A stretch of 36,788 nucleotides of DNA from a virus: the IMG/VR virus record IMGVR_UViG_3300050821_011929, positions 1-36,788 of that record, one strand, 5' to 3'. Both the position numbers and the translations under genes were made by a program. Of this stretch, positions 1 to 36,788 are shown one piece after another; position 1 is the stretch's first letter; each line of letters starts with the position of its first letter. The notes under the pieces were generated by a model. That model had not been told where the DNA came from and did no database searches. It worked only from the letters and a program-made list of their open reading frames with translations.

Positions 1-9
1 GTTCCGGCA

Positions 10-150
10 ATGACCCTTCTTTTTATGCGTTTAGTTAAAACATTTCATATCGCTGTTATTTACGCAAAAACCGTAAAAAGTCAGGGATCCTGCGTCATCC
101 ATATCGAATTCGATTCGTTCTGTTTGGCAGGGTGCGGGCACGGTGGCTGA
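10..150 (+). other. Left end; possible 46-codon ORF
   Basis: The first 165 bases hold no convincing gene. A plus-strand frame from ATG at 10 (second ATG at 25) runs 46 codons to a TGA at 148-150 and ends 15 bases before the next gene. Its product has no recognisable motif and its codon use is more AT-rich than its neighbours, so it may simply be leader sequence. The purine stretch AGGAAG at 150-156 is one of the few Shine-Dalgarno-like sites in the window and belongs to the gene at 166. Confidence 0.2.
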
Positions 151-165
151 CAGGAAGAAAAATCA

Positions 166-378
166 ATGAAACTAGTTTCACCGATGGGCGGGCCAATGTT
201 TGGAGACGAACCACCAAAACCGCTCGGGCAAGTGGCGTATGAGGCATACTGCGACGATCGCAACTGGGAATCGTTTAACGGCACCCCGCTGCCGCAGTGG
301 GACGATCAAGCCCCCGAACTGCAGACGGCATGGGAAGCTGCAGCCCAGGTAGTGGTTAATGCCCGCGATGATCTTTAG
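166..378 (+). CDS. Small conserved phage protein upstream of terminase
   Basis: This is a 70-residue soluble acidic protein of unknown function. Its core (AYEAYCDDRNWESF, then PLPQWDDQ and LQTAWEAAA) matches a pattern common in small phage proteins, where an AYEAY segment is followed by a short loop, a P-L-P-x-W motif and a helix with AW.AAA. Such proteins often sit beside terminase or replication genes. A purine-rich AGGAAGAAAAA lies just upstream of the ATG, giving a plausible ribosome site. The end overlaps the start of the tiny membrane peptide at 368. Confidence 0.6.
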   Translation: MKLVSPMGGPMFGDEPPKPLGQVAYEAYCDDRNWESFNGTPLPQWDDQAPELQTAWEAAAQVVVNARDDL

Positions 379-457
379 GTGGTTGATCGATGTCTGCATA
401 CTGATATCGGCTCTATTCCTGGCGGGGGTGGTGATCACCTACTATCGGAAAAAGTAA
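368..457 (+). CDS. 29-residue single-span membrane peptide
   Basis: The ATG at 368 lies inside the end of the previous gene and the TAA at 455-457 is directly followed by the ATG of the small terminase-like gene. The peptide starts MIFRWLIDVC, has one hydrophobic span at about residues 4-24 and ends YYRKK, so the positive tail should be cytoplasmic. No function is known. The tight coupling on both sides and clean hydrophobic pattern argue that it is translated. Confidence 0.55.
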   Translation: MIFRWLIDVCILISALFLAGVVITYYRKK

Positions 458-1168
458 ATGGCTGATGCCGAACAGATCAAACGGGTGGCATATGAAACGG
501 GGAAAACCACCAATACCATCAGACGATGGGCAAAGCAGGGGTGCGATCTAAACAACCCTGCCAGCATCAACGTATTTCTGCAGGGCAACAAACTGCGGCA
601 GAACCCGAACACGATTCGCAAACCCAAAAAGGATAACCCCCCGCCCGCAGGGGTGCCTGCGATCGAACCCGAACCCGAACCCGATCTAAACACCATCGAA
701 CTAGGCCCGATCGGCAAGCGGGGTGCCGCGGCAGCCCTGGCGCGGCTGGAAGAGATTGAAGAACGGGCCAGTGCCCGTTTGATGCGGGCGATCGAACACG
801 GCAATGCCTTTCAGGTGAAGGCAGCCCAGGAGTTCTACCTTCGATCAAGTGAGACATTACGCAGGCTTGATCTAGCAGTGGAAACCGAACGAAGGAACGC
901 TGAAGAACAGGTTCCGAAAAAGCAGGCAGAAGCCATCAGCCTGCACATAGCCGAATGGTTGCGGATCGCTTTTGCCCAGTTCTTATCGTCCGAATCCCGA
1001 TCGCTGATGGGGATTAAAGACCTGGGCGAATTCAAACTGTATGCCGTTGAACGGTTCAAGGGGATCCTGCACATGGCAGTCAAAACCAGTTTGCAAACTA
1101 ACAGCCCTATCCCGCCCTGGGCGGCAGCCCAGGTGATCGAAGCATGGAACGTTCCCACCAATTTATGA
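458..1168 (+). CDS. Putative terminase small subunit
   Basis: This 236-residue protein precedes the GpA-type large terminase and is the best candidate for the small subunit that recognises packaging sites on phage DNA. Residues ~1-35 look like a helix-turn-helix (RVAYETGKTTNTIRRWAKQG), followed by a basic, proline-rich linker with an EPEPEPD stretch around residue 70. The remainder is helical with a predicted coiled coil around the LARLEEIEERASARL segment. The function is inferred from position and the HTH-plus-coil layout, not from a confident family match. The stop overlaps the next start as ATGA. Confidence 0.55.
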   Translation: MADAEQIKRVAYETGKTTNTIRRWAKQGCDLNNPASINVFLQGNKLRQNPNTIRKPKKDNPPPAGVPAIEPEPEPDLNTIELGPIGKRGAAAALARLEEIEERASARLMRAIEHGNAFQVKAAQEFYLRSSETLRRLDLAVETERRNAEEQVPKKQAEAISLHIAEWLRIAFAQFLSSESRSLMGIKDLGEFKLYAVERFKGILHMAVKTSLQTNSPIPPWAAAQVIEAWNVPTNL

Positions 1169-1263
1169 AAATACTGAACGCAATAATTTGGGCGGGAGTG
1201 ATCCTGTTTGCCCTTGCTGTCACCCTAGTGCCCTGCCGCAGTTGGCGAGAATGGAGCAAATGA
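1165..1263 (+). CDS. 32-residue single-span membrane peptide
   Basis: The ATG at 1165 overlaps the TGA of the preceding gene and its own TGA at 1261-1263 overlaps the ATG at 1260, so it is coupled on both sides. The peptide (MKILNAIIWAGVILFALAV, then a polar CRSWREWSK tail) has one hydrophobic span at residues ~4-22. It resembles in size and layout the peptide at 368-457, though they are not clearly homologous. The function is unknown. Confidence 0.6.
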   Translation: MKILNAIIWAGVILFALAVTLVPCRSWREWSK

Positions 1264-1478
1264 AGGATCCCCTGTTTCGGCCCTGGGTTCTGGATCGACT
1301 ATTGACTAGGGCGGCCCAGCGCAAACGCAGAAGGCTGCTATGGCAATCTTTCTGGCAAAAGCTATTCACTGGCAAGGCTCATTACACTGGCCCGCCACCC
1401 AGGTTGAAGGATGTACAAAAATTACGGAAACGAGCCCGGGAATTAGGGGCTGGCTATCAGGCAATGAAAAAAACCTGA
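1260..1478 (+). CDS. Small basic protein between terminase subunits
   Basis: This is a 72-residue, strongly basic protein (QRKRRRLLWQ near residue 22, KLRKRARELG near residue 57) with no recognised domain. I chose the ATG at 1260 (MKDPLFRP) because it makes an ATGA overlap with the preceding gene; an in-frame ATG at 1251 is possible. It ends immediately before the large terminase ATG. The charge suggests DNA or RNA contact, perhaps as a packaging accessory, but that is inference from charge and position. Confidence 0.6.
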   Translation: MKDPLFRPWVLDRLLTRAAQRKRRRLLWQSFWQKLFTGKAHYTGPPPRLKDVQKLRKRARELGAGYQAMKKT

Positions 1479-3179
1479 ATGTTCATCGATCCAGTCACTT
1501 GGGGTGCGAAATATTTCTATTTCGATCCTAATGCATCGGCAAAGGGCCTGTTTAACCCGCGGGTTTGCAAATTCTTGATCGCACCCATGCTGGCATTCGG
1601 GGATCCCCGGGTGCGAGAAGGCGTTGAGATGGGGGCAACCCAGTGCGGGAAAACCACCAAAATCATCCTGTGCTGTTTTTGGACGTTCGATCAGGATCCA
1701 GCCAGCCTGATGTGGGTAACACCCAGCGAAAAGTTTTCGAAAAACTTCTACAAAACCCGCATCAAACCTTGCCTGGATCTGTGCGAACCGATGCAACGCA
1801 GGCTGCCCGCGGCCCGCAATGCTATCACCACCCTGGAAATCGATTTTCCAACGGGCATGTTCGTTCTGGCAAATGCAGGATCGATTTCGGAAATCAGCGG
1901 CAAACCGATTCGCACCCTGATCATCGATGAAGAGAAAGATTATCTGCCCGGGCGGGTTGAATATGCACTAGCCCGCACCCGATCAAAGGCTGACCTGAAA
2001 ATCTGGAGGATGAGCACCCCTAAACGGTTCGGAGACACCATTCATGTTGCCTTCCTGGGCGGCACCCAGGACTGCTGGCACATCCGATGCCCCAGGTGCG
2101 AACAGTTGCATCAACACAAATTCAAAAACATCCGATATTTGGCAACGGGCATCACCCTCAATGAATGGTGGTACGAATGCCCCACCCCGCTCTCGGTTGA
2201 TAGCACGGGCAAACCCGTTGCCTGCGGGCACAAATGGTTTGATGAACCCAGCGATCGAATGAACCTGATCGACAACGGCGATTATGTTTCGCACAACCCT
2301 GGGGCCCCATATCCAAGCTGGACGTACAACGCATTTTTGCCCCCCTGGACAACCTGGGCCCAGTTGATCACTGACTGGTTGAAGGCTCAACAGGCCCGCC
2401 ACAACGGGGATTATGAACCCTTAAAAAGGTTCCTGAATGATGTGGCAGTGGAACCCTGGGAAGAGATGCCAGCAGACAAAAACCCTGAAGTAGTCAAATT
2501 TCCTTACCTGCTGAGTAGCTATGCCCGTAAACCTGAAAAATTCCCAGGTGAAATCATGCGGGGGCTAACTATCGATGTTCAGTTAAAAGACTTCAGGGCG
2601 ATCGTTCGGGGCTGGCAAGGTGATGCAGCATCTAAACTCCTATTCGCTGCCCCTGTGGCAACCTTCGATGATCTGAGGCTGTTACAGGAACAGTTCGGGA
2701 TAGAAAACCGATTCGTTTTTGTGGATGCAGCCCATCAGCAGGAAATGGTGTTTGCAGCCTGTGCAGAATACGGGTGGTTCGCTGTTGAAGGATCGGAAGA
2801 ATACAATTTTTCACACGTCAAGCGGGATCGATTAGGGCGGCCCATCGGCAACGTGCAGAAGCCTTACAGTTCGATTCGTCCAACGTGGTCTTACAAAAAG
2901 GCTAAAGACTGCCAATTCTTTCGGCTGGCAACCTATCGGTTGAAAGATATCACGGCATTTTTCAGGGATGGCAAAGCAGGTGTCACCTGGGAAATCGGGA
3001 CCGACACCCCTGATGATTACATTCGACAGGTGTATTCTCAATTTAAGATCGAACGGGTAAACGATCGGACCAAAAAACTTGAATTAGTTTGGCCCGATCG
3101 CAGAGAGGATCATTACTGGGATTGCGAATACATGATGACTGCAATGGCGATCATTTGCGGAATCATCAAGCTGAGTTAA
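1479..3179 (+). CDS. Terminase large subunit, GpA family
   Basis: This 566-residue protein is the DNA-packaging motor ATPase and nuclease that pumps DNA into proheads and cuts it. The N-terminal ATPase shows a Walker A-like loop (MGATQCGKTTK, residues ~51-61) and a Walker B-like TLIIDEEKDY (~146-155). A likely zinc-ribbon segment follows, with CPRC near residue 205 and further cysteines in YECP and ACGHKWF. The C-terminal half carries an RNase H-like nuclease beginning at LTIDVQLKDF and ending with a DREDHYWDCEYM-type segment. The length and order match lambda GpA-like terminases. It starts right after the previous stop without a Shine-Dalgarno site. Confidence 0.9.
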   Translation: MFIDPVTWGAKYFYFDPNASAKGLFNPRVCKFLIAPMLAFGDPRVREGVEMGATQCGKTTKIILCCFWTFDQDPASLMWVTPSEKFSKNFYKTRIKPCLDLCEPMQRRLPAARNAITTLEIDFPTGMFVLANAGSISEISGKPIRTLIIDEEKDYLPGRVEYALARTRSKADLKIWRMSTPKRFGDTIHVAFLGGTQDCWHIRCPRCEQLHQHKFKNIRYLATGITLNEWWYECPTPLSVDSTGKPVACGHKWFDEPSDRMNLIDNGDYVSHNPGAPYPSWTYNAFLPPWTTWAQLITDWLKAQQARHNGDYEPLKRFLNDVAVEPWEEMPADKNPEVVKFPYLLSSYARKPEKFPGEIMRGLTIDVQLKDFRAIVRGWQGDAASKLLFAAPVATFDDLRLLQEQFGIENRFVFVDAAHQQEMVFAACAEYGWFAVEGSEEYNFSHVKRDRLGRPIGNVQKPYSSIRPTWSYKKAKDCQFFRLATYRLKDITAFFRDGKAGVTWEIGTDTPDDYIRQVYSQFKIERVNDRTKKLELVWPDRREDHYWDCEYMMTAMAIICGIIKLS

Positions 3180-3212
3180 TCGGCCCGGGGTTGACACCCC
3201 TTTTCATTATGA

Positions 3213-3506
3213 ATGGCGATCGATCGGCAGTTTGTTTCAAGTCTAGTTCAGGATGTCTTAGCGCAAGGGCCCATCGGGCCCGGGAACGCATCCTATGTTC
3301 AGTTGCAAGCTGATCAGGCGGCAGCCCGGGCCAAAATCAGTGCAGCAGACGGCAAGCAGGTTGTAAGCGCAAACGCTGGGGAATCGGTTTCCTGGCAGGT
3401 GGCAGATAGCTTGCAGGATCTGTATGGGGCATACACAACAGCCCTGGCTCTGTTGAACGGTCGATCACCCGTTATTCGGCAGACAACATCCGTTTTCGCA
3501 CCCTGA
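3213..3506 (+). CDS. Small head-tail joining candidate between terminase and portal
   Basis: This 97-residue protein occupies the place that the head-tail joining protein gpW holds in lambda-like phages, between large terminase and portal. It is mainly helical and Ala/Gln-rich, with a central segment AADGKQVVSANAGESV and a helical end DSLQDLYGAYTTALALLNG. The latter is reminiscent of gpW-like proteins, whose two helices flank a hairpin. I see no decisive motif, so the role is an inference from synteny and helix layout. The portal ATG follows one base after its stop. Confidence 0.5.
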   Translation: MAIDRQFVSSLVQDVLAQGPIGPGNASYVQLQADQAAARAKISAADGKQVVSANAGESVSWQVADSLQDLYGAYTTALALLNGRSPVIRQTTSVFAP

Positions 3507-3507
3507 A

Positions 3508-5028
3508 ATGATCGGCAACTACAAACTAGTTAAGGCCAGTCAATTAGAGGATTTCTCGAAACCCTACGTTTGGCAATTCCCCCTTGAAACCGATAAATCG
3601 ATTGTCACCAGTGACATCGATATTTTGCGGTCCCATTCGTTCTATCTGTTTAAGAACCTGGGCCCGCTTCGGGTGGCGATTCAGGAAAAGGCAATGTATG
3701 CAGTGGGGCACAACCATTGGCTGCCGATTTTCCGCGGCACTGACCTGAACTATAAAGGGCAGGTTCAAGAATGGCTGATCGAAAACTGGTATCCTATCTG
3801 CAATGTTCTGGGTGAAGAATTCGACTTTCAATCAACCCTCTTCCTGATTTCCATTCACCTGGATGTATGGGGTGAATCGTTCATCTATCTGACTGAATCA
3901 GAAGAGGGATATCCGATGATTCAGATTGTTTCCCCCTACTCAGTGGTGCAACCCAGGCAGGCTGGGGCCCTGAAAGATGGGTTCTTAACTGGGAGTAGTT
4001 TCGACGGGAAATTCAAAGGGATGAAGGTTGAAATGGGGGTTGTTAAGAATCCCCAGGGGCGGGCGATCGGTTATCACGTCAAAGCTGATCGCCAGGATGA
4101 CGACCAGATTGTGGATGCCATCGCAATGATCAGGGTGCGGGAATTGGACCTGGGCGACGAAACCCGGGCAACACCAACCCTGTCGCACGGCATCAATCAG
4201 GGGCGATCGATCCTATCCCTGATGGAAAACGAGCAAAACTTTTTGGAAATGGCATCTAGAATTAACATTCTGGAATGGAACGAACTGGGGGGGATCGATC
4301 CAACGGACCCAGGACAACTGCTATCGGTGATCAACGGGCAGCCAGGATCGGCGGCACTTTCATCAGATGCAGGTGCCACCCAAACTAATCTCCCGCCAAT
4401 TAACGGGAATCGGCAAACGGTTCTGGAATGGCAGCAGAAATCCCAAACCAAATATTTCACGGCTAACACAGGGGCGAAAATCCAGGCGTTCCAGTTCAAT
4501 AGGCCCGCCCAAGAATGGCAACAGTTTATGGATAAACTGAGCAGGTTCCTGATTGATCCTGTTTGGCCTTATTATCTGGTCGATCGGGAAGCTGATCTAG
4601 GTGGGGCCCAGTGCCGCGGGCTACTGGCTCGGGCGAATCGAATCGTGCAGGATCGGCAACAGTTGCTGCGCAGGGTTGCTCGGCGGGCAGTGGGTTATGC
4701 AGTGGCGAAGGGTGCGAAAATCGGGCGGATCCCCGGCAGCCCGCAATGGTGGCAATGGGATTTCACTACCCCTGCCAGGATCACCGTTGATTTCGGGCGG
4801 GATAGCAAAGCTGAACTGCTGGAAATCGAAGGGGAAATTCTTGATCCCGCGGAAACGATCGAAGCCCGGGGGCTGGATGTGGACACATTCTATGAAAATT
4901 TTTATACCACCATTGCCCGCAAACAGTTGGCAAAAGCCAAAATAGAAAAACAATACGGGATCACCATTGTTGACACCCCCGATCCTGTGATTGCGGGGGC
5001 AGATGTCCCTGGCAGTTCGGGCCAGTAA
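3508..5028 (+). CDS. Portal protein, GpB-like
   Basis: This 506-residue protein forms the twelve-subunit ring at the head vertex through which DNA passes. It has typical portal features: an N-terminal region with an FPLETDKSIV-type segment, a WGESFIYL stretch (~residue 119), a QIVSPYSVVQP segment, and late Ala/Arg-rich helices in the ARANRIVQDRQQLLRRVARR region (~375-395). The C-terminus ends with a PAETIEARGLDVDTFYENFY segment as in phage lambda B-type portals, which keep a domain specifying residues for the head protease region downstream. Its place between terminase and protease and its length support the call. Confidence 0.85.
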   Translation: MIGNYKLVKASQLEDFSKPYVWQFPLETDKSIVTSDIDILRSHSFYLFKNLGPLRVAIQEKAMYAVGHNHWLPIFRGTDLNYKGQVQEWLIENWYPICNVLGEEFDFQSTLFLISIHLDVWGESFIYLTESEEGYPMIQIVSPYSVVQPRQAGALKDGFLTGSSFDGKFKGMKVEMGVVKNPQGRAIGYHVKADRQDDDQIVDAIAMIRVRELDLGDETRATPTLSHGINQGRSILSLMENEQNFLEMASRINILEWNELGGIDPTDPGQLLSVINGQPGSAALSSDAGATQTNLPPINGNRQTVLEWQQKSQTKYFTANTGAKIQAFQFNRPAQEWQQFMDKLSRFLIDPVWPYYLVDREADLGGAQCRGLLARANRIVQDRQQLLRRVARRAVGYAVAKGAKIGRIPGSPQWWQWDFTTPARITVDFGRDSKAELLEIEGEILDPAETIEARGLDVDTFYENFYTTIARKQLAKAKIEKQYGITIVDTPDPVIAGADVPGSSGQ

Positions 5029-5056
5029 CAAAGCGGGCCCAAAATATTTTCACATT

Positions 5057-5896
5057 ATGCCTTTTCTTCGAATTCTGAACAGGTTGATGGAACAGCCCTG
5101 GTGCATCAACCCCGGGGGCTATGCCGCAGTTAAAGCCCTGGTCGATTCCAGGCTTGCCCGTGAAGGGCCTTTAATCCTGGGATCCGATTCCGCTTTCCAG
5201 AATCAATCGGTGGGCCTGAAACCTGGGCGACTAGCAACCATCACCATCAGTGGCACCCTGGGGCAACGGTTATCAGATATCGAACAGATTTGCGGGGGTT
5301 GCGATTATCAATCGATCAGTGGTGCGATCACCGATGCACTGGCAGAAGGCGCGGAAGGAATCCTATTTGTGATCGATTCCCCCGGAGGCATGGCAACAGG
5401 GTGCGGGGAGTGTGCCCAGGCAATTGCTGATGTGCCAGTTCCCACAGTGGCATTCACTGATTCCATGATGTGTTCGGCAGCTTACTGGCTGGCATCCAGT
5501 TGCCAAAAATTGATTGCCACCAACAGTGCTGATGTGGGTTCGATCGGTGTTCTGATGCCCTGGGTTGATCAAACACGGTTATGGGATCAACTGGGCATTC
5601 GTTATGATCCCATTGTCAGCAGTGGCGACACTCTGAAAACTACGGGTGGCGGGCCTAGCCTGAATCTGGAACAGCGGCAGTTTTTGCAGGCCCAGGTTGA
5701 TCAGACGGCAGCCGATTTCCGCGGGTTCGTTTCCAATTATCGATCGGTCAACTACACAGAACTAAAGGCTGGATGGTATTCCGGCAGTAAAGCCCTGGAT
5801 TTGAATTTGATTGATAAGATCGGATCACAATCAGACGCATTAAATGAACTGGCTAAACGTGTTTCAAAAGCCCAGCAGGTTGACAAAAAACGTTAA
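5057..5896 (+). CDS. S49-family capsid maturation protease
   Basis: This is a 280-residue SppA/ClpP-fold serine protease that cuts head proteins during assembly. Visible motifs are the DSPGG oxyanion loop (residues ~107-111), the nucleophile in MMCSAAYWLAS (Ser ~140), the ADVGSIGV strand and a candidate catalytic lysine in GDTLKTTGG (Lys ~194), a Ser-Lys dyad typical of S49. The frame stays open upstream to a TTG at 4991 and an ATG at 5003 inside the portal gene. I prefer ATG 5057 (MPFLRILN) because it clears the portal stop and starts just before the conserved PW..NP segment. Confidence 0.88.
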   Translation: MPFLRILNRLMEQPWCINPGGYAAVKALVDSRLAREGPLILGSDSAFQNQSVGLKPGRLATITISGTLGQRLSDIEQICGGCDYQSISGAITDALAEGAEGILFVIDSPGGMATGCGECAQAIADVPVPTVAFTDSMMCSAAYWLASSCQKLIATNSADVGSIGVLMPWVDQTRLWDQLGIRYDPIVSSGDTLKTTGGGPSLNLEQRQFLQAQVDQTAADFRGFVSNYRSVNYTELKAGWYSGSKALDLNLIDKIGSQSDALNELAKRVSKAQQVDKKR

Positions 5897-5900
5897 TCAA

Positions 5901-6365
5901 ATGGATAAACTCACCCTGGATTCAGCCCGTGAACAGATTGCCACCCAGGCAACGGAAATTCAGGGGTTGCAAGTTCGGATCGCAGAATTCGAAACCAACG
6001 CTGCAACGGCAACTGCCGAACTAGCCCAGTTGCGAACGGATATCGAAAGCCTTCGGGCAGAGAACCTGACACTGGCAAACGATAAGGCGACTCTCACCGA
6101 AAGTTCGGGCAAGCTGTCGGTCGAATTGGTTGCTGCCCAGGCTCAAGTTGCTGAACTGCAAAAGAAGGATATGAACGCTGATATGCGGGCAGCGGAACGG
6201 CTGGCTAGCATCAGTGGCAAACCCCTGGCGATCGCAGGGAATCAAGAGCCGAATCTTTCGCTAGTTGATATCAGCCTGGCAATGGATGCCGCAAACGTTA
6301 AGGGCGACAAGGCAGAAGTAGCCCGCCTGGGCAAACTTTACGACAAAACGAAGGCAGGGAAATAG
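5901..6365 (+). CDS. Coiled-coil scaffold-like head assembly protein
   Basis: This 154-residue protein has a long predicted coiled coil over residues ~5-95 (heptad-like LDSAREQIATQATEIQGLQ, continuing through AELQKKD) and a short C-terminal globular or tail segment. Its position between protease and major capsid protein is the standard place for a scaffolding protein, which guides prohead assembly and is then cleaved. Lambda makes its scaffold by internal initiation in C; here it would be a separate gene starting 4 bases after the protease stop. The start at 5901 was chosen over an in-frame TTG at 5844 within the protease. Confidence 0.6.
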   Translation: MDKLTLDSAREQIATQATEIQGLQVRIAEFETNAATATAELAQLRTDIESLRAENLTLANDKATLTESSGKLSVELVAAQAQVAELQKKDMNADMRAAERLASISGKPLAIAGNQEPNLSLVDISLAMDAANVKGDKAEVARLGKLYDKTKAGK

Positions 6366-6420
6366 GCCCGAATCCCGCAGTTTCACATTCACTTTTCTTT
6401 TCACCCAATAGGTTAAAATT

Positions 6421-7362
6421 ATGCCAGTTGCCAATGCACTCGGGACACTAAGCCCCACCGTTGTAACCCGTTCGACGATTCAATTTCTGAAAAAGCAGTT
6501 TCCTGCCCTATTCAGTATTTCCACCGATTTTTCAGATTCTGCTGTTCTCCTGAATCAGAACGTCGTCACCCGGGTTGTTACCCCGCCACCCGTGCATGAT
6601 TTTGTTGCGCCTAATGCGGGCGGCACTGGCTATCAGGCAGTAGACGCTGCAACGACAACGGATATCACTGTTGCGATCACCAAACACAAGTTTGCCAGCC
6701 TATCGTTTTCTGACACTGAGGTTGCCTCTACGGATCGGGATTTAACGGGGGAACAAAAGCAGGCCCTGGCTTATTCGCTGGGCAGGCAGGCAATGTTTGA
6801 TTTGTGTGCCCTGATCACCCCTACTAATTTCGCGAATCAATACGCAATTTTAGCTGCCGCCAATGCCAGCAAAAACACGGTGGTTCAGTTGCGCAAAGTG
6901 CTGATGAAAATCGGTGCCGATTTCGTTAATCCTTTCGGGTTGATTAACGCTGATGTTTTCGGGGCTCTTTCGGAAGATCCTACTGTCACTTCGAAAATCA
7001 CCTATGGTTCGGTCGATCCCCAGGTGAAAGGCGGCCCGGGTTCGATCACCGGGCTGGGTGGTTTTGAAACCATCACCGAATATCCCGAACTGAATCCTGC
7101 CAACGGGTTGCTAGGTTATTTTGGCGGAAAAGAAGGTTTGTTGATGGCAGCCCGGGTGCCGCAGATCCCGAACATTCAGGTGCCTGGAATCATCACCAAT
7201 GTGCAGGATGAAGACTCGGGCCTAACCCTGCAATGGCGGGAGTGGTACGATATGAACGGGCAACACAATATCACCCTTACCTGGATGTATGGCATGGCAA
7301 CGGGTGTCACTGGGCACGCGGCCCTGCTGTTACTTGATGCTGTTCACGGAAACCCTTCCTAG
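6421..7362 (+). CDS. Major capsid protein
   Basis: This 313-residue protein is the head shell subunit, most likely of the HK97 fold. It begins MPVANALGTLSPTVVTRST, with an early KKQFPALFSIST segment, a VVTPPPVHDF stretch, and alternating strands and helices consistent with this class. A late ITLTWMYGMATGVTG segment precedes the C-terminus. Identification rests on length, position after protease and scaffold, and the general composition, since capsid sequences diverge strongly. The leader (TAGGTTAAAATT before ATG) is AT-rich with no Shine-Dalgarno motif, although this should be the most highly expressed structural gene. Confidence 0.82.
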   Translation: MPVANALGTLSPTVVTRSTIQFLKKQFPALFSISTDFSDSAVLLNQNVVTRVVTPPPVHDFVAPNAGGTGYQAVDAATTTDITVAITKHKFASLSFSDTEVASTDRDLTGEQKQALAYSLGRQAMFDLCALITPTNFANQYAILAAANASKNTVVQLRKVLMKIGADFVNPFGLINADVFGALSEDPTVTSKITYGSVDPQVKGGPGSITGLGGFETITEYPELNPANGLLGYFGGKEGLLMAARVPQIPNIQVPGIITNVQDEDSGLTLQWREWYDMNGQHNITLTWMYGMATGVTGHAALLLLDAVHGNPS

Positions 7363-7382
7363 AAACGTTTTTTCTATTCGCA

Positions 7383-7628
7383 ATGGATATTGCCTATACA
7401 ATCGGAATTGACGCAGAGGGGAACACTCACCCCCTTTACTGCGGGCCTGATTTCTCGGCAGCCGATGCTGCGGGTGCCGCAGTGATCAAAGGTGCGGGCG
7501 GGATGGTCCGGGCGATCGTTTATCGAAACCCGCTACCTGCTCGCAGGTATATTGCTACTATTTCCCCGCCCGCTGAAGAACCTGCGATCGAACCTGCCCC
7601 AGCCCCAGCGGGCAAAAAGAAGGGTTAG
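7383..7628 (+). CDS. Small hypothetical head protein
   Basis: This 81-residue protein follows the major capsid gene after 20 bases. It has short beta-type segments (MDIAYTIGIDAEGNTH), an Ala/Gly-rich middle and a Pro/Ala-rich basic tail ending APAGKKKG. Genes here often encode decoration or connector proteins, but no family can be recognised. The low-complexity PAEEPAIEPAPAPAG tail looks flexible. Confidence 0.55.
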   Translation: MDIAYTIGIDAEGNTHPLYCGPDFSAADAAGAAVIKGAGGMVRAIVYRNPLPARRYIATISPPAEEPAIEPAPAPAGKKKG

Positions 7629-7638
7629 CTAAATTCTC

Positions 7639-7668
7639 GGCGGCCCGCGGCGGCCCGCGGCGGCCCGC
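7639..7668 (+). repeat. Perfect GC decamer repeat, three copies
   Basis: GGCGGCCCGC occurs three times in direct tandem (7639-7648, 7649-7658, 7659-7668) in the 51-base gap between two head genes. Each unit can pair with its neighbour through GCGGCCCGC/GCGGGCCGC-like complementarity, so a folded GC-rich RNA is possible. A degraded relative (GGCGGCCCGGGGCGGCCCAGG) lies at 25652-25672. Confidence 0.85.
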
Positions 7669-7679
7669 ACCCCCTGCCT

Positions 7680-7982
7680 ATGTCGATCCAAACTGAAATG
7701 GGGGCAGCTTGGGGCGAATTGCAAACCCTGTTCAATAAGGTTGCAACCATCAACGGGTTAACCGTTCCTGTCACAACGGGTGCGGCTGTTCGGCTGGCTG
7801 ATGATTACGGGCCCGGGGGCATCAACGCCACCCAGGCAGTACAAATTTACTCCCAAATCCTGGGCGGCCCGATTCCTGAAATCGGCAGCCAGATTCAGTT
7901 TCAGGGCCTAACTTATCGAATTGAATCGATCAGGGAATTGACCGTTACCTGGGAAATTATGGCAGTGCAGGTGATCGAATAG
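7680..7982 (+). CDS. Head-tail connector candidate
   Basis: This 100-residue protein has an N-terminal helix (MSIQTEMGAAWGELQTLFNK) and a C-terminal beta section ending in QIQFQGLTYRIESIRELTVTWEI. The pattern of a helix followed by 'F.G..Y.V..I' strands is common in phage head-tail stoppers (FII/gp16-like). The assignment is inferred from position between capsid and tail-completion genes plus this strand pattern. Confidence 0.5.
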   Translation: MSIQTEMGAAWGELQTLFNKVATINGLTVPVTTGAAVRLADDYGPGGINATQAVQIYSQILGGPIPEIGSQIQFQGLTYRIESIRELTVTWEIMAVQVIE

Positions 7983-7994
7983 AATCCCGCATAA

Positions 7995-8645
7995 ATGCCA
8001 ACCACAACTGACATCAAGGCATGGAACGCAACCTTCGAAAAATACATGAAGTTGCGGAAAACAGCCCGGGCAGAAGTGATCGAAGGAAAAGCCAGGGATT
8101 TCGCTTTCAAGGTGTTCCAGAACATAGCCCCCGTGCCCGCGGGAAAGATCGAAAACGAACTGCTGCAAAATAAGCGGATCCTGCGATTAACATGGTACAG
8201 GCTGCAGAAGAAATTCGGGCCTGATGTTCTGAAGGGTAAAGCTGCCAGCAAACGCAGACGGGCAATTCATAAAACGGGCAAAACCAAAAAGGCTTTAACC
8301 CCGGGCAACAAAATCGTGCGGGCCTATGCTAAAACCTTGATGGCATCCCGCAAAAGATCGTCGGGTTATCATCGGGTTTCCTTCCTGTTGATAGCCCAAA
8401 AGCTGGGGAAAACAGGGGCAAACCCCCAAGTGAATCCCCGATCGCTGTTAAATAGAACGAACGTTTCAAAAACGAATAACGCTTTCCGTACAGTGGTGCG
8501 AACCAACGCTGTTGCCCGGGGGCTTGCCTGCCCGTCAACCAATGCCGCAGTTGATAAAGCCCTGGCGGATATCAAACAAGAAATGGAAACCGAAATTATC
8601 AAACGGCTGGCGGCAGCCAAACGGGAAGCTGGCTTTATTCGATGA
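7995..8645 (+). CDS. Neck or tail-completion protein candidate
   Basis: This is a 216-residue, strongly basic and mostly helical protein. Features include WNATFEKYMKLRKTARAEVI near the N-terminus, a KAASKRRRAIHKTGKTKK basic stretch in the middle, and a helical C-terminus with DIKQEMETEIIKRLAAAKRE. Size and position agree with tail-completion proteins of the gp10/Z type, which often have this N-terminal helix. No diagnostic motif is visible, so the role is inferred. Its TGA overlaps the next ATG (ATGA). Confidence 0.5.
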   Translation: MPTTTDIKAWNATFEKYMKLRKTARAEVIEGKARDFAFKVFQNIAPVPAGKIENELLQNKRILRLTWYRLQKKFGPDVLKGKAASKRRRAIHKTGKTKKALTPGNKIVRAYAKTLMASRKRSSGYHRVSFLLIAQKLGKTGANPQVNPRSLLNRTNVSKTNNAFRTVVRTNAVARGLACPSTNAAVDKALADIKQEMETEIIKRLAAAKREAGFIR

Positions 8646-9058
8646 CTGAGGAAACCGAACAATTCCTAGTGTCACTGCTGGTGCCCGTGGTGGGCCCTGC
8701 TGCGGTCCCTGTTCGGCAGGTTAAAGCTGATGATCCCCTTATTCGCCCGATCGTTCTAGTGGCGGCCCAGTTCCATGAAACCCTTATCCCCGGGGGTGCC
8801 TATCCTGTCGCCCGAATCAATTTCGAGATCACCCTTGAGAGTCAAGTAACGGAAACCCCCGTTGAAACCCATCAGGCTCTGATCGGGGCAATAGCCCTGG
8901 GGTTGCCCGCCTATGGTCAATTTACAGGGGAACAAACAATTTTCGATCAGGTGTTTTTTGGCCCGCTGACTGGGGCTCAAGACACCAAAAACGCTTTGAT
9001 CAGATCCTATACGTTCACAGGCTATTTAGTGGGCAGGTTGACAGTGCCCACAGTTTAG
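8642..9058 (+). CDS. Tail terminator candidate
   Basis: This 138-residue protein sits where tail terminator proteins (lambda gpU class) normally lie, just before the tail tube. It shows an alpha/beta mix: an N-terminal helix in EETEQFLVSLLVP, strands in PVARINFEITLESQ, a helix ETHQALIGAIALGL and a final strand SYTFTGYLVGRLTV. The ARINFEI..ESQ..E.P.E.H..L arrangement closely resembles that class. It is translationally coupled to the gene before it. Confidence 0.55.
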   Translation: MTEETEQFLVSLLVPVVGPAAVPVRQVKADDPLIRPIVLVAAQFHETLIPGGAYPVARINFEITLESQVTETPVETHQALIGAIALGLPAYGQFTGEQTIFDQVFFGPLTGAQDTKNALIRSYTFTGYLVGRLTVPTV

Positions 9059-9074
9059 GAACCCGAAAAATTTT

Positions 9075-9440
9075 ATGCCAGCAACTGTTTACCCTTCTAC
9101 ACTTGGATTCACCTGGGGCATCACCACTGAGGAAACGGGTTTAGCCGTTGCAAGTGTTCGCCAAAACGATTCAACGCAAATTTTTGAACAGAAAGATAAT
9201 CAAGGGGAAACAATCGCTGTTGTCAGCCATGATTTGAAAGCTGAAATCACGATTGAAGGCGAGATTACGGGTGCATTTACCTGGGCGGCAGGTGTCCCGA
9301 TTGTGGTTGCTAACATTTTGGCGATCGGCGGGGTGGCTGCAGGATTGGTGATGTGTAAAAACATCGAAATTACGCAATCCAGGGAAGCAATGAAGAAATG
9401 CACGGTGAATGCCACCATGTATCCTTTGATCCCCGCTTAA
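9075..9440 (+). CDS. Tail tube protein candidate
   Basis: This 121-residue, beta-rich protein is the likeliest tail tube subunit. It has TEETGLAVASVRQNDS, then FEQKDNQGETIAVVSHD followed by KAEITIEGEITG, the pattern of small tail-tube proteins in which an 'E.KD..G..V......' strand precedes 'I...G.' strands. A late VMCKNIEITQSREAMKKCTV strand-helix ends in YPLIPA. The call rests on this pattern and on position between terminator and chaperone genes. The start has an AT-only leader (AAAAATTTT) and no Shine-Dalgarno site. Confidence 0.5.
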   Translation: MPATVYPSTLGFTWGITTEETGLAVASVRQNDSTQIFEQKDNQGETIAVVSHDLKAEITIEGEITGAFTWAAGVPIVVANILAIGGVAAGLVMCKNIEITQSREAMKKCTVNATMYPLIPA

Positions 9441-9461
9441 TTCCTGCCCGCTTAATTCCTG
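9432..9461 (+). repeat. Perfect 15-bp tandem duplication over a stop codon
   Basis: CCCGCTTAATTCCTG is repeated exactly at 9432-9446 and 9447-9461. The first copy contains the last sense codon and TAA stop of the tail tube candidate, so the second copy repeats the gene's end without coding. This looks like a recent slippage duplication. Confidence 0.9.
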
Positions 9462-9471
9462 CTTACTTTTT

Positions 9472-9849
9472 ATGTTCAATCACCAAATCACCAGCACGTA
9501 TGCCACCGATGAAGGCATTGCGATTTCGGCACTGAGCAAATACACAGGCACGGCTGAAGTAGGGTATGATGGCACTGTCCCGCCCGCCACCGATCTAGTA
9601 GAGGTCGATATTGCCTGGATTCGAGCGAACGTTAAGGCACTGCTGCTGTATTCGAGTCAGGCTCTGACCATCAAAACGAATGTTTCAGGTGCCCCAGTCA
9701 ACACGATTGTTCTGGCGGCAGGGCAGGCAATCACCTGGGGTGTTGATCATCCTGAAGCAAACCCAGTGGCTGCTGATGTCACCAAACTTTTTCTATCGAA
9801 TGACGGGACGAATCCCGCAATTGTTAAGATTCGGGTTTTGATCGCTTAA
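9472..9849 (+). CDS. Beta-rich hypothetical structural protein
   Basis: This 125-residue protein is rich in beta strands (DIAWIRANVKALLLYSS, TIKTNVSGAPVNTIVLAAG and a final AIVKIRVLIA). It contains no known motif. The strand pattern with repeated V/I and small residues fits a virion surface or tail protein. Its position beside the tube gene suggests a tail or head-decoration component, but nothing decides between them. Confidence 0.55.
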   Translation: MFNHQITSTYATDEGIAISALSKYTGTAEVGYDGTVPPATDLVEVDIAWIRANVKALLLYSSQALTIKTNVSGAPVNTIVLAAGQAITWGVDHPEANPVAADVTKLFLSNDGTNPAIVKIRVLIA

Positions 9850-9865
9850 AGAGCCCCCCCCGAAA

Positions 9866-10030
9866 ATGAGCCTGCAGGCAATTATTCGATTGGTGATCAT
9901 CGGGTTAGTCCTGCTCATCGTTTGGGTGATCTGCGGGATATTCATCGGGGGAACAATCCATCTAGCGATCGGGGCAATTCTTGTTCTGTGTTTTCTTTTG
10001 TACGTTTTGAAAACGTTCAACATTTTCTGA
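9866..10030 (+). CDS. 54-residue two-span membrane protein
   Basis: An ATG at 9866, after an eight-C run, opens 54 codons to TGA at 10028-10030. The product has two hydrophobic spans (residues ~5-29 and ~32-48) with a short turn and ends YVLKTFNIF. The shape, two spans with a W in the first and a short F-rich end, resembles the Thivi_2564-type small membrane proteins found in phages and bacteria. It could act like a holin, though its place among tail genes is not the usual holin position. The function is not established. Confidence 0.65.
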   Translation: MSLQAIIRLVIIGLVLLIVWVICGIFIGGTIHLAIGAILVLCFLLYVLKTFNIF

Positions 10031-10085
10031 AAAACTGATCGGGGCTAGTTTCCCCATCACCATCAAATTTTAAATCCCGTCTCGA

Positions 10086-10607
10086 ATGAACACCCCGGCA
10101 GGGCAGTTTGTAGTAACATCGAATACCAAACTGGCTGCTACTTTGCGGGTGTTCGAAATCCCTCTGCCGCGGCATAACCCCGCAGTAGTGGCTGAAGTGT
10201 TCAGGCTCTCGGATCTGCGGCGGGGCAAGAAAGATCCCAAACCCAAAAAAAGGGTGTTCTGGAATTTTGAACCGCACCCTGCTGCCGCAATCGTCACAAA
10301 GGCGTTTAGTTCAACTACTGCTGATGCCGATTTTGAAAAGTTCGTCGATTCCCTGGCTCTGCAACCTAATGTAAGCGGCACGGGCCTTTCCCCCGAAAAA
10401 CTTCTCAAACTGCGGGCCTTACATTCGGCTGCTGTCGCCCAGGCTTGCAGAGAAGTGCAACACATGAAGGAACTGCTGGTGCAAGCCTGCCATGAATGCC
10501 CTGATGCAGCCTTATGGCAGGTGATCCTGAACGATGATGGCAGCATTCATTCGATGTTTCCAAAGGCAGCCAGTACAGAGACTAAATCCAAGTTTTTCAC
10601 CAAATAA
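10086..10607 (+). CDS. Hypothetical protein upstream of tail chaperone
   Basis: This 173-residue protein has an N-terminal beta part (QFVVTSNTKLAATLRVFEIP), a basic turn (RRGKKDPKPKKR), and a helical C-terminal half with LLKLRALHSAAVAQACREV and a Cys/His cluster (VQACHECPDAALW). It is not recognised. Its place just before the tail chaperone gene suggests a tail assembly role. Confidence 0.5.
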   Translation: MNTPAGQFVVTSNTKLAATLRVFEIPLPRHNPAVVAEVFRLSDLRRGKKDPKPKKRVFWNFEPHPAAAIVTKAFSSTTADADFEKFVDSLALQPNVSGTGLSPEKLLKLRALHSAAVAQACREVQHMKELLVQACHECPDAALWQVILNDDGSIHSMFPKAASTETKSKFFTK

Positions 10608-10633
10608 CCGATACCCTAAATCCCCGCACCCTT

Positions 10634-11092
10634 ATGCCTGACACCCTGCCGAACCCAGCCAATATCTTAGATGAACCTGAAACCCTGGAACTGCCTGACA
10701 CACCCGAAAAGGCATTCGTTTCAGCCCTGACACCCAAATTTTTCAACGGCAAACGCCTGGAACCGTTCAGCCTGCTGCGGCAGGTGTTTGCCCTGTCCCT
10801 AGGGGTGAGCGATTCCGCGGCAGACCGAATGCAGGATGCCATTACAATCGTTTGGTTATGCAGCCTGACTGAATGGCAGGTGAGTATTGAAATGGCAAAC
10901 AAAGTGCAGGCCCGAATCAATGCATCAAAATGGGCAGAGGGTGCGGGCATCAGCCTGACAAATTATCAGCCTGTGATGGATGTCTACAAATTGATATCGG
11001 CTGAAATCGCTGCCTCAACTGGGGCAGTTGAACAGGTTGACGGCAAAAATGGAACCATCGAAAAAAACGGTGGCGGGCAGCTTCCCAATTAG
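10634..11092 (+). CDS. Tail assembly chaperone, G-like, unshifted form
   Basis: This 152-residue protein lies directly before the tape measure gene, the standard position of the tail assembly chaperone that binds the tape measure during tail building. Helical segments (LLRQVFALSLGVSDSAADRM, ITIVWLCSLTEWQVSIEMAN) match the all-alpha character of these chaperones. The last codons before TAG include GAA AAA AAC, a canonical -1 slippery heptamer, so a fraction of ribosomes should make the longer fusion listed separately. The ordering G, frameshift, GT, tape measure is the conserved lambda-type arrangement. Confidence 0.75.
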   Translation: MPDTLPNPANILDEPETLELPDTPEKAFVSALTPKFFNGKRLEPFSLLRQVFALSLGVSDSAADRMQDAITIVWLCSLTEWQVSIEMANKVQARINASKWAEGAGISLTNYQPVMDVYKLISAEIAASTGAVEQVDGKNGTIEKNGGGQLPN

Positions 11093-11265
11093 AAACAGCC
11101 ACTGCCGCTGCCGCAGTCAGTAAGTTTGATTTACATTATATTTTTTGGTTATTGCCAGTAGCAATCTGTTTCCAGTTGCAGTTGCTGTACTACCAACGGA
11201 ACGGCACCAAACTGGTGCGGAAATCCGAAATTGATGTGGACGTTTTGACAACCTTTCTAAGTTGA
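10634..11265 (+). CDS. Tail chaperone -1 frameshift fusion, GT-like (210 residues)
   Basis: Ribosomes slipping back one base at 11062-11068 would read 145 zero-frame residues, then 65 residues in the -1 frame from CGG at 11068 to the TGA at 11263-11265. The extension reads RWRAASQLETATAAAA at first, then a hydrophobic FDLHYIFWLLPVAICFQLQL and finally KSEIDVDVLTTFLS. It exactly fills the otherwise empty 170-base gap, and its stop overlaps the tape measure ATG at 11265 (TGATG). The -1 frame has no start codon of its own in a sensible place. In lambda the fused T part recruits tail tube protein; the same role is inferred here. Confidence 0.75.
11062..11068 (+). promoter_or_regulatory. Programmed -1 frameshift slippery site A AAA AAC
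   Basis: In the chaperone frame the codons read GAA AAA AAC, giving the X XXY YYZ heptamer A AAA AAC, 22 bases before the zero-frame stop. Seven bases downstream GGCAGC (11076-11081) can pair with GCTGCC (11107-11112), a possible stimulating stem; an alternative GGTGGC/GCCACT pair starts one base after the heptamer. The stems are weak predictions; the heptamer itself is unambiguous. Confidence 0.75.
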
Positions 11266-13886
11266 TGGCTGGCGATACTGTCACAACGATTTTTGGCGGG
11301 GATGATTCGAACTTTCAGGCAGCAGCCCGAAAGGTTAAAGAATCGATAGATGCACTGGGGGCAAAGGCTGGCCCCATGCAGTTTTTCAAAGAGGCTGCTG
11401 CGGGTGCCGAAAGCCTGCATACCGCCACTGAACATGCCCGGGCAGGTGTTGATGCCCTAAAGGCTGCACTGGCCCCCCTGATCGCAATGGGCGCTGCCCT
11501 TACAGGGGTGGCAACCATATTCGACGGGATCAAACGATCGATCGAACTGGCAGCAAAAGTTGAAACCGCGGAATTCCATCTAGGGGCAGTTGCGGGTGGT
11601 GCCGATAAGGCAACAGCATCAATCAAACGCCTGCATGAAATCGGGGATGAAACGGCAACGGGGTTCGGCAAGCTAGCAGAAGGTTCAATCAGGCTGCAGG
11701 AGGCTGGGCAATCAGCGGATCAGGCGGCAGAATCGATGGGCAAATTGCAGAAAATTGCCCTGAATTCCGGCAGTGATGTTGAAGAACTGGGGGCAATTTA
11801 TGCCCGGGTTCTGACAAAGGCTGATGTTAGTTCAAAGGATCTGGTCAAGCTGGCAATGACTGGGATTCCTGGGATGGCTGAAATTTCCCAATCATTTAAG
11901 GCTGCCGAACAGAACACCGCAAAATGGGATCTGGAAATCGACAAAACGATTCAGGCAATGAATCGGCTGTTTGAACAGACCGAAAAGCAAACCAGTTCGG
12001 CAAATTCGTTCGGCTCGAAAATCGGGCTGATGCAAGCCAGTTTCAGCCAGTGGGCCCGGGCAGGTGGGAACGCTGTTGGCGGCCTAATAAAAGCGATCGA
12101 CGGCATCAGTGAAGGCGGCATTAGCAAAATGTCGGGCACGTTCGGGAAGGAATTCACTGAAGGGTTGCAGCAGATCGAAACCGAAACGGGCCTGTCAGGT
12201 GCAGCCCTGCAACATTTCATGGCAGAGGGCAAGCTGGGCTATGAAGAATTGATAGCAGCATCAGGCAGGTTCAGGGAAGAACAGCATAAGGCTGCTGATG
12301 CCAAAGCAGAGGAACAAAAACTGGCAAACCAGAACGCCCTGCTGGCTGAACAAAAGGGCCTGCTGGATAAGGTTCGGGCTGCTATCGAAACAGCCACCAA
12401 ACCCGGGGGCATATTCGGCACTGTTGAGGCATTTTTCGAGACGTTCAACGGCAAATGGCAACAGGTTCAACATGCTATCGACGGGGCTTTTCATTCTTTC
12501 GGTGATCCCCTGATGGAATCCCTGAAACCTGCCCTGGATGCCATAAATACGTTTTTTGAAGGCCCAGCAAAGGCATCAGTTAAAGACTGGGGCACTTATC
12601 TGGGCGGAATGGTGAAAGATGCCATTCATGGGTTGCAAACGGGTGATTGGAAACCGTTACAAAAAGATGGGGAAACCGCATTTGCTGCGATCCTGAAAAT
12701 GGCATCAACAGGGATGGACAATCTGGGCCTTGCCTTGAATGCAGTGTTCACAGGCCCGGGGATGGTGAAAGCCATTGCTGCCCTGTCAAAAGCCCTGATA
12801 GCCGTTGCCAGTGCATTTGGCGAGGCAATGATGCAGGCTGCAGCCAGCCCGATGCGAAAGGTTGAAGCATTCGACATCGCAGTCATGCCCGGGGTGCGGA
12901 ATATAGTTGCTGCCCGCAACAAATCGGACTGGGACAAATTCACTCCAGAACAAAAACAGGAATTCACTGATCAGGGCGGGGGTGCCAAACCTAGTGCCCT
13001 GGAGGAAGTCACCGGGGGCAACATCGCAAAAGACAGTGATATCATCGCGAAAATCAAAGGGTTTTCAGGGGTGATCGCAAAGGTGAATGAGGCATCAAAA
13101 GATTTGGCTGATGCAGTCACCGGGGTTGTAGCAACAGTGAAAGATGCGGGCCAAAAAATGGCTCAGCGGGATGAAGGACAATCTGGCAAAAATGCAGAGG
13201 GCAAACCAACAGGGATGGATCAAACCACCTGGGACACCTTCTATAAACCACTGACACCCCGGGCCCAGCCCAAAGCAGCCCCAGGCGAACCCGCGGCAAC
13301 CAGCAGTGAACCCGCGGCAGCCACCACCACTAGCCCGATTGCCAGTGCCTCTGCAGGCACTGCCGCAGACACCGCGGGGGCCCCTGGTGCCACGTTTGCC
13401 GGGTTCCAGCCCCCATCACCCCAGCCAGAACATAAAGAGGCTGAAAGAGGCAGTGGAAAAAGCAGTTCCAGCAAAACCGAAAAGGCGGGGAAAGATGATC
13501 CCATGCCATCGGATTTCAAGGGCAAAACCCAAAAGGAAAGGTGGGCTGATTATGATCAGCAGTGGAAAGGATGGAATGAACGCAACCCCTTGGGGTTTAC
13601 GGAAACAGACGCACTGAAAAAAGGCGGGGAAGCTAGCATTCAATCCGATGTAGGCAATACTCCAGGCAGCGGGCTCGGGGTTCCTGAAAGCCCAGGGCCC
13701 GGGGTTTCCCCTGCTATGCCTAATTCACCCGCGGGCGGAAATATTGGTTCAGCACCTGCCGCACCTGCCACTGGTGGTGCTGCCGCGGCGATCACTGCCC
13801 CAGTGGCGCTGATTTTGTCGAAACTGGATTTGCTAATAGGCGCGATCGGGAAGGAAGCTGGATTTCTCGAAAAGGTTCTAAGCTGA
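11265..13886 (+). CDS. Tail tape measure protein
   Basis: This 873-residue protein sets tail length and is later ejected with the DNA. The N-terminal third carries the conserved tape-measure domain, with the AAKVETAEFHLGAVAGG segment, GFGKLAEGSIRLQEAGQ and SSKDLVKLAMTGIPGMAEI. A long helical middle follows, then an Ala/Ser/Thr/Pro-rich flexible stretch near residues ~665-725, and a hydrophobic C-terminal segment (AITAPVALILSKLDLLIGAI). I chose ATG 11265, which overlaps the frameshift product's stop, over a TTG at 11262. By the usual proportionality (lambda: 853 residues and ~150 nm) the tail should be about as long as lambda's. The stop overlaps the next ATG. Confidence 0.9.
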   Translation: MAGDTVTTIFGGDDSNFQAAARKVKESIDALGAKAGPMQFFKEAAAGAESLHTATEHARAGVDALKAALAPLIAMGAALTGVATIFDGIKRSIELAAKVETAEFHLGAVAGGADKATASIKRLHEIGDETATGFGKLAEGSIRLQEAGQSADQAAESMGKLQKIALNSGSDVEELGAIYARVLTKADVSSKDLVKLAMTGIPGMAEISQSFKAAEQNTAKWDLEIDKTIQAMNRLFEQTEKQTSSANSFGSKIGLMQASFSQWARAGGNAVGGLIKAIDGISEGGISKMSGTFGKEFTEGLQQIETETGLSGAALQHFMAEGKLGYEELIAASGRFREEQHKAADAKAEEQKLANQNALLAEQKGLLDKVRAAIETATKPGGIFGTVEAFFETFNGKWQQVQHAIDGAFHSFGDPLMESLKPALDAINTFFEGPAKASVKDWGTYLGGMVKDAIHGLQTGDWKPLQKDGETAFAAILKMASTGMDNLGLALNAVFTGPGMVKAIAALSKALIAVASAFGEAMMQAAASPMRKVEAFDIAVMPGVRNIVAARNKSDWDKFTPEQKQEFTDQGGGAKPSALEEVTGGNIAKDSDIIAKIKGFSGVIAKVNEASKDLADAVTGVVATVKDAGQKMAQRDEGQSGKNAEGKPTGMDQTTWDTFYKPLTPRAQPKAAPGEPAATSSEPAAATTTSPIASASAGTAADTAGAPGATFAGFQPPSPQPEHKEAERGSGKSSSSKTEKAGKDDPMPSDFKGKTQKERWADYDQQWKGWNERNPLGFTETDALKKGGEASIQSDVGNTPGSGLGVPESPGPGVSPAMPNSPAGGNIGSAPAAPATGGAAAAITAPVALILSKLDLLIGAIGKEAGFLEKVLS

Positions 13887-14758
13887 TGAGATTTTCAACA
13901 GTAGTGGCATTCGTCGAAACCGTGGGCAGACGGCAGCAGTCAACGTTCGGCGGGTTGGATACAATGACCTGTTTTTGGACGGGCCCCAGTGCTATTCAAT
14001 CGCAGTTTTCCCCGATCATTGAGGTTCCCCTGGGGATTTCTCCTTTTATCCAGGGAACCCCGCACCCTGAATTTCCAGGGATGTTTATCAAATCAGTTCG
14101 GCAGGTGTTCGAAACCGCAGGCATCAGTTCCTTTGAGATCGATTATGAAGGGATGTTTCGGTTCCCCGGGGGCAACTGGATTTCACCCCCGATCGTTTCC
14201 CGTAAAACTGCTGTCGGGACCCTTTCCTATACTTTCGGGGTGCAACTGAATGCCCAGCAGGTTTCGCAATCGGGCCTGAACCGAACCACTGAAAATAAGG
14301 TTCTGCGAGGCAGTCAATCCATCACCATGCATTATACGACATCAGCAGTGAAAATTGCTTATCGCAGCAGGTTGATTCAGTTAAACCCGCAATTCCAGGG
14401 GATCGCAAATTCGCTAGGGGTTGGATACAACATTTTTAAACGTGTCCTTTCCCCGTTCACTGGGGGTTCCACCTACAGCAGCACCACTCAAACAGTTAAT
14501 CTGGAAGCGTTCGCAAAACCCACTCCTTACATTTATAATGTGGCTGCATTCATAGAAGCTGAACAGGCAGCTATTCAAACGTCGATTCAGTACGGGTTGA
14601 CCGGGGGTGACAACACAGAATATTTCTCGATCAATAGCCCCCCGGGCCCTGATCAAACGATAGAATGCCTGGATTTTTCCAGTGATCCAGAAGGGGTTTA
14701 TTATAAGAATTCGGAAACCTGGCAAGTGGTTCTAAGCCCACCCCAGCAACTGCAATAA
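13886..14758 (+). CDS. Distal tail or minor tail protein, unrecognised
   Basis: This 290-residue protein begins on the tape measure stop (TGATG), as distal tail proteins do. It is beta-rich, with FSPIIEVPLGISPFIQG early, AVGTLSYTFGVQLNAQQVSQ in the middle, and VAAFIEAEQAAIQTSIQYG before a C-terminal strand region ending in TWQVVLSPP. No family is recognised. Its position suggests the hub or distal tail protein at the tail tip, but no lambda J/L/M-like motifs are visible. Confidence 0.55.
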   Translation: MRFSTVVAFVETVGRRQQSTFGGLDTMTCFWTGPSAIQSQFSPIIEVPLGISPFIQGTPHPEFPGMFIKSVRQVFETAGISSFEIDYEGMFRFPGGNWISPPIVSRKTAVGTLSYTFGVQLNAQQVSQSGLNRTTENKVLRGSQSITMHYTTSAVKIAYRSRLIQLNPQFQGIANSLGVGYNIFKRVLSPFTGGSTYSSTTQTVNLEAFAKPTPYIYNVAAFIEAEQAAIQTSIQYGLTGGDNTEYFSINSPPGPDQTIECLDFSSDPEGVYYKNSETWQVVLSPPQQLQ

Positions 14759-14761
14759 GGC

Positions 14762-15163
14762 ATGGCCCTGGAACCCATTAAAATCGGCTGGAAACTGTTG
14801 GCAGGCTGGCTGAATGAATTTCTGTCTTTCGTTGAAAAACAGGTGCCGATTGCAGGTGAGGGCATTTCCATTGAACCGACAGAGGGCGGCACCATTATTT
14901 CGGTTCTATCAAAAACTGATCCTGATATTGATCCTGTCACCCATTTGCCCGCCAAAAAAAACCCTGCAACCACAATGGGTGGTGGTGGTGGCGGGGGATT
15001 CCCTCCCACCCCCGATAGTTCAACCCCACACTGGCGATTGATTAACATTATGGGCCCGGGGTGCGTTCAATCGACCATCTATATTTTCGCGTCAACCCCA
15101 GGGGTTATTGATTCTGGAACACCCCCCGGGCAGGGCCCTGATGGTGGCACTGGGTTTGCCTAA
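14762..15163 (+). CDS. Glycine-rich tail-tip hypothetical protein
   Basis: This 133-residue protein starts with an amphipathic segment (LEPIKIGWKLLAGWLNEFLSF), continues with short beta-like parts, and has a GGGGGGGFPP linker at ~residue 78 and a Gly/Pro-rich tail. It is probably a small structural or assembly protein of the tail tip. Its stop touches the next gene's ATG, so both are likely translated together. Confidence 0.5.
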   Translation: MALEPIKIGWKLLAGWLNEFLSFVEKQVPIAGEGISIEPTEGGTIISVLSKTDPDIDPVTHLPAKKNPATTMGGGGGGGFPPTPDSSTPHWRLINIMGPGCVQSTIYIFASTPGVIDSGTPPGQGPDGGTGFA

Positions 15164-15961
15164 ATGCCTGCCATTACCACCCCTGTCATCATTTCATGGT
15201 GCCCGAACAGCGGGTGCGATCCCTGCGCCTCTGCGCCTAAGTTTTTTTGTGTAACGAATCGCAGTATTTCAACCACTATCAGTGTTTTCAGGTTAAGCCC
15301 ATTTTACACTGGCCCTGTTGTTGACCGTTTATCAAATGAGGCTGCAGGTGATCCCCCGGGAAGCCCTGGGGCAGGGGCTGCAGGCTGGCCCGGGTATATT
15401 GCGAATACTTTCGTGATGCCAACGGTGGGATTTTTTACTGTTTCATCGGATGTGTCTTATGTGCCGTTGATCGGGCAAGGCGGGGAAGTGGTGAATGATT
15501 CGATCGGCAGCGATTTTGATTCAGTGATTCAATTCTATGATCCCAGCAAACCAAATGAATACTGGGGTTTTTGTTCTGAATCGGGGGGATTCACTTGGAA
15601 CGAACCTGAATGGCTAGGTGATCCTACTCACACTCACACTGTCGGGGATGGTGGCGGGGGGATCAATAATATCTGGTATAAAGAAAACGCAGTAGGACCT
15701 GACGGGGAAGGGAATTTTACCTATTCAGTTGAGACCGTCGATAGTGATGGGCCTGATGTTAGTTTCTACTGCAATATCTTGAAAATCTGGACTCGGGTTG
15801 ATCAAATCACGCTGCATTCAGTGGCAGAGGTTCTGTATTTTAACACCATCGATGAATACAACCTGATTGCCGATACAGGATTTACCACCAACACAAATGA
15901 TGGATCGGAAACCGTTCAGACTATCTTTTCGGTGGGTTCAGTGCAGGCTCTGCCAGCCTAG
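15164..15961 (+). CDS. Hypothetical tail-tip protein
   Basis: This 265-residue protein begins immediately after the previous stop. It contains two early cysteine pairs (CPNSGCDPC, residues ~12-20, and FFCVTN) and is otherwise beta-rich, with aromatic segments such as FYDPSKPNEYWGFCSESGGF and a THTHTVGDGGGG loop. A His-rich turn plus glycine loop may bind metal. No family is recognised. Its position between tail tip and fibre suggests a virion component. Confidence 0.5.
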   Translation: MPAITTPVIISWCPNSGCDPCASAPKFFCVTNRSISTTISVFRLSPFYTGPVVDRLSNEAAGDPPGSPGAGAAGWPGYIANTFVMPTVGFFTVSSDVSYVPLIGQGGEVVNDSIGSDFDSVIQFYDPSKPNEYWGFCSESGGFTWNEPEWLGDPTHTHTVGDGGGGINNIWYKENAVGPDGEGNFTYSVETVDSDGPDVSFYCNILKIWTRVDQITLHSVAEVLYFNTIDEYNLIADTGFTTNTNDGSETVQTIFSVGSVQALPA

Positions 15962-16114
15962 ATGATTTTTGCTTCATCAACAGAAATCACACAACGGCTG
16001 GGGATTTGCAGGCAATGCGAATTTTATGCCGCACCCAGGTGCCAGCGGTGCGGGTGTTTTCTGCCGTTCAAGATCAGATTGAAAAGCCAGGAATGCCCGA
16101 TTCAGAAATGGTAA
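15962..16114 (+). CDS. 50-residue zinc-ribbon-like phage protein
   Basis: An ATG at 15962, adjoining the previous stop, encodes 50 residues with cysteines at 16, 19, 27, 30, 32 and 45 in a CxxC...CxxCGC...CP..KW arrangement. This Cys spacing, ending CPIQKW, recurs in very small proteins of tailed phages, typically between tail and fibre genes, and is expected to form a zinc knuckle. The role is unknown. Confidence 0.75.
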   Translation: MIFASSTEITQRLGICRQCEFYAAPRCQRCGCFLPFKIRLKSQECPIQKW

Positions 16115-16154
16115 ACCCCTGCGGGTTGACTGTTCGCCCATTTATAGCAGCCCT

Positions 16155-18329
16155 ATGAATATTTACGTCGATTTGGATTCGCGCACGGCAGTAGTCTCTG
16201 CAACTCAACGCTCTGCCATTGGAACAATTGAGGTCAAAAATCAGGACACAATTGATTTCAATATTTATTTCGTTCAGGGCGGGAACTACGTCGATCTAAC
16301 GGCTGGGGCAGCCCTGAAATTCGGGTTGGTGGCAGCAGGCCAAACCACCCTGCTGGTTCTGACAACAGCATTTGCTTATCTGCATGATGCCGCAGGGAAC
16401 CCTTATTTTCAGGGGCAGCCTGTGTTCAACACAACACAGATGGCAAATGCAATGGGAACGAACAAATCGATCCTTTGCACGGGCGAAATTCGATTCGAAC
16501 AGCCTGACGGGGAAATCATTCATACCCTGTCGATTCCGTTTCAGGTTGATTTGACGTTGGTTCCTGAAACAGGGACCACCCCGCCAACAGTGAGCGGCAC
16601 TTATCCCGATGAATCAACGCTTGTTTTATTGTCGCAGGCTAATGCTGATGGTGGCTGGCTGCAGCTTGATTCAAGCGGGCTAGTTCCTGATGCCAGGATC
16701 CCCGCAACAGTTGAACGGCTGACCAACAAAAATCAGCCTGGGGGTTATCCAGGGCTAACTGCGGGCAAGGTGGCGGGCGGCATCCTGCCGATCGACGGAA
16801 GTTCAATCGGGTTGAATGGTTCGGGGCAATTAACGTTGCTGGGAACGTTCCTGGCATCCCTGACAGATTTTGAAACTACGGCAGGTGTCAGCCTGATTGA
16901 AAATGCCGCGGGTGTCCTGAACCGTTTGGTTGCAGGTACGGGCATCACTTTTGATACCAGTGTTCCTGGCGAAATCACCCTGAATGTTGTTGAGTCATCG
17001 GGCGGGATTACTGCCCTTTCCGATGCGGAAACCTCATCGGGTTTAACCCTGATTTCCAACGTTGACGGAATCCTCAAACGCCTGACGGCAGGAACGAATG
17101 TCACCCTGGATGCAACCACTACCCCGGGTTCGATCATCATTAATTGCACGGGTTATCCCCTGACTGATGCCGAAACCAGTTCGGGGGTAACTCTGATTTC
17201 TAACACCCTGGGAGTTCTGAAACGGATCGCTGCAGGTGCAAATGTCACTTTAGACACCACCACAGTTCCAGGCTCAATCATTATTGCGGCAGCGGGCGGG
17301 GGTGGTGGTTCCCTGACACTGGCTGATGAGGAAACCTCAACGGGGCAGACCCTGTTAGGGGCAACAAACGGGTTGATCAAACGACTGGTGGCAGGAACGA
17401 ATGTCACTATCGATAATACCACCACCCCGGGGGCCCTGATTCTGGCTGCATCAGGTGGTGGCGGGGGTTCTCTCACACTGGTTGACGCTGAAACCTCTGC
17501 AGGCAACACCCTGCTGGGTGCGACTAACGGACAGATCAAACGAATTATTGCAGGAACGAATTTGACCGTTGATACCACCACCACCCCGGGGGCATTGATC
17601 CTGAATGCCGCGGGTGGCGGGGGTGGTGGCGGGGCTTTCGATCCCACAACGGGGATTGATGAGACAGAGGATTTTTTCGGGGCGGCCCCCTGGAAATGGA
17701 ACTGGAAAAGCTATAGCTCGGGTGCGGGATCTGCACCAGTTAATGTTCCTTGCATTTCTGGCGACAAGACCAATGGAGTCATTCAATTAACGACAGGGGT
17801 GGGCGGATCTGGATCGGCAGGCACTTCAGGATTAGCTTTAGGGACCCTGATCGGCCAGGATTTTTTCACCGGGCAACAACCAATCACCATTACGTTTCGG
17901 GCACGGTTCGCAACCACCTTGCCAACGACTAGCAAATACAGCAGATGGATGATCGGTTTGTTTAATAATTTTGGTGATACCGTAGGCACCCGAACAGGAG
18001 TCAATAACGGGCTCTTTTTCATGTTTGATCCCAGCTTAACTGGTGATACCAGTTGGTACGCTTACGCCATGCAAGGCAACGCAGGGGCGGGCAGTCTGAC
18101 AACGGGGGTTGCTGCTGATCTGTCCTGGCACACCTTTATTTTAACGATCGGGGCATCACACGTCTATTCCTACACCATTGACGGGGCAGCCTTAACCGTT
18201 CCCCCCGCCAGTAATATTGATACCACTGCGCTTTCCCTTGGAATTCAGGGATCAAATTTCGATACAGGAGCAGGGGAAATTGATCTACAAATTGATTTCA
18301 TTCGGGTGCAGCAAACTCTAGCTAGATAA
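16155..18329 (+). CDS. Tail fibre protein with five internal repeats
   Basis: This 724-residue protein is probably the host-binding tail fibre. Residues ~1-140 form a beta-rich attachment domain (MNIYVDLDSRTAVV...), similar in style to N-termini of phage upper-baseplate and fibre proteins. Then come a PDARIPATVERL linker and five ~50-residue repeats (residues ~238-493), each starting D.ETS.G.TLI and containing .KRL.AGTN.T.D.TTTPG. Glycine stretches separate the later repeats. The C-terminal ~225 residues look like a beta-sandwich, lectin-like head (ITFRARFATTLPTTSKYSRW, SWHTFILTIGASHVYSYTID). Repeats plus a terminal sugar-binding-type domain fit a fibre shaft and tip. Confidence 0.8.
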   Translation: MNIYVDLDSRTAVVSATQRSAIGTIEVKNQDTIDFNIYFVQGGNYVDLTAGAALKFGLVAAGQTTLLVLTTAFAYLHDAAGNPYFQGQPVFNTTQMANAMGTNKSILCTGEIRFEQPDGEIIHTLSIPFQVDLTLVPETGTTPPTVSGTYPDESTLVLLSQANADGGWLQLDSSGLVPDARIPATVERLTNKNQPGGYPGLTAGKVAGGILPIDGSSIGLNGSGQLTLLGTFLASLTDFETTAGVSLIENAAGVLNRLVAGTGITFDTSVPGEITLNVVESSGGITALSDAETSSGLTLISNVDGILKRLTAGTNVTLDATTTPGSIIINCTGYPLTDAETSSGVTLISNTLGVLKRIAAGANVTLDTTTVPGSIIIAAAGGGGGSLTLADEETSTGQTLLGATNGLIKRLVAGTNVTIDNTTTPGALILAASGGGGGSLTLVDAETSAGNTLLGATNGQIKRIIAGTNLTVDTTTTPGALILNAAGGGGGGGAFDPTTGIDETEDFFGAAPWKWNWKSYSSGAGSAPVNVPCISGDKTNGVIQLTTGVGGSGSAGTSGLALGTLIGQDFFTGQQPITITFRARFATTLPTTSKYSRWMIGLFNNFGDTVGTRTGVNNGLFFMFDPSLTGDTSWYAYAMQGNAGAGSLTTGVAADLSWHTFILTIGASHVYSYTIDGAALTVPPASNIDTTALSLGIQGSNFDTGAGEIDLQIDFIRVQQTLAR
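16866..17634 (+). repeat. Five tandem shaft repeats in the tail fibre
   Basis: Units begin at 16866, 17022, 17166, 17325 and 17484 and each encode about 48-53 residues. Units 3-5 end in a run of GGT/GGC/GGG glycine codons (GGGGGSLTL). Amino-acid identity is clearly higher between neighbouring units 4 and 5 than with unit 1, consistent with stepwise duplication. Confidence 0.85.
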
Positions 18330-18398
18330 GGGTTCATCCTGGGTGGGTTTCCTTGATTTGATCGGATAAAAAACTCGGGGGTTTCAGGGTTTGCCCGT

Positions 18399-19373
18399 TT
18401 AATTCTTGCCTCTGCTATGAATAGAACCCCTGGGCCTTTCCAGTAGGGTTAAATCTTCTCTGTCTTCAACCTTCAAGGTTTGCTTTGTTTCCCCCAGGCA
18501 AAACAGGTTCCAAGTTTTTACTAAGAATCTGCCCAAAGTATCTAACGGATATTTCTGCAGCGAATTCCTGTTGTTGATGACGATCTTTCGCAGTTGCAGA
18601 ATCGGGCTATCCTTTGCCAATTCCGCACCCGTTTGCAGACGATCAAAAAAGTAAGCGCAATTTTCATCGTCGATCGATGAAAACATATAGTGGCAGGCAG
18701 CAATCATGCTGGGGCTGCCCAGCGGGAAATCTTTAGTGATCCCTGAAATGGCAAAGGCGGCACTGATTCGCAGGTTCGGATTTTGGCGAAGAATTTCTTC
18801 AATTTCCGCATAAGCTATTCGTCCTTTGCCTTTCCCGAAATGTCCTGTGCGTTGAAAACTTTCTAGGAAACGACAGGCACTAGCCAGAATGGTTGTGGTG
18901 GTTTCTCCCGCTATGTGTAACACATCGGCAATCGATCGGGCACGGTTCCGATCGATCGTTTTGAAGGCATCATTATCAACACCCCTGACCACCAGCAGGG
19001 GAATTGCTTTGCCCGCCTGAATTGCGGCAGCCAGCCTGTGTTGTCCATCAAGCATGTTGCCATTTTTCCCGAAAATCACGGTTTGCCCGTTTATCATCCA
19101 ACCCCCGGGCTTGATTTGATTAGCGTAAAACGAAACGGCAGTGCCGCTGAGTTTTCGATTCTTTTTGTTTAGATCAAGCCATTCTTGGGCAAGTGTCGGG
19201 GTGCACAGAACCCATTCAACGGTGCAACTATCAATCGCTTTTAAGAATTGTTCCCACTCCCGATCTGTTACCCCTTCGGGTTTATCGGCTGGCTGTTCGG
19301 GTTTACTCCCGCCTGGGGTGCGGGCAGATAGTTTCCGTTTAGGGGCAGTTCGGTTTTTTGTCACTGTTTGCAT
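18399..19373 (-). CDS. ParB/Sulfiredoxin-fold (DGQHR) protein
   Basis: This 324-residue protein carries the ParB-like motif NMLDGQHRLAAAI (DGQHR near residues 109-113), which marks the ParB/Srx nucleotide-binding fold. A basic, disordered N-terminus (KRKLSARTPGG) and a mainly helical C-terminal half follow. No ParA-type ATPase lies nearby, so a plain segregation role is unlikely. In phages such proteins more often act as nucleases or DNA-modification and regulatory factors. I chose ATG 19373 over a GTG at 19385. It is the last gene of the minus-strand block and converges on the tail fibre. Confidence 0.75.
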   Translation of the reverse strand: MQTVTKNRTAPKRKLSARTPGGSKPEQPADKPEGVTDREWEQFLKAIDSCTVEWVLCTPTLAQEWLDLNKKNRKLSGTAVSFYANQIKPGGWMINGQTVIFGKNGNMLDGQHRLAAAIQAGKAIPLLVVRGVDNDAFKTIDRNRARSIADVLHIAGETTTTILASACRFLESFQRTGHFGKGKGRIAYAEIEEILRQNPNLRISAAFAISGITKDFPLGSPSMIAACHYMFSSIDDENCAYFFDRLQTGAELAKDSPILQLRKIVINNRNSLQKYPLDTLGRFLVKTWNLFCLGETKQTLKVEDREDLTLLERPRGSIHSRGKN

Positions 19374-19398
19374 TTGGTTTTTCACGGGTTGCAGGGTT

Positions 19399-19674
19399 TC
19401 AAAAAGTAGAAAAATGGTGCCAACGGTTTTTTAAGGCCCGGGCCCAGGCGGCATCGGTGGGTTCATCTAAAACGCCCATTCGATGGAAAATGGTGATGCA
19501 CCAATCACGGGCACCCCTACACAGATGGGTTTCAGGTTTGCCTGTCAGCCTGGGATGATGACAAATCTGGTTTGCTGACAGGCAACGCAACTGCACGGCA
19601 GCCATCAGGGATGCATTCAACGGCTTGCCCTTTGCATCAGTTCGAAACGGGCAAGTAGGACACTGGCTAGGCAT
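19399..19674 (-). CDS. Cys-rich phage protein, DUF6283-like
   Basis: The product shows CPTCPFRTDAKG at its N-terminus, then a helical QLRCLSANQICHHP segment and CRGARDWCITIFHRMG. Further on, PTDAAWARA ends the protein. This spread of cysteines and the CPTCPFR...CH.P...CRGARDW pattern occurs in a family of small phage proteins (probably DUF6283) that likely bind zinc. Starts at GTG 19734 or ATG 19725 are possible but overlap the upstream gene by ~60 bases. ATG 19674 gives an 8-base overlap and places CPTCP right after the start, so I prefer it. Confidence 0.6.
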   Translation of the reverse strand: MPSQCPTCPFRTDAKGKPLNASLMAAVQLRCLSANQICHHPRLTGKPETHLCRGARDWCITIFHRMGVLDEPTDAAWARALKNRWHHFSTF

Positions 19675-19921
19675 CACTTTCAGGGGATCGATTTTCAGGC
19701 TGGATTTGCGCGTTGATTTTTTCATTGTGTTCACGTTCTTCTGTTACTCCGTTGCACCATGCCGCGGTATAGAGGATCCAAACCATTTTTCGGCCCAGGC
19801 CCTTCAGTTCGGGTGCAAAAGATTCAGCCCATAGTTTGAAGTTTTCGGGGCTGGGGTGCGGGTTGCCTGCTTGCAGGGTGCCTGCTTGCAGGGTGCCGTA
19901 GGTTATAGAGTCAGGTTTCAT
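19667..19921 (-). CDS. Small hypothetical protein with GTLQA repeat
   Basis: This 84-residue protein starts with an ATGA overlap on the gene upstream. It contains a duplicated GTLQA near residues 9-18, encoded by a perfect 15-bp tandem repeat, and a helical, tryptophan-rich centre (FKLWAESFAPELKGLGRKMVW). No family is recognised. The last ~20 codons overlap the next gene's optional upstream start, so the C-terminal part is less secure. Confidence 0.5.
   Translation of the reverse strand: MKPDSITYGTLQAGTLQAGNPHPSPENFKLWAESFAPELKGLGRKMVWILYTAAWCNGVTEEREHNEKINAQIQPENRSPESDA
19864..19893 (-). repeat. Perfect 15-bp tandem repeat inside a gene
   Basis: TGCCTGCTTGCAGGG occurs at 19864-19878 and 19879-19893 and begins again as TGCC. 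Each unit contains the near palindrome CCTGC-TT-GCAGG. Because the unit is a multiple of three, the reading frame is preserved and a GTLQA pentapeptide is doubled. Confidence 0.9.
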
Positions 19922-20427
19922 GTTTTGCTGAACGGTTGATTTTTGGATTTGCCCAGTGCTTCCTCTGATCGAATCGATTTGCCTTCATCGATCCCGAATG
20001 GGAACCGAATGGCTGGATCAGTAAGAACCCAAATGAAGTATTGATTTGCTGAATCGATCACCCGTGATTCGGCGGGGAACAGTTCGCACCCTTCACATTC
20101 GGGCCCCACCAATTGATTTTTGATTGCCTGGAAATCCCGCCAATCACGGCAAGGTTTCCGATCGATCCGCTTGATTGAAAGCTGAACCACCTGGGTTTGA
20201 AAGGCGGGCACGTCAACGATTCGTTTTGCCACCTGATAAACGTCGTTTTTCCAAACTTCATCCTGCAGAGAATCTTTTATCACCGATTCGATGTAGGTTG
20301 TTATCCGTTCAGGGCTGGGGTTCGGGCCTAGGTACATTTCAAAAAATGTCAGGGATTTCCCCTGCAGGGCGGCCCGCAATAGATCGATTTCAGTTTGTGG
20401 GATGTAGGCTTTTTGGAAGGGTTTCAT
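19918..20427 (-). CDS. Conserved phage protein, DUF7694-like domain
   Basis: This 169-residue protein has a helical N-terminal half and a C-terminal domain with CRDWRDFQAIKNQLVGPE, then CELFPAESRVIDSANQYF and FPFGIDEG. The combination W.d.Q.iKN..vG.E..a.ElfPaesRv.d.aN.Y..Wvl is common in phage genomes and matches a family I recall as DUF7694, of unknown function. ATG 20427 makes an ATGA overlap with the upstream gene; an in-frame TTG at 20451 is ignored. Confidence 0.65.
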   Translation of the reverse strand: MKPFQKAYIPQTEIDLLRAALQGKSLTFFEMYLGPNPSPERITTYIESVIKDSLQDEVWKNDVYQVAKRIVDVPAFQTQVVQLSIKRIDRKPCRDWRDFQAIKNQLVGPECEGCELFPAESRVIDSANQYFIWVLTDPAIRFPFGIDEGKSIRSEEALGKSKNQPFSKT

Positions 20428-21479
20428 TCTGTTCGATAAGGCATAATCCAAATCAGTTTTCGTTCGGATCGGCCCACCCCATGCACCTGCCTTTTCCAGT
20501 GCCCTGAAACCCAGTGTGAGGCAAGGTGTCGCCCGGGCGGGCTATCGGGCGATTTAGGCCCTGGGCTGGGGCGAACCGGGCGAATCATTACCTGGCCAAC
20601 GAAACGGGCCTCTATCAAGCCTGGGGTGCGGTGTTTGCCTTCCTGACGGGCTGGGCGGATCACCTTTTCAGGTTCATATTCCAGGGGTGCCGCGGAAAGG
20701 AAAAGCAGCACATTCACCACTAGATGGGCCAGTCTATCCAGCAGTGATCGATCTTTATCATCCTGCCGCAGTGGGCTGCCTAGTTCCCCGCCTTCAGCCT
20801 GATAATCGGCAATCCTGATGTCACCCCAGGATTTAACAACGGCATAAAGGGTTTGGGATAACCTGGGGTTATCGGGTTGATCAAGGGCAGTTGAAATGGC
20901 AATCCCACTGGTTTGATGCCGATACTCGAATTTTTCTGCTGAACCCAGCAGGGCCAAATCGGATTTTGTAATTCGCAGGAATCGATCGATTTCCTGGGCG
21001 ATTTCCAGGGGTGCCTTGATGCCCTTTTCTGGATCAACCCTGCAGATGTCAAAATGTGTCAGGGAATAAACCTGCCCATCCCTTTCAACACTGATCAGGC
21101 CCAGGGGCAACACCACCTTGAAAGCGGGCCAACGCCAACGGATATCGCCCGTTTGCATATCAGCCAGCAGATCCGTTCGCAGCAGTTTTTCCCCTAATTC
21201 CCGTTCAAGGAACAGGGTGGGTTTGCCGTAATGCATGGCGGCAAAACTGTTTGCTATTGCCACCATCGAAACCTCATCCCTGGCGATCAACTGAAAGTGT
21301 TTGAACTGCAGGCAGCGATCGAACGAAAAGTAGTTTTCGATTTCAAGGTTGATGTAGTCAGGTGCCCTGTAGTTCGGCAGCAGGAATTTCCGCCCGAAAT
21401 AGGCCCGATACATGGTGGGGAAATTCCGCTCGGCGGCCCGCAGGAAATCCCGCCTTTCGGGATGTTTCAGATCGATCAT
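20424..21479 (-). CDS. AcrVA2-like phage protein
   Basis: This 351-residue protein resembles, at a distance, the anti-CRISPR AcrVA2 family. Shared features are a hydrophobic helix VNVLLFLSAAPLEYE (~residues 252-266), followed by a charged stretch with RPARQEGKHRTP, and a C-terminal HWVSGHWKRQ...KLIWI.P motif (~322-346), comparable to the PHIRRGHWH...W.P end of AcrVA2. AcrVA2 acts against Cas12a, reportedly by destroying its mRNA, but homologues are widespread in phages and not all are proven anti-CRISPRs. The N-terminal half is unrecognised. It is the second gene of the minus-strand operon. Confidence 0.6.
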   Translation of the reverse strand: MIDLKHPERRDFLRAAERNFPTMYRAYFGRKFLLPNYRAPDYINLEIENYFSFDRCLQFKHFQLIARDEVSMVAIANSFAAMHYGKPTLFLERELGEKLLRTDLLADMQTGDIRWRWPAFKVVLPLGLISVERDGQVYSLTHFDICRVDPEKGIKAPLEIAQEIDRFLRITKSDLALLGSAEKFEYRHQTSGIAISTALDQPDNPRLSQTLYAVVKSWGDIRIADYQAEGGELGSPLRQDDKDRSLLDRLAHLVVNVLLFLSAAPLEYEPEKVIRPARQEGKHRTPGLIEARFVGQVMIRPVRPSPGPKSPDSPPGRHLASHWVSGHWKRQVHGVGRSERKLIWIMPYRTE

Positions 21480-21501
21480 CAGGAAACCCGGGGGTTAGAG
21501 T

Positions 21502-21810
21502 TTATTCAACTACCTGATGAGGCCCGCCATACGGGACGTTGTGCCCCAGCATCAACAGCACGCAATTTTCGGCCCAGGGATTATCACCCCCGCGGGATGT
21601 CAGCCATTCGATCAGGCTGTCAGTATCCAGCAAAGCAATGTCAATACTATCCCATCGCTGGGTGTCGGGGTTCTGAGCCCGAACATAAATGCTGGTCAGC
21701 CTGATGAATTTTTCAGACGTTCGGCCCGTTGGTAAAACAAAACTCCCAGGGAATTCGGACGGCACCTGACTGGCAACCCATCGAACCTGATCGACTTTTA
21801 AAGTGTTCAT
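21502..21810 (-). CDS. Hypothetical protein, first of minus-strand operon
   Basis: This 102-residue protein begins MNTLKVDQVRWVASQVP and contains an aromatic beta-type region (FIRLTSIYVRAQNPDTQRW) and a C-terminal part with WAENCVLLMLGHNVPYGGP. No family is known. The frame stays open to a TTG at 21852 but the ATG at 21810 is a more ordinary start. It is the promoter-proximal gene of the operon that includes the AcrVA2-like protein. Confidence 0.5.
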   Translation of the reverse strand: MNTLKVDQVRWVASQVPSEFPGSFVLPTGRTSEKFIRLTSIYVRAQNPDTQRWDSIDIALLDTDSLIEWLTSRGGDNPWAENCVLLMLGHNVPYGGPHQVVE

Positions 21811-21943
21811 AATTGCGAATATGAATCGTGAATACTGAGAATGAGTATTCAAAATCAGGGTAAAGAAAAGGAAAAAAGCAGCAGATTGCCATTTATTTTA
21901 TTACATTGAATTAGGGCGAAATCAGGGTGCCCTGTGTTACAAA

Positions 21944-21963
21944 TTGCGTTACAGAAAACGCAA
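21944..21963. promoter_or_regulatory. Perfect inverted repeat, candidate operator
   Basis: TTGCGTT and AACGCAA form perfect 7-base arms separated by ACAGAA. The position in the divergent region and size of 20 bases suit a dimeric repressor. A copy of TGTGTTAC lies just to the left. Confidence 0.45.
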
Positions 21964-22112
21964 CCGTTGATTCTGAGCTACTTACGGGCGAAATGAACTA
22001 GGCGGGACGCCTGACAAATCAAAAACGGGGTTTGACGATTTATTTCGATCGTTTCCCCTGGGAAACAGCCCTGATGCTGGATCCGTAGGCAGCGGGCAGG
22101 CAGTGGAAAAAT

Positions 22113-22143
22113 GCAGCAAAATTAGCAGAGAAAGCAGCAAAAT
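22113..22143. repeat. GCAGCAAAAT direct repeats, 21 bp apart
   Basis: The decamer GCAGCAAAAT occurs at 22113-22122 and 22134-22143, 21 bases apart, i.e. on the same face of the helix. Both copies are ~50-125 bases upstream of integrase and could be arm-type integrase or regulator sites. Confidence 0.6.
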
Positions 22144-22193
22144 GCTGTATTTTGTGTTACCTGTGTACAGGCTTAAAGCGGGTGGGCTGATTG

Positions 22194-22241
22194 GAATAGT
22201 TCTAATGCTTGCCCGCTAAGTGCCGTTACTAAGGCAATATG
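22194..22241 (+). promoter_or_regulatory. Shared promoter module, copy 1 (integrase)
   Basis: The module begins GAATAGTTCTAATGCTTGCC and ends on the integrase ATG at 22239. A -10-like TACTAA lies 6 bases before the ATG, so transcription should start close to or at the start codon. Core element is GCCCGCT, as in copy 3. Confidence 0.6.
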
Positions 22242-23420
22242 AAACTATCCTACTTCGAACCCCGCAACTGCTACAGGCTGACAGTGCCCGCCCGCTATTC
22301 GGACGATGGGCAACGCAGGGCTATATATTTCGGCACCCCTGCAGAGGGCAATGCTTACATTGCCAAATTGATGAATCGGCCTGCTGCAAATCATTCAGTT
22401 CGCATCCCCCTGGGCGATCAAATGTTTTTGGAAAAACTCCGCACCCTGCTGGGCTCAAATGATGCGATCGAAACTGCCGTTGCCTTTTATCAAAAAACCG
22501 TTCTGTCAGTCAAAAAGCAGGGCACGGTGTTTGAACTGCTGGCAGCATACATCGCATGGCAGGAATCGAAAAACCGCACCCCTGACGGGATCAGACAAGT
22601 GAAGCATCAGGCGGGCAAGTTCGGGCAGGCGTTCGGAAACGAAATGGTAACTGGGTTGACCTACACAGGGATCGATCAGTGGATCCTGCAGCACCCCGGG
22701 GGCAAGGGACATTCAGCACAACACAATGCCTACATTTTCGCCCATGCCCTGATCAACTGGGCTCTCAAAAACGAATGGCTGGGCCTGGACATCATGAAAG
22801 GCATGGACAAACCCGCGGGCAACGTTTTGAAAAACGTGATGCCAGTTGCCCAGTTCGAAATGATTCTGAAAGCCTGTGCAGGCAACACAGAGTTTACATC
22901 GATCCTGCCAGTGTTGATCCTGAAAGGGTTCGCTGGGGTGCGGGGATGTGAACTGGTGGGGCAGAATGTTGGCCAGCAGAATGTGGTGATGTGGTCCGAT
23001 TTTGACTGGGCTGACGGATCGCTCAATATTCGCGGGGAAGTAGCGAAACGGACCACCCGCAAAGCAGGGGATCAACGCTATGTGATGCTCTGCGAGGCAG
23101 CAACGGTATGGCTGCAGCCCCTGGTGCAGGTGTCAGGCCCAGTGTATGCAGGCAATCGGGCAACGTTCAGCGAAACCTTGAATGCCCTGCTGGCATCAAT
23201 CGGGCAGACGATGGAACGCAACACCCTGCGGCATTCATATGCATCCTACGGGGTTGCCTGCGGCAGCGGAAAAGATATCGCCAAAAACATGGGCGATTTG
23301 GAATCACGGGTTGAAGCAACCTACAGGGATCGGGCGATCAAACCCGCGGCAGGGCTGGCATGGTTCGCCCTGCGGCCCCAGGGCCCGGGGAACATCATTC
23401 AGATGGGGGTGGCAGCATGA
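22239..23420 (+). CDS. int: Tyrosine recombinase, phage integrase
   Basis: This 393-residue site-specific recombinase would integrate the phage genome into the host chromosome. The N-terminal ~100 residues are a core-binding/arm region, and the SAM-like core-binding domain follows. In the catalytic domain the first Arg is in GVRGCEL (R235), a Lys-rich turn lies at KRTTRKAGDQRYVML, then TLRHSYASY (R331, H332, with Asn in place of the usual first His) and the nucleophile in TYRDRAIKP (Tyr 362). All essential residues are present, so it should be active. Its ATG sits at the end of promoter module copy 1 and no Shine-Dalgarno site is visible. A small HTH gene overlaps its stop. Confidence 0.92.
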   Translation: MKLSYFEPRNCYRLTVPARYSDDGQRRAIYFGTPAEGNAYIAKLMNRPAANHSVRIPLGDQMFLEKLRTLLGSNDAIETAVAFYQKTVLSVKKQGTVFELLAAYIAWQESKNRTPDGIRQVKHQAGKFGQAFGNEMVTGLTYTGIDQWILQHPGGKGHSAQHNAYIFAHALINWALKNEWLGLDIMKGMDKPAGNVLKNVMPVAQFEMILKACAGNTEFTSILPVLILKGFAGVRGCELVGQNVGQQNVVMWSDFDWADGSLNIRGEVAKRTTRKAGDQRYVMLCEAATVWLQPLVQVSGPVYAGNRATFSETLNALLASIGQTMERNTLRHSYASYGVACGSGKDIAKNMGDLESRVEATYRDRAIKPAAGLAWFALRPQGPGNIIQMGVAA

Positions 23421-23731
23421 TGCCACCCGCGGCAGGCGGGCCCGTATTCAGGCCAGTGATGCTGGATCACACACAGAACCCTTTAACCACCACAGAGGTG
23501 GCAGCCATCACAGGGTTCAGTATTCGGACGATTCGTGAACAGGCCCAGGGTGGCCGAATTCCAGGGGCGTTTAAACCATTCAATAAAGGAAGGGGCAAGG
23601 GTAAGGAACGGGTGGGGCGGGTTGAATGGAGATTCAACCGAACCCAATTTTCGCAGTGGTGGGAACAGCAGCAATCCCCCGGGGTGCAAATTTATCGGCC
23701 AATGCGTAAAAGTAGAAAGGGGGCAGCATGA
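23417..23731 (+). CDS. Helix-turn-helix protein, excisionase-like
   Basis: This 104-residue protein starts MMPPAAGG on the integrase stop (ATGA). Residues ~20-60 contain TTTEVAAITGFSIRTIREQAQGGRIPGAFKPF, a MerR/excisionase-type HTH. A basic linker (KGRGKGKERVG) and WRFNRTQFSQWWEQQQ end follow. Overlap with integrase suggests a recombination directionality factor, although it could be a transcription regulator. A clear paralogue lies at 27532. The frame is open further upstream inside integrase but ATG 23417 is preferred. Confidence 0.75.
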   Translation: MMPPAAGGPVFRPVMLDHTQNPLTTTEVAAITGFSIRTIREQAQGGRIPGAFKPFNKGRGKGKERVGRVEWRFNRTQFSQWWEQQQSPGVQIYRPMRKSRKGAA

Positions 23732-23859
23732 TGCCACCCGCGGCAGATCAACCCCAGGGGCCCGCGGCAGGCAGCCCGTTAGATCCCCGCACCATCTGGG
23801 GCCCGGGGGAATTTGGATCGGTGGGCAGCGGCAGCCCATCAAGCAGCAAACGGATTTAA
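23728..23859 (+). CDS. Small Pro/Gly-rich ORF after HTH gene
   Basis: An ATG at 23728 overlaps the HTH gene's stop and opens 43 codons beginning MMPPAADQPQGPAAGSPLD and ending at TAA 23857. The beginning mimics the start of the HTH gene (MMPPAA). Its C-terminal part is low complexity (SVGSGSPSSS) and the next, -1 frame contains a better helical protein, so this may be the front half of a frameshifted gene. Confidence 0.4.
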   Translation: MMPPAADQPQGPAAGSPLDPRTIWGPGEFGSVGSGSPSSSKRI

Positions 23860-23987
23860 TAAAACGGGCAATCCTGCTGGCCGATGCTGGGGATCACTCC
23901 ACCCTAAAACGAACCCTGATGGTATTAGGTCACTGGCATTTAGTTTTAGAACGAATCACTGCCCTGAAAAAAGAAATGCAGGAATAG
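23811..23987 (+). CDS. Helical ORF lacking a standard start (possible frameshift)
   Basis: The frame ending at TAG 23985 encodes IKQQTDLIKRAILLADAGD and then a helical STLKRTLMVLGHWHLVLERI segment, which looks like real protein. Within its non-overlapping part no ATG, GTG or TTG precedes this; only CTG (23796) or ATT/ATC (23811) are available, or a -1 shift from the 43-codon ORF at 23728. Its stop codon lies inside promoter module copy 2. The given start is only the first plausible codon. Confidence 0.35.
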   Translation: MWIGGQRQPIKQQTDLIKRAILLADAGDHSTLKRTLMVLGHWHLVLERITALKKEMQE

Positions 23988-24027
23988 TCCTAATGCTTAG
24001 CGGGTTTGAACCGTTACTATGGGTATG
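23982..24027 (+). promoter_or_regulatory. Shared promoter module, copy 2
   Basis: GAATAGTCCTAATGCTTAGC begins the module, and TACTAT follows as a -10-like box 4 bases before the ATG at 24025. The core GCGGGT is in inverted orientation relative to copies 1 and 3. Confidence 0.65.
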
Positions 24028-24243
24028 ACCAAAAACCTATTCGAAGTTCGTGATTCTAACGGCAACCTAATGAACCTGGGTGCGATCCTGGGCGGGCCCG
24101 ATGCCCTGCTGGCCCTGCGGGTTCACAATGCGATTCAATTCCTGTCTGCTGAACCGATGGCAGTTTCCTGCAATCTGGATTCGGGGCACCTAGTTTCGCG
24201 GGCCCCAGTCCAGGGGTTTTTCAACGGGCCCGATCAGGAGTGA
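24025..24243 (+). CDS. Small cargo protein 1, unknown function
   Basis: This 72-residue protein begins MTKNLFEVRDSNGN. It has a helical, hydrophobic middle (LGAILGGPDALLALRVHNA) and a more polar end. I chose the second ATG (24025) because it is the one that aligns with the only ATG in module copies 1 and 4; the first ATG (24019) overlaps the -10-like box. A strong terminator follows the stop within 20 bases. The compact promoter-gene-terminator unit is typical of phage morons. Confidence 0.6.
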   Translation: MTKNLFEVRDSNGNLMNLGAILGGPDALLALRVHNAIQFLSAEPMAVSCNLDSGHLVSRAPVQGFFNGPDQE

Positions 24244-24259
24244 AAACCCCAAGCAAAGC

Positions 24260-24284
24260 AACCCCCGGCAGCGGGGGTTTTTTT
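24260..24284 (+). terminator. Rho-independent terminator
   Basis: AACCCCCG and CGGGGGTT form a perfect 8-base stem with a GCAG loop, followed by a run of seven T at 24278-24284. It closes the first cargo unit. Confidence 0.9.
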
Positions 24285-24304
24285 GTGTCTTTACATAACG
24301 GTGT

Positions 24305-24350
24305 AAATAGTCCTAATGCTTGCCCGCTTAGAACCGATACTATGGGTATG
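24305..24350 (+). promoter_or_regulatory. Shared promoter module, copy 3
   Basis: AAATAGTCCTAATGCTTGCC begins the module, with TACTAT 4 bases before the ATG at 24348. Core GCCCGCT as in copy 1. It lies ~20 bases after the previous terminator, so it is an independent promoter. Confidence 0.65.
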
Positions 24351-24485
24351 AAAATAAACTTGTTAGCGATCGGTGGGGTGGTGGGGTTGGTTTCGTTTTT
24401 GGTGGTTCAGTTTTTACATGCCATGCAGCCTTTGTTTTCCCAGGTTGATGTTGCGAACCAAATTTTAACACAAGCCTTGAAATAA
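24348..24485 (+). CDS. Small membrane cargo protein 2
   Basis: This 45-residue protein (MKINLLAIGGVVGLVSFLVV...) has one hydrophobic span at residues ~4-22 and a polar tail ending ILTQALK. The start follows the module alignment; an ATG two codons upstream overlaps the promoter. A terminator lies 36 bases after the stop. No function is known; a membrane role in the lysogen is a reasonable guess. Confidence 0.6.
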   Translation: MKINLLAIGGVVGLVSFLVVQFLHAMQPLFSQVDVANQILTQALK

Positions 24486-24521
24486 GGATCTCTCAGGCCC
24501 CCTGGGCCCCTGGAACTAATC

Positions 24522-24546
24522 ACCCCCGCAGGCAGCGGGGGTTTTT
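24522..24546 (+). terminator. Rho-independent terminator
   Basis: ACCCCCGC and GCGGGGGT form an 8-base stem around AGGCA, followed by TTTTT (24542-24546). It resembles the terminator at 24260, suggesting that the cargo units share ancestry. Confidence 0.9.
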
Positions 24547-24567
24547 GTGTATTTACACAATGGGTGA

Positions 24568-24614
24568 GAATAGTCCTAATGCTTAGCGGGTTTGAACCGA
24601 TACCTATTGATATG
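24568..24614 (+). promoter_or_regulatory. Shared promoter module, copy 4
   Basis: GAATAGTCCTAATGCTTAGC begins the module, TACCTAT is the -10-like part, and the ATG at 24612 ends it. The core GCGGGT is inverted as in copy 2. Confidence 0.65.
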
Positions 24615-24917
24615 AAAATCGCTTTCTTATTCGCAATCGCCTTCCTGGGTGCGGGATCACTGCAGGCCCAGGAAACTGCGGCAGATCACGCCTACATCAT
24701 CAAATACGCCACCGATTTCGGCAGGGTGAATGCCGCATCCTGGCGGGCCTATGGTGATGCCCCTGATTCACCCCAAATCGTTCAGGAATTGGCTGAAATC
24801 ATGGTGGGCTGGGGCTACACAAACCCCAGCGACATCGCAGAGTTTGTGCACACTGCCCAGGCGGCAGCCTTCAAGGCAGATGCCACAATGGACACAATCA
24901 CGGGGCAGCAGCAATGA
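24612..24917 (+). CDS. Small secreted cargo protein 3
   Basis: This 101-residue protein starts with a classical signal peptide (MKIAFLFAIAFLGAGSLQA, cleavage expected after residue 19, before QE). The mature part is acidic and helical with YIIKYATDFGRVNAASWRA and VQELAEIMVGWGY. No family is recognised. It should be exported to the periplasm or envelope and could alter the lysogen surface. A longer frame exists from 24564 but is promoter sequence. It overlaps the following gene as ATGA. Confidence 0.7.
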   Translation: MKIAFLFAIAFLGAGSLQAQETAADHAYIIKYATDFGRVNAASWRAYGDAPDSPQIVQELAEIMVGWGYTNPSDIAEFVHTAQAAAFKADATMDTITGQQQ

Positions 24918-25126
24918 GCATCACCGAATACTTGTCAGCGATCGGCAAAAAGGGCGGGCAGGCTGCTGCCGCGGCAGTGGATACCAAAAAGCGGGCCCAG
25001 GCGGGCGGGCAGGCCCGATGGGCGGGACACAAAAAACTTTCCAAAGCGCAAAAAAACAAGCAACGTCGGGACCGCTGGGCGGCCCATAAGGGGGCCCAGC
25101 CAGCTACCCCAGGGGATCAGGGGTAA
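24914..25126 (+). CDS. Small basic protein with KKGGQ motifs
   Basis: This 70-residue basic protein (ITEYLSAIGKKGGQAAAAAV, later AGGQARWAGHKK and KNKQRRDRWAAHKGA) shares the GKKGG...A..R..G..ARW pattern of small phage and bacterial HTH-like or nucleic-acid-associated proteins. It is coupled to the secreted protein by ATGA overlap. A hairpin terminator lies downstream. Confidence 0.6.
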   Translation: MSITEYLSAIGKKGGQAAAAAVDTKKRAQAGGQARWAGHKKLSKAQKNKQRRDRWAAHKGAQPATPGDQG

Positions 25127-25147
25127 GAGCACCTTCTAGAGTGCCAG

Positions 25148-25188
25148 AAAACGGGCAATCCAGCAAATGGGTTGCCCGTTTTGGTTTT
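25148..25188 (+). terminator. Rho-independent terminator
   Basis: AAAACGGGCAA (25148-25158) pairs perfectly with TTGCCCGTTTT (25172-25182), an 11-base stem with 13-base loop, and T-rich sequence continues to 25188. It ends the third cargo operon. The AT-rich stretch from 25189 to 25363 holds no gene and probably carries the next promoter. Confidence 0.85.
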
Positions 25189-25363
25189 CCTAGGGGTTTT
25201 CCCATTCGGTTCTAAGTGGGTTCCTGTGGGTTTTTAGGATTTTTCGGAAAGTAAAAAAAATATTGAAGCAATATCCCCGGCAGGAACGTATGCTTTAAAA
25301 AAGGAGAAAATCCATAAATTGCTATTCATCGCTATAACCTTGTAATAAATTCCATTACACACA

Positions 25364-25636
25364 ATGCCTAGGCCCAAAACAGCAAAAAAGAAGTTAATTA
25401 GCGTAGGTTCGCTAAAGCTGGAAAAGCGGGATGCAGACGAATTCCTAGAATCCCTGGAATTCTACGGGATTGATTCGATCGCCAACATCCTGCGGCAATG
25501 CGCATTAGCAATCACACGGCATCGGAAACGGGGGGAACACATCAGGTTGCCTCTGCGATTTGAAATGAATGTTGGCCCTGATCCCACTTACAAGGATCCC
25601 CGTGGGCCAGTGATGTTGATTCATAAGGGTGAATGA
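25364..25636 (+). CDS. Paralogous small protein A, possible DNA-binding
   Basis: This 90-residue protein has a basic N-terminus (PRPKTAKKKLISVGSLKLEK), then helices DEFLESLEFYGIDSIANILRQ and ALAITRHRKRGEHI, and a final PLRFEMNV strand. The short strand followed by two helices could be ribbon-helix-helix-like. It is clearly related to the minus-strand gene at 26429-26743. An AT-rich leader (CCTTGTAATAAATTCCATTACACACA) precedes the ATG. Confidence 0.65.
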   Translation: MPRPKTAKKKLISVGSLKLEKRDADEFLESLEFYGIDSIANILRQCALAITRHRKRGEHIRLPLRFEMNVGPDPTYKDPRGPVMLIHKGE

Positions 25637-25689
25637 ACCCGGGTGGTGATCAGGCGGCCCGGGGCGGCCCAGGCGGGCTCGCAGGAAGG

Positions 25690-25756
25690 TTCCCAGGGGG
25701 CAGGTGTTCAGTGATTTCGGCAACGTCTGCCGATTCTATGCCCCACCCCCTGGGAA
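25690..25756. terminator. Nested hairpins between convergent genes
   Basis: TTCCCAGGGGG (25690-25700) and CCCCCTGGGAA (25746-25756) are perfect 11-base arms. Inside the loop TCGGCA-ACGTC-TGCCGA forms a second perfect 6-base stem. The location between converging genes suggests a bidirectional terminator, though no T-run follows. Confidence 0.55.
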
Positions 25757-25763
25757 AGGGTTC

Positions 25764-26423
25764 TTAATGTGTTGTATGCGTCAACACCAGAGAAAGAATC
25801 ATCCCCGCTGCCCCGATTGCCCCGAAAATATATCCAATCACTGCCCCCTGGCTTATTCGCCCTTCAGTTCGGGTGTCGCTGGCAGTTTGTTTGGATGATT
25901 CGGCAGCCTGCATTCGGGATTCGAGTTTGGAAATTAAGTCTTTAATATCCCCGATTTTGCCGTCAAAACCTTCAGCCATCGTGTTGATCACAACCTGCTG
26001 GGCATCAATCTGTTTTGTAAACCCGATTTCGGTTTTTCCCACTGCTTCTTTTGCAGCCTGCAAGGCGGCATCAATCGCTTTGTTTCCGTCAATTTTGGTT
26101 TGCTCAACCCGTGTGTCTCGTTCCCTGAACTGGGTTTCTACTGCTTTGAACATCCCTTCATGAAGGGCTTGCAACTGGCCTACCTGTTCTTTCACTAGCA
26201 GGGGGATTTCATCGGTGCGTTTTTGCACTAGTTCAATCGCTTTATCCATCCCGTTGATACGGGTGGAAACCACCCGATCATTGCCGTTGATTTGCTGCTC
26301 TAAGATTTCCCGAACCGATCTCACTTCCCGTTGAATCTGTGATGTGGTCAGCGGGGATGGATCCGATAATGGGCGGATCTCAACGGGGATGTTTGCAATC
26401 CCTCCGTTTGTTGCATCAGGCAT
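25764..26423 (-). CDS. Coiled-coil phage protein with C-terminal membrane span
   Basis: This 219-residue protein has a polar N-terminus, a long coiled coil across residues ~30-190 (REVRSVREILEQQINGNDR, EMFKAVETQFRERDTRVEQT-type segment, AIDAALQAAKEAVGKTE) and one membrane span at the C-terminus (AVIGYIFGAIGAAGMILSLV). The RERDTRVEQT...DAALQAAKEAV...KQID segment is typical of a family widely present in phages. Its role is not settled; membrane attachment with a long coil suggests structural, lysis-associated or exclusion functions. Confidence 0.8.
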   Translation of the reverse strand: MPDATNGGIANIPVEIRPLSDPSPLTTSQIQREVRSVREILEQQINGNDRVVSTRINGMDKAIELVQKRTDEIPLLVKEQVGQLQALHEGMFKAVETQFRERDTRVEQTKIDGNKAIDAALQAAKEAVGKTEIGFTKQIDAQQVVINTMAEGFDGKIGDIKDLISKLESRMQAAESSKQTASDTRTEGRISQGAVIGYIFGAIGAAGMILSLVLTHTTH

Positions 26424-26428
26424 AAAAT

Positions 26429-26743
26429 TCAGCTTTCACTGTTGTTTTCTCTGTCTACTTGATCGGCTGCCACTGATGCCAAAACGTGCCCGTATTTTTG
26501 TCGTTGCCCGGGTCTGGGTGAGATGGGGGGGCAAACATGGAACCGCAGTGGCTGCATGATGGATTCGCCCGCGGCATGGTGCCTGATCAAGGCAAGGGCA
26601 GCCTGCCGCAAATACATGGCGATTGATTCCCACCCGTAATATTTCAGGGCTGCCTTGAATTTCCCTATGTCAGCCACCCCCATTTTCAGGGTGCCGATAT
26701 TTAATTGGATCTGCTGAGTTTGAGGATCTGATTTTCTGGGCAT
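26429..26743 (-). CDS. Paralogous small protein B, possible DNA-binding
   Basis: This 104-residue protein begins MPRKSDPQTQQIQLNIGTLKM and continues with FKAALKYYGWESIAMYLRQ and AALALIRHHAAGESIMQPLRFHV. Alignment by eye with the protein at 25364 gives the same pattern GtLK...F..aL.yYG..SIa..LRQ.ALA..RH...GE.i..PLRF. ATG 26743 is chosen over an in-frame start three codons upstream. It is six bases upstream of the coiled-coil gene and so in one operon with it. Confidence 0.65.
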   Translation of the reverse strand: MPRKSDPQTQQIQLNIGTLKMGVADIGKFKAALKYYGWESIAMYLRQAALALIRHHAAGESIMQPLRFHVCPPISPRPGQRQKYGHVLASVAADQVDRENNSES

Positions 26744-26807
26744 TGTGAACAAGCGGTGAATAAGTTTTTTTTAGCTCCAATGCAACATAGCAGGGATCAA
26801 GTATTTA

Positions 26808-26830
26808 TGGCAAATCGCCATTGTTTGCCA
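26808..26830. promoter_or_regulatory. Inverted repeat, candidate operator
   Basis: TGGCAAA and TTTGCCA form perfect 7-base arms with a 9-base spacer, upstream of a TATAAT box. It could be bound by the adjacent small protein B or by the HTH paralogues. Confidence 0.45.
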
Positions 26831-26969
26831 ATTTATTCCTATTGCAAAGAGTTACAAATTTTATAATCTTTAAACCCCCTGAAAATGTAATGCCTGCCCA
26901 GGCGGGGGAGTAGCCCTAGGCAAGCGATCGTTGTAAAATGAAAACTTAGAAAAGAGACTTTCGGCAGCC

Positions 26970-27080
26970 ATGAAATCCCCGAACATTGTTTTTTCGGCAG
27001 AGGGCGGGACATCCAGCCCTGATATTTTCCTTTCAATCAGCCTGAACCGTTTGCAGTTCATACGGGTTTTCAGGGAGTAG
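26970..27080 (+). CDS. Possible 36-residue peptide
   Basis: The ATG at 26970 opens 36 codons (MKSPNIVFSAEGGTSS...) ending FRE and TAG at 27078-27080. A purine-rich AGAAAAGAGA lies ~12 bases upstream. Its stop falls inside the second GGGAGTAGCC repeat, which makes a leader or attenuation peptide possible, but coding is uncertain. Confidence 0.3.
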   Translation: MKSPNIVFSAEGGTSSPDIFLSISLNRLQFIRVFRE

Positions 27081-27116
27081 CCTTAGCCCCCTTAGCCTTT
27101 CTCTAAGGTTGCGCAA

Positions 27117-27431
27117 ATGCCCCAGGTGCCCCCGATAGGGGGGCTGCCCGCAGGCTATTCGTGCACTGATCTTGAAGCTGATGCCCGTTATCGCATCGGT
27201 TCAGGGTGCGGGTTGCACGTTAATAAAAAATTGCCTGTTGGGATGAGCCCAGAATACGCCCGCCTGATTCTCATTCGGGCGGCAGGGCTCTTTCATGAAA
27301 TGTCCCGCCTGGATCCCAGGTGTTTTATTCGGAGATTCACCTATCAAGAAAAGGCACTGCTAACGGCAGTGATCGATCTTGATTCAGTGCTGCAATTTCC
27401 GCCATTGCCTTCTAAAGCAAAAACTAAATAG
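27117..27431 (+). CDS. Hypothetical early protein
   Basis: This 104-residue protein starts MPQVPPIGGLPAGYSC. A central part GSGCGLHVNKKLP leads into helices PEYARLILIRAAGLFHEMSR and KALLTAVIDLDSVLQF. No family is recognised. It opens the plus-strand early module and is followed by the phased repeats. Confidence 0.5.
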   Translation: MPQVPPIGGLPAGYSCTDLEADARYRIGSGCGLHVNKKLPVGMSPEYARLILIRAAGLFHEMSRLDPRCFIRRFTYQEKALLTAVIDLDSVLQFPPLPSKAKTK

Positions 27432-27485
27432 CTGCCGTTTAGTTGGCCTATAGCTGCCGTTTAACTACCGTTTAGCTGCCATTTC
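27430..27485 (+). repeat. Iteron-like repeats, 11-bp phased
   Basis: Variants of AGCTGCCGTTTA start at 27430, 27452, 27463 and 27474 (last copy AGCTGCCATTTC), spaced 22, 11 and 11 bases. The copies therefore lie on one face of the helix. They occupy most of the gap before the HTH gene at 27532. Confidence 0.75.
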
Positions 27486-27531
27486 CGCACCCCGGGTTGA
27501 ACGCAAAAAACGCAAAGCTAGCGTTTGCTTC

Positions 27532-27819
27532 ATGGGCAACCCCGTTCTCTTAGATCATACCCAGCGGGCACTGAATACCACAGAGGTTGCAGCTATCATG
27601 GGCCTCAGTATTCGCAGCATTTGTGATCAGGCCCAGGCAGGTTTGATCCCCGGGGCATTCAAACCATCAGCCCGAACCAAAGGCAATAAAAAGGGTAAGG
27701 GCCTGCATTGGAGATTTAATCGAATGATTTTTATGCAGTGGTGGGAACAGCAGCAAACCCCCGGAGTGAAAATCCTTCGGCCAATGCGAAAGGCAAGACC
27801 TAGAAAACTAATACAATGA
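27532..27819 (+). CDS. Helix-turn-helix protein, paralogue of 23417 gene
   Basis: This 95-residue protein (start MGNPVLLDHTQRALNTTEVA) matches the integrase-linked HTH protein along its length: LDHTQ..L.TTEVAAI.G.SIR.I..QAQ.G.IPGAFKP, a basic linker, WRFNR..F.QWWEQQQ.PGV.I.RPMRK. Two copies in different operons suggest that one is the excisionase and the other a transcription regulator, possibly binding the phased repeats 50-100 bases upstream. The TGA overlaps the next ATG. Confidence 0.75.
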   Translation: MGNPVLLDHTQRALNTTEVAAIMGLSIRSICDQAQAGLIPGAFKPSARTKGNKKGKGLHWRFNRMIFMQWWEQQQTPGVKILRPMRKARPRKLIQ

Positions 27820-28100
27820 AAAAGGAACTAAACGAACAAGCAGTAGTGGATCAGTTGAAGGCTAACACAGGGGAATTGTTAGCTGATCGAATTAAGGATG
27901 CGTACAAATTGCGGGATGAAAAAGACAGGATGCGAATCATTGTCACTCATCAGGTTGAACCGAACGAATTCGGGGAAATCGTTTGTAAATCAGGGATCCG
28001 ATTCGGCAAACGGGTGGCGGCAAAAATCGAGCATATCATCGACGGGCATCCTTCCCTTGATCTGGATGCAGCCCCAGCCAACGCAGTAAAGGGGGGATAA
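27816..28100 (+). CDS. Hypothetical early protein
   Basis: This 94-residue protein (MKKELNEQAVVDQLKANTGE...) is helical at the N-terminus with a central strand region RMRIIVTHQVEPNEFGEIV and a basic KRVAAKIEHII segment. No family match. ATGA overlap with the HTH gene and the nuclease six bases downstream place it in the early operon. Confidence 0.55.
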   Translation: MKKELNEQAVVDQLKANTGELLADRIKDAYKLRDEKDRMRIIVTHQVEPNEFGEIVCKSGIRFGKRVAAKIEHIIDGHPSLDLDAAPANAVKGG

Positions 28101-28106
28101 ACCATC

Positions 28107-28550
28107 ATGGGAATCAATCCCATCATTCTGAAAGATGCGGTCCTATCCAAAATGAACCCAGCCGAACGTAAACGGCTGGGGAAGGCGGGACGAACGAGAG
28201 CGGAAATCACCGACAAGCAAAACAGGGACACTGAGAAAACGATTCATAATCAGTGGCTGGGGTTTTGCTTTTCTCACAACATTTACTGCACCCATGCCGC
28301 AATGGATCGCAAATCGACGATCAAGAAAGGACACCTTGATTTCGAATGTTCGAAAAATAATCGGGTGATGTTTATTGAATTCAAGGTGCCACCCCGCGGC
28401 CTAACCCGTGAACAGGAACAGGAAATCGATCGGTTGCGGGCCTGCGGGAACACGGCTGCCTATGTGATCGAAGAACGGGTTCAAGGGGCAGCCATGCGGC
28501 TGGCAATCGAACTGGCAACCCAATTTTTTCAACTGGGGGTAACCCGATGA
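28107..28550 (+). CDS. VRR-NUC domain nuclease
   Basis: This 147-residue protein carries a PD-(D/E)XK VRR-NUC fold. The catalytic set appears as Asp in KKGHLDFE (D78), Glu and Lys in MFIEFKVP (E91, K93), and Gln in LTREQEQEI (Q103), followed by LRACGNTAAYVIEE as the usual end of the domain. The N-terminal ~50 residues are basic and helical. Phage VRR-NUC proteins are often endonucleases or junction-resolving enzymes in replication modules, which fits its place before the recombination genes. It overlaps the next gene as ATGA. Confidence 0.85.
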   Translation: MGINPIILKDAVLSKMNPAERKRLGKAGRTRAEITDKQNRDTEKTIHNQWLGFCFSHNIYCTHAAMDRKSTIKKGHLDFECSKNNRVMFIEFKVPPRGLTREQEQEIDRLRACGNTAAYVIEERVQGAAMRLAIELATQFFQLGVTR

Positions 28551-28930
28551 GCCTGGAGAAGTTTTTCGATGGGTTCGTTTCGATGGGCAATCATTGTGTT
28601 GCTAGTTTTCCAGTGACCGGGGCAGAGGCATTCAATCTGTTGAAAATGTTAGATGTTTGGAATTCTGCCGTGCCCACCCTGCGAATGTGCAAAAAAGAAA
28701 AAGGTGTCGGGGTTGTGGCGGGATGCTCGGATTTTCAGGATCCCCCGTATATGACCGTTTTTTATTGCATCACTTGTGATGGAACGGGGGAAAAGTTAAG
28801 GGCCCGCGGGGTAGTGTTAGTTCCTAAAAATCCGAATCATGAATTGTGTGCCAATAACGCCTTAATGGAATTGAGTGAAATGGTTGCCCTAGAGGCAGCT
28901 AAAAAGGGTTTAAAACTGATTTCTTTATGA
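28547..28930 (+). CDS. Hypothetical early protein with Cys pairs
   Basis: This 127-residue protein contains a LLKMLDVWNSAVPTLRMCKK helix, a beta segment GVGVVAGCSDF, an FYCITCDGTGEKLRAR segment with a CxxC, and a helical end ALMELSEMVALEAAKKGLK. No family is recognised. It is coupled by four-base overlaps on both sides. Confidence 0.5.
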   Translation: MSLEKFFDGFVSMGNHCVASFPVTGAEAFNLLKMLDVWNSAVPTLRMCKKEKGVGVVAGCSDFQDPPYMTVFYCITCDGTGEKLRARGVVLVPKNPNHELCANNALMELSEMVALEAAKKGLKLISL

Positions 28931-29124
28931 ACGAAATGGATTGGTTCTTTTGGTTGGCAGCGGGTGCGGGATTGCTAGTCGGGTTGTCAGCAATCCTGCT
29001 GTCAGTGACAATCCTGATGGTGATGCAAGCCCGGGCCTATCTGCGGGATGCCCGCTCATATCCTCATCGAATGTTGCAACGGGAAACCGACATCAACGGG
29101 CGGCCCAGGCGGGAACGAATTTGA
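28927..29124 (+). CDS. Small membrane protein
   Basis: This 65-residue protein has one long hydrophobic segment (WFFWLAAGAGLLVGLSAILL continuing to residue ~33) and a basic C-terminal tail (RDARSYPHRMLQRETD). The orientation would be N-out/C-in by the positive-inside rule. The function is unknown. It lies in the early operon with four-base coupling. Confidence 0.6.
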   Translation: MNEMDWFFWLAAGAGLLVGLSAILLSVTILMVMQARAYLRDARSYPHRMLQRETDINGRPRRERI

Positions 29125-29137
29125 AACTAAATCTTAC

Positions 29138-29251
29138 ATGAAAACTACCTTACTAATTATTGTATTCGTATTCATTGCCTTTTCGCATGTGTACGGGTTC
29201 ACGATGCCAACCCATCCCCCGCAGGAAACGAAATGGAACACCCAGAACTAA
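29138..29251 (+). CDS. 37-residue peptide with signal-like start
   Basis: The ATG at 29138 opens MKTTLLIIVFVFIAFSHVYG and a short polar tail rich in P and T. The start looks like a signal sequence or membrane anchor. It overlaps the ATPase gene start at 29233 by 19 bases. The function is unknown. Confidence 0.5.
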   Translation: MKTTLLIIVFVFIAFSHVYGFTMPTHPPQETKWNTQN

Positions 29252-30135
29252 CAGGTGCCTTGGCAGGGGTAACATACGGGCGGCAGATCAAACCCATATT
29301 CGTTTGCCTCTACGGGCCTGATGGAGTAGGCAAATCAACCTTTGGTGCCAGTGCGCCGAACCCGGTATTTATCGGCACTGAATCAGGCAGTTTCACTTTA
29401 GAGGCTGCCCGCTTGCCGCAACCTAAATCGATCGGCCAATACATTGGCCAAACCCTGGCCCTGCGGGATCAACCCCACCCTTTCGAGTCAATTATCGTTG
29501 ATTCCCTGGATTGGCTAGAACCCCTGATTTGGAAACAGGTTTGTGCAGAGGGCAAGGTTGAAACCATCGAAAAATATGAACAGGGATATGGCAAAGGCTA
29601 TGTCAGAGCAGCCGAAATCTGGCGGGGAGTGATTAACGAACTGGCAGGGTTAGCCCAGCGATTTCATGTGATCCTGATTGCCCATTCGAAAATCAAAAAG
29701 TTCGATGATCCCAGCCATTCGGCAGCCTATGAACGTTACATTATCGGGATCAATGAACATGCCGCGGCAGTGGTGCGGCAGGCTGTTGATTGCGTTCTGT
29801 TCGCAACCTTCAAGGCTAACGTCAAAACCTTATCGAAAACCAGTGCCCGGGGGATCGGTGATGGGGTGCGGCTGATGTTCAGCCAGCATCGGCCAGCCTT
29901 CGATGCCAAAAACAGGTTCAATCTGCCATTCGAGATGCCCCTGGACTGGGGAACATTCGGGCGAGCAGTAAAGGCTTTCTATGATTCGCCAGTGCCAACC
30001 TGGGCGCCCGCGGCACCTGAACCCACCAATGGCGGGAACCCAGGTGAACCCCTGCCAGAACCGAACCCTGGCGATTCCCTGGGGCTATCTGAAGAGAACG
30101 GGCACGGGCCCATGTTCCCTGAATCGGAAGTTTAA
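29233..30135 (+). CDS. Sak4-like AAA ATPase, recombination
   Basis: This 300-residue RecA-core ATPase has Walker A GPDGVGKST (residues 28-36), Walker B SIIVDSLDW (D90) and IAHSKIKKF as the sensor-type motif. The size and order match phage nucleotide-binding proteins of the AAA_24/Sak4 group, which anneal single-stranded DNA together with an SSB. The C-terminal ~45 residues are Pro/Gly/Asn-rich and disordered. It neighbours an exonuclease and an SSB-like protein, the usual recombination set. Confidence 0.85.
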   Translation: MEHPELTGALAGVTYGRQIKPIFVCLYGPDGVGKSTFGASAPNPVFIGTESGSFTLEAARLPQPKSIGQYIGQTLALRDQPHPFESIIVDSLDWLEPLIWKQVCAEGKVETIEKYEQGYGKGYVRAAEIWRGVINELAGLAQRFHVILIAHSKIKKFDDPSHSAAYERYIIGINEHAAAVVRQAVDCVLFATFKANVKTLSKTSARGIGDGVRLMFSQHRPAFDAKNRFNLPFEMPLDWGTFGRAVKAFYDSPVPTWAPAAPEPTNGGNPGEPLPEPNPGDSLGLSEENGHGPMFPESEV

Positions 30136-30153
30136 CCTGGGGCGGGCGGCATC

Positions 30154-30894
30154 ATGAATAATTTTTGTTTCGACATCGAAACGAGCCCCCTGGATTCCGA
30201 AACCCTGTCGCTGATCATCCCGCCCTTTAATGAAGAGGATGTGAAGACTGGCAACATGGGGGCTGATAAGCGGGCGGAAAAGATCGCAAAAGCCAGGACT
30301 GACCATGAACGCAATTTCTATCGGCGGGCGGCCCTGTCTGCTGTCACTGGCAAGGTGGTGGCAATCGGGATCATCGGGCCCAGCGAAATTGAAAAGCAGT
30401 TGATGATTGATCCCGATGAAAAGCTTTTGATTCGGGAATTTTTCGATTTCTTCAGTCAATCTGTCGCCTGGGCGGGTAGCCATTGGTTCGGGTTCAATAT
30501 CACCCTGTTTGATCTGCCCTTCCTGATTCGGCGGGCCTGGGCTCTGCAGATCCCGATTCCGAACGGGATCACTGAGGGCGGCAGATATCTATCGAACTGG
30601 TTCACTGATCTGATGGATATCTGGCGGGGAACCGATTTCCGCGGGGAAATGATCAGCCTGTCTGATCTAGCAGTGTTCCTGGGGTTGCCCGCTAAACAGG
30701 GTTCAGGGGCCCAGTTCAGTGAACTGCTACGGTATGAACCTGATAAGGCCCGGGCCTATCTGGAAAATGATTTGTGGCTAACCTGGCAGGTTGCCGATCG
30801 GCTCGGAGTGATGCGGAAAGCTACCCCGCAGAGAAAAGTAGTAGCTGATTCTAAAACTGATTCTAAACCCAAACCTTTGATCAGGTTCTGGTAA
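30154..30894 (+). CDS. 3'-5' exonuclease, DEDDy type
   Basis: This 246-residue protein has the DnaQ/RNase H-like exonuclease motifs: ExoI FDIETSP (D7, E9), ExoII WFGFNITLFDLPF (N115, D120) and ExoIII AYLENDLWLTWQVA (Y202, D206), the Y-x3-D of the DEDDy group, similar to the proofreading domain of PolB. The lack of a polymerase domain makes it a stand-alone nuclease. Next to the Sak4-like ATPase and SSB-like protein it probably trims DNA in recombination. Confidence 0.85.
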   Translation: MNNFCFDIETSPLDSETLSLIIPPFNEEDVKTGNMGADKRAEKIAKARTDHERNFYRRAALSAVTGKVVAIGIIGPSEIEKQLMIDPDEKLLIREFFDFFSQSVAWAGSHWFGFNITLFDLPFLIRRAWALQIPIPNGITEGGRYLSNWFTDLMDIWRGTDFRGEMISLSDLAVFLGLPAKQGSGAQFSELLRYEPDKARAYLENDLWLTWQVADRLGVMRKATPQRKVVADSKTDSKPKPLIRFW

Positions 30895-30935
30895 ACCCCC
30901 TGATCCCCTAGCAAACAAAAATCAATAGAATACTT

Positions 30936-31388
30936 ATGCCAACATACAAACAAAATGCGGCACCAGCAGTGCCTGAAGGTGAATACGATTTCACCGTGAA
31001 AAACGCTAAAGAAGAGACTAGCAAAAAGGGGAACGAAATGATCGTTCTTACTCTGCAAATCAAAGACGGGCCTATCGTCGTCGATAATTTGGTTTTCGAT
31101 GATGAGGGCAAAGCGATTTGGAAAATCGATGAATTCAGAATCGCAACTGGGGAAGTGATCAACAGCACTGAAGAAGTCGAATTCACTTCTGATCAGTGCC
31201 TGGGGCGAACAGGCAGATGCAGCCTGTACGTTGATGATTACGAAGGGCGGAAACGGAATAAGGTTGAACATTATCTGCCCCCGGGCACCACTCGGGCGGG
31301 CACTACTGCCGCGGCAGGGGCAAGTTCAGCAGGCACCAAAAAGGTAGGGTATAACGAACTGGGTGAACCCGATGACATCCCGTATTGA
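30936..31388 (+). CDS. SSB-like protein, DUF669-type
   Basis: This 150-residue protein has a beta-rich core (EGEYDFTVKNAKEETSKKGN, MIVLTLQIKDGPIVVDNLVF) followed by a flexible Ala/Ser/Thr/Gly stretch and an acidic end EPDDIPY. That end closely resembles the DDIPF tip of bacterial SSB, which docks partner proteins. The core matches phage DUF669-type single-strand-binding proteins that work with Sak-type annealing enzymes. The start has an AT-rich leader without a Shine-Dalgarno motif. Confidence 0.75.
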   Translation: MPTYKQNAAPAVPEGEYDFTVKNAKEETSKKGNEMIVLTLQIKDGPIVVDNLVFDDEGKAIWKIDEFRIATGEVINSTEEVEFTSDQCLGRTGRCSLYVDDYEGRKRNKVEHYLPPGTTRAGTTAAAGASSAGTKKVGYNELGEPDDIPY

Positions 31389-31443
31389 AAGGCGGATCGC
31401 TGCCAGAACCAACGGACAGATAGCAAAATCCTTATGCATACCT

Positions 31444-31728
31444 ATGCTTTCAACAACTCCAGAACACAATCAGGGAATCTGCGTATATTGCGACAACCCC
31501 GGGCAGTTTGGGTTGTTGCCCGCCCAAATCATGGATATCGAAAAATGGGGCAGGTTCGGTGATATCCTGATTAACGAATTAAACGGGCAGCCGTTGCAGG
31601 ATGCAGTAAACAAAGAACCTTTGCGGGCCTGGGCATCCAAAACAGTGCAGATCCTGATGCACCCGAATAAATTCCCAGTCAGTTGCGGGCCTAAAGGGAT
31701 TCACTGCAAGCGATCGGTGGCTGATTAG
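31444..31728 (+). CDS. Small Cys-containing early protein
   Basis: From ATG 31444 the product is 94 residues, with CVYCDNPGQFGLLP (CxxC) near the start and SCGPKGIHCKRS at the end, so four cysteines and a His could bind zinc. The frame is open to 31363, with an ATG at 31372 overlapping the SSB-like gene; the intervening codons look less protein-like. No family is recognised. The start is uncertain. Confidence 0.5.
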   Translation: MLSTTPEHNQGICVYCDNPGQFGLLPAQIMDIEKWGRFGDILINELNGQPLQDAVNKEPLRAWASKTVQILMHPNKFPVSCGPKGIHCKRSVAD

Positions 31729-31746
31729 TGACTAAGGGGGCACCCA

Positions 31747-32097
31747 GTGTTTACAGAGATTGAATGCAAGCTGATTGCCCTGGCTCTGGATAAGGCAGCG
31801 CACCCCGGGGAGATAGACAATAGCGCAGTGATGTTGTTGCGATCCTTACGAAACCGCGGGGTGACATCAGAAGAGTTAATAGGGGGCCTGGGCAACGGTC
31901 GATCTGGGCCCCCTATCTATTCCAGGCCCGATTTTGGCACCTGTGTTTTTCCCTGGGGCAAACATAAAGGCGAACAGTTAAAAGACATTTCCCCCAGCTA
32001 CTTGCTTTGGGCCCTGGATTGGATTTTCGAAACCGATGAGAAGGCAGAGAAATGGGCCAAACTTGCCGAACAAATTCAAGGGTTTTTACAGCAGTAA
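31747..32097 (+). CDS. DUF3820-like protein
   Basis: This 116-residue protein starts at GTG 31747. The C-terminal domain has FPWGKHKGEQLKDISPSYL, then LWALDW, matching the 'pFGkykG..l.dlp..YL.Wl' signature of DUF3820, seen in exodeoxyribonuclease X-like and phage proteins. The N-terminal helical half (ECKLIALALDKAAHPGEI) resembles a common add-on domain. It may assist the recombination nucleases. The role is inferred. Confidence 0.7.
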   Translation: MFTEIECKLIALALDKAAHPGEIDNSAVMLLRSLRNRGVTSEELIGGLGNGRSGPPIYSRPDFGTCVFPWGKHKGEQLKDISPSYLLWALDWIFETDEKAEKWAKLAEQIQGFLQQ

Positions 32098-32101
32098 AAT
32101 T

Positions 32102-32281
32102 ATGAACGAACTGAAGACTTTGCGGACGGAAAACAGATATCTGAAAAAGCTGATCAAAAAACTGATTAGCTTTCTGGAAAGCTGGATCGAAACGGCAAGC
32201 AGAGAGCAGGCAATGGTGCCCGGGCCCGCCACTGTTGAACTGCTGGAACAGGCAAAAAGGATCGGCACCCCCGATGCCTAA
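32102..32281 (+). CDS. Small coiled-coil protein
   Basis: This 59-residue protein has a leucine-rich heptad pattern (LKTLRTENRYLKKLIKKLIS) and an acidic/polar tail. It lies 4 bases after the DUF3820-like gene and its end overlaps the primase-helicase start by eight bases. It may be a coil partner of a neighbouring protein; nothing more can be said. Confidence 0.55.
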   Translation: MNELKTLRTENRYLKKLIKKLISFLESWIETASREQAMVPGPATVELLEQAKRIGTPDA

Positions 32282-34349
32282 ATACACCCAGAATCGCCCG
32301 CGGAATCCCAGCGGCAAAGGATTACTGCCTCAACGCACCCTGGACTATTTGGCGCATGGGGCAGGCAAAGGAAATCGGAACCCTGAACTGTATCATGCAG
32401 CCCAGCAGTTCAGGGATGCTGGCTATTCGCAGGCTGAAGCTGAACCCAGGCTGATCGCCAGGGGCATGGCTGATGGGCTCTCAGAGGCTGAATGCCGAAA
32501 GACGATTGACAGTGGCTATGATGGGCCTGTCCGCCAGCCTGCGGGCAATCCTGGGGGCAACGGCAACGGCAGCCATACAAAGGTGGCCCCAGGCCCGCGG
32601 CCCGCACCTTCAAGCAACCCCGCGGGATCGGCCGCGGGATCGGCCGCGGGATCCAATGCCCGCACCTTGCCCGATCCGATCCAGGGCGGGTTCGGGATCA
32701 TCCTAGGGGCCTGTTTCCTGCCCGGGGAATATGTCAGCCTGTCAGGGATCATTCTTGATGCGGGCGGGTTGCGTCGCCCGGGTGGCGGGGAAGTCTTATC
32801 GGTTGAACGGTGGCAGCAACGGACTGCCCAAAAATCGATCGACCAAATCTATCGGGATCCTGACGGGCTCTATATTCGAATCAATCCGATGTGCCCAGGC
32901 GGCAAAACCGATAAGGATGTAACAGCCTTTCGGCATGTTCTAGTTGAATTCGATTTGGATTCCAACGGAAAACGGATCCCGAAAATCAGTCAGTACAATG
33001 CCCTGATCGATTCGGGCCTGCCTATCAGTGTCATTCTGGATTCGGGGGATAAATCCATTCATGGCTGGGTGCGGATTGATGCCGCGGATTTCGACGAATT
33101 CAAGGCTAGGCGGGAAATCGTTTGGGACAAGTTTGCTGCCTGGGATCTGGACGTTAAGAACAAAAATCCCTCGAGGTACTCCCGTTGCCCGGGTGTCCCG
33201 CGGAATCTTTACGATGAACAGGGCAACCAATACGGGATCGGGCGGCAGGAACTGTTAGCTGTCAGTGTCGGGCCTGCAAGCTGGGCGGAATATGAACGGG
33301 GGCAAGCCAGCAGTGAACGGGATGAACTGATCAAAATCCTGACACCGATTCAGGTTGAAGATTTGCCCGAACACCCCCCAGCCCAATTGATCAGGGGGGT
33401 GTTGTATCAGGGCGGCAGACTATCGTTTTCGGGTGGTAGCAAAATGTTCAAAAGCTGGAACCTGTTGCACTGCCTGTTTTGCCTTGCCAACGGGTTGCCC
33501 TATCTGGGTTTCGATTGCTTGAAAATCCCAGTGGTTAATTTCGATTTCGAATTGATCAGGTACGATCTGCGGCAACGACTGCAGTTGATCGCCAACGTTT
33601 ACAAGCTGGCTAACCCGTTCGGCCTGATGCGAATGGTGCCATTACGCGGGCAGTTCGTCGATTTCGGCCTGGAACTGGTGCAGGAAGTGATTTACGAAAT
33701 CCTCTATTCGAACACGTTCGGGGCATTTTCGATCGATCCGATTTATAAAGCCCTGACGGGGTATGACGAAAATTCGAATTCGGATATTGCAAAGGTGTTG
33801 CGGCCCTTCGATCGGCTGACCACAGAGGCAGCGGCAGCCTTCCTTTACACTCAGCACTTCAGCAAAGGCAATCAGGCGGCAAAGGATCCTTTGGACCGAA
33901 TGGCGGGTGGCGGATCGTTCGGGCGGGATCCCGACACCCTCATCATGTTCACTGCCCATCGTGAAAGCGAATGTTTCACGGTGAACATCGTGCAGCGATC
34001 ATTCGCACCCGTTGAACCCTTTGTGGTTCGTCGGGTGTTCCCTGTCTTCGTTCGGGATGATGCCCTTGATCCTGAAGATTTAAAGCCAATCAAAAACGCT
34101 GGGCGGCCCGGGGGCTCGGTGATCGATGAAAAGATAATGGTGGCAGTGTCTGCCGCGGAAAACACAGGGGGCATCGGGTTCACTGATCTGCTGAAAGCCA
34201 CCCAGGCAGCCAAAACCACGTTTAAACGCAGGCTCAAATATCTGAAAGATCGGGGGGAAATCATCCTGATCGTTCCTACCCAGTTGTATCAACTGAGCCC
34301 ACGCAATGCTGCAAAATGGAATCAACCCAGCCCACAACCCAGCCCATAG
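32274..34349 (+). CDS. Primase-helicase, RepA-like
   Basis: This 691-residue replication protein has three parts. A PriCT-like helical start has LYHAAQQFRDAGYSQAEAEP. After a Ser/Gly/Ala linker, a primase-like region (residues ~140-345) shows FDLDSN, SVILDSGDKSIHGWVRID and RYSRCPGVPRN. A RepA/AAA_25-type helicase (~370-600) has the P-loop SGGSKMFKSW, where the usual second Gly of GK[ST] is Phe, and a Walker B-like GAFSIDPIYK. A winged-helix-like end (FTDLLKATQAAKTTFKRRLK) follows. It probably starts phage DNA replication. Confidence 0.85.
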   Translation: MPKYTQNRPRNPSGKGLLPQRTLDYLAHGAGKGNRNPELYHAAQQFRDAGYSQAEAEPRLIARGMADGLSEAECRKTIDSGYDGPVRQPAGNPGGNGNGSHTKVAPGPRPAPSSNPAGSAAGSAAGSNARTLPDPIQGGFGIILGACFLPGEYVSLSGIILDAGGLRRPGGGEVLSVERWQQRTAQKSIDQIYRDPDGLYIRINPMCPGGKTDKDVTAFRHVLVEFDLDSNGKRIPKISQYNALIDSGLPISVILDSGDKSIHGWVRIDAADFDEFKARREIVWDKFAAWDLDVKNKNPSRYSRCPGVPRNLYDEQGNQYGIGRQELLAVSVGPASWAEYERGQASSERDELIKILTPIQVEDLPEHPPAQLIRGVLYQGGRLSFSGGSKMFKSWNLLHCLFCLANGLPYLGFDCLKIPVVNFDFELIRYDLRQRLQLIANVYKLANPFGLMRMVPLRGQFVDFGLELVQEVIYEILYSNTFGAFSIDPIYKALTGYDENSNSDIAKVLRPFDRLTTEAAAAFLYTQHFSKGNQAAKDPLDRMAGGGSFGRDPDTLIMFTAHRESECFTVNIVQRSFAPVEPFVVRRVFPVFVRDDALDPEDLKPIKNAGRPGGSVIDEKIMVAVSAAENTGGIGFTDLLKATQAAKTTFKRRLKYLKDRGEIILIVPTQLYQLSPRNAAKWNQPSPQPSP
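32622..32655 (+). repeat. 12-bp in-frame repeat in primase linker
   Basis: GGATCGGCCGCG is repeated about 2.8 times and encodes repeats of GSAA in the flexible linker between PriCT and primase regions. Confidence 0.8.
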
Positions 34350-34366
34350 GACAGCCCACAGGCCCA
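34328..34366 (+). repeat. CAGCCCA repeats, 12-bp spacing
   Basis: CAGCCCA starts at 34328, 34340 and 34352, exactly 12 bases apart, and a degenerate copy follows near 34360. The first copies encode the terminal PSPQPSP of the primase-helicase and the rest lie beyond the stop. Confidence 0.75.
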
Positions 34367-34576
34367 CTCTGTTATTTTGTTTATGGGCCCTGTCATTTGT
34401 GGGCCTTAACAGCCTTTGGATCTATTAGGGCTGGGCCCATCCACCACACCCCTAAAGGGGTGGTGGGCCCTGTGGGCCCTAAAGGGACAAGGCGGATTTT
34501 TGGGTTCCCCGCCCGCCAAATGTCCGAACCCCTTTAACTTCCTGAAAAAGAAAAAGAAAAAGAAAAGAAAAACGGT
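34350..34576. other. Intergenic region with hairpin and purine tract
   Basis: No gene is seen. Near its centre CACCACACCCC-TAAA-GGGGTGGTG (34441-34466) forms a hairpin with a small bulge, possibly a terminator for the upstream operon, but no T-run follows. GGGCCCTGT...GGGCC motifs occur around 34385 and 34466. A polypurine tract of repeated AAAAAG (34543-34570) directly precedes the vWA gene. Confidence 0.45.
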
Positions 34577-35299
34577 ATGCCAACCTATACTCAGAAAGAA
34601 AAACTAAAGGGAACCGATCCTGCACGTTCCCAGCGGAAATATGTGCAATCCAAGCTGAACCCGATCGGGCAAGCCCTGGAAGCGTTCAGCCCCCTGGAAT
34701 TAGGGTTTACCCTGGACTGTTCCGAATCGATGCAGGGGATTTGGGATGTTGCGGTGCGGGGGTTTAACATGCTGCTATCCACGCAACCCCGCACCCCGGG
34801 TGTTGATGCCCGTTTCAGTTCATCCCTGTTCAACGGGATAGTGAAACCGATTCATACTCGAACCCCGCTGGCATTGGTTGAACCCCTGGATCCCGCGGCC
34901 CATCGGCCTAATGGCGCAACAGCCATTCTGGATGCCATCGGCAAAATGTGTCAGGTGATCGGCAAAGCGTATGATGAGGCAGAGGGTGCGGTTAAACCCC
35001 GGGTGCTGATCGCCATCCTGACGGATGGGAACGAAAACAGTTCAATCCATTTCACGGTGGATCAGATTTTCAGAGAAGTGCATTTTCGCAGGCTGGCTTG
35101 CAACTGGCAATTTCTCTACTTTTGCGCCAATGAGGGCGGGGTTGCCTACGGATTGAAACTGGGGATCCAGAAAACGAACATCAAAACCTTTGATGCCGAT
35201 CCCGCGGGCATTGCCATTCTGATGGGCAGGGTGGCTGCCGCAATGTCAGCCTACGCTTTGGGCGATCGAAATTTTCAACGGTTTTTGCTGCCCGGATGA
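34577..35299 (+). CDS. vWA-domain protein
   Basis: This 240-residue protein is a von Willebrand factor A domain, a Rossmann-like metal-binding fold for protein contacts. The MIDAS residues are visible: DCSES (47-51), Thr in NGATAILDA (T115) and Asp in AILTDGNENS (D150). The N-terminal ~40 residues are basic (KEKLKGTDPARSQRKYVQSK). Such proteins occur in phages and in conflict or chaperone systems; the target is unknown. No MoxR-type AAA partner is present. The start follows an A/G-rich tract. Confidence 0.85.
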   Translation: MPTYTQKEKLKGTDPARSQRKYVQSKLNPIGQALEAFSPLELGFTLDCSESMQGIWDVAVRGFNMLLSTQPRTPGVDARFSSSLFNGIVKPIHTRTPLALVEPLDPAAHRPNGATAILDAIGKMCQVIGKAYDEAEGAVKPRVLIAILTDGNENSSIHFTVDQIFREVHFRRLACNWQFLYFCANEGGVAYGLKLGIQKTNIKTFDADPAGIAILMGRVAAAMSAYALGDRNFQRFLLPG

Positions 35300-35306
35300 T
35301 CTCCCG

Positions 35307-35543
35307 ATGAAACATCTCTTGACTGCTCGGGAGGGCATCAACCCTCACAAAACGCCTGTTATCGTTGATGAAGAGGTAGGCAAAAAACTGGTGCAGGCAG
35401 CCAGGGAACGTTGCCCGATGGTTCGATTATCGGAAACCGAAAAGTTCAAGCAGGCAACCCCGCAGGATCGCAGGTTGATGGTGATCGTTAGTCGGGCCCG
35501 CCGATCGCGAAACCTCAAATACATTCTTGATCCCGATGAATAA
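35307..35543 (+). CDS. Small basic hypothetical protein
   Basis: This 78-residue protein contains VIVDEEVGKKLVQAARERCP and a basic end ARRSRNLKYILDPDE. No family match. It sits 7 bases after the vWA gene and overlaps the next start by eight bases, so it belongs to the same transcript. Confidence 0.5.
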   Translation: MKHLLTAREGINPHKTPVIVDEEVGKKLVQAARERCPMVRLSETEKFKQATPQDRRLMVIVSRARRSRNLKYILDPDE

Positions 35544-35763
35544 AGACATCACAGGAAAAATTCAGCGGATCAAAAATTCGATCAAATCCGTTTGTGATTG
35601 CCTGGGCAGGGATGATCCAATTCAGGCAATGGCATTGACGGTGGAAATGGGCGGGCACTGCCGCAGGCTGGCAAACGATTTCCAGAAAGTGATCTGGGAT
35701 CGGACAGGTGGAAAGCCCGAATCATCCCAGGCTCAAATCACCCCGGCAGATCAGCACAGTTAA
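35536..35763 (+). CDS. Small helical hypothetical protein
   Basis: This 75-residue protein (MNKDITGKIQRIKNSIKSVC...) is helical with CDCLGRDD and MGGHCRRLAND segments. Cys and His residues might bind metal. A TTG three codons earlier (35527) is ignored. It is the last plus-strand gene before the convergent terminator. Confidence 0.5.
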   Translation: MNKDITGKIQRIKNSIKSVCDCLGRDDPIQAMALTVEMGGHCRRLANDFQKVIWDRTGGKPESSQAQITPADQHS

Positions 35764-35777
35764 GCCAGGATCGCGTT

Positions 35778-35815
35778 TGATCGCTGCCGCGGCTCAATGT
35801 GGCGGGCAGCGATCA
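35778..35815. terminator. Convergent terminator hairpin
   Basis: TGATCGCTGCC (35778-35788) and GGCAGCGATCA (35805-35815) are perfect 11-base arms with a 16-base loop, located between the last plus-strand gene and the first minus-strand gene. It would block transcription in both directions. Confidence 0.7.
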
Positions 35816-35835
35816 CAGGGGCCTTAAATCGGCTG

Positions 35836-35970
35836 TTAGTGGCCAGTGGCGGCCCAGAATGCCGCGGCAATCGTGATCAGATAGAAGAGGGCGGCAATCC
35901 CGCAGATGATCACACCCAAACAGTATTCCCACCATCGGGGCTTGTGATTGCCTCGTTTCCGCTTTCGCAT
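35836..35970 (-). CDS. 44-residue single-span membrane protein, holin-like candidate
   Basis: The reverse strand encodes a very basic start (MRKRKRGNHKPRWWEY) followed by one hydrophobic span (GVIICGIAALFYLITIAAAF) and a short TGH end. It overlaps the end of the Cys-rich peptide gene. The N-terminal charge and single span are compatible with a small pinholin-like or spanin-associated protein beside the putative lytic protein. That role is inferred. Confidence 0.6.
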   Translation of the reverse strand: MRKRKRGNHKPRWWEYCLGVIICGIAALFYLITIAAAFWAATGH

Positions 35971-36053
35971 CCCCTGTTCATGTCCCAGTGGAATAAATCA
36001 GGGCGGCAATAGAGGCAATCGCAGGGTTCATCGGGTTCATCGGGTTCAGGCAT
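35910..36053 (-). CDS. Small acidic Cys-rich peptide
   Basis: The reverse strand encodes 47 residues beginning MPEPDEPDEPCDCLYCRPD with a CxCxxC group and another Cys later. The ATG overlaps the preceding gene's stop. An EPD repeat is encoded by GAACCCGAT duplicated. It may bind zinc. The function is unknown. Confidence 0.5.
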   Translation of the reverse strand: MPEPDEPDEPCDCLYCRPDLFHWDMNRGCESGNEAITSPDGGNTVWV

Positions 36054-36723
36054 TTTTCCCAGTGGCATAATCCCACCCTTTGATTTCCAGAAATTGCCCT
36101 GTCAGGGTGTCAGTGCAGGCCCAGGTGCAGATTGCGTTATCTTTCAGGCCCAATTGTGTTGCCAGGTTATAGGTCATGTCACCCGGGCGATTCAGGTTTG
36201 CATTCGGGCCCAAATCGACTAGCCACACTTTGCCAACATATCGGCCTGTCAGGTGGCACCAGATACCAAACAGGTATCGACGGGCTTTCACATCAGCAAC
36301 TGCCTGCGATTTGGAACCGCTCACAGGCACAATGGTTGCCTCATAAATCGGAATCGGGATCGATAGCCCGCAAAGGGTTTCATTGTGGCAATCGTCGCCA
36401 AATGCACCCAGCAAATCGTGTCCTTTAGAGTCAACATCCCCGGTGTCATCGCTGCCCGATGGGTTGCGTCCAAACCATGTGAATCCCCCGGTGATGCTGA
36501 ACGGCTGGGCAGGGATTGCCAGGATCCCCGTAGGCACCTGTGGCAGTAACGGAATCAGCGGGGTGATGATCCCCGGGCTGGGCAGTAAACGTAAAACGGG
36601 AACTGTAACGTTGCCCTTTTCATCGATATCAAAAACGGCGTTCGGTGGTGCGGAAAGGCCCTGACTCGGCAGCCATGCAATCACTGCCGTTTTCAGATCA
36701 TCGGAGTCTAGAACGATTTTCAT
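36046..36723 (-). CDS. Double-psi beta-barrel-like protein, possible lytic enzyme
   Basis: This 225-residue protein has an N-terminal beta/proline-rich part and a C-terminal region resembling RlpA/DPBB domains. Pointers are ITGGFTWFGRN followed by an acidic SGSDDTGDVDSKG, CGLSIPIPI at the position of the conserved 'LP', GKVWLVDLGPNAN at the position of 'V.DVGP', and DMTYNLATQLGL at that of 'iDLS.a.A..LG'. Some phages use DPBB-type proteins as cell-wall enzymes. The location with a small membrane gene supports a lysis cassette, though catalytic residues are not identified and a tail-associated role is possible. Confidence 0.55.
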   Translation of the reverse strand: MKIVLDSDDLKTAVIAWLPSQGLSAPPNAVFDIDEKGNVTVPVLRLLPSPGIITPLIPLLPQVPTGILAIPAQPFSITGGFTWFGRNPSGSDDTGDVDSKGHDLLGAFGDDCHNETLCGLSIPIPIYEATIVPVSGSKSQAVADVKARRYLFGIWCHLTGRYVGKVWLVDLGPNANLNRPGDMTYNLATQLGLKDNAICTWACTDTLTGQFLEIKGWDYATGKNA

Positions 36724-36788
36724 TAGCTTTAGTTTTTCGGGATAGCCAAAACAGGGGAGGCAACGGGTGCCGCTATGATCGGAACAAA
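36724..36788. other. Right end, upstream of minus-strand cassette
   Basis: These 65 bases precede the minus-strand gene start and contain no gene. They should carry its promoter, whose -10 and -35 boxes cannot be assigned. If the genome is circular, this joins position 1. No terminal repeat with the left end was seen. Confidence 0.4.

Follow-up and report, generated by a model that had tools for sequence, protein, structure and literature searches.

Frameshifted tail chaperones in other phages

The G/GT gene pair of phage lambda resembles the locus described here in its gene order, in a -1 shift close to where G ends and in a -1 frame that ends at the start of the tape-measure gene; in the lambda record, T ends at 10549 and H starts at 10542. 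Lambda differs in its heptamer, G_GGA_AAG, and in the length of the extension, which is 144 amino acids as compared with 65 here. Throughout this class of chaperones, gene order and frameshift anatomy are widely conserved although sequence similarity is low, as stated in PMC5009743.

The probable frameshift is of a known kind, and A_AAA_AAC sites are already known in the chaperone genes of other phages. Published accounts report this heptamer for phiCbK (PMC3556154), for Loki and IME_AB3 (PMC5313236), for HCTV-2 (PMC5009743) and possibly for Dragolir (PMC6003738), contradicting an earlier note on this DNA in which an A-type heptamer was considered a specific feature of the phage. In Caulobacter phage phiCbK (gp93/gp94, D865_gp325/324), A_AAA_AAC was also read in the record and the gene order G-T-tape measure is as here, with the tape-measure gene 5 bases on. 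However, the phiCbK heptamer abuts the zero-frame stop, its extension has 156 amino acids, and it is in the window phage that a conserved block follows. The record of Acinetobacter phage Loki (gp12/gp13) likewise contains A_AAA_AAC; in Loki too the heptamer abuts the stop, the extension is 116 amino acids long and an extra gene lies between the chaperone and the tape measure. The distance from the end of the heptamer to the end of the stop is 18 bases in lambda, 3 in Loki, 3 in phiCbK and 24 in the window phage.

Bacterial -1 sites of the dnaX type have a Shine-Dalgarno stimulator upstream and a stable hairpin on the 3' side. In the window phage the candidate hairpin has an ordinary folding energy, and GGAG, GAGG and AGGA were absent from the 21 bases upstream of the heptamer in both the window and its diverged relative, L002. 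These motifs were found at 3 of 47 hand-picked gene starts, compared with 3.1 at random. Since the starts have no Shine-Dalgarno excess, translation may be initiated in another way in the host, which may also decode differently from E. coli. In E. coli, A_AAA_AAC is far less shift-prone than A_AAA_AAG according to PMC5009743, and E. coli may not reflect the host of this phage.

Anatomy of the locus and its conservation

The window, the whole 36,788-nucleotide stretch of DNA that was analysed, contains the following features.

10634-11092, + strand: zero-frame open reading frame, G-like putative tail assembly chaperone, 152 amino acids
11062-11068, + strand: slippery heptamer A_AAA_AAC, in phase with the G-like frame; same sequence in L002
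11065-11265, + strand: -1 frame extension from translation, a T-like domain with 65 codons past the heptamer
11069-11092, + strand: doubly read stretch from the slip site to the zero-frame stop; 23 of 24 bases as in L002, compared with about 71% overall
11071-11120, + strand: exactly conserved 50-base stretch, identical in the window and L002; probable 3' stimulatory RNA signal
11073-11081, + strand: 5' arm of a hypothetical candidate hairpin, 8 pairs with a bulge at G11077, 4 bases downstream of the heptamer
11107-11114, + strand: 3' arm of the hypothetical candidate hairpin, with the zero-frame stop in the 25-base loop
11263-11267, + strand: TGATG, overlap of the -1 frame stop with the start of the tape-measure gene; L002 has TAATG at this position
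11265-13886, + strand: tape-measure protein gene, weak Pfam TMP_3 match

The codons GAA AAA AAC at 11060-11068 lie in the frame of the 10634-11092 ORF, giving the phase X_XXY_YYZ, and the reading of this ORF confirmed the phase proposed earlier for the heptamer. The heptamer does lie shortly before the zero-frame stop as had been claimed, but 21 bases, rather than 22, separate it from the TAG at 11090-11092. The heptamer alone is little evidence because AAAAAAC is common in the window, with 22 occurrences on both strands against 12.4 expected. The 47 hand-picked ORFs taken as genes contain 24 in-phase X_XXY_YYZ sites (Y = A or T), and at three of these the -1 frame extends more than 60 nt beyond the zero-frame stop. 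Sites 28906 and 28909 were rejected as frameshift candidates since their long -1 frame is explained by an ordinary ATGA overlap of the ORFs 28547-28930 and 28927-29124.

Translation of the -1 frame gives K followed by RWRAASQLETATAAAAVSKFDLHYIFWLLPVAICFQLQLLYYQRNGTKLVRKSEIDVDVLTTFLS and then TGA at 11263-11265, the last base of which is also the A of the tape-measure ATG at 11265-11267. The 65 open codons, the position of the stop and the TGATG overlap agree with the earlier description. The gap between the two annotated frames, said to be empty over 170 bases, is indeed filled by the -1 frame, although it measures 172 bases (11093-11264).

Scans of viral contigs, seeded by exact short peptides so that distant kin could be missed, yielded two relatives, and further hits were repeats of the same two contigs. 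Scans of genome contigs with such seeds found no relative. One of the two, L001, shares 99.985% identity with the window across 6,540 bases and therefore gives no independent evidence, so that the comparison stands on one independent homologue, L002 (IMGVR_UViG_3300050821_010452), whose tail module aligns in two blocks of 71.7% and 69.3% DNA identity. A supposed third relative, L017, proved to be a chance match of LFEQTEKQ in an unrelated reading frame.

The main evidence for the frameshift is comparative: the anatomy of the locus is conserved in this diverged relative. L002 retains the heptamer in phase, the TAG and an open -1 frame of equal length, and its -1 stop codon is TAA instead of TGA at an unchanged position, forming TAATG. 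A check of homologues for loss of the heptamer or stops in the -1 frame had been suggested; when it was run, both heptamer and open frame were found to be kept in L002, the single independent homologue. Sequencing error as the source of the signal was ruled out, L002 being from another metagenome record. Amino acid identity with L002 is 77% for the G-like ORF, 85% for the T-like extension and 65% for the tape measure, and MAGDTVTTIFGGDD is the common start of the two tape-measure proteins. Between 11095 and 11262 the window and L002 differ at 31 sites, of which 7, 4 and 20 fall at positions 1, 2 and 3 of the -1 frame; the third-position excess (20/31) has a binomial p of 3.7e-4 against one third. 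The remaining two phases of the extension carry stops in both sequences.

The G-like gene lies directly upstream of the tape-measure gene, an assignment that is itself below the Pfam cut-off, the TMP_3 match having an E value of 2e-6 and 28.1 bits against a curated cut-off of 41. No convincing family match was obtained for G or T in Pfam, PHROGs or NCBIfam. With tblastn against phage records, G had no match, T had only hits with E values of 6-7, and no similarity to lambda was found for either. The AlphaFold models of G and T had a mean pLDDT of 45 and 67, respectively, and were too poor for a fold search. The name tail chaperone is putative, resting by analogy on gene order and frameshift anatomy. 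Among 50,697 phage records the window DNA had no match, and the proteins of the tape measure, the 9075 gene and the 13886 gene had none in the phage records. The terminase is lambda-type (Pfam GpA_ATPase, 8e-28) and matched 295 phage records, all below 60% identity.

The window terminase had no match in the L002 record. The capsid-like ORF of L002 differs by eye from the major head protein of the window (PHROG 283), the regions compared being 6421-7362 in the window and 2-874 in L002, and the tail modules are related. Head and tail modules thus appear to have been exchanged. A spacer at 9850-10085 is 236 bases long in the window and 43 bases in L002; the window spacer contains, by eye, a hydrophobic ORF of roughly 54 amino acids at about 9866-10030 (ATG/TGA) that is absent from L002. 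Elsewhere in the window, 18399-19385 on the - strand has a strong match to PHROG 5931 (E 7e-60), a family of unknown function.

The conserved element after the slip site

The 50 bases at 11071-11120 are the longest exact run within the aligned region 10670-11330. Runs of codon identity were scored by the per-residue background chance in eight paired tail-module frames, with 11050-11122 excluded from the background. The score (-log10) at 11071-11120 was 6.21, the highest of the compared module; the second-best run, 2.16, is the same stretch in the G frame and the best elsewhere was 1.91. The block was spotted before being tested, though it is located where a stimulator is expected. The element is partly read in two frames, and double reading alone restrains change. 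However, in the nine codons at 11092-11118, essentially past the zero-frame stop, the synonymous positions are identical too (product of chances, 1.8e-4). Because the stretch continues beyond the zero-frame stop and is unchanged even at synonymous positions, an RNA signal probably reaches about 52 bases beyond the heptamer.

The candidate hairpin has a folding energy of -11.6 kcal/mol in both the window and L002. The folding energy downstream of the heptamer was not exceptional when compared with shuffled sequences (z of 0.16 in the window and 0.50 in L002), and 23% of the 57-base windows in 1-18330, or 44% of the GC-matched ones, fold as well. The candidate stem had been called weak earlier, which is accurate with respect to energy but overlooks the strong nucleotide conservation at this place, with 50 identical bases. 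Rfam gave no match. An H-type pseudoknot can be drawn in the window, but also in 35 of 1000 shuffles, and its first stem has only 4 pairs in L002.

Probable frameshifting, its alternatives and the tape measure

Programmed -1 ribosomal frameshifting of the lambda G/GT type on A_AAA_AAC, the reading put forward in the earlier note, is the best explanation of the locus and, judged from the sequence, very probably the correct one, because the heptamer, the TAG, the -1 frame and the overlap are kept in L002, the substitutions show a third-position bias and there is no early start. The possibility was considered that T has a start of its own and is a separate gene, its translation being coupled to termination of G, and a TTG at 11152 is indeed common to the window and L002. 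A search of the -1 frame after the heptamer found no ATG, GTG or TTG before 11152 (the first 28 codons), which means that ribosomes have to come in from the frame of G, and the codons at 11095-11151 are nevertheless conserved at the protein level. A separate gene would also leave the conserved in-phase heptamer unexplained, and this reading is hardly credible. Transcriptional slippage, in which RNA polymerase would add an A within the run of seven A residues and the edited mRNA would be read in frame to give the fusion, has a precedent in type III secretion genes, as mentioned in PMC5009743. The run at 11061-11067, which contains the A bases of the heptamer, is kept in L002. Seven A residues are, however, short for efficient bacterial transcriptional slippage. 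Moreover, an A-run needs no conservation some 52 bases downstream, past the zero-frame stop, and such an origin of the fusion is very improbable.

Frameshifting might need the heptamer only, the 50-base identity being the result of a recent short recombination or of low local mutation. The ordinary folding energy downstream is in keeping with this, as is the closer approach of the heptamer to the stop in lambda, Loki and phiCbK than in the window phage. Since the conservation is limited to the bases that closely follow the heptamer, and no other run in the compared module scores higher, this explanation of the identity is doubtful, although less so than the two rivals of frameshifting itself.

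On the frameshift reading, the majority of ribosomes would read 10634-11092 and make a short G-like protein. A minority would slip by -1 on A_AAA_AAC, with tRNA-Lys and tRNA-Asn re-pairing on AAA AAA, and would then pass the conserved RNA element to yield a G-T fusion that has about 210 residues and terminates at the start of the tape measure. If the proteins act as in lambda, G would coat the tape measure, and G-T, the rarer product, would recruit the tail tube protein.

In this phage, whose gene starts seldom carry Shine-Dalgarno sites, it is conceivable, though unlikely, that the tape measure is translated mainly by frame-shifted ribosomes that stop on TGATG or TAATG, with the element at 11062-11120, perhaps a pseudoknot, setting the ratio. 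If so, G-T fusion and tape measure would be made at a ratio close to 1:1, and G would be in excess. A second TGATG, at 13884-13888, joins the stop of the tape measure to the start of the next gene, which suggests that start-on-stop coupling is habitual in this phage.

With this locus, an orphan tail module, for which the queries used gave no relative among 50,697 phage records, joins the frameshifting phages, and annotation of both the G and the G-T products becomes possible. A defined candidate stimulator is provided by the 50 conserved bases that extend beyond the zero-frame stop. Furthermore, the idea of a set stoichiometry is testable because the -1 frame hands over exactly at the start of the tape measure.

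Follow-up and report, generated by a model that had tools for sequence, protein, structure and literature searches.

Introduction

Phage morons are units made up of a promoter, a gene and a terminator, and in phage lambda the CII-controlled promoters pI, pRE and paQ place the integrase gene under one control with other lysogeny genes. Repeated modules in front of phage genes are known from the cluster K mycobacteriophages, whose extended start-associated sequences (ESAS) are 46-47 bp long in Adephagia (PMC3203893, PMC11373665). ESAS have SigA-like -35 and -10 boxes, 17-bp imperfect inverted repeats and an associated 13-bp SAS, GGGATAGGAGCCC (PMC3203893, PMC11373665). In bacterial leaderless genes, for their part, the motif TANNNT precedes the start codon by about 12 bp (PMC3160421).

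The window analysed here is the whole of a 36,788-base IMG/VR virus record. Its lysogeny-type region, situated between a block of minus-strand genes (18.4-21.8 kb) and the replication genes (from 27.1 kb), contains four copies of an element for which the cluster K ESAS are, by analogy, the closest known system: in both cases a conserved module with a putative promoter inside is repeated in intergenic gaps before the starts of a subset of unrelated genes (PMC3203893, PMC11373665). However, the element itself is not an ESAS. It gives no sigma-70 match and its start codon lies 7-9 nt after the right-hand box; 17-bp inverted repeats of the ESAS type were not found in it (best dyad 8/12, p=0.75), and it has no Shine-Dalgarno-like part, the 13-bp SAS and a Shine-Dalgarno core both being absent at the four element starts.

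Results

All four copies lie on the plus strand and start at 22195, 23983, 24306 and 24569, each one base later than in a preceding sequence-only reading (22194 for the first), which was right in describing four near-identical modules. Each copy consists of AATAGTYCTAATGCTT, N11 and RCCGWTAC, followed after 7-9 nt by an ATG. The element is about 36 bases long. Its conserved columns begin sharply at AATAGT and reach column 35; the 30 bases 5' of it are unrelated between copies, and after TAC the copies diverge and differ in their length to the ATG. The left block of 16 nt has only one C/T difference among the four copies, and RCCGWTAC, with one A/T column and one G/A column, is the sole right-hand part that they have in common, so that the conserved columns lie in two boxes and the varying ones mostly in the spacer. 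When the window was searched with the left block, allowing up to three mismatches, the four matches were exactly the four copies, a number that none of 100 dinucleotide shuffles of the window reached (mean 0.38). With a weight matrix of 36 columns the copies scored 51-57 bits; the best other site reached 6.5 bits and shuffles of the whole window 4-10 bits. By neither method was a fifth copy found in the window, the next site being background.

Copy A (22195..22229; AATAGTTCTAATGCTT-GCCCGCTAAGT-GCCGTTAC) ends 9 nt before the integrase ATG at 22239. Copy B (23983..24017; AATAGTCCTAATGCTT-AGCGGGTTTGA-ACCGTTAC), inside which the reading frame before it terminates (TAG, ending at 23987), and copy C (24306..24340; AATAGTCCTAATGCTT-GCCCGCTTAGA-ACCGATAC) end 7 nt before small ORFs starting at 24025 and 24348, respectively, and copy D (24569..24603; AATAGTCCTAATGCTT-AGCGGGTTTGA-ACCGATAC) ends 8 nt before the ATG at 24612. 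Copies B and C are each followed by two in-frame ATGs (ATGGGTATG), the first being located at 24019 and 24342; since the first would run into the -10 box, the gene start was assigned to the second. The core, columns 16-24, has two forms: B and D carry AGCGGGTTT, and C and A carry GCCCGCTTA/TAA (22211-22219, 23999-24007, 24322-24330 and 24585-24593 in the order of the copies). These forms are approximately reverse complements of each other over five bases (GCGGG/CCCGC), and they are combined with the A/T column (column 31) in all four possible ways. ACCGATAC also occurs, together with a weak sigma-28-like -35, at 10588-10614, about 20 nt before an ATG at 10634, probably by chance.

The gene behind copy A (22239..23420, plus strand) encodes a tyrosine integrase of 393 aa (phrog_1, E 1.6e-9). 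Its stop is overlapped by the gene of an excisionase-like HTH_17 protein (23420..23731, plus strand), which presumably belongs to the int operon. Three short units follow on the same strand. Unit B contains an ORF of 72 aa with no known relative (24025..24243) and an intrinsic terminator (24260..24285) with an 8-pair stem and a T run. Unit C contains an ORF of 45 aa (24348..24485), which apparently has one membrane-spanning segment, and a terminator of the same type (24522..24547; 8-pair stem, T run). Unit D starts with an ORF of 101 aa (24612..24917) that has no known relative and carries an apparent signal peptide, MKIAFLFAIAFLGAGSLQAQ, both of these protein features being read from the sequence; an ATGA overlap joins it to a second ORF encoding a basic protein of 70 aa (24914..25126), and a terminator with a 15-pair stem (25148..25190) closes the unit. 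The GC content is 0.41 for unit C, 0.56 for units B and D, and 0.51 for the other plus-strand genes. The genes 3' of the four modules are unrelated to one another. The sequence search and the weight matrix confirm that a repeated module stands directly before the integrase gene and three small genes, as had been claimed, and its reading as regulatory is supported. The gaps between terminator and ATG measure 68 and 69 nt for units C and D; the element fills half of each and makes up most of what the two gaps have in common. With a strong terminator on one side and an ATG on the other, each of these gaps must contain a start signal.

Units B, C and D resemble morons in that a promoter-like element, whose promoter role is putative, and a terminator enclose a short gene; they differ in having the same element as the phage integrase and no private promoter. 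The proposed logic of one control for the integrase and other lysogeny genes recalls the lambda CII promoters, but a CII-like repeat (TTGC-N6-TTGC) is missing from the element, and no gene resembling CII was identified.

Some neighbouring genes are themselves repeated. An identical stretch of 28 nt, GCATGATGCCACCCGCGGCAG, is present at the int/xis junction (23408-23435) and at the junction of xis with the next gene (23719-23746), an arrangement that looks like the duplication of a gene start. A second excisionase-like HTH_17 protein (27532-27819) is paralogous to that encoded at 23420-23731, the 3' halves of the two genes showing 81% DNA identity over 83 nt. Two small proteins encoded at 25364-25636 (plus strand) and 26429-26752 (minus strand) are also paralogous (40% identical) and have relatives in the records L228 and L229; a strand-helix-helix arrangement, possibly a ribbon-helix-helix, is predicted for them with low confidence, and a fold search with a nearby paralogous small protein against the PDB gave no match.

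A hexamer-pair promoter scan of the region detected no sigma-70 site at any element, and the aligned copies match sigma-70 below chance (best mean 5.75 of 12, p=0.94), so that a sigma-70 match at the elements is not borne out. Eight sigma/promoter models were compared against the aligned copies. The sigma-28 model was the only one clearly above chance, and T7-like, sigma-32, sigma-54, sigma-B, sigma-H and ECF patterns did not fit. The sigma-28 consensus is TAAAGTTT-N11-GCCGATAA (PMC2859248), and at exactly this spacing the four copies match it at 12, 11, 12 and 12 of 16 positions. The fit is post hoc and has a p of 0.0002 when columns are permuted and of 0.0008 when the consensus is shuffled, or about 0.002 after correction for the eight models; about four other single matches of 12/16 turn up in the window by chance. 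The likeness to sigma-28 (FliA-type) promoters consists of two 8-base boxes located 11 bp apart. The differences are that the -35 reads TAATGCTT and not TAAAGTTT, that copies A and B have a T in place of the A of the -10 consensus GCCGATAA, and that eight extra invariant bases, for which a sigma factor alone does not account, lie 5' of the -35-like box. No sigma-factor family was matched among the phage proteins scanned against Pfam.

If the final six bases of the right-hand box, CGWTAC, are taken as the core -10, the start point falls 1-3 nt before the ATG or at it. As in leaderless TANNNT genes (PMC3160421), the first T of TAC lies 10-12 bp before the ATG and a Shine-Dalgarno sequence is missing. 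However, a Pribnow box is much shorter than the present signal, and TANNNT is whole in only two of the four copies: B and C have it, with the first T at 10 bp, and the final T is missing from A and D. The sequence-only reading had described an ATG 4-6 bases after a -10-like box of the form TACTAT, TACTAA or TACCTAT. A near-fixed distance to the ATG is confirmed, at 7-9 nt after TAC; a constant box is not, since it is TACTAT in B and C, TACTAA in A and TACCTA in D. A T precedes the ATG at all four element genes, compared with 10 of 35 other genes, and this gives a pyrimidine-purine step at each ATG, which is typical of start points (YR rule, PMC4782308). Of the case made earlier for leaderless messages, the geometry is compatible, but TACTAT as the -10 box is not supported; the T-A step at every ATG and the terminators before C and D, which mark out independent units, agree with that interpretation. 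The missing Shine-Dalgarno sequence was rejected as an argument for leaderless genes because its absence is phage-wide: a Shine-Dalgarno core 4-mer occurs at 2 of the 35 other phage starts, and 1.97 are expected.

Relatives of the phage are few. Among 50,697 phage records, the integrase matched that of Akkermansia phage Chantilly only (22% identity, 26% in the full alignment), and no integrase relatives were found in viral contigs, genome contigs or plasmids. A terminase search yielded relatives of only about 25% identity besides a 13,174-base IMG/VR record (L124), which shares its terminase gene with the window at 100% identity; this record, which stops short of the elements, is apparently from the same phage. 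The primase search led to one clear relative, L228, with 53% identity in the primase and 31% in the integrase, and with syntenic replication genes for a nuclease, Sak4, an exonuclease and SSB. In L228 the int gene is followed by two small ORFs and a terminator-like hairpin (read by eye). Since the second of these ORFs has an apparent signal peptide, L228 also pairs int with what seems to be a small secreted protein, without the element; no multi-copy module was found in its int region. The earlier reading had proposed related genomes as a place to look for the motif upstream of other genes. No relative carried it: the full motif had no match in the viral contigs, and the 16-mer with up to three mismatches had none in four related records. 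The 16-mer hit 119 loci in the viral contigs, all by chance and with mismatching downstream parts, and CTAATGCTT-N11-RCCGWTAC hit 15, all in chance contexts. Among the phages searched, the module is known from a single one, and recent duplication could explain part of its conservation.

Discussion

The arrangement of the element makes it probable, in our view, that it is a promoter/operator module from which int-xis and three moron-like units are transcribed, under one control, as leaderless or near-leaderless messages. The four copies, which lie among the lysogeny genes of an uncultured temperate phage, would act at the DNA level. At each of them RNA polymerase, either carrying a sigma factor other than the housekeeping one or aided by an activator that sits on the invariant AATAGTYCTAATGCTT block, would initiate transcription at the ATG or at most about 3 nt from it. 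The int-xis operon and the three short terminator-bounded units would then all be expressed as leaderless or near-leaderless messages, answering to one control. Promoter activity, the start point, the recognising factor and co-regulation are what we infer here. In a sigma-28-like version, the -35 would be TAATGCTT, the spacer 11 bp and the -10 RCCGWTAC. Within the promoter explanation, we regard sigma-28 as a tentative lead, beside an activator on the invariant left block combined with a weak -10 at TAC. It is doubtful that a sigma-28-like alternative-sigma leaderless promoter drives the integrase and the cargo in step with a cell-state programme of the host (motility or development) and with no phage repressor. 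A leaderless mechanism would be plausible if the host is Akkermansia-like, since A. muciniphila is Shine-Dalgarno-scarce (PMC10783764) and has about 10% leaderless start sites (PMC4782308).

Alternatively, an ordinary leadered promoter might draw on the tail of the upstream terminator: for units C and D, the gap sequences show TTTACA there (5/6 to TTGACA), separated from CCTAAT by 16 and 17 bp, so that the left block (CCTAAT/TCTAAT) would supply the -10 and an untranslated leader of about 25 nt would result. This is unlikely, because such a -35 is missing 5' of A and B, and CCTAAT lacks the T and the A of the first two positions of a -10 hexamer, as a result of which the scan finds no site; the would-be leader has no RNA structure, and both the conservation of RCCGWTAC and the fixed distance to the ATG would be left unexplained. 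The single orientation and asymmetry of the element, its location in short intergenic gaps and its invariant 16-nt block would also suit operator sites resembling the stoperators of cluster A phages, bound by a phage repressor or activator that controls transcription from elsewhere, and possible small DNA-binding proteins are encoded nearby (the two xis-like HTH proteins and the two paralogous predicted strand-helix-helix proteins). Yet the terminators insulate units C and D, so transcription must start between terminator and ATG; moreover, the dyad is not above chance (p=0.75 for the best 12-mer), and no classical repressor was recognised among the phage proteins scanned. We consider operator sites that are not promoters improbable.

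A role in RNA, as a translation-start-associated sequence by analogy with the SAS of the cluster K phages or as an upstream ORF, appears quite unlikely. In B and C, CTAATG does open an 11-codon ORF whose TGA overlaps the gene ATG (ATGA), and the encoded peptides, MLSGFEPLLWV* in B and MLARLEPILWV* in C, reach exactly to the start codon; the corresponding frame, however, stops after four codons in A and continues into the gene in D. Furthermore, no copy has a stable or common fold (z -0.38 to +0.86) or a Shine-Dalgarno-like sequence, and Rfam returned nothing near threshold. The tandem element-ORF-terminator cassettes of units B and C could instead suggest that the elements are junctions of inserted small gene cassettes, of the integrase type or dif-like, with the core as the exchanged segment; the near reverse complementarity of the two core forms, and their occurrence with both states of column 31, as after exchange, would agree with this. 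We hold such recombination sites to be very improbable, since the arms on either side of the core do not form an inverted repeat, GC-rich words of the core kind are common in the genome, and the element always occupies a promoter position, with none beyond the last unit.

If the promoter/operator explanation is correct, a phage whose lineage is poorly known has its integrase and small accessory genes under one switch and uses leaderless translation for its lysogeny genes. The element would also offer a short, concrete sequence for promoter activity in a Shine-Dalgarno-poor host and a rare candidate for alternative-sigma control of phage genes. Repeated phage promoters are a known trick, and it is plausible that the leaderless-placed, four-copy version is modestly new.

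Two minor observations concern integration and the tail genes. No tRNA was found in the window, and hence no tRNA-type att core; in L228, a sequence resembling the 3' half of a tRNA (979-1031) lies about 190 nt 5' of int and, judged by its sequence, is likely the attP core, ARAGORN finding no complete tRNA there. In the window, the large tail-type ORF at 16155-18329 includes an imperfect repeat of about 89 nt in four copies (17065-17615).
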